DNA of 64,000 bases from Subtercola boreus (lineage in GTDB: Bacteria > Actinomycetota > Actinomycetes > Actinomycetales > Microbacteriaceae), in NCBI RefSeq assembly GCF_003399625.1, contig NZ_NBXA01000003.1:1-64000 (forward strand), read 5' to 3'. Of this stretch, positions 1 through 64,000 are shown piece after piece (the stretch's first letter is position 1; every line of letters starts with the position of its first letter). Made by a program: the position numbers and the translations under genes. The notes below the pieces were generated by a model, which did no database searches, was not told the origin of the DNA, and saw nothing but the letters and a program-made list of their open reading frames with translations.

Positions 1-94
1 CACCCCGCGCCGCCGCCGCCACCCCGCGCCGCCGCGCCCCTGCCGCCGCCACCGCGCCGCCCGGCTCCGCGCGCGCCCGGTTCCGCGCGCGTTC

Positions 95-132
95 GTCGCT
101 TCCGCGCCTGCGCGCGCACACGCCGAAGCGAC
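95..132. repeat. Palindromic intergenic repeat, copy 1
   Basis: GTCGCTTC (95-102) and GAAGCGAC (125-132) form an inverted repeat around a GC-rich loop that begins CGCGCCTGCGCGCGCA. The same left-arm sequence recurs at 807-846, 15395-15438 and 28518-28557. The rest of 1-180 is C/G-rich low-complexity sequence with no gene that I can support. Confidence 0.6.
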
Positions 133-180
133 AATCGGTGGCAGAACCGATGCGGGCGACGCGCCGCTAGACTCTGGCGC

Positions 181-756
181 ATGAAGGCACCGACACCCCG
201 CGACGTCAGGCGGCGCACCGTGCTGGCCACCGCGGCGTGGGGCGTGCCCGTGCTGGCGCTGGCCGTCGCCGCCCCGGCGGCCGTCGCGAGCGGCGGGCCT
301 GCCGACCTCACGCTCGTGGAATCCGGCCCGATCCAAGGCGCAGACCCAGCGGTGCTGTCCTTCGTGCTGACGTTGACCGGCCTTCCGGCGCTGCCCGCGA
401 GCTCGCCGGGCGATTACATCGGCATACTGCTCGACTTCTGTCTGCCCGACGGACTCGCCGTGGAGTCGGTGTCGTCGACGAGCAACGGATGGTCGTTCGA
501 GCCCACCACGGATCCGTATGAGGCCGGGGAGACCTTCGTCTACAACTCGGTTGCCTTCGACGCCGACTCCGCGGACACCCTGCTGGTCCAGGTACGCCAG
601 TCCCCTGACGCGAGCGGGCTCCACGGCACTCTCGGGGCGGATGCCACCATCGCGACGACCGGGTACGCCCAGGATCTCGAGTGGGCTTACAGCTTCGGCA
701 CGCCCTCCGGCTCGGCGCTGCCCAACTGCGCCCGGGCAGACCCCGCCCCCGCCTGA
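181..756 (+). CDS. Secreted protein with Tat-like signal, unknown function
   Basis: A 191-residue protein whose N-terminus has an RRRT twin-arginine-like motif, a hydrophobic run and an AVAS cleavage region near residue 36. I recognise no domain in the mature part, which is rich in small and acidic residues, has a few aromatics, and carries Cys residues at about 90 and 182. No Shine-Dalgarno sequence precedes the ATG. Instead TAGACT lies 7 nt upstream (168-173), the arrangement of a leaderless actinobacterial transcript. Export through Tat is inferred from the signal; no substrate or partner can be named. The convergent clpC-like gene follows after a palindromic repeat. Confidence 0.6.
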   Translation: MKAPTPRDVRRRTVLATAAWGVPVLALAVAAPAAVASGGPADLTLVESGPIQGADPAVLSFVLTLTGLPALPASSPGDYIGILLDFCLPDGLAVESVSSTSNGWSFEPTTDPYEAGETFVYNSVAFDADSADTLLVQVRQSPDASGLHGTLGADATIATTGYAQDLEWAYSFGTPSGSALPNCARADPAPA

Positions 757-806
757 CGCCGCTCCCCGCACCCCCGCACCCCCGCACCCCCGCTTCCGCG
801 CACCTT

Positions 807-846
807 TGTCGCTTCCGCGCCGGGGCGCGCACCCGCGGAAGCGACA
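807..846. repeat. Palindromic intergenic repeat, copy 2 (possible bidirectional terminator)
   Basis: TGTCGCTTCCGCG (807-819) and CGCGGAAGCGACA (834-846) are perfect 13-bp inverted arms. The element lies between the convergent ends of the secreted-protein gene and clpC. It has no T-tract. Confidence 0.65.
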
Positions 847-970
847 TACCGTGGCGTAGCCGTTCTCCCGGGCGGCGGGAGTGGCGGCGCGGAGAAGCCC
901 GGGCTCCCGTCAGGGGGCCCGGGCTTCGGAGAGCGCAGGTACGGGCCGGGGCGGGCGGCGCCGGGCGCGG

Positions 971-3571
<2,601 letters not shown>

Positions 3572-3588
3572 GTGTCCTCCTGAAGAAA

Positions 3589-3609
3589 CGTGAGTGCCCT
3601 CGACTCATG
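3589..3609 (-). promoter_or_regulatory. Second, degenerate HAIR-like operator upstream of clpC
   Basis: TGAGT, seven bases, ACTCA (3591-3607) matches the core of the HspR inverted repeat, with one mismatch at each outer position. On the minus strand it directly follows a TTGACA (3613-3608), so it would fill the promoter spacer. Confidence 0.5.
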
Positions 3610-3652
3610 TCAACGCCGGACCCCCCAGCCGCATTCCCCGGGTTGTAAAAAA

Positions 3653-3673
3653 GTTGAGTCGGGTCGACTCAAC
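3653..3673 (-). promoter_or_regulatory. HAIR-like operator (HspR site) upstream of clpC
   Basis: TTGAGT (3654-3659), seven bases and ACTCAA (3667-3672) reproduce the HAIR arrangement TTGAGT-N7-ACTCAA known for HspR in Streptomyces and mycobacteria. It overlaps the stop codon of the upstream gene and lies about 85 bp before the clpC start. Confidence 0.7.
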
Positions 3674-4292
3674 GCAGTTTCGGGGCCGCCCTGCCCGGAG
3701 TGTTGCGCCCCAGCGCCTGCAGGTCGATGTGCCGGAGGGCCATCATCCGCCCCGCCCGCTTCTGGGCGTAGTCGGACTCGGTCGCCGAGCCGGCCACCCG
3801 GTCGAGACGGTTCTCCACGTTGGCACGCACCTCGCTCCAAGCACTCTTCCGCGCCGTCTCGACGACCTCGTCGACGACGCTCGGCACGCCGCGCAGCCGG
3901 GTCAGCTCGCTCGCGAGGGCAGAGTACGTGACGCGGCGCTGGGTGAACAGCCTCAGCTCCTCCCCCGCCTCCTCTGTCTGCGTGCCCGACTTGCGCTTCT
4001 TCGCGACGAGCGCCGCCGATTCCGCGCGCATGCGGCCGGCGTAGCTCACCTGCTCGAGGGCGAGGTCGATGAGCTCGGAGCGCACGAAGACCCGGGCGCT
4101 CTCGATGTCGAACGGCCGGTCCTCCCGGATCGAGCCCACGATGATGAAGTTCTTGGTGGCCATCGTGAGCGCCAGCCGCGTGATGAGAACACCCTCGTCG
4201 ACCGCGCGCGCCACGACGGTCGAGTCGATCGGCAGAAGCGGGAGCCTGCTTCGCCGAAAGAGCCCGCCGAGACGTGAACGCTTCGCTGCCAC
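3669..4292 (-). CDS. Conserved hypothetical protein
   Basis: 207 residues, soluble, basic at both ends, with alpha-helical Glu/Arg-rich segments and no signal peptide. I do not recognise a characterised domain. The start is a GTG with GAGGAGG seven bases upstream, a strong ribosome site. It lies directly upstream of clpC on the same strand; its TGA stop is inside the HAIR operator, so clpC can be induced separately from this gene. Similar actinobacterial proteins may carry misleading labels such as asparagine synthase, but nothing here supports that activity. It is divergent from the acetyltransferase gene, sharing about 107 bp. Confidence 0.7.
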   Translation of the reverse strand: MAAKRSRLGGLFRRSRLPLLPIDSTVVARAVDEGVLITRLALTMATKNFIIVGSIREDRPFDIESARVFVRSELIDLALEQVSYAGRMRAESAALVAKKRKSGTQTEEAGEELRLFTQRRVTYSALASELTRLRGVPSVVDEVVETARKSAWSEVRANVENRLDRVAGSATESDYAQKRAGRMMALRHIDLQALGRNTPGRAAPKLR

Positions 4293-4399
4293 TTTTCGAC
4301 CTCCTCGCTCGACGCTGTGCGGCGCACACGCGCGCGCCCCTCAAATGTACGGCGTTCCGCCACCTCGCCGCCGCTCTAGAGTTGCTGTCGGGAGGCAGC

Positions 4400-4987
4400 A
4401 TGCAGATTCGAGACGCGATTCCGGATGATCTTCCGGCCATCCTCGCGATCCACAACGATGCCATTGCGAACTCGTTGGCGATCTGGACCGACGAGCCCGT
4501 CGACCTGGCCGAGCGGGCAGCGTGGCTCGAGTCGCACCGGCGGCAGGGCTTCGCCGTGCTGGTGGCTGTGGACGATGACGACGATGACGCGGACGCGGAC
4601 GACGCAGATGACGCGGGCGACGCGGATTGCGGCGCGCGCGAAAGCGCGACCGGCGAGGTGGCGGCGGATGCGCGCGGGCACGTGCTCGGCTACGCCAGCC
4701 TCGGCGCGTGGCACGCGAAGAGCGGCTTCCGCCACACCGTCGAGGACTCCATCTACCTCCGCCCCGAGGCCACCGGCCGCGGCATCGGCCGCGCCCTCCT
4801 CGGAGCCCTGCTCGAGCGCGCCCGCGCCGGCGGCTACCACGTGGTCGTCGCCGACATCGAGGCCGGCAACGCCGCATCGATCCGCCTGCATGCCTCCTTC
4901 GGATTCGAACTCACCGGAACCGTGCGCGAGGTCGGCACCAAGTTCGGCCGCTGGCTCGACCTCACCACCATGCGCCTCCCCCTCTGA
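4400..4987 (+). CDS. GNAT-family N-acetyltransferase (phosphinothricin acetyltransferase-like)
   Basis: 195 residues. It opens with the typical IRDAIPDDLPAILAIHNDAI strand-helix, and the acetyl-CoA site appears as the Q/R-x-x-G-x-G/A motif in RPEATGRGIGRALL near residue 125. The C-terminal N-A-A-S-I-R-L-H segment (about 158-165) is typical of the Pat/Bar-like GNAT branch, so it probably acetylates a small amine or amino-acid analogue. Residues about 58-73 form a run of mostly Asp and Ala encoded by imprecise GAC/GAT/GCG triplets, an insertion between two core strands. The chosen ATG has GGGAGG upstream; longer in-frame starts would overlap the divergent gene's promoter. Confidence 0.8.
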   Translation: MQIRDAIPDDLPAILAIHNDAIANSLAIWTDEPVDLAERAAWLESHRRQGFAVLVAVDDDDDDADADDADDAGDADCGARESATGEVAADARGHVLGYASLGAWHAKSGFRHTVEDSIYLRPEATGRGIGRALLGALLERARAGGYHVVVADIEAGNAASIRLHASFGFELTGTVREVGTKFGRWLDLTTMRLPL

Positions 4988-5035
4988 CCCGCGCCCCCGC
5001 CCCGCCCCGCGCCCCCGCCCCGCGCCCCAGACGCG

Positions 5036-5095
5036 ATCGAGTGGGCAGTTCGGGCCCTCGAATCGGAGATTCGGGGCCGAAACTGCCCACTCGAT
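5036..5095. terminator. Long hairpin between convergent genes
   Basis: ATCGAGTGGGCAGTT (5036-5050) and AACTGCCCACTCGAT (5081-5095) are perfect 15-bp arms, with an inner CGAATC/GATTCG stem (5059-5073). There is no T-tract on either side. The GAGTGGGCA core is shared with the hairpin at 22358-22393. Confidence 0.65.
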
Positions 5096-5146
5096 TGCGG
5101 CGGGCGGGCGGCGACGACGGGGCGGGGGGGGGGCCGCGGCGGACCG

Positions 5147-5887
5147 CTAGACGTTGGCCGGACGTTGGCCGATGACGACGGTGACCTCGTATTCGTCGGA
5201 ACTCTCCGCGTGCGCTTCGAGCCCGGCCGCTCGGAAGATGCGGATGACCGCCGGCGCCTGCGCCTCGTTCACCTCGACCAGCAGTCGGCCATCCGGCGCC
5301 AGCCAGTCTGCGGCGGACGCCGCAACACGCCGCTGCACGTCGAGCCCGTCGTCGCCGCCATCGAGGGCGACCCGCGCCTCGTGCAGCCGCGCCTCCGGAG
5401 GCATCAGCGCGAGCGCCTCAGTGGGCACGTAGGGGGTGTTCGCCACGATGACGTCGAACGAGCCGTGAAGATCGGTGGGCAGGGGCGCGAAGAGGTCGCC
5501 CTCGAAGACACGGTCGCGGCGCGCGAGGTTCCGGCCGGCGGTCCGCACCGCGGCGGGGTCGATGTCGGCCGCGAAGACCCGGGCCCCCGGAATGCCCGTC
5601 TCGACGACGAGCGCGATGGCGCCGGATCCGCAGCAGAGGTCGAGCACCGTCGGCTCTGCGCCGCGGGCCGTCCGAGCGAACGCCAGGGCCAAGCTGGCCA
5701 GGAACTCGGTGCGCCGGCGCGGCACGAACACCGCGGCATCCAGCCCCACCCGGATCCCCGCGAACCCGGCCCAGCCGAGGATGTACTCGAGCGGAATGCC
5801 CTCGATCCGCCGCAGAACCATGGCCTCGAGCTCGGCGTCACCTCCCGCCTGCGCCACGAGAAGAGCGGCCTCCTCCTCAGCGAACAC
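5147..5887 (-). CDS. Putative protein N5-glutamine methyltransferase (PrmC/HemK-like)
   Basis: A 246-residue class I SAM methyltransferase: the SAM-binding glycine loop is LDLCCGSGAIALV near residue 87, and the catalytic NPPY-type motif reads NTPYVP near 152. An N-terminal helical segment with PLEYILGWAGFAG (about 32-44) is the PrmC substrate-release-factor-like region. Proline-to-threonine at the second position of NPPY is unusual and may mark a divergent paralogue. The listed GTG start gives an abrupt N-terminus. The frame stays open upstream through LRLRAAGC to a CTG at 5932 that overlaps the stop of the small membrane protein, so the true start may be there. Confidence 0.75.
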   Translation of the reverse strand: MFAEEEAALLVAQAGGDAELEAMVLRRIEGIPLEYILGWAGFAGIRVGLDAAVFVPRRRTEFLASLALAFARTARGAEPTVLDLCCGSGAIALVVETGIPGARVFAADIDPAAVRTAGRNLARRDRVFEGDLFAPLPTDLHGSFDVIVANTPYVPTEALALMPPEARLHEARVALDGGDDGLDVQRRVAASAADWLAPDGRLLVEVNEAQAPAVIRIFRAAGLEAHAESSDEYEVTVVIGQRPANV

Positions 5888-5928
5888 GCAGCCCGCGGCC
5901 CGCAGGCGCAGGACGGTTGCCGGCTCGC

Positions 5929-6033
5929 TCAGTGTCGGTACGGCGACTTGAACATCGCGATGCCGGCCGCGATACCGGTGATGGCTGTTCCCACGGTGAT
6001 GAAGGCGAGCAGTCCGATCAGCAGTTCCGGCAT
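5929..6033 (-). CDS. Small single-span membrane protein
   Basis: A 34-residue ORF: MPELLIGLLAFITVGTAITG, then IAAGIAMFKSPYRH. It is one hydrophobic segment with a short basic tail. CAGGAGAAGAC before the ATG gives a well-placed ribosome site. It ends where the PrmC-like gene could begin, so the two are probably co-transcribed. Function unknown. Confidence 0.5.
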   Translation of the reverse strand: MPELLIGLLAFITVGTAITGIAAGIAMFKSPYRH

Positions 6034-6210
6034 GTCTTCTCCTGTAGCAGTTGGTGGATCGCGCCAGCGCACCTGCGTCCGGAGCCGAGCCCAGCCTAGC
6101 CTCGGAGTACTCGTGCGGGAAAGCGGGCCCACGTCGTCCATCACGGCGTCACGCTCTGATCCACCACGGGGGCCCGGTGCGAGCCGCCCGGGAAGTGGGA
6201 CAATGAAGAC

Positions 6211-6807
6211 GTGAATGCCACCACCCTTGCGCTCGTCCGTCACGGTGAGACCGACTGGAACGCCGAACGCCGCATCCAGGGCCGGTCGGATGTTCCCCTG
6301 AACGACACCGGCCGCGCCCAGGTCCGGGCGACCGCACGGCTGCTCCAGGACGAGGAGTGGGACTTCGTGGTCTGCTCACCGCTCTCCCGCGCCCGGGAGA
6401 GCGCCGAGATCATCGCCGGCGAACTCGGGCTCACGGTCACCAGCCAGATTCCCGAGTTGGTCGAACGGCACTACGGGCGGGCCGAGGGCATGCAGGACGG
6501 CGACGAACTGCGGGCGCTCCGCATCCCGGGCGGCTTCCTCGAGGCTGAGACCGAGGAGGAGGTCGCCGCCCGGGCATCCCTCGCCCTCCGCGGGGTCGTG
6601 AACGCCAACCCCGGATCCCGCATCATCGTCGTCGCGCACGGAACGCTCATCCGGCTCACCCTCTCCGCCCTCAGCGGCGGCCCGGTCGGCAGCATCTCCA
6701 ATGCCGGGCACTGCGTCATCCACCACGTGCTGGGCGACGACGACGGGGTGGAGTGGTCGCTCTCCGTCGTGAACGGTGCGGCCTGGCCGGTACCCGAGCC
6801 CGCCTGA
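6211..6807 (+). CDS. Histidine phosphatase family protein (phosphoglycerate mutase-like)
   Basis: 198 residues with the family signature LVRHGETDWNAERR at residues 7-20, in which His10 is the predicted phospho-acceptor. The second catalytic histidine is in VVAHGTLIRL near residue 145, and the acid/base Glu lies in ELVERHYG near 86. The QGRSDVPLN segment is typical of broad-specificity or cofactor-dependent mutase-like phosphatases. The substrate cannot be read from sequence. The start is GTG with a weak ribosome site. It converges on the anti-sigma gene with only 15 bp between stops. Confidence 0.85.
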   Translation: MNATTLALVRHGETDWNAERRIQGRSDVPLNDTGRAQVRATARLLQDEEWDFVVCSPLSRARESAEIIAGELGLTVTSQIPELVERHYGRAEGMQDGDELRALRIPGGFLEAETEEEVAARASLALRGVVNANPGSRIIVVAHGTLIRLTLSALSGGPVGSISNAGHCVIHHVLGDDDGVEWSLSVVNGAAWPVPEPA

Positions 6808-6822
6808 GCGACCTCCCGCGGA

Positions 6823-7545
6823 TCAGCCCGCGTCGTGCAGCACGGAACGAAGCAGCACCACACCGGTCTCGCCGGACACGATCGACACAGCCGTGATGTC
6901 GGACCGCTGGATGCTCGTGGTGGCGGTCGGCGTCGCCGTCGTACCGGGCCCCGACGTCCAGGAGGCGACCTGCGTCGCCTCACCCCTCCGGTCGGTGACC
7001 AGCATCGCGTAGCTCATCGCCGCGCCGCTGCCGGCCTGCCCCTCGTAGGTGCAGGTCCAGTCGATACGGGTGCCCCAGGGCTCCTCGCCGAGCACCGCGA
7101 CGGCGCTCAGCGGGCTCTGCACCTCGGCCGTGAAGGTGATCCGGTCGTCTGTCGAGGCCGTGACGGGTGCGACCATCACCGGCGAGAGCGAGACCACGAG
7201 CGTGACGGTCACAGCCGCAGCCACGGCGAGGATGCCCGCAGAGGCAAACACGCGACGACGAAGCCTGGCCCGCCGCGCACGCGCCAGCAGCCGCGGGAGC
7301 ATCTCGGCAGACACGGTGACCTCGACCGGACCCTGAACCAGCCCGAACGCTTCGACAGGCGCGACGGATGCGAGCAGGCCCGGCATCCCGGCGAGGTCGG
7401 CGAGCGCCGCACGACAGTCCGGGCATCCGGAGACGTGCTGCTCGTACTCGTGTCGCTCGGCCGGGGCCAGCGAGCCGAGCACGTAGGCGGCATCCCAGTC
7501 ACGGAAGCGGTCGTTCGGCTCGCTGGCCTCTTCGCGCACGTTCAT
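6823..7545 (-). CDS. Zinc-binding anti-sigma factor (membrane protein)
   Basis: 240 residues. The N-terminus carries the ZAS motif H-x3-C-x2-C as HVSGCPDC (about residues 37-44) after a conserved AAYVLGSLAPAERHEYE helix. One transmembrane helix follows (about 95-117), and an extracytoplasmic domain fills the C-terminal half, the layout of RskA/RslA-type regulators. It should hold the adjacent ECF sigma factor at the membrane and release it upon proteolysis or a redox signal. Its ATG overlaps the sigma stop as ATGA, showing translational coupling. The external domain contains a single conspicuous Cys (WTCTYEG). Confidence 0.85.
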   Translation of the reverse strand: MNVREEASEPNDRFRDWDAAYVLGSLAPAERHEYEQHVSGCPDCRAALADLAGMPGLLASVAPVEAFGLVQGPVEVTVSAEMLPRLLARARRARLRRRVFASAGILAVAAAVTVTLVVSLSPVMVAPVTASTDDRITFTAEVQSPLSAVAVLGEEPWGTRIDWTCTYEGQAGSGAAMSYAMLVTDRRGEATQVASWTSGPGTTATPTATTSIQRSDITAVSIVSGETGVVLLRSVLHDAG

Positions 7546-8042
7546 CTCGTCACCCCCTTCTCCTGCAGGGAGAGCCTGACCGCCCGGAGGGCATAGTGCA
7601 ACCGGGACTTGACCGTGCCCTCGGGGATGTCGAGCAGTTCGCTGAGTTCGGCGATCGACTTCTGGCCGTAGAACGAGTGCACCAGAACCTCCCGGTGCGG
7701 CTGGGAGAGTCCGCTGATCGCCTCCGAGACGAGCCAAACCTCCAGGACGGCGTCTGTGTGGTCGGCGGATGCCCGTTCCGGCAGGGTGTCGGTGCCGATC
7801 TCGTTGCGCGACCGCGCACTCCGCCAGTCGTCGATCACCAGGTTGCGCGCCACCGTGAACAGCCACGACTGCGGGGACTTCTCGTTCTGCAGCACCCGGG
7901 GGTTCCGCCAGGCCCGGAACAGCGTCTCCTGCACAACATCTTCGGCGAGCTGGCGGTCGTTCGTCAGGCGCACGACGAAGCGCAGCAGAGCGGGGGCGTG
8001 CTGGTCGTGGAGTTCGCGGAGGAGCAGAGCCTGATCATCCAT
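7542..8042 (-). CDS. ECF-family RNA polymerase sigma factor
   Basis: 166 residues. Sigma region 2 is seen as RLTNDRQLAEDVVQETLFRA, followed by WRN and the core-binding VARNLVIDDWRS; region 4 ends in a helix-turn-helix (SIAELSELLDIPEGTVKSRL). GGAGGTGCGGCC precedes the chosen ATG; longer frames upstream run through the promoter and are rejected. It is co-transcribed with the anti-sigma gene. Upstream, a TGAAC-N17-CGTA motif is mirrored by the same motif facing the Rieske gene, so the sigma factor probably controls itself and the divergent Rieske/DUF2231 pair. It resembles the SigK/SigL-type ECF factors of actinobacteria. Confidence 0.88.
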   Translation of the reverse strand: MDDQALLLRELHDQHAPALLRFVVRLTNDRQLAEDVVQETLFRAWRNPRVLQNEKSPQSWLFTVARNLVIDDWRSARSRNEIGTDTLPERASADHTDAVLEVWLVSEAISGLSQPHREVLVHSFYGQKSIAELSELLDIPEGTVKSRLHYALRAVRLSLQEKGVTR

Positions 8043-8077
8043 GGCCGCACCTCCCCTCTCACTCTGGCACTGTTGTA

Positions 8078-8103
8078 TACGAGACGCCGGAGCGAAAAGT
8101 TCA
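8078..8103 (-). promoter_or_regulatory. Predicted ECF promoter of the sigma/anti-sigma operon
   Basis: On the minus strand TGAAC (8103-8099), 17 bases and CGTA (8081-8078). It matches the motif and spacing of the divergent promoter at 8112-8137. Start of transcription would fall about 30 nt before the sigma ATG. Confidence 0.6.
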
Positions 8104-8111
8104 TTCTGGGG

Positions 8112-8137
8112 TGAACTTCCTGCGGGGCGTTCTCGTA
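8112..8137 (+). promoter_or_regulatory. Predicted ECF promoter of the Rieske/DUF2231 operon
   Basis: TGAAC (8112-8116), 17 bases and CGTA (8134-8137), with TT after the first box and TCT before the second, as in the promoter facing the other way. The two -35 boxes are only 8 bp apart. Confidence 0.6.
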
Positions 8138-8202
8138 GGTACGGGTAGCAGTATCTCAAGTCAGCCTTGTCGGGCAGATCCGGCAGTACCAGAAGGAGCA
8201 TC

Positions 8203-8700
8203 ATGACCGAGAACCAGACCGTCACCCGCCGCGTCATCCTCACCGCCGGAACCACCGGGCTGGTCGGCGCCAGCACCCTTCTGCTCGCCGCCTGCAGCAC
8301 CGGCGGGGCAGACACTGCCGCGCCCGCGGCCAGCAGCGCTGCGACAGGATCGGCGACCGGTTCTGCGACGGCACCGAGTGGTGCGTCATCCGGTGCCGCT
8401 GCGGCGAGCGGAGCGGAGATCGCGAAACTCGCCGACGTGCCCGTGGGCCAGGCGACCAGCGTCACGTTCGATGGGCAGGAACTCCTGGTGGCCCAGCCGA
8501 CCGCAGGCACTGTGGTCGCCTTCAGCTCGGTCTGTCCGCACCAGGGCTGCGCCGTGGCGTTCGCGAAGACCGACTTCGCATGCCCCTGCCACGGCTCCAC
8601 CTTCGAGCTCGCCACCGGCGATGTCACGCACGGGCCTGCCCAGAAGGGCCTCACCGCGGTGAAGGTCGCCGTGTCGGGAGACACCATCGTGGCGGCCTGA
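8203..8700 (+). CDS. Rieske [2Fe-2S] lipoprotein
   Basis: 165 residues. The N-terminus has a Tat-like TRRVIL motif and a lipobox ending LLAAC (Cys about 31), followed by an Ala/Ser/Gly/Thr linker. The Rieske fold carries CPHQGC (about residue 111) and CPCHGS (about 127), the paired Cys-His ligands of a 2Fe-2S cluster. It is thus a membrane-tethered redox protein outside the cytoplasm, not part of a cytochrome bc complex as judged by context. AAGGAG lies before the chosen ATG. The DUF2231 membrane protein follows after 52 bp, and the divergent ECF sigma factor probably drives both. Confidence 0.88.
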   Translation: MTENQTVTRRVILTAGTTGLVGASTLLLAACSTGGADTAAPAASSAATGSATGSATAPSGASSGAAAASGAEIAKLADVPVGQATSVTFDGQELLVAQPTAGTVVAFSSVCPHQGCAVAFAKTDFACPCHGSTFELATGDVTHGPAQKGLTAVKVAVSGDTIVAA

Positions 8701-8752
8701 CGCCTCTCGCTCCCCCCTTTAGCCCCCTCGCACGTCGACAGAAAGCTGCCGC

Positions 8753-9415
8753 ATGTTCAACGGACTCCCCCTCCACATCCTGCTGGTGCACGTGGTTGTC
8801 ATCGTGCTGCCCGCCGCCGCCCTCCTGACCGTGCTCGGAGCACTCTGGCCGGCGTTCCGCCGGAAACTCGGCGTGCTCACGCCGATCGTCGCCCTCGTCG
8901 GACTCATCAGCGTGCCACTGGCGACCAACGCCGGCGAGTGGCTCGAGGAGCGGCTGAACTCGACGCCGCTCATCCAGGCCCACGTCGCGCTCGGTGACAC
9001 CCTGCTGCCGTGGGCGGTCGGCCAGTTCGTGCTGGCCACCGCCATCTGGGTCTGGTACCGCTGGTTCGCGTCGGCAGGTGCCGCGGGCAACCTTGTTCCG
9101 GCGGGCTTCGGCGCGCCGGGTCCGGTGGCTGGCGGCGCCAGCGATCAACGCGCCACCGACGGCTCCGTGCTGCTGCACGGCGATGATCCTTTCGACCCTG
9201 CGACCGGCGCCGGACGCGCCACCCCGGGCATCCGCCCCACCGCACCCCCGCGCGCACGGGCAGGCCGCAGGGCATCGATCGTCGTCTCGATCGTCTTCAT
9301 CGTGCTCGCCCTCGGCGTCTCGACGGGCACCGTGTTCAAGGTCGTGCAGATCGGTGAGTCCGGCTCGAACGCTGTCTGGCAGGGTTCGTTCAGCCCCGAC
9401 CCCGTCGAGGGCTGA
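8753..9415 (+). CDS. DUF2231-family membrane protein
   Basis: 220 residues with four predicted membrane helices (about 7-29, 36-56, 79-101 and 170-193). The N-terminal LPLHILLVHVVVIVLP stretch, with two His residues inside the first helix, is typical of DUF2231. A long hydrophilic Ala/Gly/Pro-rich loop separates helices 3 and 4. Family function is not established; intramembrane His residues would suit haem or metal binding, which is inference. It is co-directional with the Rieske lipoprotein, making a two-gene redox unit under the predicted ECF promoter. Confidence 0.8.
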   Translation: MFNGLPLHILLVHVVVIVLPAAALLTVLGALWPAFRRKLGVLTPIVALVGLISVPLATNAGEWLEERLNSTPLIQAHVALGDTLLPWAVGQFVLATAIWVWYRWFASAGAAGNLVPAGFGAPGPVAGGASDQRATDGSVLLHGDDPFDPATGAGRATPGIRPTAPPRARAGRRASIVVSIVFIVLALGVSTGTVFKVVQIGESGSNAVWQGSFSPDPVEG

Positions 9416-9468
9416 CCCCGTTCCGCCTCCCCTCGTTCGCACCCGACTGCGCCGAGTTGCAGGCGCGC

Positions 9469-9939
9469 CTAGGGGATGCGCCAGAAGTCGCGCGCGCCCG
9501 TGAGGCGGTTGCGTTCGTTGATCGTCGGGGCGGACGGCGTGCCGAGAAGCACCAGGTCCCAGGTGCCTGACGGAATCGAGCGATTCACGCCCGCCGACCA
9601 CAGGGGCGTGTTATCGGCGCGGTAGATCACCACATTGCCATCGCTCTGCAGGCTGATCTTCGAGGCACCGCGACCGTAGGTGCGTGACTGCCAGATCGCC
9701 CTGCCTGCGTCTGTGTAGAGCACGAGATTGCCGTCCGCCTGGAAGACGAGCTTCGAGTTGTCGGTGCGGGACTCGATCCAGAAAGCGCCGACAGGGAACT
9801 CGACGAAGCCGCTGTCGGAGCTCCACTTGTATTCGGCAAGCGTGCCGTCAGCGTGGGCAGCCTGGGGCACGAGTATGCCGGTGAGCAGTACAAGGCAGGC
9901 AAGGGACGGCGCCAGAGCGGCGCGCAGTTGTGATCTCAT
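9469..9939 (-). CDS. Secreted bulb-type (GNA-like) lectin-domain protein
   Basis: 156 residues with a signal peptide ending PQAAHA near residue 30. The mature part carries two copies of the mannose-binding signature QxDxNxVxY, as QADGNLVLY (about 68) and QSDGNVVIY (about 98), each followed by a Trp-containing strand (IWQS, LWSA). This identifies a B_lectin (monocot mannose-binding lectin) beta-prism domain. Related bacterial proteins include LlpA-type bacteriocins and secreted carbohydrate-binding proteins. No catalytic domain is attached, so it may bind mannose-containing polymers outside the cell. It is monocistronic between the DUF2231 gene and the gal operon. Confidence 0.82.
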   Translation of the reverse strand: MRSQLRAALAPSLACLVLLTGILVPQAAHADGTLAEYKWSSDSGFVEFPVGAFWIESRTDNSKLVFQADGNLVLYTDAGRAIWQSRTYGRGASKISLQSDGNVVIYRADNTPLWSAGVNRSIPSGTWDLVLLGTPSAPTINERNRLTGARDFWRIP

Positions 9940-10000
9940 GCCAATAGACTACTGAGAATTCCTCAGACGACAAGAGCACGAATGCGTGGAAGAGGAGGCG

Positions 10001-10978
10001 TCAGGCGGAGTGCTGGGCCGCCGCCCAGCCGGAGGCGATCATGTCGGTGAGGGTGTGGGCGGGCATCCACCCGACATCGCGGGCGGCGCGCTCGCCCGAG
10101 GCGACGATGCGCGCGGGGTCGCCGGGGCGGGCCGGCAGCACTTCGGGCGTGAACGGGATGCCCGTGACCGCGGCCATCGACGTCATGATCTCGCGCACCG
10201 AGACGCCCGATCCGCTGCCGAGGTTGTACGCAGCGTCGAGCGGCACGTCGGCGTCGAGCTTGCGGGCTGCCTCCACGTGCGCCGCCGCGACATCCGCCAC
10301 GTGCACGTAGTCGCGCACACAGGTTCCGTCGGGGGTCGGGTACCGGTCGCCGAAGATCTTGGGCGTCTTGCCTGCCTGTAACGCCCGGAACACCAGCGGG
10401 AACAGGTTGTGCGGGCTGGTGTCGCTCACCTCGGGCGTGGCCGAGCCGACGACGTTGAAGTAGCGCAGGGCAGTGTGACGGAGCCCGGTGGCGACCGCCT
10501 GGTCGGCGATCAGCCACTCACCGATGAGCTTCGTCTCGCCGTAGGGCGACTCGGGCGACGTGGCGGTCTCCTCGGTGACGAACTCGGCCGGAGTGTTGCC
10601 ATAGACGGCCGCACTCGACGAGAACACGATCGAGGGCACGCCGGTCGCGTGCATCGCCTCGAGCAGGTTGACCGTCGCGGTGACGTTCTGCGTGTAGGTG
10701 TGCAGTGGGCGCTCCACCGAGACGCCTGCGTACTTGTAGCCCGCGAGGTGCACGACCCCGGTCAGGGGATGCTCGGACGCGGCCCAGCGCGCGAACACAC
10801 CATCGACGAAGGCTCTGTCGACGAGCGAACCCTGCTCGAGAACCGCCCCGTCGGGCACGAATACGGCCTGGCCGCTGGAGAGGTCGTCGATCACGACCAC
10901 GTCGATTCCCGCCGCCAGGAAGGCTCGGGCGACGTGCGATCCGATGTAGCCGGCGCCGCCGGTCACGAGCCAGGTCAT
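10001..10978 (-). CDS. galE: UDP-glucose 4-epimerase
   Basis: A 325-residue extended short-chain dehydrogenase. The N-terminal TGGAGYIGSH binds NAD, and the catalytic YGETK (Tyr-x3-Lys) is near residue 147. The SSSAAVYG strand before it and the NLGSGSGVSV segment are typical of GalE. It interconverts UDP-galactose and UDP-glucose, closing the Leloir pathway. It is the last gene of the galT-galK-galM-galE operon; its ATG overlaps the galM stop as ATGA with GAGGAG just upstream. Confidence 0.92.
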   Translation of the reverse strand: MTWLVTGGAGYIGSHVARAFLAAGIDVVVIDDLSSGQAVFVPDGAVLEQGSLVDRAFVDGVFARWAASEHPLTGVVHLAGYKYAGVSVERPLHTYTQNVTATVNLLEAMHATGVPSIVFSSSAAVYGNTPAEFVTEETATSPESPYGETKLIGEWLIADQAVATGLRHTALRYFNVVGSATPEVSDTSPHNLFPLVFRALQAGKTPKIFGDRYPTPDGTCVRDYVHVADVAAAHVEAARKLDADVPLDAAYNLGSGSGVSVREIMTSMAAVTGIPFTPEVLPARPGDPARIVASGERAARDVGWMPAHTLTDMIASGWAAAQHSA

Positions 10979-11965
10979 GCGATCTCCTCAGGGGTGCGGG
11001 TCGAGCGGGGTGCGGTTGCCGATTCCGGGGCGGGTGCGGGCACGAACGTGATGCCCCACGAGGCGGTCCAGCTCGCGCCGGGCTCGATCACGTGCAGGTC
11101 GATGCCGCTGTTGAACGCGTCGGGCGGTGCCGTGGTCGGTTCGACCGTGACGGCCCAGCCGGGTCCGGAGCCGAGTGGGAAGATCTGCGTCGTGAAGACC
11201 TGGGCGTGGCTGTAGTTCTCGTCGCCCCAGAGCTCGATGCGGCGAGCATCCGGAGCCTCGATCGTGTGCACGTACCGTCCGTCAGCCTCCGCTCTGAGGT
11301 CGAAGTAGGCGGTGTCGAGGTCGAGGTCGCCCACGACCGCACCCTGCGAGAGGTCGAACCGTGTGCCGGCGACCGGCTCGGCGCCGAGGGGGTTGAGCCG
11401 GTCATCCACCAGCACGCGTGTCGCGGCGCGCACCGTCACGGTGAGTTCCGGGATCGGCACGTCTCCGATGCGGAAGTACGGGTGCGCCCCGAGCGCGGCC
11501 GGCGCGGGGCGGTCGCCCGTGTTGACCAGCGTGTGCGTGATGCTGAGCGCGTTCTCGCCGAGCACGAACGTCGTGTCGACGGTCAGGGCGAACGGGTAGC
11601 CGTCGGTCGGGTGGATGTTCGCCCGGAGGGTGATCGACGATTCCGTTCGGCGCACCACCGTGTGATGCTGCTCGAAGAGGAAGCCGTGCAGCGCGTTGCC
11701 GCGGCCGGGCTCGGTGAGGGGCAACTGTCGAAGCGTCCCCGCATCGTTCCACCGACCGTCGCGCACGCGGTTCGGCCAGGGTGCGAGCATCCAGCCGGCG
11801 CAGAAGAGCGGCACCGCCGTCTCGTCGAAGCCCTGGATGACCGGGACCCCGCCGAACTCGAGCACCCGCAGCATCGCTCCGACCGACGTCACGACAGCGT
11901 GCGCGCTCTGCACTCCGTGCTCGGGCCAGACCAACTCGAACTGCTCACCGGTCGGGTATTCGTTC

Positions 11966-11973
<8 letters not shown>
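10975..11973 (-). CDS. galM: Aldose 1-epimerase (galactose mutarotase family)
   Basis: 332 residues of the GalM-like beta-sandwich family. The segment HPYFRIG near residue 163 holds the conserved His of the family, and a conserved Trp-Pro-Asn-Arg (PWPNRV) near 72 contacts the sugar. It would interconvert alpha and beta anomers so that galactokinase receives the right form. The gene overlaps galK by 8 bp. The ATG at 11973 has AAAGG at a good distance and is preferred over a GTG three codons earlier. Confidence 0.85.
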
Positions 11974-13166
<1,193 letters not shown>

Positions 13167-13174
<8 letters not shown>

Positions 13175-14318
13175 GGGTCTCGAAGCTCTCTCGCAGGTTG
13201 CGGGCCGTGGTCTCGGGCGGAACGTCGCCGATGAACGCCCCCATCGCCGATTCCGAGCCGGCCAGGAACTTCAGCCGGTCGACCGCCCGGCGGGGCGACG
13301 TGATCTGCATCATCAGGCGGATGTCGCCCCGGTGCGAGTTCACCGGCGCCTGGTGCCAGCCCGCGATGTACGGGGTCGGCGTCTCGTACAGCCCGTCGAT
13401 CGCCCGGAGCACCCGCGGGTAGAGCACCGCGAGTTCGTCCCTCTCCGCGGAGGTCGTCGCGGCGAGGTCGGGCAGCTGCCGGTGCGGCAGGATGTGCACT
13501 TCGACGGGCCAGCGGGCGGCGAACGGAACGAAGGCACTCCAGTGTTCGCCCTGCACGATCATCCGCTCGCCCGCCTGCTCGCTGGCGAGGATGTCGGCGA
13601 ACAGCGTTGGCCCGTAACTCTCGAGCGAGGCGACGAGGCGCTGGGTGCGGGGGCTGACGAACGGATAGGAGTAGATCTGCCCGTGCGGGTGGTGGAGCGT
13701 CACGCCGACCTGCTCGCCGCGGTTCTCGAACGGGAAGACCTGCTCGATACCCGGCATCGCGCTCAGAACCGCAGTGCGGTCGGCCCAGGCCTCGATCACG
13801 GTGCGGGCGCGGGAGGTCGGCAGCGACCCGAACGACCCCTCGCGCTCGGGGCTGAAGCAGACCACTTCGCAGCGGCCGATGGATGCGCGGGAGCGCCCGA
13901 GGGCGATTCCGGAATCCTCGGGCACCGGCACAGCGCCGGCCTCGAGCAGCTCGGGCCCGAAGGAAGGGGAACGGTTCTCGAAGACCGCGACGTCGTAGAG
14001 GCTCGGCACCTCGGAGGGGTTGTCGGGCGCCTGCGGGGCAAGCGGATCGAGGTTCGCCGGCGGCAGGAACACGCGGTTGTTGCGGGCGGCGGCGATTGAG
14101 ATCCACTCGCCGGTGAGCACATCCTGGCGCATCCGGGCGGTGGGCGGGCGAGGGTCGAGGGGCCGCTCATCGGGCAGGCGTTCCGGCGCCAGCGTGGTGT
14201 CGGCGTCGTCGTAGTAGATCAGCTCGCGGCCGTCGGCGAGCACGTGCGAGCGCTTGACGATGGGCCGCCCAGCGACGAGGGAGAGGTCTTCGACGGTTCC
14301 GGTCGGGGAGGGGGGCAT
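13167..14318 (-). CDS. galT: Galactose-1-phosphate uridylyltransferase
   Basis: A 383-residue HIT-superfamily nucleotidyltransferase. The active-site HHPHGQIYSYPF near residue 200 contains the His-Pro-His triad whose second His is uridylylated, and the N-terminal half has the GEWISIAAARNNR strand typical of GalT. It swaps UMP between UDP-glucose and galactose-1-phosphate. It is the first gene of the gal operon. GAGG precedes the chosen ATG at 14318; a GTG 16 codons upstream lacks a ribosome site. Confidence 0.92.
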
Positions 14319-14395
14319 GTCGCCTCTTTCGAATACGCAAGCTGATTCGGCAGTTTCGCCAAGCACAATGGTAGGGCATGAGGCTATGAGTTGTC

Positions 14396-14412
14396 TTTGG
14401 TTCTGTTTGGTT
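14396..14412. promoter_or_regulatory. Candidate DeoR operator between galT and deoR
   Basis: TTTGGTT occurs at 14396-14402 and again at 14406-14412, a 10-bp-phased direct repeat. It sits just upstream of a TTGACA (14418-14423) that could serve the regulator gene and inside the divergent gal promoter region. Confidence 0.45.
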
Positions 14413-14452
14413 TCTTATTGACAAATTCGCGGGCGCTCAGCACGATGGAGGC

Positions 14453-15325
14453 GTGGCCGAACCTGAGAACGACCAGCAATTGCCCGCGGCGCTCCGGCGG
14501 GAACGGATGCTCGCGGTCATCGATGAGCGGGGATTCGCCCGCGTGGGCGAACTGGGCGAGACCTTCGGGGTCTCCGACGTCACCGTTCGGGCCGACCTCG
14601 ACGAGCTCGACCGCCTGAAGGCGATCCGCCGCGTGCACGGCGGGGCGGTCATCCGCAGCCGTCACCTGCAGGCGGAGCCCACGTTCGAGCAGGCTATGGG
14701 GGCGTCGGCGGCCGAGAAGAGAAGGATCGGCGAGTTGTGCGCGTCGCTCGTCGAACCCGGCCAGAGCGTTCTGCTCGACGTGGGTTCCACGGCTCTCGCC
14801 GTGGCCGAGGCGCTTGTCGCCCGCGAGGATCTCAGCGACGTCGTGGTGATCACGAACGGACTCAGCATTGCCCTCGCCCTCGAGCCGGGCGTGGTGGTCG
14901 GTCGGCTGACGGTGATCGTGACAGGCGGAACCCTCCGCCCGCAGCAGCATTCGCTCGTCGAACCGCTGGCGTCGCCGCTCCTGCGGGGCCTGCACGCCGA
15001 CCTCGCCTTCATCGGCTGCAACGGCGTCGACGGCGCCCTCGGAGTGACGAACGTGAACCTGCCGGAAGCCCAGGTCAAACGCCTGATGCTCGAGTCGGCG
15101 AGCCGCGCCGTGGTCATCGCCGACCGCAGCAAGCTCGGGCAGGTGCACCTCGGCACGGTCGGGGCGCTCGGCGAGTTCGATGCGCTGGTGACCGGGGCGG
15201 CGGGCGGCGGGCCCGCTGGAGCGGCGGGCGCGGTGGGCGGCGGGGCTCCGGATGCCCTGGCCGAGGCCTTCGAGCAGGCGGGCCTGCTCGTGATCACCGA
15301 CCCGGCCACCGCCGCCCGCTTCTAG
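14453..15325 (+). CDS. DeoR/GlpR-family transcriptional regulator of the gal operon
   Basis: 290 residues. The N-terminal helix-turn-helix ends in VSDVTVRADLDEL and the linker RVHGGAV, the DeoR signature. The C-terminal DeoRC sensor domain has the conserved DVGSTALAVAEAL phosphate-binding loop near residue 100 and an FIGCNGVDGALGVTN segment near 185. It is divergent from galTKME and so probably represses it until a galactose phosphate binds. A Gly/Ala-rich insert lies near residue 250. The start is GTG; CACGAT lies 6 nt upstream and TTGACA further up, which suggests a leaderless or very short leader. Confidence 0.85.
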   Translation: MAEPENDQQLPAALRRERMLAVIDERGFARVGELGETFGVSDVTVRADLDELDRLKAIRRVHGGAVIRSRHLQAEPTFEQAMGASAAEKRRIGELCASLVEPGQSVLLDVGSTALAVAEALVAREDLSDVVVITNGLSIALALEPGVVVGRLTVIVTGGTLRPQQHSLVEPLASPLLRGLHADLAFIGCNGVDGALGVTNVNLPEAQVKRLMLESASRAVVIADRSKLGQVHLGTVGALGEFDALVTGAAGGGPAGAAGAVGGGAPDALAEAFEQAGLLVITDPATAARF

Positions 15326-15394
15326 CAGGCGCCACGGGCGTCCCCTGCCACGCCTGCCCGCCCTCCCTCCGCACGGGCTGTCGTTCCGCGGTCG

Positions 15395-15438
15395 TCTGTC
15401 GCTTCCGCGCCTGCGCGCGCACCCGCTCAAGCGACAGA
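15395..15438. repeat. Palindromic intergenic repeat, copy 3
   Basis: TCTGTCGCTT (15395-15404) and AAGCGACAGA (15429-15438) pair; CCGCGG on both outer sides extends the stem with a 3-nt bulge. The loop repeats the CGCGCCTGCGCGCGCA seen in other copies. It lies between the convergent deoR and gabT genes. Confidence 0.6.
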
Positions 15439-15515
15439 CCGCGGCGGAACCCGCCTGCGGCTGGCGGGGCGGGGCGGCGGCGGTGCGGGGCGGGCGGGGC
15501 GGCGGGCCGGCCGGG

Positions 15516-16859
15516 TCAGGGCTCGAGCGCCTGCAGGGCCTGCTCGATGACCGTCGCGGCGTCGTCGATGAGGGCCTCGCTGATGACGACGCTCGGCAGG
15601 AAGCGCAGCACGCTGTCCCAGCTGCCCGCATCCAGAACGATCACGCCGTTCGAGGTCGCGTGCTTGATGACCGCGGAGAGCGCCTCGGGGTTGGACTTCC
15701 GGGTACCCGGATGCACGAGCTCGACGCCGAACATGGCGCCCTTCCCGCGCACCTCGCCGACGACCGAGAACTTCTCGGCCCAGTCGCCGATGCGGGAGAA
15801 GAAGGCCCGCTCGACGCGCTTCGCCTCCTCGATGAGGTTCTCACTCTCGATGAGATCGAACACCGCGAGGGCGGCTGCGGTCGAGACCGGGTTGCCGCCG
15901 AAGGTGCCGCCGATGCCGCCGGGCTGCACGGCATCCATGATCTCGGCCCGGCCGGTGACCGCGGCGAGCGGGAAGCCGCCGGCGATCCCCTTCGCGCTCG
16001 TCACCAGGTCGGGCACGACGTTGTGGTGCTCGATCGCATACCAGGCTCCCGATCGCGCGATGCCGGCCTGGATCTCGTCGGACACGAAGACGATGCCGTT
16101 CTCGGTGCAGAAGGCGCTGAGCGTCTCGAAGAAACCCTCCGCCGGGATCACGATGCCGCCGTCACCCTGGATGGGTTCGACGAAGAGCGCTGCCAGTTCG
16201 GTCGCGCCGATGTGGGTCGTGATGTAGTCGATCGTGCGCTCGGCCGCCTCGACTCCCGTCATGCCATCGGGGTCGCGGAACGGGTAGCTCGTCGGAACAC
16301 TGTAGATCTCGCCCGGGAACGGCCCCATTCCCGCGCGCTCCGGCCACGGCCGGTAGGTCATCGCCATGGTGAGGTTCGTGCGACCGTGGAAGGCGTGGTC
16401 GAGTGCGGCGATGGCGCGGCGTCCGGTGTACTTGCGAGCGATCTTGACCGCGTTCTCGACGGCCTCCGCGCCTGAGTTCACGAGGATGGAGCGCTTCTCG
16501 AAGTCACCCGGTGTGATCTCGGCGAGCTTCTCGGCCACGAGCAGGTAGTTCTCGTAGGGCGTCACCGTGAACAGCGTGTGGGTGAGCTTGCTCGCCTGCG
16601 CGGCCGCAGCGGCCGCGATGGCCGGGTGCGCGTGGCCGATGGTGGTGACGCCGATCCCGCAACCCAGGTCGATGATCTGGTTGCCGTCGACGTCGACCAG
16701 GATCGCGCCCGACCCGTGGTCCATGTAGATGTCGGCGAGCGTTCCGGCGCCGCGCGACACCGTCTTCAGGCGGCGGGCGTGGAGCTCTTTCGATTTCGGA
16801 CCGGGGAGCTCGGTGACGATCTTGCGTTCCTGGGACACAGTGAAGGGAGAGGAGACCAT
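15516..16859 (-). CDS. gabT: 4-aminobutyrate aminotransferase
   Basis: A 447-residue class III PLP aminotransferase. The PLP lysine is in SAKGIAGGFPLAAV near residue 285, preceded by the FVSDEIQAGIARSG strand with the PLP-contacting Asp. NSGAEAVENAVKIAR near 125 and HAFHGRT near 152 are typical of GabT. It moves the amino group of GABA to 2-oxoglutarate, giving succinic semialdehyde. It follows dedA by 19 bp, but TAAGCT lies 6 nt before the ATG, so it may also be transcribed alone as a leaderless message. No succinate-semialdehyde dehydrogenase is in the window. Confidence 0.88.
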   Translation of the reverse strand: MVSSPFTVSQERKIVTELPGPKSKELHARRLKTVSRGAGTLADIYMDHGSGAILVDVDGNQIIDLGCGIGVTTIGHAHPAIAAAAAAQASKLTHTLFTVTPYENYLLVAEKLAEITPGDFEKRSILVNSGAEAVENAVKIARKYTGRRAIAALDHAFHGRTNLTMAMTYRPWPERAGMGPFPGEIYSVPTSYPFRDPDGMTGVEAAERTIDYITTHIGATELAALFVEPIQGDGGIVIPAEGFFETLSAFCTENGIVFVSDEIQAGIARSGAWYAIEHHNVVPDLVTSAKGIAGGFPLAAVTGRAEIMDAVQPGGIGGTFGGNPVSTAAALAVFDLIESENLIEEAKRVERAFFSRIGDWAEKFSVVGEVRGKGAMFGVELVHPGTRKSNPEALSAVIKHATSNGVIVLDAGSWDSVLRFLPSVVISEALIDDAATVIEQALQALEP

Positions 16860-16878
16860 GCTTCGAGCTTAGATCGTG

Positions 16879-17577
16879 TCAGGCCTCCGACCGGTTCGCC
16901 CTGCGGGCGCGGAGGACCGACACCAGCACCGAGAGGAGGGTGATCACGAGGATGCCGCCGATGACCACGTCGATGTACCGGGTGACGACATCGGCGACGC
17001 CGGGGATGTGCCCGAGGAAGAAGCCCAGCAGCACGATCAGCAGAGTCCAGCCCACCCCGCCGATCGCGTTGAAGAGGAGGAACGTGCGGTAGTGCATCCG
17101 GCCGACCCCCGCGGCGACCGGCGCGAAGGTGCGCACGACCGCGATGAACCGGGCGAGGATGACGGCGGCACCGCCGTACTTCGTGAAGAACGCCTGGGTG
17201 CGTTCGACGCTCTTCGTGCTGAAGATCCCCGAGCTCTTGCGCTCGAAGATGCGCGGCCCCGTCCGATACCCGATGAGGTAGCCGAGCTGGTCGCCCAGCA
17301 CGGCCGCGATCGAGATGACGATCACCACGAGCCAGATCGGGACCGGGATCACGCCCGTGAACGTCAGCAGCCCCGTGAAGAAGAGCAGCGTGTCGCCGGG
17401 CAGCACGAACCCGATCAGCAGACCGGTCTCGGCGAAGATGATCGCACAGACCACCACGAGCGCCCAGGGGCCGGTGCTCTGGATGACGGTGTTGGGGTCG
17501 ATCGGGTTCACCCCGGTGAACGGGGTGGAGCCGGCGAGAGCATGGAGAGCGCCGGTCACGAAGGAGGTGGAGGTCAC
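16879..17577 (-). CDS. DedA-family membrane protein (VTT domain)
   Basis: 232 residues with several membrane helices. The FVLPGDTLLFFTGLL segment near residue 57 and the FARFIAVVRTFAPVAAGVGRM-like re-entrant region near 145 (Ala-Arg-Phe-Ile followed by Arg-Thr) mark the DedA/SNARE-associated fold. Members of this superfamily are linked to undecaprenyl-phosphate or phospholipid transport and to envelope fitness. The GTG start overlaps the stop of the sensor kinase gene as GTGA, so the protein is translationally coupled to the two-component system and may act in the same envelope response. Confidence 0.85.
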   Translation of the reverse strand: MTSTSFVTGALHALAGSTPFTGVNPIDPNTVIQSTGPWALVVVCAIIFAETGLLIGFVLPGDTLLFFTGLLTFTGVIPVPIWLVVIVISIAAVLGDQLGYLIGYRTGPRIFERKSSGIFSTKSVERTQAFFTKYGGAAVILARFIAVVRTFAPVAAGVGRMHYRTFLLFNAIGGVGWTLLIVLLGFFLGHIPGVADVVTRYIDVVIGGILVITLLSVLVSVLRARRANRSEA

Positions 17578-19169
17578 GCGGTGTCTTCCTGACTGGACGC
17601 TGCTGCTGCGGGGGATGGGTTGGGGAAGGCCGGGTTGGTGGAGGCCGGGTTGCTGGAGGCCGGGTTGGGGGAGGCCACGTTGCTGGAGGCCGTCTTGCTG
17701 GAGACGGTGACGGAGGACACCGCGCTCGAGGACGCAGGAATCGTGGCGACGACGCTGAGCCCCCGCGGCTGACGGTTCGTTATGGTGACAGCTCCGCCCG
17801 CGGAGGTGACCAGTGCCTGCACGATCGACAGCCCGAGCCCGGCGCCGACGGAGCCCGGGCGCGTGCCGCCACGCGATTCGTCCTCGCGCGCGAAGCGGTC
17901 GAAGGCGAGCGGCAGGAAATCCGGTGCCATCCCCGGCCCGGTGTCCGTGATCTCGAGGGTCAGCGCCCGGGCGGAGCACGAGAGGCTCGCCCGGACGGTT
18001 CCCGGCCGCCCGGTCTCCGACGGGCCCTGCGGCTGCCCGCCTGCCGCCTGCTTCACCGCCGCCTCGCTCACTGTCGCCTCATTCATGGCCACGATCGCGT
18101 TGCCGAGCAGGTTGTCGACGATGCGTCCGAAGTTGCGCCGGGAGAGTTCGAACGGGGCCACCTCTTCGTGGTCGCCGACGTCGTAGTCCACGAGGATGCC
18201 CGATCCGATGCTCACCAGCCTCGCCCGGTCGATCGCGTCAGCGAGTTCATCGGCAAGATCGTCGAACGTGGTGGTCTCCCGGGCTGTCATCCCCTCGATG
18301 CGCGTGAGCTCCAGCAGGCTCGCAGCGAGCGCGGAGAGTCTCTGCACCGTTCGCTCCGCCGACTCGATCTCTCCCAGCAGCGCCGTCGCATCCCCCGTGC
18401 TGAGGTGGGCCAGCTCGAGCTGCGTCTGCAGGATGGCGATCGGGGTGCGGAGCTCGTGGCTCGCATCGGAGACCAGTTGCTTCTCACGGTCGGCCGAGGC
18501 ACGGAGCTGGGTGATGAGGTCGTTGAGCGTGTTCGCGAGGTAGAAGAGTTCATCGTGCGCAGGCCCCACGGGAAGAAGCTCGACGGACGAGGTTCCCCTC
18601 AGCCTCTCGGCGGTGCGGCGCATCAGAGCGACGGGCCGGAGCGCCGCGCTGGCCAGCAACCACGAGCCGACTCCGAACAGGAGGGTGAGGATGACGAGCC
18701 CCCACGCGAGAGCGCGCGTGAGGTTGTCGAGCGACAGTGCCGATGCGGCCTCGTTCCGCGCCGTCACGACACTCCATGTGCCGTTGGGCGCCGGGATCTG
18801 CCGGGCGAGCACCAGGTAGCGCGCGGCGGGGGTACGGACATCCTGCACCGCGGACCCGGCAGCGGCGAGGCTGAGGAGGCTCGGCCCGAGCTCGGCCGGG
18901 AGGGATGACTGCATCACTCGTCCGCTCGGATCGATCACCGCGACCAGCTGCCCCTGGGCAGGGGTATCGAGGTTGGAGGTTCTGCCGTCGGCGATCTCCT
19001 GCTGGTACTGCGCGATGTCGCCCTGCAACAGCATCACCGACGAGCTTCGGAGGATCGAGTCGACCTGACGGTGCACCACGACGGCAGTTCCCGCAAAGAA
19101 GACCCCCGCGATGATGAGCGTGCCGACGGTCAGCCGCACCCTGATCGAGAGTCGACGGATCAGCCTCAC
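17574..19169 (-). CDS. Membrane sensor histidine kinase
   Basis: 531 residues: an N-terminal helix, an extracytoplasmic sensor domain (about 35-150), a second helix (about 155-178), HAMP, then the phospho-acceptor box SDASHELRTPIA near residue 238, and the ATPase core with DTGPGMAPDFLPLAFDRF and GLGLSIVQ. The last 45 residues are an Ala/Ser/Asn/Pro run (SNPASTNPAFPNPS) encoded by 15-bp tandem repeats at about 17628-17702, unusual for a kinase tail. The GTG start lies 9 bp after the response-regulator stop. The neighbouring copper ATPase hints at a metal or envelope stimulus, but the sensor domain gives no proof. Confidence 0.87.
   Translation of the reverse strand: MRLIRRLSIRVRLTVGTLIIAGVFFAGTAVVVHRQVDSILRSSSVMLLQGDIAQYQQEIADGRTSNLDTPAQGQLVAVIDPSGRVMQSSLPAELGPSLLSLAAAGSAVQDVRTPAARYLVLARQIPAPNGTWSVVTARNEAASALSLDNLTRALAWGLVILTLLFGVGSWLLASAALRPVALMRRTAERLRGTSSVELLPVGPAHDELFYLANTLNDLITQLRASADREKQLVSDASHELRTPIAILQTQLELAHLSTGDATALLGEIESAERTVQRLSALAASLLELTRIEGMTARETTTFDDLADELADAIDRARLVSIGSGILVDYDVGDHEEVAPFELSRRNFGRIVDNLLGNAIVAMNEATVSEAAVKQAAGGQPQGPSETGRPGTVRASLSCSARALTLEITDTGPGMAPDFLPLAFDRFAREDESRGGTRPGSVGAGLGLSIVQALVTSAGGAVTITNRQPRGLSVVATIPASSSAVSSVTVSSKTASSNVASPNPASSNPASTNPAFPNPSPAAAASSQEDTA
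17628..17702. repeat. 15-bp tandem repeat in the kinase 3' end
   Basis: About five copies of a unit like GGCCGGGTTGCTGGA, in frame with the kinase, each encoding a Ser/Thr-Asn-Pro-Ala type pentapeptide. Units differ by one to three bases. Confidence 0.7.
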
Positions 19170-19178
19170 ACCCCCACG

Positions 19179-19856
19179 TCACTCACTGGCCACCTCGAGC
19201 CCGTACCCGACCCCTCGGCGGGTGGCGATCGAGACATCGGAGCCGAGCGGATCGAGCTTTCGGCGCAGATAGCTCACGTACTGGTCGACCACATTCGCAT
19301 CGATGTGCTCGGTGCGACCCCATACCTCATCGAGGATCTCCGTGCGACTCATCGTGACTCCCGGCCGCCCGGCGAGCAGTCGCAGCAGATCGAACTCCTT
19401 CGGACTGAGGGTGAGGGTCGCGTCGCCGACGATCGCCTTGCGGTTGTGACTGTCGACCACGAGCGAACCCACCGTGAGGGAGAGCTGGGGGCCGACGTTC
19501 TCGCGTCGCAGCAGGGCACGGATGCGCGCCGTCAGTTCGACGAACGCGAACGGTTTCGTGAGGTAGTCGTCGGCACCGGCATCGAGACCCTTCACCCGGT
19601 CGTCGACATCGTCACGGGCGGTGAGCAGCAGGATCGGCACGGTCGAGTTCTGCTCGCGCATATGCCTGCAGAACTCGAAACCGGACATCCCGGGGAGCAT
19701 GACATCGACGATGGCCGCCGAATATGTGCCCGCGCTCACAGAAATCATGCCGTCGACACCGTTCGCCACCCGGTCGACGTCGTACCCTTCAGCAGCCAGC
19801 CCCTTGGCGAGCAGGCGCCCCATCTCGTCTTCGTCTTCGACAATCAGCAGTCTCAC
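19179..19856 (-). CDS. OmpR-family response regulator
   Basis: 225 residues. The receiver domain has the acidic pair EDED (about 7-10), the phospho-Asp in DVMLPGMSGFEF near 51, and the Lys of TKPF near 101. A winged-helix DNA-binding domain follows (SPKEFDLLRLLAG, near 150, and RTEILDEVWG). It is the first gene of the regulator-kinase-dedA-gabT run. The start is a GTG with GAGAGGTG upstream. It is divergent from the copper ATPase, with the CsoR-like palindrome in between. Confidence 0.9.
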   Translation of the reverse strand: MRLLIVEDEDEMGRLLAKGLAAEGYDVDRVANGVDGMISVSAGTYSAAIVDVMLPGMSGFEFCRHMREQNSTVPILLLTARDDVDDRVKGLDAGADDYLTKPFAFVELTARIRALLRRENVGPQLSLTVGSLVVDSHNRKAIVGDATLTLSPKEFDLLRLLAGRPGVTMSRTEILDEVWGRTEHIDANVVDQYVSYLRRKLDPLGSDVSIATRRGVGYGLEVASE

Positions 19857-19962
19857 GAATCACCTCTCCGTTCTGATTATGCTGGCACGCTCTCAGGCAC
19901 GCAGGGTTCAGGGCCCGGAAAGATGTGGAAACTCACACTGCCTTCCAGCTTGTGGAGGAATT

Positions 19963-19983
19963 GCATACCCCCTAGGGGTATGC
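19963..19983. promoter_or_regulatory. CsoR-like copper operator upstream of the copper ATPase
   Basis: GCATACCCC (19963-19971), CTA, GGGGTATGC (19975-19983): a perfect 9-bp inverted repeat of the TACCCC...GGGGTA type bound by CsoR-family copper repressors. It lies 21 bp before the ATPase start. Confidence 0.65.
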
Positions 19984-20004
19984 TGAAAAGGTCGAAGGGC
20001 GAAC

Positions 20005-22356
20005 ATGACGACTCCAGCAACGCACGACCACTCGGGCCACGCGCCGCATGCCGCGCACGACCACTCCGGGCACGACCACCCGGCGCACGACGCCGTCACC
20101 CCAGGAGGGCACGACCACATGGATCACGGCGGCCACGGCGGCCACGGCGGCCACGGCGGCCACGGCGGCCACGGCGATCATGCCGCGCAGTTCCGCACGA
20201 AGTTCTGGATCACCCTCGTTCTCGCCATTCCCACCGTGCTCTTCAGCTCGATGTTCAGCCAGCTGCTCGGCTACTCTGTGCCCGACTTCCCAGGCGCGAC
20301 CCTCGTCTCCCCCGTGTTCGGCACCGTGATCTTCGTCTATGGCGGAGCCCCCTTCCTCACCGGCGGACTCTCCGAGCTCCGCTCAAGGCGACCCGGGATG
20401 ATGCTCCTCATCGCCATGGCGATCACTGTCGCCTTCGTCGCCTCCTGGATCACCACCCTGAAGGTCAGTTCGTTCGATCTCGACTTCTGGTGGGAGCTCG
20501 CCCTGCTCGTCGTCATCATGCTGCTGGGCCACTGGGTCGAGATGAGAGCATTGGGCGCAGCATCCGGAGCCCTCGACGCCCTGGCCGCCCTGCTCCCCGA
20601 CACCGCCGAGCGCGTGCTGGGCGATGACGAGACCACAGGCGCCAGGCGCGCTGAGCACGGCACCGGCACCGAAGAGGTCCCGGTCGCCGACCTGGTGACC
20701 GGCGACGTCGTGCTCGTTCGCTCCGGCGCGCGCGTTCCCGCCGACGGGATCGTCGTCGACGGCAAGGCATCGGTCGACGAATCCATGATCACCGGTGAAT
20801 CGAAAGCCGTGAGCCGGTCGATCGGCGACCGCGTCGTCGCGGGAACGGTCGCCACCGACAGCGCTCTGCGCGTCGTCGTCACCGCTATCGGCGACGACAC
20901 CGCGCTGGCGGGCATCCGCAGGCTGGTGGCGGATGCCCAGAACTCCTCCTCGCGCGCCCAGGCCCTCGCCGACCGGGCTGCAGCGCTCCTCTTCTACTAT
21001 GCGGCGGGCGCGGGAATCATCACCTTCGTGGTCTGGTCGCTCGTCGGCAACCTCGACGACGCCGTCACCCGCACCGTCACCGTGCTCGTGATCGCCTGCC
21101 CACACGCGTTGGGTCTCGCGATCCCGCTGGTGATCGCGATCTCCACCGAACGTGCCGCGCGCGCCGGCGTGCTCGTGAAGAACCGGCTCGCGCTCGAACG
21201 CATGCGCACCATCGATGTGGTGCTCTTCGACAAGACCGGCACGCTGACGCTCGGCGAGCCCACGGTGACGGATGTCGCGGTGGCAGCTCCTGCGCAGAGC
21301 CTCGCGGCGACTCCGGATGCCTCCACCTCCGCCACTCCCGCCGACGGCCTGACGCGCGAGGCGCTGCTCGCCCTGGCGGCCGCCGTCGAAGCCGACAGCG
21401 AGCATCCGTTCGCCCGTGCCATCGTCCGCGCCGCCGCAACCGACGCGGGAGTTTCGGTCTCGACGGTCTCCCCGGAACGACAGGAACTCCCGAGTCGATC
21501 CCGCGACGCGGACGGGGACGGGGGCACGGACGGGGGCGACCGCACGAGCGCGCCGCGGTACCGGGCGAGCGACTTCCGCTCCCCCACCGGGCGCGGCGTG
21601 CAGGCGAGCGTCGACGGCGCGACAGTGAGCGTCGGCGGGCCGGCACTGCTCCGCGCCGAAGAGGTCGAGCCGCCGGAGAACCTCACACGCCACATCTCCT
21701 CCTGGGCCGAGCGCGGCGCCAGCGTGCTCTACGTGCTCCGGAACGGCACTGTGCTCGGGGCGTTCGCGCTGGAGGACGGCATCCGCCCCGAGTCCCGCCA
21801 GGCAGTGGATGCCCTGCACGCCCGCGGTATCACCGTCGCCATGGTCACCGGCGACTCCCACACGGTCGCGAATGCGGTCGCCGCCGAGCTCGGCATCGAC
21901 GAGGTGTTCTCCGAGGTGCTCCCCGAGGACAAGGACAGCAAGGTCACCGAACTGCAGGCACGCGGCCTGAAGGTCGCCATGGTCGGCGACGGCGTCAACG
22001 ATGCACCCGCCCTCGCCCGGGCGGATGTCGGCATCGCGATCGGCGGCGGAACCGATGTGGCCATCGAATCGGCCGGCGTGGTGCTGGTCGGGAACGACCC
22101 GCGCGCGGTGCTCTCGGTGGTCGCCCTGTCGACGGCGAGCTACCGGAAGATGATCCAGAACCTGGTCTGGGGCGCGGGATACAACCTGCTGTCGGTCCCC
22201 CTGGCCGCCGGGGTTCTCGCCCCGATCGGGTTCATCCTGTCGCCCGCAGTGGGCGCGATCCTGATGTCGGCTTCGACGATCATCGTGGCGGCGAATGCGC
22301 AGCTGCTCCGCCGGATCGACCTCGACCCGGCACGGCTGGCTGCCCGGCGCAACTGA
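20005..22356 (+). CDS. copB: P1B-type copper-translocating ATPase (CopB-like, CPH motif)
   Basis: 783 residues. The first 60 residues are extremely His-rich, with five GGH triplets in a row from 9-bp DNA repeats (20127-20175), a likely metal-sensing or metal-loading tail. Membrane helices follow. Functional motifs are all present: TGES (near 260), the intramembrane CPH (VIACPHALGLAIPL, near 365), phosphorylation site DKTGTLTLGEP (near 410), the SEHPFARAI box (near 470) and GDGVNDAPAL (near 660). CPH rather than CPC places it in subgroup P1B-3, associated with Cu(II)/Cu(I) or Ag export. A CsoR-like operator lies just upstream; no csoR or copper chaperone gene is visible nearby. Confidence 0.9.
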   Translation: MTTPATHDHSGHAPHAAHDHSGHDHPAHDAVTPGGHDHMDHGGHGGHGGHGGHGGHGDHAAQFRTKFWITLVLAIPTVLFSSMFSQLLGYSVPDFPGATLVSPVFGTVIFVYGGAPFLTGGLSELRSRRPGMMLLIAMAITVAFVASWITTLKVSSFDLDFWWELALLVVIMLLGHWVEMRALGAASGALDALAALLPDTAERVLGDDETTGARRAEHGTGTEEVPVADLVTGDVVLVRSGARVPADGIVVDGKASVDESMITGESKAVSRSIGDRVVAGTVATDSALRVVVTAIGDDTALAGIRRLVADAQNSSSRAQALADRAAALLFYYAAGAGIITFVVWSLVGNLDDAVTRTVTVLVIACPHALGLAIPLVIAISTERAARAGVLVKNRLALERMRTIDVVLFDKTGTLTLGEPTVTDVAVAAPAQSLAATPDASTSATPADGLTREALLALAAAVEADSEHPFARAIVRAAATDAGVSVSTVSPERQELPSRSRDADGDGGTDGGDRTSAPRYRASDFRSPTGRGVQASVDGATVSVGGPALLRAEEVEPPENLTRHISSWAERGASVLYVLRNGTVLGAFALEDGIRPESRQAVDALHARGITVAMVTGDSHTVANAVAAELGIDEVFSEVLPEDKDSKVTELQARGLKVAMVGDGVNDAPALARADVGIAIGGGTDVAIESAGVVLVGNDPRAVLSVVALSTASYRKMIQNLVWGAGYNLLSVPLAAGVLAPIGFILSPAVGAILMSASTIIVAANAQLLRRIDLDPARLAARRN

Positions 22357-22357
22357 G

Positions 22358-22393
22358 GGAGTGGGCATCCGGATGCGCGGGGCTGCCCACTCC
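22358..22393. terminator. Hairpin between convergent genes
   Basis: GGAGTGGGCA (22358-22367) and TGCCCACTCC (22384-22393) are perfect 10-bp arms directly after the ATPase stop. The core matches the hairpin at 5036-5095. No T-tract. Confidence 0.6.
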
Positions 22394-22501
22394 GGCACCG
22401 AGAGGGCGCGCATCCGGAGCCGCGGCGCCCCGCGCTGCACCGGCGCAGCTCGGCGTCGCACTGCCCCGCCCCGCCTCGCCGCAGCTCACCGGCGCAGCCG
22501 C

Positions 22502-23062
22502 TCAGCCGAGCCGCACCCGCCACGGATCGTTCCGAGACCCCGCACCGAGAATGGTCGCCGGCACGATCACCTGCTCAGAAGCGAGGATGCGCGGCCGGAG
22601 CTGCGCGGCCCACTCCCGGCTGAGTCCGGGAGGCAGGTAGCCGACCTTCTGCGACCCGTAGTAGAACAGCAGCTCCACGCGCACCGCATTCGTGTCGAAC
22701 GGGTTGTTGGGCTCGAGTTCGAGCGAAGCGAACAGGGGCTCGCCCGGCTCGGCGAGGGCGGTACGGGCCTCGACCACGGCGAGGATGCCCTCCTGGTGGA
22801 AGTCGGTGGCGTACACCTCGAACGGATGCTCGACCTCGACCTCGACCGTCGAAACCGGATCCCCCACCGGAACATCCCGCAACTCACGGCGGAGGAGATC
22901 GTCGTCGTGGCGGAGTGCGGCAGACGCACGGAACGAGATCAGCGCGGTGATGATGAGCGCGAGCGTGGCTAGCCAGCCGACGTGCGGGAGGAAGAGCGCG
23001 GAGAACGCTGCGACGAGGAGCAGACCTCGGACCCAGCCGGGCCAGGTCGAAGGACTGAGCAT
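22502..23062 (-). CDS. Membrane-anchored HIRAN-like domain protein
   Basis: 186 residues. Two closely spaced hydrophobic segments (about 12-45) form a membrane anchor. The C-terminal part reads VYATDFHQEG, then LELEPNNPFDTNAVRVEL and KVGYLPPGLSREWAAQL, which fits the HIRAN pattern of hydrophobic strand, E-P-x-N-x-x-D-x-N-A-V, and G-Y-L-P. HIRAN domains bind free DNA 3' ends in SNF2 and Rad5-like proteins; here the domain has no helicase and a membrane anchor, so its role is open. GAGGTG lies 9 nt before the ATG at 23062; a GTG four codons earlier overlaps that ribosome site. It converges on the copper ATPase. Confidence 0.6.
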   Translation of the reverse strand: MLSPSTWPGWVRGLLLVAAFSALFLPHVGWLATLALIITALISFRASAALRHDDDLLRRELRDVPVGDPVSTVEVEVEHPFEVYATDFHQEGILAVVEARTALAEPGEPLFASLELEPNNPFDTNAVRVELLFYYGSQKVGYLPPGLSREWAAQLRPRILASEQVIVPATILGAGSRNDPWRVRLG

Positions 23063-23140
23063 GGAACCGGTCACCTCGAAGGGATCACGTGCGGCGGAAT
23101 CCGGGGCGAGCGGCAGCAGACCGGCTGGCCCCGGTTCGTG

Positions 23141-23362
23141 TCAGCTGTCGGAGATGTCGTGGGCGAGTCTGGCGAGAGTGATGTCGTCGACCTCGACGGC
23201 GGCCTGCTCGAACCGTTCGCGCAGGTTGTTCTGCACAATCACCAGGCTCTGGCCTGCGTGGTCCTGACGCGTCTGAGCGAGGATGCCGTCGATCTTCTGC
23301 TCGTTGGTCGCGTCGTTGCTCCCCGCCATGATGGGCTCGCTCTGTTCACCGTTCTCAGCCAT
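23141..23362 (-). CDS. Small hypothetical protein
   Basis: 73 residues, acidic and helical (NEQKIDGILAQTRQ, then RERFEQAAVEVDDITLARLA), with no signal or membrane segment. I do not recognise it. A GGGAGG lies 9 nt before the chosen ATG; an ATG three codons earlier and one 11 codons later are alternatives. It is on the same strand as the HIRAN-like gene, 78 bp upstream, and divergent from the TspO-like gene. Confidence 0.55.
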   Translation of the reverse strand: MAENGEQSEPIMAGSNDATNEQKIDGILAQTRQDHAGQSLVIVQNNLRERFEQAAVEVDDITLARLAHDISDS

Positions 23363-23439
23363 ACCTCCCATCCTCCCACAGCCGCACATCGACGGGCGCA
23401 ACCTTGCGTTCGGCGGGCGTGCGGCTTTCAAATAGGTAC

Positions 23440-24285
23440 ATGACACACGACACCGTCCTTGATTCCGGTCGGCACGCACCCCACTCCGACCGGATGCGGC
23501 AGCTGTTGGTCGCCCTCGGAGCGGTCGTCGCCGTGGTGGGTTCCTTCATCGGATCGGGCGCCGCGGGCGGCACCCCCATCGCTCAGGCGGCGGGCGGAGC
23601 ACTCAGCGCAGACGCCACCCTGATCGCCCCGGCCGGCGGCGCCTTCTCGATCTGGAGTGTGATCTACCTCGGCCTCGTGGGTTATGCCGTCTGGCAGTTC
23701 CTTCCCGCCCAGCGAGCGGATGACCGCCAGCGCCGTCTCGGATACCCGGTGTTGCTCACGCTGGTGCTGAACGCCGCCTGGATCCTCAGCGTGCAGGCCG
23801 GCCTCCTGGCGCTCAGCGCCGTGGTGATCCTGCTGCTGCTGGTCGCCCTCTGCTGGGCGTACGGTCGTGCGATCGCAACGCGTGGCCTGGGTCGGCGCTC
23901 GGTGCTCGGCACCCTCCTCGTCGACGGCGCGCTCGGGCTCTACCTCGGCTGGGTCAGCATCGCGACGGCGGCGAACATCACGTCGTTCCTGCAGTTCTCC
24001 GGGTTCGAGGGCTTCGGATGGTCGCCCGAAGCCTGGGCGATCGCCATCCTCGGCGTGGCGGGGCTCGTCGGCGTGCTGGTCGCTGTCTGGAGCAGCGGGA
24101 GCGTCGCGCCGATGCTCTCGCTCGCCTGGGGGCTCGTCTGGATCGACGTGTCGCGCGTCTCGGGTGCCCTGTCCTCCCGGCCCGTGGCCATGGCAGCGCT
24201 GGTCGCGGCGGCGGTCGTCGTCGTGGCGACGATCGCGGTGCGAATCGCGGCGGTTCGCCGCGAGCGAGCCGACGCACCCCGGTAG
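23440..24285 (+). CDS. TspO/MBR-like tryptophan-rich membrane protein
   Basis: 281 residues, almost entirely membrane helices. The PAGGAFSIWSVIYLGLVGYA segment near residue 70 matches the conserved P-x-G-x-x-F-x-x-W-S-x-I-Y motif of the TspO/MBR family, and Trp residues are frequent (FGWSPEAWAIAI, WGLVWIDV). It is longer than the roughly 160-residue, five-helix TspO core, with extra C-terminal helices, as in other actinobacterial members. TspO proteins bind porphyrins and affect stress and photosynthetic gene regulation; the ligand here is unknown. Confidence 0.7.
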   Translation: MTHDTVLDSGRHAPHSDRMRQLLVALGAVVAVVGSFIGSGAAGGTPIAQAAGGALSADATLIAPAGGAFSIWSVIYLGLVGYAVWQFLPAQRADDRQRRLGYPVLLTLVLNAAWILSVQAGLLALSAVVILLLLVALCWAYGRAIATRGLGRRSVLGTLLVDGALGLYLGWVSIATAANITSFLQFSGFEGFGWSPEAWAIAILGVAGLVGVLVAVWSSGSVAPMLSLAWGLVWIDVSRVSGALSSRPVAMAALVAAAVVVVATIAVRIAAVRRERADAPR

Positions 24286-24386
24286 CGCTGCGCGAGGGCC
24301 AGCAATGGCCCCGCTTGCAGGCGCACAGACGTCGGCGACTCACACCCGTGTGCCAGAATCGGGAGGTGACCCGCCCGGAGACGTCG

Positions 24387-25397
24387 ATGAGCCGGAACGC
24401 ACGGGTGGCCACCCTCCTGGTCGTCGCGGCAGCCGTCTGTTTCGGCACCACGGGCACCGCCCAGGCGCTCGGCGCAGCCGACGCGAGCGCTCTCTCGCTC
24501 GGCGCGGCGCGAATCGTCTTCGGCGGCGCACTGCTCGCGCTCGTGGCTGTCGCGGTCGCCCTACGCTCCCGTCGCGCCGGACAGGTCGACCCATTCGACC
24601 CAGGCGCCCCGTTCGACCTAGGCGACCCATTAGACCCAGGCGACCCGGCCCGAACCCGCACCACCCCGGCTCACCGCATCCCCTCCCTGGCCCTGGTCGC
24701 CGTGGGAGCCATCGGCGTCGCCGCCTACCAGCCGACCTTCTTCACCGGCACGCGGGAGAACGGAGTCGCCGTCGGCACTCTCGTCGCGCTGGGCTCAGCC
24801 CCGGTGCTCACCGGCCTGCTCGAATGGGGCGTGCGACGCCGTGCCCCGGGGCTCCGCTGGGCTCTTGCAACGGTTGTGGCGGCGGCAGGCGTGGCCGTGC
24901 TGTCGGGCATCCTCAGCCCCGGCCAACCGCAGAGCGGCAGTTCCGGGAGCGTGACGGCCCTCGGACTGCTCGGCTCGCTCGGCGCCGGCGCCTCCTACGC
25001 CGTCTACGCGCTGAGCAGCAAACTGTTGCTCGACCGCGGCTGGGTTCCGACAGCCGTGATGGGCGCGACGTTCGGTGCCGCGGCGCTGATCATGACCCCC
25101 GTGCTCCTCACGACGAACCTGACCTGGCTCGGCGAGCGAGGCGGTCTCGCCAGCACCGCCTGGCTCGCGGTGATCACGGTCGCACTCGCCTACACACTCT
25201 TCGCGCGCGGGCTCCGCACGCTGCCCGCCTCACGCACCGCGACCCTCACTCTGGTGGAACCCCTGACCGCCACCGTGCTCGGAGTGCTGCTCCTCGGCGA
25301 ACAGTTCACCGTCGCGATCGTCGCCGGACTCCTGCTCCTCGCTGCCGGCATCCTCATCCTCACCATCGACCGGCAGCCTCCTTCGATTCTTAAATGA
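24387..25397 (+). CDS. EamA/DMT-family transporter
   Basis: 336 residues with about ten predicted helices in two EamA repeats; the second ends TLVEPLTATVLGVLLLGEQF, a hallmark of the drug/metabolite transporter family. The hydrophilic loop near residues 68-92 is an oddity: a repetitive DPFDPGAPFDLGDPLDPGDP encoded by imperfect short tandem repeats (24590-24650). Substrate unknown; such proteins export amino acids, nucleobases or drugs. The ATG at 24387 has GGAG six bases upstream, while a GTG seven codons earlier sits on top of its ribosome site. It follows the TspO-like gene by 101 bp. Confidence 0.8.
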   Translation: MSRNARVATLLVVAAAVCFGTTGTAQALGAADASALSLGAARIVFGGALLALVAVAVALRSRRAGQVDPFDPGAPFDLGDPLDPGDPARTRTTPAHRIPSLALVAVGAIGVAAYQPTFFTGTRENGVAVGTLVALGSAPVLTGLLEWGVRRRAPGLRWALATVVAAAGVAVLSGILSPGQPQSGSSGSVTALGLLGSLGAGASYAVYALSSKLLLDRGWVPTAVMGATFGAAALIMTPVLLTTNLTWLGERGGLASTAWLAVITVALAYTLFARGLRTLPASRTATLTLVEPLTATVLGVLLLGEQFTVAIVAGLLLLAAGILILTIDRQPPSILK

Positions 25398-25479
25398 TGA
25401 TTATTCATTAAATGACTGGATCTGCGCTACTCTTCCTGAGATCCCTCCGAAAAAGGCGGGTCACGATGGAGGAACCGCA

Positions 25480-26934
25480 GTGAAGAACACATCGACCGAC
25501 GATCGACCCCGACCCGGAACATCCGGCTCCCGCAGAGCCACAGGGCAACGGATGCTCGTCGCCTCACTCGCGCTGGGAACAGCTTTCGCGCTGGTGACAC
25601 CTGCCACCGCAGGTGCGCAGACCGTCGTCTCCCAGGGCGCGGGCCGCTTCGTCACCACCCCACTGCTGACCAGCGCTGTTCTCAATTCCCTGGCACCCCT
25701 GAAGGGTGCGAGCGCTGTCGATTCGGGGCCAGGTGCCGACGTGATCGTCGACCGCCCACTCGACGCGCTGGCCCTCGTCGGCCTGTCGAACCTCAAAGTC
25801 GGCTTGACCAACCTGCCCGTGTTCGGCACCGGCGGAGTGATCCAGGTCGGCCAGATCGGGCAGTACGGCCGCGCAAACAGCGACGGATCGTCGACGGCGT
25901 TCTCGGGAACCACCGGATCGGCCTCCGGCCTGCTCGGACTGCCGGCGGGGGCCGTCTCCCCCAGCGGATCGATCGGCGCGCCGACCGCCGGCAGCGGTGC
26001 GACCATCACCGTCGGCAGCCCTGTGATCGATCCTGTCGCTCTCAGAGCCGACTTCGTCGAGCTTGCGGCATCCGCGGAGCAGAATGTCGCGGGAACGCAG
26101 ACATCGAAGTACCGACTGGGCAGCTTTGCCGTCATCGTCGGTGGTTCGCTGGTCGCGACTCCCGTCTCGACCATCCGGCCCGCGATCGACTCACTGATCG
26201 CGGCGATGACCACAGCGGGTGTCACCGCACCGGCGAACCCGTTCCCCGCAGACTTCACGGTTCACCTGACCACGGCCGACCTGCAGGCCGCAGGCCTCGG
26301 CAGCGACCTCAACAATCTGCCGGCCGACACCGATCTCACCCAGTACATCCCCCTCGCCGTCGCGAACCGGATCATCCAGGAGACGAACGACTTCGTCGCA
26401 ACTGCCACCGCTTCCGTCGCAGGCGTGCCCGTCGGGCTCCAGCCGGCCCTCCGTCTCGTGATCAAGGCCGAGCAGGCAATAGTCGGCCCGGTGCTCGCAA
26501 ACCTCGGCAGCTCCTTCCTGGGGCCACTCGGCCTGGCTCTCCGCAGCCAGGCGCAGCTCATCGTCAACCATCGCGAGATGGTAAACGGGGCACTGGCCCA
26601 GACTGCACTCCGCGTGGGCCTCGGGGGCAACGGCTCGCTTGCCCTGGTCGATCTCGCGAGCGCCACCGTCGGCCCGAATGCCGGGGCGACCGTTCAGCCG
26701 ACCACTCCGACCACCACAGGCAGCACGGCGGGCGCAGGCGGTACCGGTGGCGCAGGTACCTCGGGCGGCTCGGGTATCTCAGGCACGGGAGCGACCCTCG
26801 CCCACACCGGAGCCCCCCTCGAAATGCAGCTGGTCCCCTGGGGCGCACTCGCTCTCGGGTTTCTGCTTGCGGGCTTCGTCTCCTTCGCCCTCGCTGCTCG
26901 CCGACCCCGACGAGGAGCACCCTCGGGGAACTGA
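25480..26934 (+). CDS. Choice-of-anchor G-like secreted wall protein with LAHTG sorting signal
   Basis: 484 residues. A signal peptide (hydrophobic core LVASLALGTAFALV, cleavage near TAGA|Q, residue about 46) leads a Ser/Gly/Thr-rich body with regular hydrophobic strands that I read as the actinobacterial choice-of-anchor G family. A Gly/Thr/Ser linker precedes a C-terminal sorting signal: LAHTG near residue 446, a hydrophobic helix, and RRPRRG. LAxTG motifs are recognised by class E sortases in high-GC actinobacteria; no sortase is in the window. The start is GTG with GGAGG seven bases upstream. The preceding 80 bp are AT-rich for this genome (ATGATGATTATTCATT), probably the promoter. Confidence 0.72.
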   Translation: MKNTSTDDRPRPGTSGSRRATGQRMLVASLALGTAFALVTPATAGAQTVVSQGAGRFVTTPLLTSAVLNSLAPLKGASAVDSGPGADVIVDRPLDALALVGLSNLKVGLTNLPVFGTGGVIQVGQIGQYGRANSDGSSTAFSGTTGSASGLLGLPAGAVSPSGSIGAPTAGSGATITVGSPVIDPVALRADFVELAASAEQNVAGTQTSKYRLGSFAVIVGGSLVATPVSTIRPAIDSLIAAMTTAGVTAPANPFPADFTVHLTTADLQAAGLGSDLNNLPADTDLTQYIPLAVANRIIQETNDFVATATASVAGVPVGLQPALRLVIKAEQAIVGPVLANLGSSFLGPLGLALRSQAQLIVNHREMVNGALAQTALRVGLGGNGSLALVDLASATVGPNAGATVQPTTPTTTGSTAGAGGTGGAGTSGGSGISGTGATLAHTGAPLEMQLVPWGALALGFLLAGFVSFALAARRPRRGAPSGN

Positions 26935-27010
26935 CCTGACGGGGTGACGCTTCCGCCGAGGGAGCGCGACCCCGCCGAAGACTCGCGCCGAACAGGAACG
27001 GCGTGAGGAT

Positions 27011-27047
27011 GGCCCCGCGCGGCTCGCACCAGCGAACGCGCGGGGCC
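27011..27047. terminator. Hairpin between convergent genes
   Basis: GGCCCCGCGC (27011-27020) and GCGCGGGGCC (27038-27047), perfect 10-bp arms. It lies between the wall-protein gene and the small minus-strand ORF. The rest of 26935-27114 shows nothing I can identify. Confidence 0.55.
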
Positions 27048-27114
27048 TCTGCCTGCGCCCACGAAGGATGCCGGCGAAGAAGAACGGCTCGATCATCGAG
27101 GCGTGGCGTCGACC

Positions 27115-27282
27115 TCAGATGAGCCAGTGGGCCATCCCGTAGATCGCCACGATCACCACGCCCCAGGCCGGCAGAGCGATCAGCGTGCCGTAGACGGCGC
27201 CGCGAATGGCCACGCCGTCGTGAGGCTGGAACGGAAGATACTCGCCACGCCAATCTGCTGGCGCACAGTCGTCAGGACGCAA
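27115..27282 (-). CDS. Small membrane protein (TTG start)
   Basis: A 55-residue ORF starting at TTG: a hydrophilic N-terminal half (RPDDCAPADWRGEYLPFQPH) and one membrane helix (GTLIALPAWGVVIVAIYGMA) ending HWLI. AGGA lies about seven bases before the TTG. The amphipathic-then-hydrophobic pattern and ribosome site argue for a real gene, but there is no ATG or GTG alternative except an internal GTG that would leave only the helix. Function unknown. Confidence 0.45.
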   Translation of the reverse strand: MRPDDCAPADWRGEYLPFQPHDGVAIRGAVYGTLIALPAWGVVIVAIYGMAHWLI

Positions 27283-27364
27283 AAGGTTCCTCGTGTTCGA
27301 AGCGGGCGGAGCGGAACCGGTTGAGCTGCGTCCTGGCCGGTTCCCCCATCATCTCCTACCCGAC

Positions 27365-27413
27365 GTGACTTCTGTGTGACCCCCACGTGACCTCTCTGTG
27401 ATCTTCAGGTGAC
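27365..27413. promoter_or_regulatory. Five 11-bp-phased GTGA repeats (OmpR/PhoP-type box array)
   Basis: GTGAC at 27365, 27376 and 27387, GTGAT at 27398, GTGAC at 27409: exact 11-bp spacing. Read on the other strand each unit is (G/A)TCAC plus six bases, resembling the direct 7+4 repeats of mycobacterial PhoP and Streptomyces PHO boxes. It lies about 130-180 bp upstream of the secreted-protein gene at 27547. Confidence 0.55.
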
Positions 27414-27546
27414 AACCGGGTCGGGCTCGCTGAGCGGGGGGGCGGGGGGGGTACTACGACCATGGTCCGATTGCCGCCTCGCGCCTCACCGGCGACAGTC
27501 GAAGTACCGTATGTTCCGTTTCGATTCCTGACCGAGAGGCCCGCTC

Positions 27547-28407
27547 ATGGCTCCCACCCCCACAAGGCGCACCATCGGGAGGGCTGCGATCGTCGCGGCC
27601 GCCGTGCTCGCCTCCTCCCTCGCCTTCGCCTCCCCCGCCCAGGCCAAGACCAGCTCCAACGGCGGCGACTTCGCCGTCACGGTCGCCGGCACCACGTACA
27701 ACCCGGCTCCCGGCAGAGACGTCAGACTGAAAGACCTGAAGCCCGGTGCGACGGTCGCGGTTCGCGGCATCAACGTCGGGTTCGACATCCGTGTCGCCGA
27801 CCTCGGCGTCTACAACTACACGCTGACCGGCGCTCCGGATGCCCAGCGGATGGTCACGAAGCCCACAACGATCTTCGCCTCGAAGGTACCGACACTGACC
27901 CCCGCGCAGCTCGCCGGAGCAACCATCAAGGAACTCCAGGTGCAGGACGACACCCTCGTCGTGACCTTCACGACGGCGGCGGGCAAGTACAAGATCCAGG
28001 CGAAGGATGGCGCCCAGGGGGGCATCTTCCAGATGGAGACCGAGTTCGCCGCCCCCGTCGAGTTCGTGCACACTCTCGCCCCCGGGATCTTCTACTTCAC
28101 CAACACGTTCACGGGCAAAGTGAACTTCGGTGACGGCATCGACGCCGTGGCCTCCGGCCCGAACGCGCACCAGATGCTGCTCGGCAAGGACAGCCCCCAG
28201 GTCGCCACGAAGACCCTGCAGACCGGCACCGTGACCAAGTGGCTCGTGCAGCCCGGCGGTCGCCTGGGCGGCGTTCTCGGCGAGGACGCGATCGAGCTCT
28301 CGGCCGGCGCCACCAACTGCACGAGCCAGTGCCAGGCCCAGAACCAGATCCACGGCTCCCTGCCGGTGCCCTCGAACCCGACCAACCCCACCCCCATCGG
28401 CGGCTGA
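27547..28407 (+). CDS. Secreted protein of unknown function
   Basis: 286 residues with a signal peptide (TRRTIGRAAIVAAAVLASSL, cleavage near SPAQA|K, residue about 33). The mature part is beta-rich with no lipobox, anchor or catalytic motif that I recognise. Two Cys residues lie close together near the end (NCTSQCQAQNQ), a possible disulfide. The C-terminus is Pro/Asn/Thr-rich. It appears monocistronic. The phased GTGA array upstream suggests that an OmpR-type regulator controls it, so a phosphate- or envelope-responsive role is possible. Confidence 0.65.
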   Translation: MAPTPTRRTIGRAAIVAAAVLASSLAFASPAQAKTSSNGGDFAVTVAGTTYNPAPGRDVRLKDLKPGATVAVRGINVGFDIRVADLGVYNYTLTGAPDAQRMVTKPTTIFASKVPTLTPAQLAGATIKELQVQDDTLVVTFTTAAGKYKIQAKDGAQGGIFQMETEFAAPVEFVHTLAPGIFYFTNTFTGKVNFGDGIDAVASGPNAHQMLLGKDSPQVATKTLQTGTVTKWLVQPGGRLGGVLGEDAIELSAGATNCTSQCQAQNQIHGSLPVPSNPTNPTPIGG

Positions 28408-28517
28408 GCACACCCAACCCATCGCTACCCCGGCGCGGGGCGGTCCCTCCCTCGGGCCGCCCCGCACTTTCGCGCGCGCACGTCGTTCCGCGCACGCACG
28501 TCGCTTCCGCCCCCGTC

Positions 28518-28557
28518 TGTCGCTTCCGCGCCTGCGCGCGCGGTGGCGAAAGCGACA
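28518..28557. repeat. Palindromic intergenic repeat, copy 4
   Basis: TGTCGCTTCCGC (28518-28529) pairs with GCGAAAGCGACA (28546-28557) with one mismatch. The loop again reads GCGCCTGCGCGCGC. A partial left arm (GTCGCTTCCGCC) occurs just upstream at about 28499-28510. Located between convergent genes. Confidence 0.6.
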
Positions 28558-28619
28558 ATGAGTAGCAGGCGACGGGCGAGGGCGGGCGCGGCGCGCGACG
28601 GGCGGGGCGGGAGCGGACG

Positions 28620-29600
28620 TCAGGCCGCGAAGCGGTCGGTCGCCTCGAGGAGGGCGTCGAGGATGCCCGGCTCGTCGAAGGCGTGCCCGGCGTCGGGCAC
28701 GAGGGTGAACGACGCTTCCGGCCACGCCTCGTGCAGGTCCCACGCCGTCACTGCGGGCGTACACAGGTCGTAACGGCCCTGGATGATCGCCCCGGGGATA
28801 CCGCGGAGCACCCCGGCATTCGCGATGAGCTGCCCCTCGTCGAGCCAGCCGCCGTTCAGGAAGTAGTGGTTCTCAATGCGCGCGAACGCCAGCGCGTATG
28901 ACGGCTCGGCGAACCGCGCGACGAGTTCCGCGCGCGGCAGCAGCGTGATCGTCGAGGCCTCCCACGTGGACCACGCCACCGCCGCGGGCCCGTGCACCCG
29001 CGGATCAGGGTCGTTCAGCAGTCGGTGGTAGGCCCGGATGAGGTGGCCCCGATCATCCGGAACCAACGGTGACGCCGTCACGGGAGCCACGAACCGCTCC
29101 CAGAGGTCGGGCACGATCATCCGCGCGCCGCCTTCGTAGAACCAGTCGAGTTCGAGCTTTCGGAGCGTGAAGATACCGCGGAGCACCAACTCGGTGACGC
29201 GCGCGGGGTGCGTCTGGGCGTAGGCCAGAGCCAGGGTGCTGCCCCACGATCCGCCGAAGACCATCCAGCGCTCGATGCCGAGGCGCACCCGGAGCTTCTC
29301 GATGTCGTCGACGAGGTGCCACGTCGTGTTGGAGGCGAGGTGATCGGGCGAAGAGGAGGCGTGCGGGATGCTCTGGCCGCAGCCGCGCTGGTCGAAGAGC
29401 ACGATGCGGTACTTCGCCGGGTCGAAGAGACGGCGGTGCGCGGGGCTCGTGCCGCCGCCCGGCCCGCCGTGCAGGAAGACGACCGGCTTGCCGTCGGGGT
29501 TGCCGGAGGTCTCCCAGTAGAGCTCCTGGTCGTCTCCGACCGGCAGGAAGCCGATCTCGTCGGGCTCGATCTCGGGATACAGGGTTCGAAGGTCTGCCAT
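28620..29600 (-). CDS. pip: Proline iminopeptidase
   Basis: 326 residues, alpha/beta hydrolase. FLHGGPGGG (about residue 43) forms the oxyanion hole, the nucleophile elbow is GGSWGS (about 115), DLC near 275 and GHAFDEP near 303 provide Asp and His of the triad. The DQRGCGQS motif is diagnostic for prolyl aminopeptidases of peptidase family S33, which remove N-terminal proline. Upstream, TAGGCT sits 6 nt before the ATG (29612-29607) with no ribosome site, so the transcript is probably leaderless. Confidence 0.9.
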   Translation of the reverse strand: MADLRTLYPEIEPDEIGFLPVGDDQELYWETSGNPDGKPVVFLHGGPGGGTSPAHRRLFDPAKYRIVLFDQRGCGQSIPHASSSPDHLASNTTWHLVDDIEKLRVRLGIERWMVFGGSWGSTLALAYAQTHPARVTELVLRGIFTLRKLELDWFYEGGARMIVPDLWERFVAPVTASPLVPDDRGHLIRAYHRLLNDPDPRVHGPAAVAWSTWEASTITLLPRAELVARFAEPSYALAFARIENHYFLNGGWLDEGQLIANAGVLRGIPGAIIQGRYDLCTPAVTAWDLHEAWPEASFTLVPDAGHAFDEPGILDALLEATDRFAA

Positions 29601-29649
29601 GTTCCGAGCCTACGGGCTGAGCGCTCGGCGCGGCTCGGCCGGGCGGCGC

Positions 29650-30642
29650 CTACGGGCCGGGTGGCAGCAGGTCCGCCATCCCGGTGACCTCCTGCGGCGG
29701 TTCGCCGGCGACCGCGGAGGCCATCGGCGGCTTCGAGCGCCGTTCGTGCACCGCGGAACCGTCGGCCAGGTAGACCTCGCGCGGCACGCCCGCGTCGGAC
29801 TGTTTCACCGACGAGATCCAGATGGACTCCGGATGCATGTCATCCCCTGCCCGCACATCCTCAGCCGTGCGGAGCTTCGCCACCCGGTGGATGAGCGTGC
29901 CGAACCCGATCTTGACGACAGCGTCCGCGAAGCAGAGGGTCACCTGCATCGTCGTCGCCCAGGCGCCGCCGTCACCGAGGATCTGGATCAGGTAGACCAG
30001 CGGGTACACAGCCCACCCGGAGAGGAGCAGGATCGTCGCGTTCCGGAGCAGAGCGGAAGACGCGGGTGTCAGGGTGCTGAACGAGGCCCGCACGGCGCGG
30101 ATGAGCACCACGGTGGTGACGATCCAGAACACACAGCTGATCGCGCCCCAGAGAAGCAGCGACGACGCACCGCCATCCGCTGACCCGCCGGGCATGATGA
30201 TGGCACCGAGGAATCCCGTGAAGATCATGAGGAAGGCCGAAGCCGCTGCGATGAGCCTGCCCCGGCGGGCCACCGAGCCGGTGAACGCCACCACGGCCAT
30301 CAGCTCGATCGTCAGCAGGGGCACCGTGACAGACCAGTCCATGTAGCGTGCGGCGTAGGCGACGATCGCCGTGCCGTTCGGAAGGTAGCTGGCGCCTACA
30401 CGGTCGTAACCGCCCACGAACCCCATCAGCACGATGACGTACGACAGAGTGGCCACGCCGGTCACCGCAAGGCGCGCAACGGTCGCCGGACGGAAGCGCG
30501 CACCCACCTCCCGCTGCGTGAAGACGGCCCGAAGGAAACCCGCGAACAGCACGAGCGCCGCGACGACCAGGAAGTAGAGCGTGAGCAGGTACTCGGGCCC
30601 GCTGAGCACGGCCGTCCACGGCTCGAATGCAGTGTGCACCAT
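29650..30642 (-). CDS. Microbial (type I) rhodopsin, predicted proton pump
   Basis: 330 residues with seven predicted helices. Helix C reads RYMDWSVTVPLLTIEL, giving Arg99, Asp102, Thr106 and Glu113. Asp-Thr-Glu at these positions corresponds to the D97/T101/E108 acceptor-donor set of proteorhodopsin. Helix G reads FADAVVKIGFG with Asp240 and Lys244, the counter-ion and the retinal Schiff-base lysine. Leu110 at the spectral-tuning position suggests green absorption. After helix G comes a hydrophilic tail of about 75 residues (HRVAKLRTAEDVRAGDD and onward), long for a pump. The ATG lies 2 bp after the DUF7882-like gene, so both are co-transcribed. No retinal-synthesis gene is in the window. 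Confidence 0.9.
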   Translation of the reverse strand: MVHTAFEPWTAVLSGPEYLLTLYFLVVAALVLFAGFLRAVFTQREVGARFRPATVARLAVTGVATLSYVIVLMGFVGGYDRVGASYLPNGTAIVAYAARYMDWSVTVPLLTIELMAVVAFTGSVARRGRLIAAASAFLMIFTGFLGAIIMPGGSADGGASSLLLWGAISCVFWIVTTVVLIRAVRASFSTLTPASSALLRNATILLLSGWAVYPLVYLIQILGDGGAWATTMQVTLCFADAVVKIGFGTLIHRVAKLRTAEDVRAGDDMHPESIWISSVKQSDAGVPREVYLADGSAVHERRSKPPMASAVAGEPPQEVTGMADLLPPGP

Positions 30643-30644
30643 CC

Positions 30645-30956
30645 CTACAACCGCCCCGCCGCGGGCTCTGCGCTGAAGAAGAGGCCGCCGCCGCTGTTCG
30701 CCGAAGCCATCAGTTCCTCGATCCAGAGACGGTTGATCGAGGGGATCCGGCTGCCGTGGAACCGGTAGTAGAGCGTGCTGCTGGCATCGACCCAGATGGA
30801 GCTCCGACCGCTGCCCGCATCCGGTGAATCGGTCCAGCTGAACACGAAACTCTCCCGCCGCCGCAGCTTCGCCGTGATGACGATCTGCAGGTGGGTGAGG
30901 GCGCGGTCGTCGAAAGCAATTTCGATGCTGGGATTGCCATAGAGCAAAATGCCCAT
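30645..30956 (-). CDS. DUF7882-like small protein
   Basis: 103 residues beginning MGILLYGNPSIEIAFDDRAL, then LQIVITAKLRRRESFVFSW, with Trp and Tyr in a predicted beta-sandwich and a conserved SRIPSINRLWIEELM helix. I know this pattern from small Microbacteriaceae proteins, grouped as DUF7882 and sometimes mislabelled ATP-dependent DNA ligase; nothing catalytic is visible. GAGGAG precedes the ATG. It is directly upstream of the rhodopsin gene (2 bp gap). A TATGGT hexamer about 25 nt before the start could be the -10 box of this two-gene operon. Confidence 0.75.
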   Translation of the reverse strand: MGILLYGNPSIEIAFDDRALTHLQIVITAKLRRRESFVFSWTDSPDAGSGRSSIWVDASSTLYYRFHGSRIPSINRLWIEELMASANSGGGLFFSAEPAAGRL

Positions 30957-31033
30957 GTTGGGCTCCTCGGTTGTGCCCACCATAGCGGTGCACCGACGTT
31001 TTGCACGATTCTCCACCGACACCGGCCGGGCGG

Positions 31034-31762
31034 TCAGCGTTCCGTCGGCGAGACCAGCCCCGCCTCGTAGGCGAGAATCACGGCCTGCACACGGTCCCTG
31101 GCCTGAAGTTTCGTCAGCACGCGCCCGACGTGAGACTTGACCGTCGACTCCGAGACCACGAGGCGCGAGGCGATCTCCGTGTTCGTGAGCCCCTCGGCGA
31201 TGGCCACCAGAACTTCGTGCTCCCGGTCGGTGAGGGCAGCGAGCCGGGTGGCGTGCGGGGGACCCCGGCGGGCTGCAGGATGCCCGGAGCCTCCGCTCGG
31301 AAGCGGATCGCCGATCTCGCGCCCCGCAACAGGCAGGTCGGAACCGAACAGCTCGAGCAGCTGCCGGGTCACGCGGGGCGACACGGCGGCGTCACCGGAC
31401 GCCACGGCACCGATCGCCGCCACGAGTTCGGCCGGGCGGGCATCCTTCAGCAGGAATCCGCTCGCGCCGGCGCGCAGCGCCTCGAAGGCGTATTCGTCGA
31501 GATCGAAGGTGGTGAGAATGAGCACACGGCTCTCGGGCACCTCACGCACGATCGCCCTGGTCGCCTCGATGCCGTTCATTCCGGGCATCCGCACGTCCAT
31601 CAGAATCACGTCGGGCCGGAGCGCCGCAGCCTGGTGCACACCGGATACCCCGTCGGAGGCCTCGCCCACCACGACGAACCCGGGCTCGGCCTCGAGCACC
31701 ATGCGGAACCCCATCCGGAGCAGCGCCTGGTCGTCGACGAGCAGGATCCTGATGTCTGTCAT
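31034..31762 (-). CDS. NarL/LuxR-family response regulator
   Basis: 242 residues: a receiver domain with DD near residue 10, phospho-Asp in ILMDVRMPGMNG near 55 and the conserved LKDARPAEL (Lys about 105), then a LuxR-type helix-turn-helix (LTDREHEVLVAIAEGLTNTE, ESTVKSHVGRVL). The start codon overlaps the kinase stop as ATGA. Last gene of a four-gene operon: ABC ATPase, ABC-2 permease, kinase, regulator. Such operons often sense and expel antimicrobial peptides or envelope-active compounds. Confidence 0.9.
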   Translation of the reverse strand: MTDIRILLVDDQALLRMGFRMVLEAEPGFVVVGEASDGVSGVHQAAALRPDVILMDVRMPGMNGIEATRAIVREVPESRVLILTTFDLDEYAFEALRAGASGFLLKDARPAELVAAIGAVASGDAAVSPRVTRQLLELFGSDLPVAGREIGDPLPSGGSGHPAARRGPPHATRLAALTDREHEVLVAIAEGLTNTEIASRLVVSESTVKSHVGRVLTKLQARDRVQAVILAYEAGLVSPTER

Positions 31763-33264
31763 GCGCCCTCCCGGGCAGTGTCTGGGGTCGGTGATGTCGC
31801 CGCCGGGGACCGCTCTGCGGCCAGCGAGCGCTCTGCCGGTTGCGACCGCTCTGCGGCCAGCGAGCGCTCTGTCGGTTGCGACCGCTCTGCCGCTGGACCC
31901 GCCGGTCGTGTCACGGGGATCTTCGCCCGCACCTGCCAGCCGCCGGCGGTGGTCGGGCCCGCTTCGAGGGTGCCGCCGTAGCCGAGCGCCCGCTCGCGCA
32001 TCCCCACGATGCCGTGGCCGGTACCGATCGAGGGCGCGGACACCTGGGACTGCCCCTGGTCGGAGACCGTCACCGAGATGTCTGTGCGGGAGAAGACCAC
32101 GGTGACCGTGACATGCTTCGGATCCGGTGCATAGCGCAGGCTGTTCGTGAGCGCCTCCTGCACGATGCGGTACATGGCGAGTTGGATGCCCGGATCGGGG
32201 TTGATCTCGCCCATCACCGTGTACACGACCACCATGCCCGCGCTGCGGTACGACGCGATGAGCGCGTCGAGATCGTCGTGGCCCGGCTGCGGCGACAGCG
32301 ACGTCGCTGGGACGCTCGCGGCGGCGGGGGCGGCGGCGGGGGCGTCGGTTGCGAGCTGCGGCGCACCGGCGGCGAGGGGCTCTGCGAGCACCCCGAGCAC
32401 CACACGCATGTCCGCGAGTGCCGTGCGGCCCGTCTCTGCGACCTGGCGGATCGCCTCCTGCGCGCGCGCCGGATCCTGGCCGACAGTGCGGTCCGCCCCG
32501 TCGGCGAGCGCCACCATCACGGTGAGGCTGTGCGCCACGATGTCGTGCATCTCGCGGGCGATCCGCGCCCGCTCGGAGGCCGCGGAGAGCAGCGCCTGCT
32601 GGTCCCGCTCGCGCCCGAGCTGGGCAGCCCGGTCGAGCAATGCCTCGACGTAGCGTTTGCGGTTGCCCACGTTGATACCCACCAGCGTGCCGACCAGCAT
32701 CAGGAAGATCGACGCGCTCGCCATCGCGGCGCCGCCCCAGAAGTCGCCTCCCAGAGCGATCAGGTCCGCGATGATGCGAACGACCGACAGCAGCGCGAAG
32801 GCCACCAGCGCCGACCGCGACGAGACGTAGACAGCGACGCCGTAGAGCGCGACGAGAGACGGAACCTGGGCCAGCCCCTCGAAGAACGGAGTGACGAGCA
32901 GGATCCCCACACCGGTGGCCCCGACCAGCACGAGCGGATGCCGCCGGCGGAGGTACAGGGCCACGAGCATGACCGCCGAACCGGCCACGACGGCGACCGT
33001 CTTCACGGGATCGCCGACCCAGTCCGCGCGGCCCATGACGAGGGAGATCCCGACGATCAGGATCGTCGGGACCCCGTAGAGCACGACGATCGACCCATCG
33101 ACGATCCAGGCGTGCCGTGCGAAGAAGAGCCGGAAGACGCCGGGCGGCTTCGGCAGGGCGAAGTCGTCCAGCCGGGCATCCGGTGCCGGCGCCTGCCGAA
33201 CTGACGAACGCCCGGCCACCGTCGCCGTGTCGGGCGGAGTGGCCGGGCGTTCGTCAGGCGTCAT
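31759..33264 (-). CDS. HisKA_3-type membrane sensor histidine kinase
   Basis: 501 residues: four to six membrane helices in the N-terminal 200 residues, then the HisKA_3 dimerisation box ERARIAREMHDIVAHSLTVM near 240 with the phospho-His, and the ATPase domain with GTGHGIVGMRERA near 440. A Pro/Ala-rich linker divides the two. The last 45 residues repeat AERSQPAERSLA, encoded by a 36-bp tandem repeat (about 31808-31895), with no known role. It begins 2 bp after the permease stop and is coupled to the downstream response regulator. Confidence 0.88.
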   Translation of the reverse strand: MTPDERPATPPDTATVAGRSSVRQAPAPDARLDDFALPKPPGVFRLFFARHAWIVDGSIVVLYGVPTILIVGISLVMGRADWVGDPVKTVAVVAGSAVMLVALYLRRRHPLVLVGATGVGILLVTPFFEGLAQVPSLVALYGVAVYVSSRSALVAFALLSVVRIIADLIALGGDFWGGAAMASASIFLMLVGTLVGINVGNRKRYVEALLDRAAQLGRERDQQALLSAASERARIAREMHDIVAHSLTVMVALADGADRTVGQDPARAQEAIRQVAETGRTALADMRVVLGVLAEPLAAGAPQLATDAPAAAPAAASVPATSLSPQPGHDDLDALIASYRSAGMVVVYTVMGEINPDPGIQLAMYRIVQEALTNSLRYAPDPKHVTVTVVFSRTDISVTVSDQGQSQVSAPSIGTGHGIVGMRERALGYGGTLEAGPTTAGGWQVRAKIPVTRPAGPAAERSQPTERSLAAERSQPAERSLAAERSPAATSPTPDTAREGA

Positions 33265-33266
33265 GC

Positions 33267-34091
33267 TCAGGCATCCCTCCGGCGGATCAGGGTGGCGGCC
33301 GCGGCGAAGACGACGGCGATCCATCCGATCATAATCAGCAGCGCCTGCCACCACTCGAAGGTGCCGCTCATCTGGTAGATGGCAGGGCCGACGGAACCGG
33401 GCAGCCAGTCGGAGATGCTGTGCGCCCAGTCGACCGGGATCAGCGCGAAGATCACCGGAACGACGAGCAGCAGCCCGAGCGAGGCGGCGATACCCCCGGC
33501 GGTGCTGCGGAGGATCGCGCCGAGGCCGAGGGCGAGCATCCCGATCAGCGCCAGGTACCCGGCGGCCCCGATGATCGGCAGGAAGACAGCCGAGTCGAAG
33601 AGGTTCGACGAGTGGCCCGCGTTCGCGAGGATCGGGTAGGTCACGGCGTAGGCGAGCAGGATGCCGACCAGCGACACGATGAATGTGACGACGCCGAACA
33701 CGGCGAGCTTCGCCCAGAGCACGGGCAGTCGCTTCGGTACGGCGGCGAAGCTCGAGCGGATCTGGCCGGTGGAGTACTCGCCGCTGATCACCAGCACGCC
33801 GAGCACCGAGACGACGAGCTGGGCGAAGACGACGCCGGCTGTCGCACCCGCGGTGGCGAGCTCCGGCGACTGCAGGATGGCCTGGCCTCGGCTGGAATCC
33901 AGATTGCTGACTGTGAACGAGATCACGAGCAGCCCGATGGCGATCTGCAGCACGAGGATGACCGCGTACGCCCAGATCGTCGAGCGGAGGGAGCGGAGCT
34001 TGATCCACTCGGAGCGGATGATGCCACCCGCCGTGAGGCGGATCGGGGACGAGGGCAGCGTGGTGCTGCGCCGGGCTGTTGCGGTGCTCAT
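33267..34091 (-). CDS. ABC-2 type transporter permease
   Basis: 274 residues, six predicted membrane helices. The N-terminal IIRSEWIKLRSLRSTIWAY motif is the amphipathic entry of ABC-2 permeases, and the GEYSTGQIRSSFAAVPKR coupling loop near 105 is typical for the family. Its start overlaps the ATPase stop by 4 bp. It would form a dimeric exporter with the adjacent ATPase. Substrate unknown. Confidence 0.88.
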   Translation of the reverse strand: MSTATARRSTTLPSSPIRLTAGGIIRSEWIKLRSLRSTIWAYAVILVLQIAIGLLVISFTVSNLDSSRGQAILQSPELATAGATAGVVFAQLVVSVLGVLVISGEYSTGQIRSSFAAVPKRLPVLWAKLAVFGVVTFIVSLVGILLAYAVTYPILANAGHSSNLFDSAVFLPIIGAAGYLALIGMLALGLGAILRSTAGGIAASLGLLLVVPVIFALIPVDWAHSISDWLPGSVGPAIYQMSGTFEWWQALLIMIGWIAVVFAAAATLIRRRDA

Positions 34092-35128
34092 CGGAGTGCC
34101 TCCGGGCCGCTCGGTGCGGCGTGGGTCGGTGCGGCATGGCTGGCCGCGTGGGTGTGTTCGTGGGGGGCGTCGATCTTCGCCGGGTCGGCGTGGGCCGCCG
34201 GCTGGAGGGCGTTCGCGGGGTCGAAGACCCCTGTGCGGTACTCCACGGCGTCGGCCGTGAGGTTCATGTAGGCGTCTTCGAGCGAACCGCGAAGCGGTGT
34301 GAGCTCGTGCAGCACGATGCCGTTGGTCGCTGCGACCTCGCCCACGGCGGCCGACGTGAGACCGACGATCTCGAGGGTCTCACCGTCGATACTCGTGATG
34401 GTCACGTCGGGCGAGTTGAGCAGGCGCGCCATCTCTGCGGCACGGGGGCTGACCGCCCGCACGGATGCGGTGGTCGCGCCACTGACGATGTCCGCCACCG
34501 GTGCATCCGCGATGATGCGGCCTTTGCCGATGACGATGATGTGATCGGCCGTCTGGGCCATCTCGCTCATCAGGTGGCTCGAGAGCAGCACGGTGCGGCC
34601 CTCCGAGGCGAGGAAGCGCACCAGCTCGCGCACCCACATCACGCCCTCGGGGTCGAGCCCGTTGACGGGTTCGTCGAGGATCAGCGTCGAGGGGTCTCCG
34701 AGCATCGCCGCGGCGATACCGAGCCGCTGGCCCATGCCGAGTGAGAACCCGCCGACACGCTTCTTCGCGACCGTGTCGAGGCCGGTCATCTCGATGACCT
34801 CGCGGACTCTGGATGCTCCGATGCCGTGTGTCGCACCGAGCGCCAGAAGGTGGCTGTACGCCGACCGGCCCTGGTGGATGGCCTTCGCGTCGAGCAGCAC
34901 CCCCACCTCGTGAAGCGGAGCCGCGTGGTCGCGGTAGACCTTGCCGTTGACGGTGACACTGCCGCCGCTCGGGCGGTCGAGCCCCACGATCATCCGCATC
35001 GTCGTCGACTTGCCGGCGCCGTTCGGGCCGAGGAAGCCGGTGACGAGGCCGGGCCGAACGGTGAAGGTCACGTCGTCGACGGCGGTCTTCGGGCCGTACT
35101 TCTTACTGAGTGAGTGTGCTTCGATCAT
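34088..35128 (-). CDS. ABC transporter ATP-binding protein
   Basis: 346 residues. Walker A GPNGAGKST near residue 34, a signature-like FSLGMGQRLGIAAAML near 133 (G-M-G-Q rather than S-G-G-Q), and Walker B LILDEPVNGLDPEG near 152. A C-terminal extension after about 300 is rich in His, Ala, Pro and Thr (HEHTHAASHAAPTHAAPSG), possibly metal-binding or simply disordered. First gene of the ABC-2/two-component operon. Confidence 0.9.
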   Translation of the reverse strand: MIEAHSLSKKYGPKTAVDDVTFTVRPGLVTGFLGPNGAGKSTTMRMIVGLDRPSGGSVTVNGKVYRDHAAPLHEVGVLLDAKAIHQGRSAYSHLLALGATHGIGASRVREVIEMTGLDTVAKKRVGGFSLGMGQRLGIAAAMLGDPSTLILDEPVNGLDPEGVMWVRELVRFLASEGRTVLLSSHLMSEMAQTADHIIVIGKGRIIADAPVADIVSGATTASVRAVSPRAAEMARLLNSPDVTITSIDGETLEIVGLTSAAVGEVAATNGIVLHELTPLRGSLEDAYMNLTADAVEYRTGVFDPANALQPAAHADPAKIDAPHEHTHAASHAAPTHAAPSGPEALR

Positions 35129-35227
35129 GCTTCGACACTACGAGGGGGCGCCCTCCCCGGGCATCCACCCGCAGGCGGGTCTTTGCGCCGGGCCCCTCCA
35201 CCCTGTGTGGTACCTGGGTACTAGACG

Positions 35228-35270
35228 CGCCCGGCGGCCGGGTGGCGCAATGGCACTGGGCCGCCGGGCG
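35228..35270 (-). terminator. Hairpin after the acyl-CoA oxidase gene
   Basis: CGCCCGGCGGCC (35228-35239) and GGCCGCCGGGCG (35259-35270), perfect 12-bp arms, immediately after the stop at 35272 on the minus strand. No U-tract. Confidence 0.6.
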
Positions 35271-35271
35271 G

Positions 35272-37431
35272 CTACTTCTTCTGCGCCCTCTCGTCGACCG
35301 GGGCGTTGCCGCTCGCGCGGAGATCCCGGTAGTACTCCCGCGCCTCGTTCTGGCGGGCCGCCTCGGCGCCCGAGGCGATGGGTGCGCGCACATGCTCGGG
35401 GCCGTAGCCGAACGCCGCGACGAGGTCGAGAGCGTGCGGGCGGAGCCGGGAGGTCAGGCGTTCGACATAGGCCTCGACGGCCCGGGCCCGGCTCGGCGAC
35501 AGGCGACCGTTGATGAGGTACCAGGCAGCGTGCTTCTGGATCAGGCCCAGCCCGAACAGGTCGCGCACCCAGGTCATCACCGTCTTGGTGCCGGGGTCGT
35601 CGATCTTCGCGAGCGCGTCGGTGAACGCCTCCCACTGCAGCAGCTCGCCGTGCGCCCGGGCGGCCTCGATCATCGCGTTCTGGTTCTGGTTGAAGAGGTC
35701 GGCCGCCTTCTTCTTGGCGCCGGGCTTCTTCGACCCCGTTGCGGCGGGCCGGAGGTTCGCGGCTATCTCGGCGACCATCGTCTCGACACGGTCTGTCAGC
35801 AGGGCGCGCTGTGACCGCGCCGAGCGGAGCTGGCCCACCGAGCGGGCGACGGATCCGCGGTCGGAGACGTTCTGCGCGAGACGGCGGAGGCCCGCCCCGT
35901 TCACCGCCCGATCGGCAGCCTGCTCGACGGCGTAGCGGGCGAGAACGCCCACATCGGCCTTCGCGAACCTGCGGCTGTAGTCGGTGAGCAGTCTCTTGGC
36001 TACCAGTTGGAGCAGAACGTGGTTGTCGCCCTCGAAGGTGGCGTACACGTCGAGGTCGGCGCGGAGACTCGTGAGCCGGTTCTCGGCGAGGAAACCCGCG
36101 CCGCCGCAGGCTTCGCGCGCCTCCTGCAGCGTGTCGAGCCCGTGCCAGGTGGAGAGCGGCTTGAGGGCGGCGGCCAGGGTCTCGAGATCCTGGCGGTCGG
36201 CGTCGGTGTCGTGGGCCCCCGAGAAGACGCTGTCGAACTTCGTCAGCAGCACCTCGTGGGCGAAGCTCGCGGCATACGTCGTGGCGAGCAGCGGGAACAG
36301 GCGGCTCTGGTGCTTCTGGTAGTCGAGCAGCACCTCTTCGTCGGTGTCGCTGCCCGCCGTGAACTGCCGGCGCTGGCTGCCGTAGGTGATCGCGATGATG
36401 AGCGCGATCTTCGCCGCAGCAGTGGATGCCCCGTCGAGCGAGACCCGGCCCTGCACGAGGGTGCCGAGCATGGTGAAGAACCGGCGCCCGGGGCTCGAGA
36501 TCGACGAGGTGTAGGTGCCGTCGGCCGCGACGTCGCCATAGCGGTTCAGCAGGTTCAGACGCGGCACGCGCACGTGGTCGAAGTGCAGGCGACCGTTGTC
36601 GATGCCGTTCAGCCCGCCCTTGATCCCGTCGTCCTCTCCGCCGACTCCCTCGAGGAAGGTGCCCTCGACCGAGCGGATGGGAACGTAGAACGCGTGCACG
36701 CCGTGGTTCACCCCGGCGGTGATGAGCTGGGCGAAAACGACGGCTGCGGTGCCGTCGACGGCCGCATTGCCGAGGTAGTCCTTCCACGCGCCCCGGAACG
36801 GCGTGTTCAGCACGAACTCCTCCGTTGCCGCGTCGTAGGTGGCGGTGGTGCCGATGCTGGCGACGTCGGATCCGTGCCCGGTCTCCGTCATGGCGAAGGC
36901 GCCGGGCACCTCGAGGCTCATGATGGCCGGCAGGAAGGTCTCGTGGTGGTACTCGGTACCGAGGTGCAGCACGGCGGCGCCGAAGAGCCCCCACTGCACG
37001 CCCGACTTGATCTGCAGCGACGGGTCTGCCGTGACGAGCTCCTCGAACCCGGCGATGTTTCCGCCGTGGTCGTCTTCGCCGCCGAGGTGCTTCGGGAACG
37101 CCTTGTTCACAGCGCCCTCCTTCACCAGCAGGTGGAGCTGGCCGAAGACGGTCCTGCGGTGTTCCGCGACGCTCTGGCCCTCGATGCGCTGGAGTTCGGG
37201 GCGGCCGGCGACCCGGCGCGATTCGAGCCGCGCCTCGGACCAGGTGCCGAGGAGGTAGTGGCTCAGCCAGTCGATGTCGACCGCCGGGGGCGTGGATGCC
37301 TCGGGGGCGATGCTCGTCGCCGACCGAGGGTTCCTGGCGCCCGGTCTGCCCGCGTTCTTCGCCGGCGTGATGACCTTCTTCAGCCCCGCTGTCTCAACGG
37401 AGGTGGTATCGGTTACAGCTGTGGTGACCAT
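35272..37431 (-). CDS. Acyl-CoA oxidase/dehydrogenase
   Basis: A 719-residue flavoprotein of the long acyl-CoA oxidase type. FAMTETGHGSDVASIGTTA near residue 178 is the flavin-binding loop, and EACGGAGFLAENRL near 440 with YATFEGDNHVLLQLVAKRLL near 465 contains the catalytic Glu region of peroxisomal-type oxidases. The C-terminal half is the second helical domain characteristic of ACOX (usual length 620-700), with a basic KKPGAKKKAAD insert near 575. It would perform the first beta-oxidation step, passing electrons to O2. GAGGG lies six bases before the ATG. Monocistronic. Confidence 0.87.
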   Translation of the reverse strand: MVTTAVTDTTSVETAGLKKVITPAKNAGRPGARNPRSATSIAPEASTPPAVDIDWLSHYLLGTWSEARLESRRVAGRPELQRIEGQSVAEHRRTVFGQLHLLVKEGAVNKAFPKHLGGEDDHGGNIAGFEELVTADPSLQIKSGVQWGLFGAAVLHLGTEYHHETFLPAIMSLEVPGAFAMTETGHGSDVASIGTTATYDAATEEFVLNTPFRGAWKDYLGNAAVDGTAAVVFAQLITAGVNHGVHAFYVPIRSVEGTFLEGVGGEDDGIKGGLNGIDNGRLHFDHVRVPRLNLLNRYGDVAADGTYTSSISSPGRRFFTMLGTLVQGRVSLDGASTAAAKIALIIAITYGSQRRQFTAGSDTDEEVLLDYQKHQSRLFPLLATTYAASFAHEVLLTKFDSVFSGAHDTDADRQDLETLAAALKPLSTWHGLDTLQEAREACGGAGFLAENRLTSLRADLDVYATFEGDNHVLLQLVAKRLLTDYSRRFAKADVGVLARYAVEQAADRAVNGAGLRRLAQNVSDRGSVARSVGQLRSARSQRALLTDRVETMVAEIAANLRPAATGSKKPGAKKKAADLFNQNQNAMIEAARAHGELLQWEAFTDALAKIDDPGTKTVMTWVRDLFGLGLIQKHAAWYLINGRLSPSRARAVEAYVERLTSRLRPHALDLVAAFGYGPEHVRAPIASGAEAARQNEAREYYRDLRASGNAPVDERAQKK

Positions 37432-37584
37432 CGGTGGCCCTCATCTCTCGGCGTCGGTTCGTAGTGCTCGCATTTTCACGATACGAGCCCACCTGCCGCC
37501 TGCCAAACATGCAGTGCCAGCCCTACAAGCACCGCGCCGCACGCCTCGCAGACCGTTGTCGATAGCTACAACATGAAGGGCCTT

Positions 37585-39657
37585 CTATGAGAGACCTGCC
37601 ACAACCTCCAACAGTGCCTCACCGTAGGTGTCGAGCTTCTTCTGCCCGATGCCGGGGATTCCGTCGATGTCGCCGAGCGCAGCGGGGCGTCGGGTCGCCA
37701 GCTCGCGGAGCGTCGCATCGTGGAAGATCACGTAGGCGGGCACGCCCAGCTCCTTCGCCGTCGTCGACCGCCAGGCCCGGAGCGCCTCGAACAGCGGCAC
37801 GGCATCGGCGCCGAGGTCTGCCGTGGCCGCAGCGCGGGCCCCGGAGCCGGAACCGGAACGCCCGGACCGGGCCGCAATGCGCTCGGGCTCGGTTCGGAAC
37901 GACACCCGGGTCGCCCCGCTCAGCACGTCGGCGCTGGCCGGTGCGAGCACCAGGGTTCCGAACCCGTCGTCGTTCACCGCCAGGAGCCCCTTGGCGAGAA
38001 GCTGCCGCACCACACCCCTCCACTGCTGCTCGGAGAGGTCTCCGCCGATGCCCCACACCGCCAGGTCGTCATGGCCGTACTGCGAGACCCGCGGGGTCTT
38101 CTTCGCCCGCAGGATGTCGATGAGGTGGCCCGCCCCGAACTTCTGGTTGCGTTCCCGCTGGAGCCGAACGACGGTCGAGAGGAGCTTCTGCGCGGGAACC
38201 GTGCCGTCCCACGCCTCCGGCGGAACCAGGCAGGTGTCGCAGTTGCCGCACGGCGTGCTCGTCTGCCCGAAGTAGCCGAGCAGGTTGACCCTCCGGCAGT
38301 CGACCGTCTCGCAGAGGGCGAGCATCGCATCGAGGTGGGCGGAGAGCTTCCGGCGGTGCGAGACGTCGCCCGGCGACTGGTCGATCATGCGGCGCTGCTG
38401 CACCACGTCTTGCAGCCCGTAGGCCAGCCAGGCGGTCGACGGTTGCCCGTCGCGCCCGGCACGGCCGGTCTCCTGGTAGTACCCCTCGACGGATTTCGGC
38501 AGGTCGATGTGGGCCACGAACCGCACATCGGGCTTGTCGATGCCCATACCGAAGGCGATGGTCGCAACGATCACCACCCCGTCTTCGCGGAGGAACCTCG
38601 ACTGGGTACGGGCGCGCGTACCCGCGTCGAGCCCCGCGTGGTACGGCAGCGCGTTCACCCCGTTCGTCGCCAGGAACTGCGCCGTCTGTTCCACCGTCTT
38701 TCGTGACAGTCCGTAGACGATGCCGGCGTCGCCCGCGTGCTCGGTGCGGATGAGCGACAGCAGCTGCTGCCTCACCTCGGCCTTGTTCTCGATGCGGTAC
38801 CGGATGTTCGGGCGGTCGAAGCTCGCAACGAAGTGCCGCGCATCGCCCATGCTGAGCCGCTCGGTGATCTCCTTGTGCGTGGCCTCCGTGGCGGTCGCGG
38901 TGAGAGCCAGGCGGGGGATCGCGGGCCAGCGCTCCGCCAGCTCGGACAAGCCGAGGTAGTCGGGACGGAAGTCGTGGCCCCACTGCGACACACAGTGCGC
39001 CTCGTCGATGGCGAAGAGGGAGATGGTTCCGCGGTCGAGGAAACGCTTCGTGGCCTCGGACGAGAGCCGCTCCGGCGCAACGTAGAGCAGATCCAGCTCA
39101 CCCGCGAGATAGGCGGTCTCGACGCGTTCGCGTTCCCGGGCATCCTGCGTCGAGTTCAGGTAGGCGGCATTCAGCCCGACCGCCAGGAGCGCGTCGACCT
39201 GGTCCTGCATCAGGGCGATCAGGGGCGACACCACGACACCCGTGCCCTCGCGGAGCAGCGCCGGTATCTGGTAGCAGAGGGACTTGCCGCCACCGGTCGG
39301 AATGAGCACCACGGCGTCGCCGCCGCCCGCGACATGGTCGATGACGGCCGCCTGGTCGCCCCGGAAGTCGTCGTAGCCGAAGACCCGCTTCAGCACCGCC
39401 CGCGCGTCTTCGCCGAGAGCGGGCCTGGCCCGGAGAACGGCCGGAGCCCGGCGCGGGGAAGCCCCCGCGGAGCCGGACAGCGCCGACCCGGCGGGCGCGT
39501 CGAACGAGAACGAGTCGTAGGCGGGGTACTCGGGCTCGGGATAGTCGGGCACCGGCGGCTCGGCACCCGGGTATTCGGCACCCGCGAACTCCGCCTCCGG
39601 GTAGTCCAGGGGCGGTGGTTCGGCCTCGGGGTAACCGGCGGGCGGGCGCATCGTCAT
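37585..39657 (-). CDS. recQ: RecQ-family ATP-dependent DNA helicase
   Basis: 690 residues. Helicase motifs: [12 protein letters not shown] (about 120), [15 protein letters not shown] (about 220), and [10 protein letters not shown] (about 400). The RQC region holds the zinc cluster (CETVDC, then CGNCDTC, about 455-480), and an HRDC domain ends the protein ([20 protein letters not shown]). All three RecQ modules are therefore present. Before them lies a 90-residue extension with repeated YPEAE/YPGAE units, acidic and Pro/Tyr-rich, absent from E. coli RecQ. TAAACT lies 6 nt before the ATG with no ribosome site, suggesting a leaderless transcript and supporting this start. Confidence 0.9.
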
Positions 39658-39757
39658 GCCCCCAGTTTAGGTTCGACCCCCGACACCGAAGCCGAAAGGG
39701 GTGAACCTGTGGAGAGATCTTTCTCCACAGGCCCACCCCTCGAGAGGATGCGAACCG

Positions 39758-41923
39758 CTACCGCACGGCCCGTCGACGACGCACAGCCACAGCTGCACCC
39801 CCGGTGATCAGGGCGAGCAGCGCGAGCACCCCGAACCCGATGGTCTCTGCACCGTTCACCCCGGTGTTCGCGAGCGAGCCCGAAGCGGCCCCGCTGGTCG
39901 GCGTCGGCGTCGGCGTGGCCGAGGGAACCGGCACGACAGGCGGCACGACGGCAGCCGAGGTGACGGTGAGCAGCACCGTCGACGTTCCGGTGCCGGGCAC
40001 CGACGCCGAGATCACGTCGCCGACAGCGGCGCCCGTGGGAACGGTGAAGGTGACGGATGCCCGCCCCACCTCATCCGTCGTGTCGATGACAGCCGGGTCG
40101 ATCGTTCCTCCGGCGATCACCTCGCCACCTGCCACGATGTCGACCGTCGGCGCAGCCGGCTCGCCACCGCTGAACAGCAGCGACGACAGATTCACGGTGA
40201 CGGACTGGCCCGCAGCGACACCCGCGGCGACATCCGACCCGCCCGGGTACGACACACCGATGGACCGCTGGGCCTCATCGGGTGCGGCCGTCTTGTACTG
40301 GCCGAAGTAGTCGACCATCGACTGCAGGTCGATCTTGCCGGAGTCGGCGACATCCGTGCCCTCTGCCAGGGTCGTGAAGTTGTCACCGCCCGAAGCGAGG
40401 AACGAGTTCACGACGACCTTGACGCTCTGGTCGGCCGCCAGGGGCGCGCCGTTCAGCAGGAGGGAGGTGATGTGCGATCCGGCAGCGGCAAGCGGGTCGT
40501 AGGTGTACGACAGCGACTTCGACACACCCAGCTTCAGGAACGGGCGGGCCGCGGCGGCGGGCTGCCACTGCTCCTCGAGCACCTGTTTGATCTGCGCCGT
40601 GGTCAGGTTCAGCGTGACGAGGGTGTTCGCGAAGGGCTGCACGCCGGCGACCTCCTTGTAGCTCACTGAGCCCGCAGCGTCTCCTGACCCTGCATACGTG
40701 AGGTCTGCGCGGAGGCCACCGGGGTTCATGAAGGCGACCTCTGCCCCGGCCTGCTGGGTCGACCAGAGCTGTACGTCAGCGACGAAGTTGCCGAGGGATG
40801 ACTCGCCGCCGCGGTTCTCGCTGGCATCGCTCTGCCGGGCACGGTTGAAGTCGGCCGTGATGGATCCGACCTCGACGCTGCCGAGCACATCGGCTTTCGC
40901 CACCGCTTTGTCGACGATCGCCTGCACGGTCGGGTCTGCGGGATAGAGCGGCGCGTTGCCGGCCGCGGCGTCGGTCAGCGGCAGCACCTCGGACCTGATG
41001 CTCAGCAGCTTCTTCGTGTCGGGGTCGACCGACAGCGCGAGGTGGCCGAGATCCATGCTGTACGAACCGGTCTGCAGCACCGGGCGCGTCGCCCCGGGAA
41101 CGCCGGGAACGGGAGCGTCATAGTCGTAGAGCTGGTGTGTGTGGGCGCTGATGATCGCGCTGACGTTCGCGTTCACGCCGCTCACGATCGTGCCGAACAC
41201 CGAGTCGGGCGCGGCCGCTTCGGGCGTCGCCGCGCCTTCGTGCACGAGCAGCACGATCACGTCGGCCTCACCGTTCGAGGCGTCGCCGTCTTTCAGTTCG
41301 TCGGCGACCGTGTTCACACTCGAGACGATCGGGCCCACGGTGATGCCGGCGATGCCGGCCGGGCTGACAAGGGAGGGGAGCTCCTCGGTGACGGCTCCGA
41401 TGAAGCCGACCCGGATGCCCGCGACATCCTTCACGAAGTACTGATCGTAGGCCGGCTTGCCGGTCGCCGTGTCGAACACGTTCGCTGCGAGATACGGGAA
41501 GTCGGACGCCGGGATGACGCGGTTCGTCAGGTCTGAGGCACCCTTGTCGAACTCGTGGTTGCCGACCGACGAGACATCGAGCTTCATCGCATTCAGCGCG
41601 TCGATGGTGGGCTGGTCATCCTGGATGAACGAGGTGAATGTCGACGCCCCGATGTTGTCTCCGGCCGAGGCGAAGATCGTGTTCGGGTTCGCCGCCCGAA
41701 AGCTGTCGACGGCACCGGCGAGCACGGCCGCGCCCGCGGTGCTGCCATTCGCCTCGAGCCGGCCGTGGAAGTCGTTGATGTTCACGATGTCGATGGCGAC
41801 AGGGGTCGAAGCCGCCGATGCGGAACCGGCAGAGGCGGCGCCGAAGCCGACCGCCAGGGTGACCGACGCCGCCAGCGCGACGATACGCGGCACTCGCCGG
41901 CCAGAGGTGTTGCTCGGGGACAC
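39758..41923 (-). CDS. Wall-anchored 5'-nucleotidase/2',3'-cyclic phosphodiesterase family protein
   Basis: 721 residues. A signal peptide is followed by the metallophosphatase domain: VNINDFHGRLE (about residue 48) and VGNHEFDKG (about 118) supply metal ligands. The 5'-nucleotidase C-terminal domain follows (GGESSLGNFVADVQLWSTQ near 378), then an Ig-like segment. The end is a sorting signal: LANTG near residue 683, a hydrophobic helix and RRRRAVR. It should release phosphate from nucleotides at the cell surface. AAGGAGA lies five bases before the GTG; a longer frame upstream would include the hairpin at 41963-41983. Confidence 0.88.
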   Translation of the reverse strand: MSPSNTSGRRVPRIVALAASVTLAVGFGAASAGSASAASTPVAIDIVNINDFHGRLEANGSTAGAAVLAGAVDSFRAANPNTIFASAGDNIGASTFTSFIQDDQPTIDALNAMKLDVSSVGNHEFDKGASDLTNRVIPASDFPYLAANVFDTATGKPAYDQYFVKDVAGIRVGFIGAVTEELPSLVSPAGIAGITVGPIVSSVNTVADELKDGDASNGEADVIVLLVHEGAATPEAAAPDSVFGTIVSGVNANVSAIISAHTHQLYDYDAPVPGVPGATRPVLQTGSYSMDLGHLALSVDPDTKKLLSIRSEVLPLTDAAAGNAPLYPADPTVQAIVDKAVAKADVLGSVEVGSITADFNRARQSDASENRGGESSLGNFVADVQLWSTQQAGAEVAFMNPGGLRADLTYAGSGDAAGSVSYKEVAGVQPFANTLVTLNLTTAQIKQVLEEQWQPAAAARPFLKLGVSKSLSYTYDPLAAAGSHITSLLLNGAPLAADQSVKVVVNSFLASGGDNFTTLAEGTDVADSGKIDLQSMVDYFGQYKTAAPDEAQRSIGVSYPGGSDVAAGVAAGQSVTVNLSSLLFSGGEPAAPTVDIVAGGEVIAGGTIDPAVIDTTDEVGRASVTFTVPTGAAVGDVISASVPGTGTSTVLLTVTSAAVVPPVVPVPSATPTPTPTSGAASGSLANTGVNGAETIGFGVLALLALITGGAAVAVRRRRAVR

Positions 41924-41962
41924 AGAGTCTCCTTCATGCTCGTTCTTCAGGTGCAGGATGGC

Positions 41963-41983
41963 CAGCCCCCTGTAAGGGGGCTG
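41963..41983 (-). promoter_or_regulatory. Hairpin in the 5' region of the 5'-nucleotidase gene
   Basis: CAGCCCCCT (41963-41971), GTA, AGGGGGCTG (41975-41983): perfect 9-bp arms, 40 bp before the GTG start on the minus strand. It could be a repressor site or an attenuating leader hairpin. Confidence 0.4.
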
Positions 41984-42104
41984 CATAACACCCTACGGTT
42001 TGTGTGCCGATTCTCAGAGAACTGATCCCTGCCGTAACGAAATGTTCATATTCGGCAAGCAGTTGTGCGGAATGAATCCGGCACCCCCCGTCTTGTAGCT
42101 CCCC

Positions 42105-43379
42105 ATGAGCACCCACACCGCGGCCGTTCCGCTGCCCCTCTCCGAACGCACCGACCGCCGCAGTTGGCTGGCCGTGCTGTCGGTGGCTCTCGGCTCCTTC
42201 GCCCTCGTGCTCTCCGAATTCCTCCCGATCGGACTTCTGCCGGCCATCGCCGGCGACCTGGGCGTCGGCATCGGGTCGGCGGGACTCGTCGTCGTCGCAA
42301 CAGGCATTGCCGCCGCGGTGGCCGCCCCTGTCGTGACCGTTGCCACATCGAGGGTCGACCGCCGCGTCGTGCTCTGGGCGCTGACCGGTGCCCTGGTCGT
42401 GGCCGACGTCATCGGTGCGATCGCCCCCGACTTCACCGTTCTCCTGCTGGCCCGCCTGCTGCTCGGCGCCGCGCTCGGGGGCTTCTGGGCCATTGGGGCC
42501 GCCGTCGCCACTCGCCTGGTCCGACCCGGCTCGGTCATCCGCGCGACATCCCTGGTGACAGCCGGGATCTCGGTGGCCACCGTCGTGAGCCTCCCGCTCG
42601 GTGCCCTCATCTCGTCTGTGTCGAGTTGGCGTCTCGCGTTCGTGATCGGGGCTGCACTCGGTGTGCTGGCCCTGATCGGGCAGCTCGCCCTGCTGCCGAG
42701 GATCCCGTCGGTCGCCCGCGTGACCCCGACGACGATCGTCGGTCTCCTCCGCATCCCCCGCGCCCGCATCGGGCTGATCGGCACGCTCCTGGTGTTCTTC
42801 GGCCAGTTCGCTGCCTACACCTTCGTCTCGCCGTATCTCCTCGAACTGGCTCGCTTCGACCCGTCGCTGATCACCCTGGCGCTCCTGGTCTTCGGTCTCG
42901 CCGGCGTCGCGGGCAACTTCCTCGTCGGCACGCTCCTCGCGCGGAACCTCACCGCCACGGTGGTCGGCACCATCGTGATCGTTGCCGTGAGCGTGGCGTT
43001 GCTGCCGTTCGCCGCAGGCTCCGCCGCCCTGGTCTTCGTTCTCGTCACCGTCTGGGGAGCAGTGTGGGGCGGCCTGCCGCTGGCCATGCAGACCTGGGTC
43101 GTCTCTGCGGCTCCCGACGCCGCGGAGGGATCGCTGGCGCTGTTCGTCACGACCATCCAGGTCGCGATCGCCACCGGCTCCACCCTGGGGGCCGTCGCGG
43201 TCAGCACGGGTGGGCTCGCCTTCGATTTCTGGATCTCGGCGGGGGTCGCCGCGACCGGGGCCATCGTCATGCTGATACTCGTGCTGGCAGTCCGCCGAGC
43301 GACTCCCACCCCGTTCCTCTCCGCGGTGCGGAACCCCTGCGAGGCGGAGACCGATGAATCCGCCCTGCAGCCCTGCTGA
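42105..43379 (+). CDS. MFS transporter (DHA1-type sugar/drug efflux)
   Basis: 424 residues with twelve predicted helices. FVLSEFLPIGLLPAIAGDLG-like sequence at about 32-52 and LLLARLLLGAALGGFWAI near 115 match the SotB/YdhP/AraJ branch of the DHA1 family, which exports arabinose, arabinosides or drugs. A positively charged loop lies near 190-205. There is little evidence of a ribosome site. Divergent from the 5'-nucleotidase gene. Confidence 0.85.
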   Translation: MSTHTAAVPLPLSERTDRRSWLAVLSVALGSFALVLSEFLPIGLLPAIAGDLGVGIGSAGLVVVATGIAAAVAAPVVTVATSRVDRRVVLWALTGALVVADVIGAIAPDFTVLLLARLLLGAALGGFWAIGAAVATRLVRPGSVIRATSLVTAGISVATVVSLPLGALISSVSSWRLAFVIGAALGVLALIGQLALLPRIPSVARVTPTTIVGLLRIPRARIGLIGTLLVFFGQFAAYTFVSPYLLELARFDPSLITLALLVFGLAGVAGNFLVGTLLARNLTATVVGTIVIVAVSVALLPFAAGSAALVFVLVTVWGAVWGGLPLAMQTWVVSAAPDAAEGSLALFVTTIQVAIATGSTLGAVAVSTGGLAFDFWISAGVAATGAIVMLILVLAVRRATPTPFLSAVRNPCEAETDESALQPC

Positions 43380-43414
43380 CAGGCAACACCCCGCCGGAGC
43401 GCGATAATTGCCCC

Positions 43415-44038
43415 ATGATCATCACGCGGGGCTACGACCGACTCGTCAACCTGAGCGACGCCGTCATCGCCATTGCGGTCACCCTGCTGATCCTGCCTCT
43501 GGTCGACGATGCCCGGCAGATAGGAACGGGCACGGTCGCGGACTTTCTCTCCGAGAATGCGTCGCAGCTCTTCCTCTTCGTGCTGAGTTTTGTCGTGATC
43601 GCCCGGTTCTGGCTACTGCACCACCAGATCTACCGCAACATCGATGGCTACACGATCCCCCTCGTGTGGGTTAACTTCGCCTGGTTGCTGTCGATCGTCT
43701 TCCTGCCGTTCCCCACCGAGCTGCTCGGACATGGCAGCAGTGTCGACGGGGCGGCAGCATCTCTCTACATCGGCACGATGTTGCTCACGTCGCTGACCAG
43801 CCTCGTGCAGATCTGGATCATCATCCGAAAGCCCGAGCTGCAGCTCGAATCCCTCCGGGGCACGCTCCGGATGACGCCCGTGGTGGTCTCGACGACCACC
43901 ATGGCCGTGGCGTTCCTCCTCGCGGTGCTCGTGCCGGGCATCGGCGTCTTCCCCCTGTTGCTCCTGCTGCTTTCAGGCCGGGCCGAGGCCCTCATCCAGC
44001 GCCACCAACGGCGCCGCGCTGCAGCCCGCGGGGCCTGA
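43415..44038 (+). CDS. TMEM175-family (DUF1211) potassium channel-like protein
   Basis: 207 residues, four to five helices. RGYDRLVNLSDAVIAIAVTL at residues 5-24 corresponds to the family motif R-x3-FSD-x-V-x-A-I-A-x-T-L; here Leu replaces the usual Phe before Ser-Asp. Prokaryotic TMEM175 proteins form tetrameric K+ channels. A GATAAT hexamer lies 6 nt before the ATG (43403-43408), so the transcript may be leaderless. It ends shortly before the duplicated helicase tail. Confidence 0.75.
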   Translation: MIITRGYDRLVNLSDAVIAIAVTLLILPLVDDARQIGTGTVADFLSENASQLFLFVLSFVVIARFWLLHHQIYRNIDGYTIPLVWVNFAWLLSIVFLPFPTELLGHGSSVDGAAASLYIGTMLLTSLTSLVQIWIIIRKPELQLESLRGTLRMTPVVVSTTTMAVAFLLAVLVPGIGVFPLLLLLLSGRAEALIQRHQRRRAAARGA

Positions 44039-44088
44039 CCCGCCGCCCCGGCCCCCCACCCCGACCCCCTCCGACGGGAACGCAGAAC

Positions 44089-44130
44089 GGGCCCCGGACG
44101 CCCACCCGCAGGGGGAGCATCCGGAGCCCG
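44089..44130 (-). terminator. Hairpin after the duplicated helicase tail
   Basis: CGGGCCCCGGACGC (44088-44101) and GCATCCGGAGCCCG (44117-44130) pair; the two mismatches become G-U pairs in minus-strand RNA. It corresponds to the terminator at 45120-45162. Confidence 0.5.
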
Positions 44131-44235
44131 TCCGGGTGGTGCAGGTGAGACCTACGCGTGCGCGCTCTGCAGGTCGTCGATCAGGCGGTCGCCGGGGGCG
44201 GCCGGAACCATGGTCGCCTCGATGTCGGCGCGCTC
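44118..44235 (-). pseudogene. Duplicated 3' end of the DEAD-box helicase gene
   Basis: 118 bp are identical, except for three substitutions and no gaps, to 45151-45268, the end of the helicase gene about 1 kb away. The minus strand keeps the last 27 codons in frame (ERADIEATMVPAAPGDRLID onward) and the TAG stop at 44152-44154. Upstream of 44235 the match stops abruptly; the frame runs on through ETRGEKAERPRHRAE to a stop at 44338-44340, without a start codon. It is therefore a gene fragment made by duplication, not a working gene. With the intact copy it forms direct repeats around the hicBA locus. Confidence 0.75.
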
Positions 44236-44399
44236 AGCACGGTGACGGGGGCGCTCTGCCTTCTCGCCTCGGGTCTCGTAGAGGGCCAACTCGGCCGCCG
44301 CCAGAAGGCACGCGCGGACGCCGCCCCGGCGTTGGCGTCAGCATCGGCCGGTTCCTCCGCGTCTGCTGACGAAGACCGGTGAGAACGGAACCCCTACTC
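44236..44399. other. Spacer without recognised gene
   Basis: Between the helicase-tail fragment and hicB. I see no start codon with a ribosome site, no hairpin and no known motif. The minus-strand frame joined to the fragment (ACLLAAAELALYETRGEKAE) looks protein-like and may be a relic of another gene. Confidence 0.4.
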
Positions 44400-44792
44400 C
44401 TACTGGTGCGCCAACTGCTGGACACGCTGGGATGACAGTCCCAACAGTTGGGCCGTGTCCTTCTGGCTGAGGCCAGACGAGGTCAGAAGCTCCCTGACGA
44501 CCTGTCGACGCAACGCCGACGAACGTCTCTCATCGGCGAGCGCACGCTCATGAAGAGCCGAAGCCTCCTGCCAGACTTCAGCTACAAGCTCAGGCAACTC
44601 GAGAACCACCTCGACGCTGACGGACTCTTCAGCTACATCGAGGAGAGCCGAGATGAGACCGATGGCCATGTCCTCGATATCACGGGCGTGGCGCGCCTGC
44701 GTGACCGCGTCGAGTTCGGGCACGGTGATGACCCACCATCGTCCCTCCCGGGCGGCAACAACCCTGAACGGCCGAACCTCTGGGTACCCCAT
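44400..44792 (-). CDS. hicB: HicB-family antitoxin
   Basis: 130 residues. The N-terminal half has the HicB partial RNase H-like fold: FRVVAAREGRWWVITVPELD, then TQARHARDIEDMAIGLISAL. The C-terminal half ends in a helix-turn-helix (GLSQKDTAQLLGLSSQRVQQ) for operator binding. GGAGG lies five bases before the ATG. The expected hicA toxin gene is directly upstream but broken, so this is an orphan antitoxin. It might still repress its own promoter or act on HicA proteins encoded elsewhere. Confidence 0.82.
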   Translation of the reverse strand: MGYPEVRPFRVVAAREGRWWVITVPELDAVTQARHARDIEDMAIGLISALLDVAEESVSVEVVLELPELVAEVWQEASALHERALADERRSSALRRQVVRELLTSSGLSQKDTAQLLGLSSQRVQQLAHQ

Positions 44793-44794
44793 CG

Positions 44795-44940
44795 CTACCT
44801 CCAACTTTCAGGCGCTCCCGGCACCTTCTTGAGCACTTGCCTCACAACACCGGGCGACACGGTTCCGTGCGTGGGTATGGCCAGCGACTCTCCGTCGCGG
44901 GAACTCTCTCCACCTCACGTTGCTTCACCTCTTTCACCAT
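44795..44940 (-). pseudogene. hicA: Decayed hicA toxin gene
   Basis: The minus strand starts MVKEVKQREVERV at 44940, matching a HicA N-terminus, then loses the family pattern and stops early. In the next frame the HicA C-terminus is preserved: GESLAIPTHGTVSPGVVRQ, VLKKVPGAPESWR, ending at a TAG (44797-44795) two bases before the hicB ATG. The His of the catalytic GxxH region survives (PTHGT). The central part is missing: HicA is usually about 60-80 residues and only about 45 codons remain. An internal deletion with frameshift explains the structure, so no active mRNA interferase is expected. Confidence 0.75.
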
Positions 44941-45119
44941 TATTGGCCGACCAGGCCCGCTAGTCCAATGCCACTAGGTGGGATAGCGAAATAAGGGTTC
45001 TCATTCAACGAGGATACCTCATGTAATTGCTTCTTTGTTCCGACGAAACGGCCCGCCATCGATTCATCAGGCACGGTGGCCCAACCGACCTGAATACACG
45101 CACGCCCCAACGCAGAAAC
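44941..45119. other. AT-richer spacer upstream of hicBA
   Basis: Noticeably lower in GC than the flanks (for example CGAAATAAGGGTTCTCATTC, and TGTAATTGCTTCTTTG). It probably holds the hicAB promoter reading to the left. No ORF is convincing. The composition suggests the module was imported. Confidence 0.45.
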
Positions 45120-45162
45120 GGGCTCTGGATGCCCCCACCGAGGTGGGGGACATCCGGAGCCC
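45120..45162 (-). terminator. Terminator hairpin of the DEAD-box helicase gene
   Basis: GGGCTCTGGATG with CCCCCACC on one side pairs with GGTGGGGG and ACATCCGGAGCCC on the other: a stem of about 20 bp with one mismatch and one bulge, directly after the stop codon at 45185. Confidence 0.7.
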
Positions 45163-45184
45163 GTCCGGGTGGTGCAGGTGAGAG

Positions 45185-47677
45185 CTACGCGTGAGCGCTC
45201 TGCAGGTCGTCGATCAGGCGGTCGCCGGGGACGGCCGGAACCATGGTCGCCTCGATGTCGGCGCGCTCGAGCAGCTCGTCCATGCGGCGGCGACGCGACT
45301 TCGAGATGAGCGTCACGACGGTGCCCTGCTTGCCCGCGCGGCCCGTGCGGCCCGAACGGTGCAGGTAGGTCTTGTACTCGTCGGGAGCATCGGCCTGGAT
45401 GACCAGGTTGATGTCGTCGACGTGGATGCCGCGGGCTGCGACATCCGTCGCCACGAGCACGTTGACCCGGCCGCTGGTGAGCAGCTGGAGGTTCCGCGTG
45501 CGGCGCGACTGGTTGAGGTCGCCGTGCAGCGACGTGGACGGGATGCCCGCGTCGTCCAGCTGGTCGGCCAGCTCTTCGGCGAACGCACGGGTGCGGGCGA
45601 AGATCAGCGTCTTGCCCTCGCCCGACGCGAGCTGCTCGATGATCGCCCGCTTGTCGCGCTGTTCGATGAGCAGAACGCGGTGATCGATCGTGGAGGAGGC
45701 CTGGTCTTCACCGGCGACCTCGTGCACGGCCGGCTCGACGAGGAACTCGTTCACCAGCTGCGCGACACCCTTGTCGAGGGTGGCCGAGAAGAGCAGTTTC
45801 TGGCTCTTGGGCGCGGTCTGGCGGAGGATCCGCTGCACGGGCTCGAGGAATCCGAGGTCGCACATGTGGTCGGCCTCGTCGAGAACGACGATCTTCACCT
45901 GCGAGATGTCGAGGCGGCCCTGTTCGATGAGGTCCTCGAGGCGACCGGGGGTCGCGATGATGATGTCGGTGCCGCGCTGCAGCGCCGAGACCTGCTTGAA
46001 CTGGGGCACGCCACCGAAGATCGGGGTGGTGAACAGACCGACCGAGCGGGCAATGGGCTGCACGGTGCGGTCGATCTGCATCGCGAGCTCACGCGTCGGG
46101 GCCAGGATGAGGGCGCGCGGGAGACGACCGGGCTTCCGGCCCTTGGCTCCGTCGTTCTCCATCAGGCGCTCGACCAGGGGTGCGCCGAAGGCGATCGTCT
46201 TACCCGAGCCGGTCTTGCCGCGGCCGAGAACATCCTTGCCGGCGAGAACGTCGGGGATGGTCGCTGCCTGGATTGGGAACGGGCTCGGAGCACCCATCGA
46301 CGCGAGCTGGCGCTGGATGTTGTCACCGAGGCCGAGGTCGCCGAACGTCTTGTCGACGACGTCGCTGGCGGTGGTGACTTCGGCTTCGAGGCGCTCGAGC
46401 ACGACGTCGTCGCCGGCACCGAAGCGGCCCGCTGCTGCGGTTCCCGCTCCGTCGCTGTAACCGGTGTTCTCGCGCTTCGGGTAGAAGTCGCTGCCGCGGG
46501 CGGCGCGGTCGGTGTTGGAGTCGCGGCGGTCCTCGAACGAACGCGCAGGACGGTCGCTGTAGGCCGGACGCTCGGTGCGGGCCGGACGGTCGCCGTAACT
46601 CCGTCGCTCCGTGCGGGCCGGGCGCTCGGAGCGCTCGGGACGGTCGCCGTAGGTGGGGCGCTCGGGGCGGCCGGCACGCTCGGTGTAGCTCGGGCGCTCG
46701 CTCCGCTCCGGGCGGTCGCCGTACGACGGACGGCCGGTGGATGCGCCGCGGTCGCCGTAGCTCGGACGCTCGGTGCGCGCACCACGGTCGGGACGGTCGC
46801 CGTACGCGGGGCGCTCGGTGCGTGCCGGGCGGTCGCCATACGCGGGGCGCTCGGTGCGTGCCGGGCGGTCGCCATACGCGGGGCGCTCGGTGCGTGCCGG
46901 GCGGTCGCCATACGCGGGGCGCTCGGTGCGTGCCGGGCGGTCGCCATACGAGGGACGGCCCGAGGATGCACCGCGGTCACCGTAGCTCGGACGCTCCGTG
47001 CGGCCGGCACCGGAGGCGTTGCGGTCACCGTATGACGGGCGCTCGCTGCGCTCCGGACGGTCACCATACGACGGACGGCCCGTGGATGCACCGCGGTCGC
47101 CGTAGCTCGGACGCTCGGTGCGGGCACCACGGTCGGGACGGTCGCCGTAGGAGGGGCGGTCGTTGCTCCGCGCGGGGCGGTCACCGTACGAGGGGCGGTC
47201 GCTCCGGCCGGCACCGGATGAGTTGCGGTCACCGTAGCTCGGACGCTCGGTGCGCGCACCGCGGTCGGGACGGTCTCCGTACGACGGGCGGTCGCTGCGG
47301 CCGGCGCCGGACGGATTGCGGTCGCCGTAGGAGGGGCGACCGGTCGAGGCGCCACGGTCGGGGCGGTCGCCGTAGGAGGGGCGACCGGTCGAGGCGCCAC
47401 GGTCGGGGCGGTCGCCGTACGACGGGCGGGATCCGCGGTCGCTGTAGTTCGACTCACGGCTCGGGGCTGCGGCGCGGGGCTCCCAGTTGGGGCGCTCGGC
47501 GCGGTTCGTCGGGGCGGCGCCGCGGGCGGCACGCTCATCGGGGCTCCAGCGGGCCTTCTTTGACGCTCCCGCGTCAACGCTCTGGTGGCCGCGGTGGCCG
47601 GCACTCCGCGCTCCGGGAGCGCTCTTCGGGCCGAACTTGTTGCCGCCGGTGGAGGATTTCTTCGAGTAATCGGGCAT
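45185..47677 (-). CDS. DEAD-box RNA helicase with long YGDR-repeat N-terminal region
   Basis: 830 residues. The N-terminal ~400 are disordered: from about residue 75 they consist of some twenty YGDR units in blocks such as RPSYGDRPDRGA and RPAYGDRPARTE. The helicase core follows with the Q motif (FPIQAATIPDVLAGKDVLGR), GKTGSGKT, LDEADHMCDLGF, a SAT motif (LLFSATLDKG) and HRSGRTGRAGKQG. It ends soon after the core (ADIEATMVPAVPGDRLIDDL onward). Such Arg/Tyr/Gly tails in RNA helicases bind RNA and favour condensates; cold-shock mRNA unwinding is likely. GGAAAG precedes the ATG at 47677. Confidence 0.88.
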   Translation of the reverse strand: MPDYSKKSSTGGNKFGPKSAPGARSAGHRGHQSVDAGASKKARWSPDERAARGAAPTNRAERPNWEPRAAAPSRESNYSDRGSRPSYGDRPDRGASTGRPSYGDRPDRGASTGRPSYGDRNPSGAGRSDRPSYGDRPDRGARTERPSYGDRNSSGAGRSDRPSYGDRPARSNDRPSYGDRPDRGARTERPSYGDRGASTGRPSYGDRPERSERPSYGDRNASGAGRTERPSYGDRGASSGRPSYGDRPARTERPAYGDRPARTERPAYGDRPARTERPAYGDRPARTERPAYGDRPDRGARTERPSYGDRGASTGRPSYGDRPERSERPSYTERAGRPERPTYGDRPERSERPARTERRSYGDRPARTERPAYSDRPARSFEDRRDSNTDRAARGSDFYPKRENTGYSDGAGTAAAGRFGAGDDVVLERLEAEVTTASDVVDKTFGDLGLGDNIQRQLASMGAPSPFPIQAATIPDVLAGKDVLGRGKTGSGKTIAFGAPLVERLMENDGAKGRKPGRLPRALILAPTRELAMQIDRTVQPIARSVGLFTTPIFGGVPQFKQVSALQRGTDIIIATPGRLEDLIEQGRLDISQVKIVVLDEADHMCDLGFLEPVQRILRQTAPKSQKLLFSATLDKGVAQLVNEFLVEPAVHEVAGEDQASSTIDHRVLLIEQRDKRAIIEQLASGEGKTLIFARTRAFAEELADQLDDAGIPSTSLHGDLNQSRRTRNLQLLTSGRVNVLVATDVAARGIHVDDINLVIQADAPDEYKTYLHRSGRTGRAGKQGTVVTLISKSRRRRMDELLERADIEATMVPAVPGDRLIDDLQSAHA
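46534..47440. repeat. In-frame tandem repeats encoding YGDR blocks
   Basis: Imperfect 27- to 39-bp units; the cleanest stretch (about 46798-46942) is four consecutive nearly identical 36-bp units encoding YGDRPARTERPA. This is coding minisatellite DNA, prone to copy-number change. Confidence 0.8.
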
Positions 47678-48033
47678 GATGCTTTCCGGGTTTTTTAATT
47701 TGCATGGCAAAGCGGTCAATACATTTGCGATTGACTTTTGCTGAACCCGGGCAGTCTTTGGCCGGGGCCGTTTCACATACGTGATTGTTCCCGCCCCGCG
47801 CCTTCACACCCGTGCACACGTTCGTGCGGTGTTGTTGCGCTTGTGCACTCCTGCACGACGCATCCATATTGCGCCCTGCCAAACCAGCGGGAAACGCTGG
47901 TGCACGAAACGAGAAACCGGCCCACCTGACTTACAAACCCATCCGCGCACGACGCGCGGTGTCAAGAGCCGACCTTTATACGCTACACGGTCGGCCCCCG
48001 ATTGTCACGAACCACAGGTTTCGTGCGTGCGTG
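47678..48033. other. Intergenic region: helicase promoter/leader and downstream hairpin of yhgE
   Basis: On the minus strand TTGACC lies about 50 bp before the helicase ATG, followed by an AT-rich run (GCAAATTAAAAAACC); TATGTG further up is another possible -10 box. Near the other end GCCGACC (47968-47974) and GGTCGGC (47989-47995) form a hairpin after the YhgE stop. No gene is supported. Confidence 0.45.
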
Positions 48034-50049
48034 TCAGGTAGCGAGCCCGGGCCGCGAAGTGCCGGATGCTCCGGCGGCAGCCGGCCCTGCGTGCTCGGTC
48101 TGCCGCGCCGCGCGCCGCGAGCCGGTCTCCCGCGCCGGCGACCCCACAAGCAGCCAGCCGGTGCGTTCGGGCCGCCGCCGCCTTGCGAGGGCCGCTCCTG
48201 CGAACAGCAGGCTGAGCAGGAGCAGGATGGCAAGCACGGCGACGCTCCCCCACACCGTTCCAGCAGAACCGCCTGCCAGGATGCCCTGCATGCCCGAGAC
48301 GGCATACGCCAGCGGCGAGACGCTGCTGATGAACTGGAACGGCCCCGACAGGATCTCGACCGGATAGATGCCGGCCGTCGTCGCGATCTGCAGAGCGAAC
48401 AGAATGAGCGAGATGACCGAGCCGACCCGGCCGAAAGCCGCCCTCAGGAACTGGTGGAACGCCGTGAAGGCGAGTGCGACCAGCAACGCGAAGCCGAGCG
48501 TCGCGGGCAACGAGGACCATGGCGCAGCCAGGCTGAACTGCAGGTAGGCCACAACGACCACCGCCTGGAGCGCCGCGAACAGCGACGCCCGGCCGAAGAT
48601 GCGCAGCACGAGCCGGCCCGTCGAGGCCGAGCTCGCGAGCAGCGACATCCGCAGTGGGCGGAGCAGCAGGAAGATTGCGAGGGCCCCGATCCAGAGCCCG
48701 GCGGGAAGGATCAGGATGGCGATGACGCTGCCGATCCCGCCTTCGCTGTTCAGCGTCGTCACGTTCACCGCGATCGGGTCGGCCGCGACCTTGGCGGAGG
48801 CCGCCGGATCCGTCGCGGCGCTCTTGGTGAGCGCATCCGCCCCCGTTTGGAGACCCGAGGCGAGCGTGGTGGCGCCGGTGGCGAGCTGGCCGGCACCCGC
48901 GGCGGACTGCTGGGCTCCCGTGGCGAGCTGCGCGACACCGTCGGAGAGCTGGGAAGCGCCGTCCCTCAGCTGGCCGGAGCCGGAGGAGAGCTGGGAGGCG
49001 CCGGAGTCGAGCTGCGAGATGCCGCCCTGCAGGGCATCCAGACCCGACGACGTCTCTGCCGCAAGCGTCGAGCCACCCGACGCGGCCTGACTGAGCCCGC
49101 CGGAGAGCTTCGCGTAGGTTCCGAGAAGCTGCGCCTTCGAACCGGCATCGAGGGTCGGGTTCGAACTGATCGCGAAGTCGAGCCCGGCCTTCAGCGAACT
49201 GAAGCCCCCGGCAAGCGTCGAGACACCGTCGGTGTAGGTGCTGACACCGTCGGAGAGTTGCGAGAGCTGGCCGGCCTGGTCGTCGAGCGTCGAGACACCG
49301 CTGGCGAGCGAGTCGACTCCTCCGGTGTACTGGCCGATACCCGAGCTGAGCGTCGAGGCGCCGGATGCCGCACCCGACGCTCCCGTGGCGAGCTGGTTCA
49401 GCCCGTCGGTGAGACTCGAGGCTCCTGTGCCGAGCTGCGTGGCGCCGTTCGCGGCGGTCGACAGCTGGGTGCCGACCGTTCCGAGCCCGGAGTACACCCC
49501 GGTCAGCACCTGCGTGGTGATCGTCTGGCCGAAGCCGGCCTTCAGGGCGGAACCGACGGTGCTCGCGACCACGCCCGCGAGGTAGCCGTGCGAGTCATCG
49601 GTCTGGATGTCGATCGATCCCTGTGCGGGAGCGGGCGTGCCGAGCGTGTTGATCTGGGCGGAGAAGTTCTCGGGGATGGTCAGCACCGCGTAGAACGTGC
49701 CGTCGGCCAGGCCCTTGGCGGCGTCTGCGCTGTTGGTCACGTTCCAGTCGAAACCGGTCTGGTCGGGCCCGGTGAGAGCGGTGACCAGGCCTCGGCCCGC
49801 ATAGACCGTGGACTGGGTGCCGTCGGCAGCGGTCGTCGTGAGCAGCTTGTCGTTGTTGACCACCGCGGCCGGCACCTTGTTCAGGTTGTCGGAGACGTTC
49901 GAGAACGCACCGGAGAAGAGCGCATTCGCCGCGAGCGGGATCACGATGACGGCGATGGCGGCCACGGCGAACCACCACCTGCCGCGGCGTCGGTGGGAAT
50001 GCACGGGTGCTGCCTCTGCGGCAGGAGCGGCAGTGTTCTGGATGCTCAT
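48034..50049 (-). CDS. YhgE/Pip-family membrane protein
   Basis: 671 residues. An N-terminal helix (about 27-47) leads a long extracytoplasmic domain packed with heptad-like small-residue repeats (LATGASGAASGAST, QLSSGSGQLRDGASQLSDGV), and five to six helices form the C-terminus (about 440-640). This is the YhgE/Pip architecture, related to phage-infection protein Pip and to ESX-linked or lipid-exporting systems. Its ATG overlaps the stop of the MMPL-ATPase-like fusion gene, so the two products are probably made in fixed ratio and may work as one envelope exporter. Confidence 0.87.
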   Translation of the reverse strand: MSIQNTAAPAAEAAPVHSHRRRGRWWFAVAAIAVIVIPLAANALFSGAFSNVSDNLNKVPAAVVNNDKLLTTTAADGTQSTVYAGRGLVTALTGPDQTGFDWNVTNSADAAKGLADGTFYAVLTIPENFSAQINTLGTPAPAQGSIDIQTDDSHGYLAGVVASTVGSALKAGFGQTITTQVLTGVYSGLGTVGTQLSTAANGATQLGTGASSLTDGLNQLATGASGAASGASTLSSGIGQYTGGVDSLASGVSTLDDQAGQLSQLSDGVSTYTDGVSTLAGGFSSLKAGLDFAISSNPTLDAGSKAQLLGTYAKLSGGLSQAASGGSTLAAETSSGLDALQGGISQLDSGASQLSSGSGQLRDGASQLSDGVAQLATGAQQSAAGAGQLATGATTLASGLQTGADALTKSAATDPAASAKVAADPIAVNVTTLNSEGGIGSVIAILILPAGLWIGALAIFLLLRPLRMSLLASSASTGRLVLRIFGRASLFAALQAVVVVAYLQFSLAAPWSSLPATLGFALLVALAFTAFHQFLRAAFGRVGSVISLILFALQIATTAGIYPVEILSGPFQFISSVSPLAYAVSGMQGILAGGSAGTVWGSVAVLAILLLLSLLFAGAALARRRRPERTGWLLVGSPARETGSRRAARQTEHAGPAAAGASGTSRPGLAT

Positions 50050-53000
50050 CGGAGGACCCCTTCAGGACGGGCGGGAGTGGAGAGTTCGAGGGTGACCAGC
50101 GGCCGGGCGGAGGCTGAGGCCGTGATCGAGCCGGCGGCAGCCTGCCGCGCCGCGCCGAACTCCGGCACTGCGGGAAGACCGAGCACGAGCGTCATGCCGG
50201 CGGGCACAAGGTCGGCCAGGGCATCCACGAAGCCCCCGGTGTCAGCCAGCGGCGACCCCGCATCGCCCGTGTCGAGCACCAGCACCGCGCCACCGTCGGC
50301 GAGACCCAGCGCGGTGAGCACCAGCGCCGTCGCGAGCGGCGTGAGCGAACCGAGGGCGGTGTCAGCCGAGAGCGGCGGCTCGCCGGGGAACCGCGAGAGC
50401 ACCCTGTCGATGTCGGCGACACGGCGTTCGATCTCGGATGTCGACGCTCCGCGCCGGAACAGCGGCCGGGCGTAACGGATGCGATCACCGAGCGCCGAGC
50501 CGACGGAGGTCGAGGCATCCGTCCGCCCCGAGGCGAGATCGACAAGGGTCACGCACCGGCTGAGGGCGCCGGCCTCGGATGGCACGGTGAACCCGAGCAC
50601 CTGCAGCTCGCCGGACTCGGGAACGAGGCGCCCCGCCAGCGTTGCGCCGACCAGGCGGCGTGACGTGGTGTCGCCGGCGAGAACCAGGATCGAGCCCTCG
50701 GTGAGCGAGAGCTCGATCGTGTTCTCGACCCCTCCGATGCGGAGGTCTTCGGCAGAGACGATGTCGTCGGTGTGACGGGACGCCCAGGCCGCACTCGAGA
50801 TGTGTTCGCGAAGACCCTCGCCCTCGACATCCACATTCGGCAGGATGCGGGACAGCGCCCGCGGCAGCTTCCACGCCGTGGCGCCGAGCAGTGTCATCAC
50901 GGCCGGAACGAGCGTCATCCGCACCAGGAACGCATCGACGAAGACACCGACGGCCAGCGCGAGCGCGATCTGTTTGATGGCGCCGGTGCCCTCGGGCACG
51001 AAGGCGAAGAACACGAAGAACATGATGAGCGCGGCAGCCGTGACCACCCGGGCTCCCTGCACGAAGCCGACCCGGATGGCGCGGCGGGCGTCCTTCGTCT
51101 TCACGAACTCCTCCCGCATGCCCGAGACGAGGAACACCTCGTAGTCCATGGCGAGCCCGAAGAGGATCGCCATCAGCAGAATGGGCAGGAAGCTGATGAG
51201 CGGGCCCGTTGTCGCGATGTTCAGCAGATCGGCACCCCAGCCCCACTGGAAGACGGCGACGGTCACCCCGAAGCTCGCACCCACAGAGAAGAGGAAGCCG
51301 ACGGCCGCCTTGATCGGCACCGCGATCGAGCGGAACACCATGGCCAGCAGCACGATCGAGAGACCGACCACGAGGATGCCGAACGGCAGCAGGGCGGCGG
51401 TGAGCAGGTCGGAGATGTCCACGGCGACGGCCGTCTGCCCCGTGACGGCAATGGGTGTGCCGAGATCGGCCGTGATCTTGTCGTTCACCGCCCGGAGATC
51501 GTGCACGAGTGTCTTGGTCTCGGGCGAGTCGGGAGCGGTCGTCGGGATGACCTGGAAGATCGCGGTGTCGACGGTGGGATCCGGGATGCCCTGCCCGACG
51601 ACAGCAACCCCGGGAACGGTGCGCAGCTCGTCGCCGATCTTGGTGAGCACACCCTGGATGTCGGTGGACTGCGTGATGTCGGCCACCACGATGAGCGGGC
51701 CGTTGAAACCGGGGCCGAAGCCCTCGGCGAGCAGATCGTAGGCCTGGCGGTTCGTCGTGTCGGCGGGCTGCTGGCCGGAGGTCGGCAGGTTCAGGTCGAG
51801 GCTGAAGGCAGGGATGGCGGCGACGCCGACCAGCCCGCACACGACAATGATGAACACGATCGGCGCTTTCATGACGAGGCCCACCCAGCGGGCACCCATC
51901 GAGCGCGAGACCGGTTTGGTGCCGGATTTCGCGCGGGCGGCATGGGCTCCGGCGTGCACCGGCGCAGCCGGGTCTGCCGCGTCGACGACCGGGGCGGCGT
52001 GGTGGGCGGGGTGGGCATCCGGAGCACCCGCACCCAGGCCTGCGATCGTGACCGGCTCGTCGTGTTCCAGCGCCGCGAGCGCACGGCGTTCGACCCGGGA
52101 GCCGCTCTTGGGCCTCAGCCGGTTCTTCGCGAGGCCCATGATGGCCGGCAGGAGGGTTGCCGCGATGCAGACCGAGATGAAGACGGCGAAGGCGGCGGCG
52201 ACCCCCATGACACTGAGGAACGGGATGCCGACGACGAGCAGACCGAGCAGGGCGATGATCACGGTCGTGCCCGCGAAGACCACCGCACTGCCCGCGGTCG
52301 CGACCGCCTGCGCAGCCGATTCCTCGGGCTCCTGGCCCTGGGCGAGCTGCGTTCGATGCCGCGAGAGGATGAACAGGGCGTAGTCGATCCCGACCGCGAG
52401 TCCGATCATCACGGCCAGGAGCGGCGCCGTGCTCGAGATGGAGGCGAACGCCGTCGAGGCGGTGACGGCGCCGATCGAGATGCCGACACCGATGATCGCC
52501 GAGAGCAGCGGCAGCCCGGCGGCGAGCAGGGAGCCGAAGGTGATGAAGAGCACCACGGCGGCGAACAGCACACCGAGACCCTCCGATGGCGAGATGCCGA
52601 CAGTGTTGTCCTGGAAGACCTGGCCGCCGAATTCGACCCGGATGCCCGCATCGGACGCCAGCGCGCGGGTGGCCTGCACGGCATCCGTCGTCGAGGCCGG
52701 AATGTCGACGGTCGGCCCGTCGAACGACACCGAGGCGTAGGCGATCGTCTTGTCGGCGGAGATCGCGTTGGTGGCGTACTGGGAGTAGGGCGTGACGACC
52801 GAACTGACGTGCGGGATCTTCGCGAGCGCATCCGTCACGGCCGTGATGGCCGCCTGGTCGGCAGGGTCGGTGACCGTCTGGCCCGCCGGCACCTGGAACA
52901 CCACCTGCGCGCTCGATCCGGCGACGGCTGGGAACACCGCGTCGAGCTTGTCGAGAGTCTGCTGGGACTCGGTTCCCGGGATGCTGAACCCCTCGTCGTA

Positions 53001-53120
53001 GCTGCCGCCGAGAGCGACTCCGCCGCCGAGGATCCCGGCGAGCAGCAGGAACCACACCACGATCACCTGCCAGGGATGACGGAACGAGAAGCGTCCGATG
53101 CGGTACAGAAGAGTTGCCAT
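50046..53120 (-). CDS. MMPL-family transporter fused to a degenerate ABC-ATPase-like domain
   Basis: 1024 residues. Residues 1-760 form a complete MMPL/RND exporter with two sets of helices and two periplasmic loops (QVTDPADQA-like loop 1; loop 2 after 440). A His/Ala/Pro-rich linker lies near 345-400. From about 785 the protein resembles an ABC ATPase: LAGDTTSRRLVGATLAGRLV then ESGELQVLGF, and GGAVLVLDTGDAG. But Walker A is lost (G816 DTTS R821 R822 L823 where G-K-S/T is needed) and Asp950 of Walker B is followed by Thr, not Glu. It cannot be a normal ATPase. AGGAG precedes the ATG; TetR is 11 bp upstream and yhgE overlaps downstream. Confidence 0.85.
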   Translation of the reverse strand: MATLLYRIGRFSFRHPWQVIVVWFLLLAGILGGGVALGGSYDEGFSIPGTESQQTLDKLDAVFPAVAGSSAQVVFQVPAGQTVTDPADQAAITAVTDALAKIPHVSSVVTPYSQYATNAISADKTIAYASVSFDGPTVDIPASTTDAVQATRALASDAGIRVEFGGQVFQDNTVGISPSEGLGVLFAAVVLFITFGSLLAAGLPLLSAIIGVGISIGAVTASTAFASISSTAPLLAVMIGLAVGIDYALFILSRHRTQLAQGQEPEESAAQAVATAGSAVVFAGTTVIIALLGLLVVGIPFLSVMGVAAAFAVFISVCIAATLLPAIMGLAKNRLRPKSGSRVERRALAALEHDEPVTIAGLGAGAPDAHPAHHAAPVVDAADPAAPVHAGAHAARAKSGTKPVSRSMGARWVGLVMKAPIVFIIVVCGLVGVAAIPAFSLDLNLPTSGQQPADTTNRQAYDLLAEGFGPGFNGPLIVVADITQSTDIQGVLTKIGDELRTVPGVAVVGQGIPDPTVDTAIFQVIPTTAPDSPETKTLVHDLRAVNDKITADLGTPIAVTGQTAVAVDISDLLTAALLPFGILVVGLSIVLLAMVFRSIAVPIKAAVGFLFSVGASFGVTVAVFQWGWGADLLNIATTGPLISFLPILLMAILFGLAMDYEVFLVSGMREEFVKTKDARRAIRVGFVQGARVVTAAALIMFFVFFAFVPEGTGAIKQIALALAVGVFVDAFLVRMTLVPAVMTLLGATAWKLPRALSRILPNVDVEGEGLREHISSAAWASRHTDDIVSAEDLRIGGVENTIELSLTEGSILVLAGDTTSRRLVGATLAGRLVPESGELQVLGFTVPSEAGALSRCVTLVDLASGRTDASTSVGSALGDRIRYARPLFRRGASTSEIERRVADIDRVLSRFPGEPPLSADTALGSLTPLATALVLTALGLADGGAVLVLDTGDAGSPLADTGGFVDALADLVPAGMTLVLGLPAVPEFGAARQAAAGSITASASARPLVTLELSTPARPEGVLR

Positions 53121-53131
53121 GGTGCGGACTC

Positions 53132-53731
53132 CTAGAGCGTGACGGCCGGGGCGGCGAGGGGGACGAGAAGTTCGGCGACGACGGCGACCAGGGCCGCGCG
53201 GGCCTCTTCGATGGGGGCCAGGTCGGTCGACGGCATCGCGACTCCGGTCGCGACCACGTAGGCGGCACCGGCCAGAGCGACGCCGAGCCGGATACGCTGC
53301 TCGGGTGTCGCCAACTCGTTGACGAACGAGTCGCTCAGCCTGCGCAGAAAGTCGTTGGCACGATCGACGATCGGGATACCCGCCAGCGACTGGCCCTGGT
53401 TGATGATGATGTGGGCCTCGAGGCCGTGCACCAGCAGGAAATCGATGAAGTCCTCGACGAAAGTGCCCCGCAGTTCGGCGTCGGCGATGCGGCCGATCGA
53501 GCCCTGGAAGAGACCGTCGAGTTTGACGACGGCAGGGGTGAGCGCCTCTTCGAGCAGCGCCTCCTTCGATGCGAAGTGGTACAGCACGCTCGACTTCGAG
53601 TAGCCGGCGGCGTCGGCGATCTGCTGGAGAGACGCCCCCGCATAGCTCGTCTCGACGAACAGTCGGAGCGCGACGGCCTTCAGTTCTTCCGAAGGATCGG
53701 GCCGGGGGGAGGAGGGAGATGCCACGGGCAC
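53132..53731 (-). CDS. TetR-family transcriptional regulator
   Basis: 199 residues from the chosen GTG. The N-terminal helix-turn-helix reads SLQQIADAAGYSKSSVLYHF (about 34-53), canonical for TetR; the ligand-binding helices follow. Three GTG codons could start it (53764, 53731, 53725); the second has AGG at a suitable distance. A TGACCG-CT-CGGTCA palindrome lies right before it and within the longer version. The gene begins the TetR-MMPL-yhgE group, just after the RND gene, so autoregulation of the downstream half is likely. Confidence 0.85.
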   Translation of the reverse strand: MPVASPSSPRPDPSEELKAVALRLFVETSYAGASLQQIADAAGYSKSSVLYHFASKEALLEEALTPAVVKLDGLFQGSIGRIADAELRGTFVEDFIDFLLVHGLEAHIIINQGQSLAGIPIVDRANDFLRRLSDSFVNELATPEQRIRLGVALAGAAYVVATGVAMPSTDLAPIEEARAALVAVVAELLVPLAAPAVTL

Positions 53732-53739
53732 GAGCTTAC

Positions 53740-53755
53740 CTGACCGCTCGGTCAG
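53740..53755. promoter_or_regulatory. Palindromic TetR-type operator
   Basis: CTGACCG-CT-CGGTCAG is a perfect 7-bp inverted repeat. A further half-site CGGTCAG lies 19 bp away (53768-53774), overlapping the stop codon of the RND gene. Confidence 0.55.
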
Positions 53756-53770
53756 CTCCTGCACGATCGG

Positions 53771-56700
53771 TCAGGTCTCCGGGGTGTTCACAGGCTGGGC
53801 GGCCGCGGCTGTGAGTTCACGCACCGGGCCGAGCTCGGTGCGTCGTTCGGCGAACCGCTGCTCCCGGCGCTGCTGCCGTCGCTCGAGGCGCCCCATCACC
53901 ACGTTGTAGAGCACGGGCAGCACGATGAGCGTCAGGATCGTCGACGAGACGAGCCCGCCGATCACCACGATAGCGAGCGGCTGCGAGATGAAGCCGCCGT
54001 GCCCGGTCAACCCGATCGCCATCGGCAGCAGCGCGAAGATGGTCGCGAGCGCCGTCATCAGAATCGGCCGGAGCCTCCGCACGGCGCCCTGCACCAACGC
54101 CTCGCGAACAGGCAGACCCCTCCCCCGGTACTGGTTCACCAGGTCGACGAGCACGATGGCGTTCGTCACCACGATGCCGATCAGCATCAGCACGCCGATG
54201 ATCGAGGGAACCCCCAGCGGGATACCCGAGATCACCTGCAGCGCGATCGCCCCGGTTGCCGCGAACGGCACCGACACCAGCAGCAGGAGCGGCTGCAGAA
54301 GGCTCTTGAACGTCGCCACCATGACGACGTAGACGATCAGGATCGCCACGAGGAGCGCAATGCCGAGCTGCCCGAAGGCGTCGCTCTGGTTGGAGGTCGC
54401 CCCGCCGAGCTTCGCGGTCGCCCCGGCGGGCAGCTCGACGGCATCCACGGCCTTCTGCACTTCGGCGCTGGCCGAGCCGAGGTTGTCACTGGATGGCGTC
54501 GCCGTGATGCTCGCCGTCCGGAGGCCCCGCGACGTGGTGATGGTGTCGGGGCCGTTCACCTGGGAGACGGTCGCGAGCGAGTCGAGCCGCACGGGCCCGG
54601 TCGCGGTCGGCACCTCGAGCGCCGCGAGGTCGGCCTGGGTGGCCGGGGTGCTGTCGCTGGCGATGTAGATCGTGTACTGGGTGCTGTCGATCACGATCGA
54701 TCCGACGGTCTGCGGCTGCATGGCATTCGCGACGAGAGATCCGACGGCGACCTCGCTGAGGCCGGCCTCGACTGCCTTCGTGCGGTCCACGGCCACGGCG
54801 ATGTAGGGCCGGGTGGCTGCCAGGTTCGATGAGCTCTGCGTGATGCCGTCGAGATCCTTGACCGAGGCGAGCACCGCGTCGGCCGCGGCCTGCAGGTCGG
54901 TCTGGTTCGTGGCCGAGACGTCGACCGTGATGTCCGAGGAGCCTCCGAATCCGGCCGACGCGGCGACCGAGATGGCGCCGGCGTCGGGAATGGCGGCGAG
55001 GTCCGTCCGCACGGTGTTCTGCAGGTCATCCTGGTTCACGGAGTCGTCGGTGGTGATCGAATACGTGATGGCATTGCCGCCGCCGCCCACGAAGGCATCG
55101 CGAAGGCTCGAGCCGCTCGAACCGATCGAGGCCTGCACGGTCTGGATGCCCGCGATGCCGCGAAGGGCCGCCTCGACCTTCTGCGCCGACGCGTCCTGCA
55201 CGTCGAGGCTCGCACCGACCGGCACGGTCTGGGTGACGGTGAGCGTGTTCTGGCCGCTCGAACCGAGGAAGTTGGTCTTCATGAACGGCACCAGCGCGAT
55301 CGTGCCGCCGAGCACGAGCACCGCGATGATGAGGGTGACGAACGAGTGCTTCAGCGTCCACGTGATGATCGGCAGGTAGCGCCGCTGCAGGGCGCCGGGC
55401 GCTTCGTCCTCGATGACGTTCTGCGCACGGCGGGCGCGGCGGCCGGGCAGCGCGGCCCCGGCGACGGCGAGCGTGTCCCGCACGGGGCGGCCGGCCACCG
55501 TGTCGCGGGTGCCCTGTACATCCGGAGCCTGCTTGCGCTGCCGCCGGCTCACCCGGTGCGAGCTGCCGAGGAACCAGTACGCGAGCACCGGCACGATCGT
55601 GAGCGCGACGAACAGCGAGGCGAGCAGCGCGATCGTCACCGTGAGCGCGAACGGCCGGAACAGCTCGCCCGTCGTGCCCTGCACGAACGAGATCGGCAGG
55701 AAGACAGCGACCGTCGTGATCGTCGAGGCGGTGATGGCCGTCGCGACCTCGCGCACCGCCTCGATGATGACCTCCGACCGGGTCGCACCGTCGATCGGCC
55801 CCGAGCCTTCCGCCTGGCCCAGGTGCCGCTTGATGTTCTCGATCACGACGATCGAGTCGTCGACGACCCGGCCGATCGCGATCGTCAGCGCACCGAGGGT
55901 CAGGATGTTCAGCGAGTAGTTCGCCGTCTGCAGCCCGATGAACGTGATGAGCACCGAGGTCGGGATCGAGATCGCGGTCACGATCGTCGACCGCACCGAC
56001 ATCAGGAAGATCAGGATGATCACCACGGCGAAGAACAGGCCGAGCAGGCCCTCCGTGGCGAGCGATTCGATCGACTGCTGGATGAACGGGGCCTGGTCGA
56101 ACACGACAGTGAAGGTTGCGCCGGGCAGTGCCGCCTGCAGCTGAGGGATGATGTCCTGCACGCCCTTCGACACGTCGACCGTGTTCGCGGCGGGCAGCTT
56201 CGTCACGGCGATGGTGAGGGCGGGCTCACTGTTCACCCGGGAGATGGATGTCACGGGGTTGTCGACCAGCGCCACCGTCGCCACATCGCCGATCGAGTAC
56301 ACGCCCCCGCCCGGCTTGGCCGCCGGGAGCGGGAGGGCCGCGATGTCGGCGGTCGACGCCAGCTTCGAGCCGGCCTGCACCGAGAGCGTGGATCCGTTCT
56401 CCGTCAGCGACCCGGCGGGCAGGAGCGTGCCGTTCGATGCCACCGCCGTCTTGAGGGCCGCCTGGGTGAGTCCCGCCTCGGCCAGCTTGGCACTGTCGGG
56501 CGTGATCGTGACGCGCTGCCCGGGGTCGCCGACGAGCTGCGCCGCGCGCACCCCCGCCACCTGCTCGATGTCGGTGAGGGTGGAGGCCCGGAGGGACGCC
56601 GCGAGCGCCTTCGTGTCGCCGCCGGTGCCGCCGGTGACCGCGATCTGGATGACCGGCAGGTCTCCGATGCTGCCACTCAGCACCTGCGGGTCGACGGTGT

Positions 56701-57064
56701 CGGGCAGTGTCGACTTCACCCGGTTGATCGCCTGCGAGATCTTCTGCTCGGCGTTCGCGAGGTTCGTGCCGTAGACGAAGGTCGCATTGACGATCGAGAG
56801 GTTGGTACTGGATGTCGCGGAGGTCGTGTCGATGCCCTCGACGCCCTGCACGGCCTGCTCGATCGGCGTCGAAACGTCATCGTTGACCACCTCGGGCGAC
56901 GCGCCGGGATAGTTGGTGAGGATCACCAGCTGCGGGAAGTCGATCGACGGGATCAGTTCCTGCTTCAGGCTGGTGAGGGCCAGCCCGCCGAAGACCGCCG
57001 CCACGATCGTCACGAGGGCGATCAGGGCCCGGTTCTTCATGCTCAACACTGCGAGGAGATGCAT
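53771..57064 (-). CDS. RND efflux pump permease (AcrB/HAE1-like)
   Basis: 1097 residues with the AcrB plan: an N-terminal helix, a large porter loop (about 35-330), six helices, a second loop and six helices. Helix 4 holds GRVVDDSIVVIENI near residue 402, with the two Asp residues of the proton relay. The porter domains carry repeated NATFVYGTNLANAEQ-like elements typical of HAE1. A long basic intracellular linker (HRVSRRQRKQAP onward) lies between the halves. No membrane-fusion protein or outer channel is encoded nearby, as expected for a Gram-positive. The gene is 18 bp downstream of an MMPL gene and 39 bp upstream of the chosen TetR start. Confidence 0.88.
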   Translation of the reverse strand: MHLLAVLSMKNRALIALVTIVAAVFGGLALTSLKQELIPSIDFPQLVILTNYPGASPEVVNDDVSTPIEQAVQGVEGIDTTSATSSTNLSIVNATFVYGTNLANAEQKISQAINRVKSTLPDTVDPQVLSGSIGDLPVIQIAVTGGTGGDTKALAASLRASTLTDIEQVAGVRAAQLVGDPGQRVTITPDSAKLAEAGLTQAALKTAVASNGTLLPAGSLTENGSTLSVQAGSKLASTADIAALPLPAAKPGGGVYSIGDVATVALVDNPVTSISRVNSEPALTIAVTKLPAANTVDVSKGVQDIIPQLQAALPGATFTVVFDQAPFIQQSIESLATEGLLGLFFAVVIILIFLMSVRSTIVTAISIPTSVLITFIGLQTANYSLNILTLGALTIAIGRVVDDSIVVIENIKRHLGQAEGSGPIDGATRSEVIIEAVREVATAITASTITTVAVFLPISFVQGTTGELFRPFALTVTIALLASLFVALTIVPVLAYWFLGSSHRVSRRQRKQAPDVQGTRDTVAGRPVRDTLAVAGAALPGRRARRAQNVIEDEAPGALQRRYLPIITWTLKHSFVTLIIAVLVLGGTIALVPFMKTNFLGSSGQNTLTVTQTVPVGASLDVQDASAQKVEAALRGIAGIQTVQASIGSSGSSLRDAFVGGGGNAITYSITTDDSVNQDDLQNTVRTDLAAIPDAGAISVAASAGFGGSSDITVDVSATNQTDLQAAADAVLASVKDLDGITQSSSNLAATRPYIAVAVDRTKAVEAGLSEVAVGSLVANAMQPQTVGSIVIDSTQYTIYIASDSTPATQADLAALEVPTATGPVRLDSLATVSQVNGPDTITTSRGLRTASITATPSSDNLGSASAEVQKAVDAVELPAGATAKLGGATSNQSDAFGQLGIALLVAILIVYVVMVATFKSLLQPLLLLVSVPFAATGAIALQVISGIPLGVPSIIGVLMLIGIVVTNAIVLVDLVNQYRGRGLPVREALVQGAVRRLRPILMTALATIFALLPMAIGLTGHGGFISQPLAIVVIGGLVSSTILTLIVLPVLYNVVMGRLERRQQRREQRFAERRTELGPVRELTAAAAQPVNTPET

Positions 57065-57082
57065 GCTCTCAGTGTCGCACTT

Positions 57083-59161
57083 CTACGGTGTGTCGAAGAC
57101 GCGGGTGGCCGCCTTGATGCCAGCCGGCCGCGACGGCAGCCAGAACCGGTCGCCGGTCACGAACACCAGTGCCGGCACCAGCACCGTGCGCACGAGCAGG
57201 GTGTCGAGCAGCACACCGATGCCCACGATGACGCCGATCTGGGTGAGGGCGATGATCGGCAGCACGCTCAGCACCGCGAAAACCGCCGCCAGCAGGATGC
57301 CGGCGCTGGTGATCACGCCACCTGTCGCCGAGAGGGCGTGGATCATCCCGGGCCTCGTACCCAGCAGCCCGGCCTCCTCCCGCGCCCTCGTCACAAGGAA
57401 GATGTTGTAGTCCACCCCGAGCGCGACGAGGAACAGGAAGCTGAACAGCACCACATTCGTGTCGAAGGCGGGAATGTGGAAGACCGTCTTGAACACCAGG
57501 TTCGCCGCGCCCAGGCTCGCGAAGTAGCTCGCGACCACGGTGACGATCAGCAGCACCGGCGCCACAAGGGCCCGCAGCAGAACGAGCAGCACCACGAACA
57601 CGATCGCCAGGATGATCGGGATGATCAGGGCCTCGTCGTGGGCCGAAGCGGTCTTCTCATCCAGCGCCGTGGCGTCCGTGCCGCCGACCAGTGCCGCACG
57701 GGCGCCGTCGTCCGCATCCGCATAGGCGGCCCGCAGATCGGTGATCGTCTGGAACGCGGCATCCGACTGCGGCTCCGCAGCCAGCGTCACGCTGAGCTGC
57801 GTGATGGTTCCGGCGGCCGCGCCCACGGTGACGGCATCGACCCCGGGCGTCTGGGTGGCGATGCGCTGGGCGCTCTTCAGGGCATCCGTCGGCGTGATGA
57901 CGACCGTCTGGGCGCTCTGGCCCGCGGGGAACGCCTGGTCGATGACCGCCTGGCCCTGGGCCGATTCGGGGTTGCCCCGGAACTGCTGCACCTGCGAGAG
58001 CCCGACGCTGAGGTTCAGGGCGCCGAGCGCGAGCGCGCCGAGCACCACCACGCTGCCGATCACCACGATCACCGGCCGCCGTGAGACCCCGCGGCCGAGC
58101 TTCGACCAGAAGCCGTGCTCGGTGGGCGACTCGGAGCCGAACGTCGGCACGAACGGCCAGAACAGCCCGCGTCCGAAGATGACGAGCGCGGCGGGCAACA
58201 CCAGCAGCGCGAAGATCATCGCCGTGACGATACCGATCGCGCAGGCGAAACCGAGCGCCCGGTTGCCGGAGAGCTCCGCGAACAGGAGCGTCAGGAGGCT
58301 CAGCGTGACCGTGCTGCCGCTCGCGAGCACGGCGGGCCCCGCCCCGCGGAGCGCCTGGGACATCGCCACCCTCCGGCTCTCGTGCCGCCGCAGTTCCTCC
58401 CGGTAGCGAGCGATGAGCAGCAGGGCGTAGTTCGTGCCCGCTCCGAAGACGAGAACAGAGAGGATGCCCGAGATCGACGCGTCGATGGTGAACCCGAACA
58501 CGTTCGCGAGCTGCTTCACGAGGATGCCTGCCAGGCCGTCGGCGAGCCCGATCACGGCCAGGGGCACCAGCCAGAGCCACGGGCTCCGGTAGGTGATCAG
58601 CAGCAGCACGGCCACCACGATCACGGTCACGAGCAGCAGCCGGAAGTCGGCACCCTGGAATGCGGCGGCGACATCGGCCTGGAATCCTTCGGGCCCGGTG
58701 ACGAAGGCGTTCAGCCCCTCGGGGAGGTCGGTCTTCGCGGTGGCCCGGAGGTCGGCGACCCGGGTTCCCTGGGCTTCACTGTCGGTCGCGGCAGGCAACG
58801 GAAGGGGCAGCAGGGCGGCGGTTCCGTCGTCTGAGTACTGCGCCGGCGGCAGCTGGCCGCTGAGCGACTCAGGCGCGAGAGCCGCACCACGTGCCGCGAT
58901 CGCGGTCCGGTCGGCATCGGTGAGGGCCGCGCCGCCGCGGTCGAACACGACCAGCGCGAACCCGGCGTCGGAGTTCGGCAGCTGCTTCGCCAGCTCGGCG
59001 ACCTGGGCTGACTGGGTACTGGCGGGGAGTCCGGCGGTCGGGGCGACACTGCCGGTGCTCGCCGGTGCGGTGGCGAACAGAATGCCCGCTGCGACGATCG
59101 CCAGCGCGAGAACGATCCACGCGGTGAACTTTCCGCTGACGAAATCGGTGAGGTGGCGCAT
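57083..59161 (-). CDS. MMPL-family transporter
   Basis: 692 residues, about twelve helices in two halves. Conserved features: FGAGTNYALLLIARYREELRR near 240 and, in the second half, VALGVDYNIFLVTRAREEAG near 585, the GxDY/GxNY motif of MMPL proton relays. MMPL proteins move lipids or hydrophobic compounds to the cell surface. It is the first gene of the minus-strand efflux cluster; the MarR regulator is divergent with about 63 bp between start codons, so MarR probably controls it. Confidence 0.87.
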   Translation of the reverse strand: MRHLTDFVSGKFTAWIVLALAIVAAGILFATAPASTGSVAPTAGLPASTQSAQVAELAKQLPNSDAGFALVVFDRGGAALTDADRTAIAARGAALAPESLSGQLPPAQYSDDGTAALLPLPLPAATDSEAQGTRVADLRATAKTDLPEGLNAFVTGPEGFQADVAAAFQGADFRLLLVTVIVVAVLLLITYRSPWLWLVPLAVIGLADGLAGILVKQLANVFGFTIDASISGILSVLVFGAGTNYALLLIARYREELRRHESRRVAMSQALRGAGPAVLASGSTVTLSLLTLLFAELSGNRALGFACAIGIVTAMIFALLVLPAALVIFGRGLFWPFVPTFGSESPTEHGFWSKLGRGVSRRPVIVVIGSVVVLGALALGALNLSVGLSQVQQFRGNPESAQGQAVIDQAFPAGQSAQTVVITPTDALKSAQRIATQTPGVDAVTVGAAAGTITQLSVTLAAEPQSDAAFQTITDLRAAYADADDGARAALVGGTDATALDEKTASAHDEALIIPIILAIVFVVLLVLLRALVAPVLLIVTVVASYFASLGAANLVFKTVFHIPAFDTNVVLFSFLFLVALGVDYNIFLVTRAREEAGLLGTRPGMIHALSATGGVITSAGILLAAVFAVLSVLPIIALTQIGVIVGIGVLLDTLLVRTVLVPALVFVTGDRFWLPSRPAGIKAATRVFDTP

Positions 59162-59179
59162 CCGGGGGTCCCGTCTCTC

Positions 59180-59197
59180 TTACTTGCCTGATAGTAA
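59180..59197. promoter_or_regulatory. Candidate MarR operator
   Basis: TTACTTGCCTGATAGTAA is an imperfect 18-bp palindrome (TTACT...AGTAA), with a second TACTTG at 59201. It lies between the divergent MMPL and MarR start codons and overlaps a possible -35 box (TTGCCT). Confidence 0.45.
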
Positions 59198-59224
59198 AGC
59201 TACTTGACAATAACAGAGGATAGA

Positions 59225-59854
59225 ATGATCCGCATGACGGCTTCGCGCGCACCCCGCCCCCCGGTGTCCGCCGCGGTCCCGGACCACGCCGATCCGTCCG
59301 CCGCGGCCCCGGACCACGCCGATCCGTCCGCCGCGGTCGCCGAGTCGCTGCTCGGCGACCGACAGTCCCAGATGAGCCAGGCGAGCCTCAGCTTTCGCGA
59401 ACTCCTGACCCTGACCGCCGACTTCGAGCGGGTGCTCGCCGCCCACCTCTCGATCAACGCCACCGACCTCGAGGCCATGGAGCACCTCATCGAGGCGGGG
59501 CCACTCAGCCCCACCGAGCTCGCCCACCGCCTCGGCATCACCACTGCCGCGACCACCCTCGTGATCGACCGCCTCGAGAAGGCCGGCCACGCCGCGCGCG
59601 CGGCTCACCCGAGCGACCGCCGCAAGGTGCGCGTCGTGCCGGCCGAGGCATCCGTCGCTCGCACCTTCACGGCGCTCCGTCCGCTCATCTTCGGGGTGGA
59701 TGCCGTGCTCGACGACTTCGCACCCCCGGAGCGCAACGCCATCGAGCTGTACCTCGCCCGCGTGGCCGAGGTCTACCGCGCCGTCATCGCGGCCACGCCG
59801 CCGCCCCCCGCCGACGCGCCCGCGCCTCCCGCCGCCCCGCCGTCCCCCGCCTGA
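59225..59854 (+). CDS. MarR-family transcriptional regulator
   Basis: 209 residues. The winged helix reads LSPTELAHRLGITTAATTLV, then IDRLEKAGHAARAAHPSDRRKVRV, the typical D-R-R-K wing, at about 93-133. Helices for dimerisation flank it. The N-terminal 30 residues include a duplicated PDHADPSAA from an exact 26-bp segment repeated with a 30-bp period (59281-59336), and the C-terminus is Pro/Ala-rich, so the conserved core is bounded by loose tails. AGAGGA lies before the ATG at 59225. It probably represses the divergent MMPL-led efflux cluster and responds to a hydrophobic or phenolic compound. Confidence 0.85.
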   Translation: MIRMTASRAPRPPVSAAVPDHADPSAAAPDHADPSAAVAESLLGDRQSQMSQASLSFRELLTLTADFERVLAAHLSINATDLEAMEHLIEAGPLSPTELAHRLGITTAATTLVIDRLEKAGHAARAAHPSDRRKVRVVPAEASVARTFTALRPLIFGVDAVLDDFAPPERNAIELYLARVAEVYRAVIAATPPPPADAPAPPAAPPSPA

Positions 59855-59887
59855 CCCCGCCTGACCCCGCCTGACCCCGCCTCCTGA

Positions 59888-59964
59888 CCTCCGCTCCGGG
59901 AGGAGCTGAGCACATCCGTGCCGTATAGCGCCTCGGTTCGGCTCAGCTCCTCCCGGAGCGGAGG
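59888..59964. terminator. 24-bp perfect hairpin between marR and the PBP gene
   Basis: Arms 59888-59911 and 59941-59964 are perfectly complementary over 24 bp (core CTCCGCTCCGGGAGGAGCTG), loop 29 nt. There are also three copies of CCTGACCCCG just before it (about 59850-59880). No T-tract. Confidence 0.7.
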
Positions 59965-59999
59965 CGCGGCAGCCTGGACAGTCGGAGAGCGGGCGCTGG

Positions 60000-62279
60000 T
60001 CAGCCGGCGGGCGTGGATGTCGGCGCGGGAACCGCCGCGGGCGTCCCGGCAGGGTCAGCCGCGGGGGCAGTGCCGTTGCCGGAGGGGCCGCCGGGCGCGG
60101 CCGTCGGCGAGGGCGTGGGCGTCGCCGTCGCCGTGCCGCGCCCCGTGCCCGCGGTGCCCGAGGACCCCGATCCGGAGCCGCGTGAGGCAGACGCCGGCAG
60201 CGGGAAGCTGCTGCCCCCGCGGGCATCAGCGGTGTTCTTGTAGAACTCCTTCCACACGTAGAGCCGCGAGAGCCCGCTCCGCACCGTCACATCGTTGCCG
60301 CCCGTCACCGCCGTCTGCCGGATCGACACGTTTCCCGTCACGTTGCCGACCCAGGAGGCCGAGACGAGCTGGGTGGTTCCGCCGACCAGCCAGACGTCCT
60401 TCTCGGCGTCTGTCGTACCGGTCTTGCCGAAGTGCGGCGTGCTGTCGGCGGGGTTCGCCGTCGTGGCCGTTCCCGACTGGATGACGCCCTGCATCGCATA
60501 GAGCGCGGTCTGGGCGATGGTGGGGTCGATCGCCTGCGTGCACGTGCTCTGCGGCACCGCGACATCCGCACCGGTGGAGTCGGTGATGCTCGAGATAGCG
60601 ACCGGCGTGCAGAACATGCCGTTGTTGGCAACGCCCGCGTACGCGGCCGCCATCGTCAGCGGAGAGACCTCGTTGCCGCCGAGCACAGTGGCGTAGAGCC
60701 CGGTGTCCATCGCCGCGCCGTCGGCCCGGTGCATCCCGAACGCCGAAGCGATCGCGTTGATGTCGCAGAGGTCGAGCTTCGTGGCCATGTTCAGGAACGC
60801 GTTGTTCACCGAGTCCTCGAACTGCGACAGCACCGTGGCGTTGCCGCCCGACTCCCCCGCGTCGTTGCCCGCCGTGTAGGTGCCGTTCACCGTCGCGCCA
60901 CAGCTGTTGGTGATGTTCGAGGCGGTGAACTTCTGGTTGTTCGAGCCATTCACGAAGTCGTTCAGCGAGCGCCCGCTCTTCAGCCAGTCCATCAGCACGA
61001 ACAGCTTGCTCGTCGACCCGTTCTGAAAGCCGTTCGAACCGCCATAGGCGGCATCCGTGCTGTAGTTGATGGCCGTGTTCGTGGCCGGATCCGCCGACGG
61101 ATCCTGACTGTACGTCTTGTTCTGGGCCATCGCGACGATCTTGCCGGTGCCCGGCTGCACCGTGACGAACGCGCCGCCGATGTCGACGCTCGACATGGAG
61201 GAGGGCACGTAGTCGGTCACCGCCTGGTTGGCGGCAGCCTGCAGGGCCGGGTCGAGGGTCGTCACGATCGTGTAGCCGCCCCGGTTGAGCGCATTCGCCC
61301 GGTCATCCGCCGTCTCACCGAACGTCTTGTCGTTCAGGATGATGTTCTTCACGTAGTCGCAGAAGAAACCCGCACCGGCCGCTGCCGTCTGGCAGCCCGT
61401 CGACGACTCGGTGATGTTCGGGGTGACGGGGGTCGCGATCGCGGCGTCGTACTGCGCCTGGGTGATCGCACTCTCCTTGAGCATCGACGCGAGCACGTCT
61501 TCGTTCCGCCGGGCGGTGTTGGCGGCGATGTTGTCGGGCACGTCGATGCGGAGCGCCTCCGGCGCGTTCACCATGGCCGCGAGACTCGCTGCCTGCGCGA
61601 GCGTGAGAGCATTCGCGTCGACCCCGAAGTAGTACTGCGACGCGGCCTGGATCCCATACACCCGACCGCCGAAGAGGGCGATGTTCATGTACCCGAGCAG
61701 GATGTCGTCTTTGCTGTACTCCTTCTCGAGACCGATCGAGAGCTTCAGTTCCTTGAGCTTGCGGTCGGCGGTCGTGGCCGTCGCATCCGCGTAGGCCGCG
61801 GCCTCGGCCGTCGGGTCGCTGATCGCCTCCGCTCGCTGCACGAGGATGTTCTTGACGTACTGCTGCGAGATCGTCGACGCCCCCGACTCGACACCGCCCG
61901 ACACGGTGTTCGAAACGAACGCGCGAACGGTGGACTGCACATCCATGCCGCCGTGCACATAGAATCGTGGATCCTCGGTCGAGACGATCGCATCCTTGAA
62001 GTACTGCGAGATGTCGCTCCAGCCCACCTCCTGGCGGTTCTGGTCGTAGAACGAGGCCAGGAGGGTGCGGTTGCCGGCGGCGTCCTGAGCGTAGATGCTC
62101 GACGTCTGCGAGAGGGTGTCGGGCTTGATGTAGTCGGGGAGATCGTCGAACGCCTCGAGCGAGGAGCCCACAGCGATACCGCCCAGGGCCACCGCCGGAG
62201 TGAACATCGCCGTCACCAATACGCCGGCCAGCGCACTCGCGACCACCAACCCCAGCACCGCTCGAACCCTGCCGACCAC
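60000..62279 (-). CDS. Class A penicillin-binding protein (bifunctional transglycosylase/transpeptidase)
   Basis: 759 residues: a short cytoplasmic N-terminus, one membrane helix (about 5-30), a GT51 transglycosylase domain with STEDPRFYVHGGMD near 100 and GASTISQQYVKN near 132, then the transpeptidase with the acylated serine in GSTSKLF near 427, SVN near 493 and KTGTT near 619. All three penicillin-binding motifs are intact. The tail is Gly/Ser/Thr/Pro/Ala-rich, usual for actinobacterial PBP1. GGGAGG precedes the GTG start. It builds peptidoglycan outside the membrane. Confidence 0.9.
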   Translation of the reverse strand: MVGRVRAVLGLVVASALAGVLVTAMFTPAVALGGIAVGSSLEAFDDLPDYIKPDTLSQTSSIYAQDAAGNRTLLASFYDQNRQEVGWSDISQYFKDAIVSTEDPRFYVHGGMDVQSTVRAFVSNTVSGGVESGASTISQQYVKNILVQRAEAISDPTAEAAAYADATATTADRKLKELKLSIGLEKEYSKDDILLGYMNIALFGGRVYGIQAASQYYFGVDANALTLAQAASLAAMVNAPEALRIDVPDNIAANTARRNEDVLASMLKESAITQAQYDAAIATPVTPNITESSTGCQTAAAGAGFFCDYVKNIILNDKTFGETADDRANALNRGGYTIVTTLDPALQAAANQAVTDYVPSSMSSVDIGGAFVTVQPGTGKIVAMAQNKTYSQDPSADPATNTAINYSTDAAYGGSNGFQNGSTSKLFVLMDWLKSGRSLNDFVNGSNNQKFTASNITNSCGATVNGTYTAGNDAGESGGNATVLSQFEDSVNNAFLNMATKLDLCDINAIASAFGMHRADGAAMDTGLYATVLGGNEVSPLTMAAAYAGVANNGMFCTPVAISSITDSTGADVAVPQSTCTQAIDPTIAQTALYAMQGVIQSGTATTANPADSTPHFGKTGTTDAEKDVWLVGGTTQLVSASWVGNVTGNVSIRQTAVTGGNDVTVRSGLSRLYVWKEFYKNTADARGGSSFPLPASASRGSGSGSSGTAGTGRGTATATPTPSPTAAPGGPSGNGTAPAADPAGTPAAVPAPTSTPAG

Positions 62280-62496
62280 GTGACCTCCCTCTGCCCCGCC
62301 GCGTCGGCCGGGCCACGACAGCGTAGGTCGGCCACCTGTCGAATCATGATGAGGAGGCTGCGATTTCGCCGCGAACGTCAGGCGCAGGCCGACCTCTCAC
62401 CTTCGTGCGTTCTCAGACGAGCGCTCAGGGGGAACGCCGCCTGAGGATGGTGACAGACGCTTCGGCGTAGCCTTGGAGCATCTCGAAAGGATGACC

Positions 62497-63441
62497 ATGA
62501 CCCGCATCGGTTCCAGTGACCTCGACGTCTTTCCCCTCTCCCTCGGCGGCAATGTGTTCGGCTGGACGGCCGACCGGGACGCCTCCTTCGACATCCTCGA
62601 TGCCTACACCGCGGCGGGCGGCGACTTCATCGACACGGCCGACTCCTACTCGGCATTCGCGGCCGGCAACCACGGCGGGGAATCCGAGACGATCATCGGC
62701 GAGTGGATGACCTCCCGCGGCAACCGTTCCGAGGTCGTCGTGGCAACGAAGGTCAGCCGCCACCCCGACTTCCTGGGCCTGGCGGGAGCGAACATCCTCG
62801 CCGCCGCCGACGCCTCGCTCGGCCGACTGCAGACCGACGTCATCGACCTGTACTTCGCGCACTTCGACGACGAGGAGACCCCCCTCGAAGAGACCGCGGG
62901 GGCCTTCGACGAACTGGTGAAAGCCGGCAAGGTGCGCTTCATCGCGCTCTCGAACTACTCGCCCGAGCGCATCGAGGAGTACTTCGCCGTCGCCCGCGCG
63001 AACGGTTTCGTGCTGCCCGTGGCTCTGCAGCCGCACTACAACCTGGTGCACCGCAACGACTTCGAGGACACCCTGGCGCCGATCGCCGAGCGGGAGAACC
63101 TCGGCGTCGTCCCGTATTACGCGCTCGCCAGCGGCTTCCTCACCGGAAAGTACCGCTCCACGGACGACCTCGGCGACTCCCCTCGTGCGTCGGGCGCCGC
63201 GAAGTTCGTGACGCCCCAGGGCCTCGCCATCATCGATGCCCTCGACGAGATCGGCCGGGCCCACGGCGTGAGTATCACGACCACCGCTCTCGCCTGGCTG
63301 CTCGCCAAGCCCACCGTCGTCGCGCCCATCGCCAGCGCTTCGAAGCTGTCCCAGGTCGCGGATCTCGTCGCTGTCGCGAACGTCACCCTCGCCCCCGACG
63401 AGGTGGCGAAGCTCGACGCGGTCAGCGCCTGGAACGGCTAA
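62497..63441 (+). CDS. Aldo/keto reductase family oxidoreductase
   Basis: 314 residues, TIM-barrel AKR. The N-terminal LSLGGNVFGWT strand, DFIDTADSYSAFAAGN (Asp and catalytic Tyr, about 50-55), and ATKVSRHPDF (Lys) give the catalytic set; LLAKPTVVAPIASASKLSQV near 270 binds NADP(H). The group resembles YghZ/general-stress AKRs; substrate unknown. Two in-frame ATGs lie six bases apart; AAAGG suits the second (62497) better. Convergent with the SorC-type regulator. Confidence 0.87.
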   Translation: MTRIGSSDLDVFPLSLGGNVFGWTADRDASFDILDAYTAAGGDFIDTADSYSAFAAGNHGGESETIIGEWMTSRGNRSEVVVATKVSRHPDFLGLAGANILAAADASLGRLQTDVIDLYFAHFDDEETPLEETAGAFDELVKAGKVRFIALSNYSPERIEEYFAVARANGFVLPVALQPHYNLVHRNDFEDTLAPIAERENLGVVPYYALASGFLTGKYRSTDDLGDSPRASGAAKFVTPQGLAIIDALDEIGRAHGVSITTTALAWLLAKPTVVAPIASASKLSQVADLVAVANVTLAPDEVAKLDAVSAWNG

Positions 63442-63482
63442 CCCGACTGGCGCGACTGATCCGGCTGATCCGGCTGGCGTGG

Positions 63483-64000
63483 CTAATCGTCGAGCAGGCC
63501 GTGCACCGTGGCCTCGTCGACGATCAGGTCGGTGATCAGGTGCGCGGCCAGCGCGCCGCGGAGGGCGGGCATCCGGGACTTGCCGGAGACCACGCAGACG
63601 CGCCTCGACACCCGGGCCAGTTGGTCAAGCGGCGGTCCGCTCGACCGGAGGTTCATCGGAACGTCGGCGCTCGATCCGTCGGAGCGGTAGAACACCGTCG
63701 CCACATCGCCGACGACATGCGACGCATTCAGGCTCTGGAAGTCCTGCTCATCGAGGTAACCACTCGTGTACACGTGCCCCGGCACGTCTGACAGCGGGGT
63801 TCCGAGGCCGAAGAGCGCGACATCCATCCGCTTCTGGATGTCGAGCACCCGCCGGATGCTGCGTTCCCGCCAGAGCACCTGCTTCGTCGCCGGGTCATCG
63901 AAGAACGCCGGCACCGGGAACTGCTGGACGTACGCGCCGTAGGCCGCACCGAACCTCGACATGATCTCGCTGGCGTACACGATGCCCGTCGTCCGCGTGT
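63483..64000 (-). CDS. SorC-type sugar-binding transcriptional regulator (partial, N-terminus beyond window)
   Basis: The visible 171 residues are the C-terminal sugar-phosphate-binding domain: TKQVLWRERSIRRVLDIQKR near the start, then VALFGLGTPLSDVPGHVYTSGYL and NLRSSGPPLDQLARVSRRVCVVSGK, typical of the SorC/DeoR-like family. The frame remains open at the window edge (T-R-T-T-G-I-V-Y-A-S), so the helix-turn-helix is outside. Ligand unknown; probably a phosphorylated sugar or polyol. Confidence 0.82.
   Translation of the reverse strand, partial: TRTTGIVYASEIMSRFGAAYGAYVQQFPVPAFFDDPATKQVLWRERSIRRVLDIQKRMDVALFGLGTPLSDVPGHVYTSGYLDEQDFQSLNASHVVGDVATVFYRSDGSSADVPMNLRSSGPPLDQLARVSRRVCVVSGKSRMPALRGALAAHLITDLIVDEATVHGLLDD

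Follow-up and report, generated by a model that had tools for sequence, protein, structure and literature searches.

MMPL pumps are generally regarded as driven by the proton gradient, and two Asp-Tyr pairs form the proton relay of MmpL3. YhgE/Pip proteins are common, and we know of no mechanism or energy source described for them. The YhgE gene is mentioned among recombination hotspots in the part of PMC12584985 that was covered. In mycobacterial PDIM export, according to the parts of PMC11539658 covered here, MmpL7 and DrrABC are both required for one lipid. DrrA, whose signature motif is unusual, is reported there to bind ATP; the paper places it among the type V ABC exporters and describes a DE165-166AA change in DrrA that seemingly leaves export unaffected (PMC11539658).

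The window analysed here is a stretch of 64,000 nucleotides from Subtercola boreus. On its reverse strand, at 50046..53120, an open reading frame with an ATG start translates into a protein of 1024 residues, in which an MMPL pump is fused to a C-terminal ABC-ATPase-like pseudo-NBD. The Pfam MMPL family matches this protein in two stretches (1e-84; 284.8 bits against a cut-off of 20.5), and the best NCBIfam match is MmpL3, with 213.3 bits against a cut-off of 1400. The MMPL part comprises residues 1-765 (50826..53120, reverse strand) and contains the Asp-Tyr pairs D246-Y247 and D659-Y660, which read GIDYALF and AMDYEVF. These pairs are invariant in 28 fused proteins, and both are intact in all 89 MMPL proteins of a wider set, outgroup excluded. 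The pseudo-NBD, called the tail below, comprises residues 780-1024 (50049..50783, reverse strand; ordered from about 785 to 1012) and was recognised by its fold and by profile matches. The model of the full-length protein has a pLDDT of 77.1 and a pTM of 0.68. For such a fusion nothing was found in the open PubMed Central papers searched.

The fusion gene overlaps the following gene (48034..50049, reverse strand) by four bases, ATGA, and the pseudo-NBD end thus lies directly upstream of it. The following gene encodes a YhgE/Pip protein, an ABC-2-type permease, over both NCBIfam cut-offs (TIGR03061, 126.8 bits against 96.15; TIGR03062, 141.9 against 102.2) and matched by Pfam ABC2_membrane_3 at 9.6e-20. 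On the other side, after a gap of 11 bases, a TetR-family regulator is encoded upstream of the fusion (53132..53764, reverse strand; Pfam TetR_N 2.1e-13). This arrangement is conserved. YhgE adjoins the fusion in 78 of 80 related loci, both misses being contig ends, and the TetR gene is found upstream in 76; the remaining four loci start inside the MMPL gene.

Taken alone, the tail of the window protein matches no Pfam or NCBIfam family, ABC_tran (PF00005) included, and a search of the PDB with this single sequence gives a mere hint (EcfA2, E 0.48). With a profile of fused tails only, the best PDB match is EcfA at 4.6e-6 and all 60 matches shown are ABC proteins, and with a 20-row profile that includes two free-standing relatives the best is CbiO at 1.5e-10. 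The structural model of the tail has the ABC-ATPase fold (pLDDT 90.3, pTM 0.88). A Foldseek search with it gave 1102 matches (E<=0.001), of which the 50 listed are all ABC proteins by description, and the best structural match is an ABC ATP-binding protein (VIA; Z 17.4, rmsd 3.4, 203 residues). The PDB profile matches, Foldseek and the structural alignment together rule out a non-ABC fold. The sequence-only reading had described an MMPL pump whose fused ABC-ATPase fold lacks the catalytic residues, and had asked for structure prediction of residues 780-1024; Pfam, the model and the alignments all bear out this description. Pfam matches to PaaX-like and fvmX2, each in a single member of the fused tails, were taken as chance. 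Among 62 fused tails none matches Pfam ABC_tran at E<=0.01, the fused protein L064 reaching 20.4 bits, below the cut-off of 25. Because of this, and because Pfam and NCBIfam are blind to the tail of the window protein, routine annotation is likely to miss the fused domain.

Free-standing homologues of the tail also exist. A phmmer search with the tail of the window protein finds the free proteins L061 at 1e-7 and L058 at 1e-6, and the ABC_tran cut-off is passed by eight of nine free proteins in one set and by one of two in another (L061 passes, L058 has 19.8 bits). From 30 short-frame matches listed, 23 free family-level loci were fetched, and in all 23 (L058, L061, L150-L169, L189) the homologue is directly upstream of YhgE. 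None of these 23 loci has an unfused MMPL gene beside the free NBD, as an intermediate would, and for the free loci in the range L190-L248 the flanks examined, of 1.5 kb, contain none either. In a sample of 30 YhgE loci of the class, 24 have a member of the NBD family upstream, not counting the weak L241, and five stand without such an NBD (six when L241 is counted). A third YhgE copy in the Subtercola boreus genome also stands without it. When plasmids were searched with YhgE, 14 records matched, all of them partially (26-39% of the query).

Judged from these comparisons, the tail is the NBD partner of YhgE joined to an MMPL pump, since its free homologues sit directly upstream of YhgE, in the same spot as the fusion. 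A scaffold for the adjacent YhgE had been among the roles suggested at the outset, and it appears likely, as free homologues adjoin YhgE and tail and YhgE occur together.

The motifs were compared in 115 fused, 70 free and six canonical proteins, after collapsing identical sequences (207 to 192) and omitting matches shorter than 140 residues; L196 was not counted due to a broken frame, and of the reduced order-level tails described below only L064 and L065 are included. The Walker A equivalent is GDTTSRRL (residues 816-823; 50652..50675, reverse strand), with a shortened P-loop and Arg-Arg where the free relatives have Lys-Thr or Arg-Thr. The Walker B equivalent is LVLDTGD (residues 947-953; 50262..50282, reverse strand), in which the Asp is kept and the catalytic Glu is replaced by Thr. 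The placement of GDTTSRRL and LDTGD by the sequence-only reading was right, as they align with GSGKT and VDD of the free relatives. That reading had named homologues with an intact P-loop as a sign of misalignment; they do exist (free L061, L058 and L190, fused L258) but support the alignment, and misaligned motifs are excluded because GSGKT of the free relatives falls at the same place.

The Walker Lys is present in all six canonical proteins, in 22 of the 70 free relatives and in none of the 115 fused proteins. Arg takes this position in 45 free relatives, so that 67 of 70 have Lys or Arg, and the GxxG glycine is found in 64 of 70 free and four of 115 fused proteins. The P-loop is shortened in 108 fused proteins, the window protein among them, and L258, from the wider set, is an exception that keeps PCGKS. 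At the Walker B Asp, 106 fused proteins have Asp and six have Glu. The catalytic Glu that follows and the switch His are both absent from every free and every fused protein and present in all six canonical ones. The signature region reads SLTPLA in the window protein; SGG[QE] is found in 0/115 fused and 0/70 free proteins, with a control of just 4/6 canonical proteins at these columns. On one point the sequence-only reading needs correction: Glu, His and signature are already missing from the free relatives (0/70 each), so that catalysis would most simply have been lost before the fusion. By these counts it is the P-loop that went in the fused forms.

The fusion is found in seven families of the order and is not an oddity of one genome, and its presence in many independent genomes excludes an assembly or frame artefact. 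Among the 150 matches listed, from a larger total, in a profile search with the domain, frame length served as a proxy for fusion: 114 lie in frames of at least 900 residues, 30 in frames of at most 360 and six in between. Ordinary ABC ATPases match this profile too, so that a match in each of the 299 genomes (E<=0.001) is no count of the family. Of the best 30 MMPL loci of the order, that of the window among them, 25 have a tail, and YhgE adjoins 24 of these and none of the five tailless ones, a comparison uncorrected for kinship. L273 is the fused gene that has a tail but lacks YhgE in the flank; TIGR03061 matches nothing in this genome at E<=0.001, and L273 is either a real exception or a case of divergent YhgE.

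The fused group has a support of 0.925 in the tree of tails and of 0.941 in the MMPL tree, which was built from every fourth locus of L070-L149 and from cores of at least 600 residues. A single fusion event would most simply explain the distribution of these sequences. Two MMPL genes without a tail, L275 and L279, are nested in the fused group of the MMPL tree. In many of the order-level fusions the tail is reduced, with most of the helical subdomain gone, and YhgE is still next door. In ABC exporters the helical subdomain helps to seat the permease, and since the reduced tails keep YhgE as neighbour the seat between tail and YhgE may not be the classical one.

The tail is in frame with the MMPL sequence in all 80 kept loci, as expected from the search design, and its dN/dS is 0.25-0.41 in eight within-genus comparisons, i.e. 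it is under purifying selection; for both reasons it is not there by chance. In every comparison its dN/dS is higher than that of the MMPL segments. After leaving out loci with fewer than 200 tail residues or cut by a contig end, 61 of the 77 remaining were used for the tail set. When 62 fused tails were thinned to 54, R42 of the tail and an Asp or Glu at its position 171 are found in 54/54. The former nucleotide site shows a weak excess of conservation (p = 0.075, 0.15 and 0.019 for the top 15, 20 and 25 positions).

We propose that a gene fusion joined an MMPL (RND-type) exporter to the NBD subunit of an ABC-2 transporter of the YhgE type. The tail would still bind YhgE and so hold pump and permease in one complex, which would be powered by the proton gradient via the MMPL part and not by ATP. 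For the substrate of the pump, which may be a lipid or another hydrophobic envelope compound, YhgE would offer a second route across the membrane or serve as an extracytoplasmic scaffold. For the core of this proposal, a proton-driven MMPL pump tied to YhgE through the pseudo-NBD, we would put equal weight on its being right and its being wrong.

The tail could instead be a passive module that stabilises or dimerises the pump, and YhgE a separate protein that only shares the operon. A kept fold without a kept active site would suit such a module, as would the YhgE genes that stand without this NBD, in the same genome and in five to six of 30 class loci, and the genome of L273, which has the tail and no TIGR03061 match. 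However, the free homologues adjoin YhgE and never an MMPL gene within the flanks examined, and in the MMPL loci the presence of the tail goes with that of YhgE (24/25 vs 0/5), so we consider this reading unlikely. Still less probable is a decaying relic without function, retained since the fusion was irreversible. The stepwise erosion from GSGKT or GSGRT in free relatives to Arg-Arg in fused ones and on to the reduced tails would fit decay, together with a dN/dS above that of the MMPL part and the tailless L275 and L279 inside the fused group. Against decay stand the purifying selection, a compact fold that is confidently predicted, the residues R42 and Asp/Glu 171 shared by all 54 tails, and the persistence of the tail in seven families.

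Two further readings keep a role for nucleotide, and we give both very little probability. A sensor of ATP or ADP that gates the proton-driven pump, a role suggested from the sequence at the start, would agree with the P-loop mostly kept in free relatives (GxxG glycine and Lys/Arg) and with PCGKS in L258. It is contradicted by the shortened P-loop of 108 of the 115 fused proteins, the complete loss of their Walker Lys and the silence of ABC_tran on fused tails, even L064. For the window protein itself such a role is not supported, because the P-loop glycines and the lysine are gone. Alternatively, YhgE might still be driven by ATP through a canonical ATPase encoded elsewhere, with the pseudo-NBD as the inactive partner in a hetero-NBD pair. 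Pairs of a degenerate and an active NBD occur in ABC exporters, and the genome has 124 ABC_tran matches; however, none of the five cluster genes matches ABC_tran, a count for this locus only, and the free family lacks the catalytic residues throughout.

To return to the proposed link of pump and YhgE through the pseudo-NBD, the fusion is widespread and most simply came after the NBD had lost catalysis, which suggests that an RND pump may drive, or cooperate with, at least some permeases of the ABC-2 type. If true, this would be a clear example from nature of a pseudo-NBD retained as a coupler. From the tail and the adjoining permease gene, one type of pump may have been hitched to another. A bolder version is a hybrid transporter class, in which a proton-driven RND pump takes the place of ATP hydrolysis in powering an ABC-2-type permease and the dead NBD serves for mechanical coupling only, making two membrane proteins one machine in much of an Actinomycetes order; this we put forward tentatively, as somewhat improbable.

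Compared with known systems, the window protein resembles the MMPL RND exporters MmpL3 and MmpL7 (PF03176) in its MMPL matches over both halves and its two Asp-Tyr pairs, and differs from them by the C-terminal pseudo-NBD and the adjoining YhgE gene. The downstream gene is a full member of the YhgE/Pip (phage infection protein) family by TIGR03061 and TIGR03062, whereas the third copy in the genome and some other YhgE loci have no such NBD. The free NBD next to YhgE/Pip in Actinomycetes, for which no family name was found here, is homologous to the tail, occupies the same position upstream of YhgE and lacks the same Glu, His and signature; it differs in having no MMPL part and in a P-loop that is mostly kept, with Lys in 22 and Arg in 45 of 70. 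DrrABC and MmpL7 are separate polypeptides, and YhgE is unmentioned in the parts of the source covered, but the likeness is that an RND/MMPL pump and an ABC-2-type transporter serve one substrate (PMC11539658).

The fusion gene lies at positions 50046-53120 on the minus strand and is a single frame of 1024 codons with an ATG start. Residues 1-765 form an MMPL (RND-type) pump, matched by Pfam MMPL at 1e-84 in two stretches. Its two Asp-Tyr pairs (GIDYALF and AMDYEVF), which make up the proton relay in MmpL3, are kept in all 89 MMPL proteins compared, 84 with the C-terminal tail and 5 without. Row 90 of the MMPL set is an outgroup pump outside the 89, the second MMPL of the cluster (57083-59161, minus strand, 692 aa), which has Asn-Tyr at the first pair (GAGTNYALLL) and retains the Asp in its second half (VDYNIF). 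The best named match to the last 270 residues of the fusion is from Subtercola boreus, with 86% identity.

Five genes in the same direction, separated by very short gaps, fill 48034-59161 on the minus strand: MMPL, AcrB-type RND, TetR, the MMPL::pseudo-NBD fusion and YhgE. The cluster looks like one operon, and given this gene content the apparent operon holds three RND-type pumps. Most of the other Subtercola loci, as well as locus L052, also have the AcrB-type gene ahead of TetR. The protein encoded at 45185-47776 (minus strand) resembles DEAD-box helicases and carries an extended series of RPSYGDR-type repeats in its N-terminal part.

The tail is predicted to have the ABC-ATPase fold, as the sequence-only reading had proposed. 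Alone it has no Pfam or NCBIfam match, its top PDB match in a single-sequence search is EcfA2 (E 0.48), and Pfam ABC_tran matches 0/62 fused tails. A profile from these 62 tails finds ABC ATPases in PDB, EcfA first (4.6e-6), and a 20-row profile including two free, i.e. stand-alone, relatives reaches 1.5e-10. The AlphaFold2 model of the tail has a mean pLDDT of 90.3 and a pTM of 0.88. With this model, Foldseek returns 1102 matches at E<=0.001, FtsE and CbiO first, and VIA gives Z 17.4 (rmsd 3.4, 203 residues) against an ABC ATP-binding protein, and Z of at least 8 in 997 of 998 chains. The whole-protein model is weaker than the tail model (pLDDT 77.1, pTM 0.68), with residues 352-404 below pLDDT 50.

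Motifs were counted in one alignment of 6 canonical ABC proteins, 70 free homologues and 115 fused tails. The catalytic Glu is found in 6/6, 0/70 and 0/115 of these, the signature SGG[QE] in 4/6, 0/70 and 0/115, and the switch His in 6/6, 0/70 and 0/115, the latter even with a tolerance of +/-2 residues. The Walker Lys is present in 6/6 canonical, 22/70 free (45/70 have Arg, 3 Gln) and 0/115 fused proteins (106 Arg), and the P-loop GxxG glycine in 6/6, 64/70 and 4/115, with 108 fused tails gapped at the position. The Walker B Asp is kept in 6/6, 61/70 and 106/115, with Glu in six further fused tails. An R-R pair stands in 98/115 fused tails at the site of K-T or R-T in the free forms. On the simplest reading of these counts, the free family had already given up catalysis when the fusion took place, and the fused line went on to lose the nucleotide pocket. 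L258, a fused locus outside the 115, retains PCGKS and VDD. The Walker Arg, mostly as GSGRT, is the commonest state of the free family (e.g. L151-L153, L157-L160, L220-L222) and is unusual for a large ABC-like group.

Gene order suggests that the tail started out as a partner protein for YhgE. The gene that follows the fusion, overlapping it by ATGA, encodes a YhgE/Pip protein that scores above both NCBIfam cut-offs and has ABC-2 permease matches. The window's tail as sole query retrieves free homologues (L061 at 1e-7, L058 at 1e-6), and YhgE lies directly downstream of all 23 free homologues fetched within the family. Among 30 class-level YhgE loci, which are the best matches and include a few from the window's own family and order, 24 are preceded by a free homologue of the tail and five are not, with a weak match at L241. 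The Pfam ABC_tran cut-off is passed by 8/9 free proteins in one set and 1/2 in another. A third YhgE gene of the same genome (L249, G000:C3:104000-118000, about 5501-8686, plus strand) has a weakly TetR-like frame directly upstream and no NBD of the tail's family within its 14-kb stretch.

The fusion is present in 80/80 loci kept from the junction search, as expected because the search pattern sits at the MMPL-tail junction. YhgE adjoins it in 78, and in the other two the contig ends too early. Upstream there is a TetR gene in 76, the other four loci beginning inside the MMPL gene. In a family-level search of 299 genomes, 114 of the 150 matches listed are in frames of at least 900 aa and 30 in frames of at most 360 aa. 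At the order level the tail profile matched 43/248 genomes at 1e-20. We also sampled the 30 best MMPL loci from 119 genomes, window included, with 1.5-kb flanks. An extension of the tail's kind, 180-275 residues long, occurs in 25 of them from seven families of the order (in L264 assigned from the alignment, not reported by the profile), and YhgE adjoins 24/25 loci with the extension versus 0/5 without, in raw counts that ignore kinship. The sole extension-bearing locus without YhgE in its flank is L273, in whose genome (G352) TIGR03061 has no match at E<=0.001. Many order-level extensions are reduced, without most of the helical subdomain.

The window's genome carries a paralogous MMPL::pseudo-NBD and YhgE pair (L068, G000:C26:154000-170000, 4116-9355, minus strand), in which the P-loop has eroded in another way (GADVAGAA) and a long linker precedes the tail. 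The fused gene is broken in its MMPL frame in L101 (Cryobacterium breve chromosome), and its frame is also broken in L196; these are either pseudogenes or sequencing errors.

A FastTree analysis of 192 domains, among which the only reduced tails are L064 and L065, places the fused tails in one group (local support 0.925), L196 included, beside the free ones (0.781). The MMPL tree also has one fused group (0.941), which contains the tail-less L275 and L279; these two group with L258 (0.958), with low support for the placement (0.081). The simplest reading of both trees is one fusion followed by erosion and a loss, and two separate fusions may also explain them.

The tail is kept, under looser constraint than the MMPL segments: in eight within-genus comparisons its dN/dS is 0.25-0.41 versus 0.01-0.22 in the two MMPL segments. 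All 54 thinned sequences from the alignment of 62 fused tails share R42 (tail numbering) and have Asp or Glu at position 171. A possible conservation excess of the old nucleotide site over the rest gives p = 0.075, 0.15 and 0.019 for the top 15, 20 and 25 positions. Our guess is that a salt bridge from the tail arginines to the Walker B Asp fills the empty pocket.

NBDs sit at the cytoplasmic side, where the tail would probably hold YhgE, and the pump would probably be the energy source, via the proton gradient. All components are of known kinds. A full-text search of open papers, judged by title and start of abstract, gave none that deals with a fusion of MMPL and NBD or with an NBD of this kind beside YhgE. 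In the open literature searched, there seems to be no description of the combination, of how widely it occurs or of the sequence in which the losses took place.

The nearest studied precedent is PDIM export, which according to one study requires MmpL7 and the ABC-2 transporter DrrABC (PMC11539658). In the same study, DE165-166AA in DrrA, which we read as the Walker B pair, is seemingly without effect on PDIM export, and DrrA M145A and DrrB R121A abolish it (PMC11539658).
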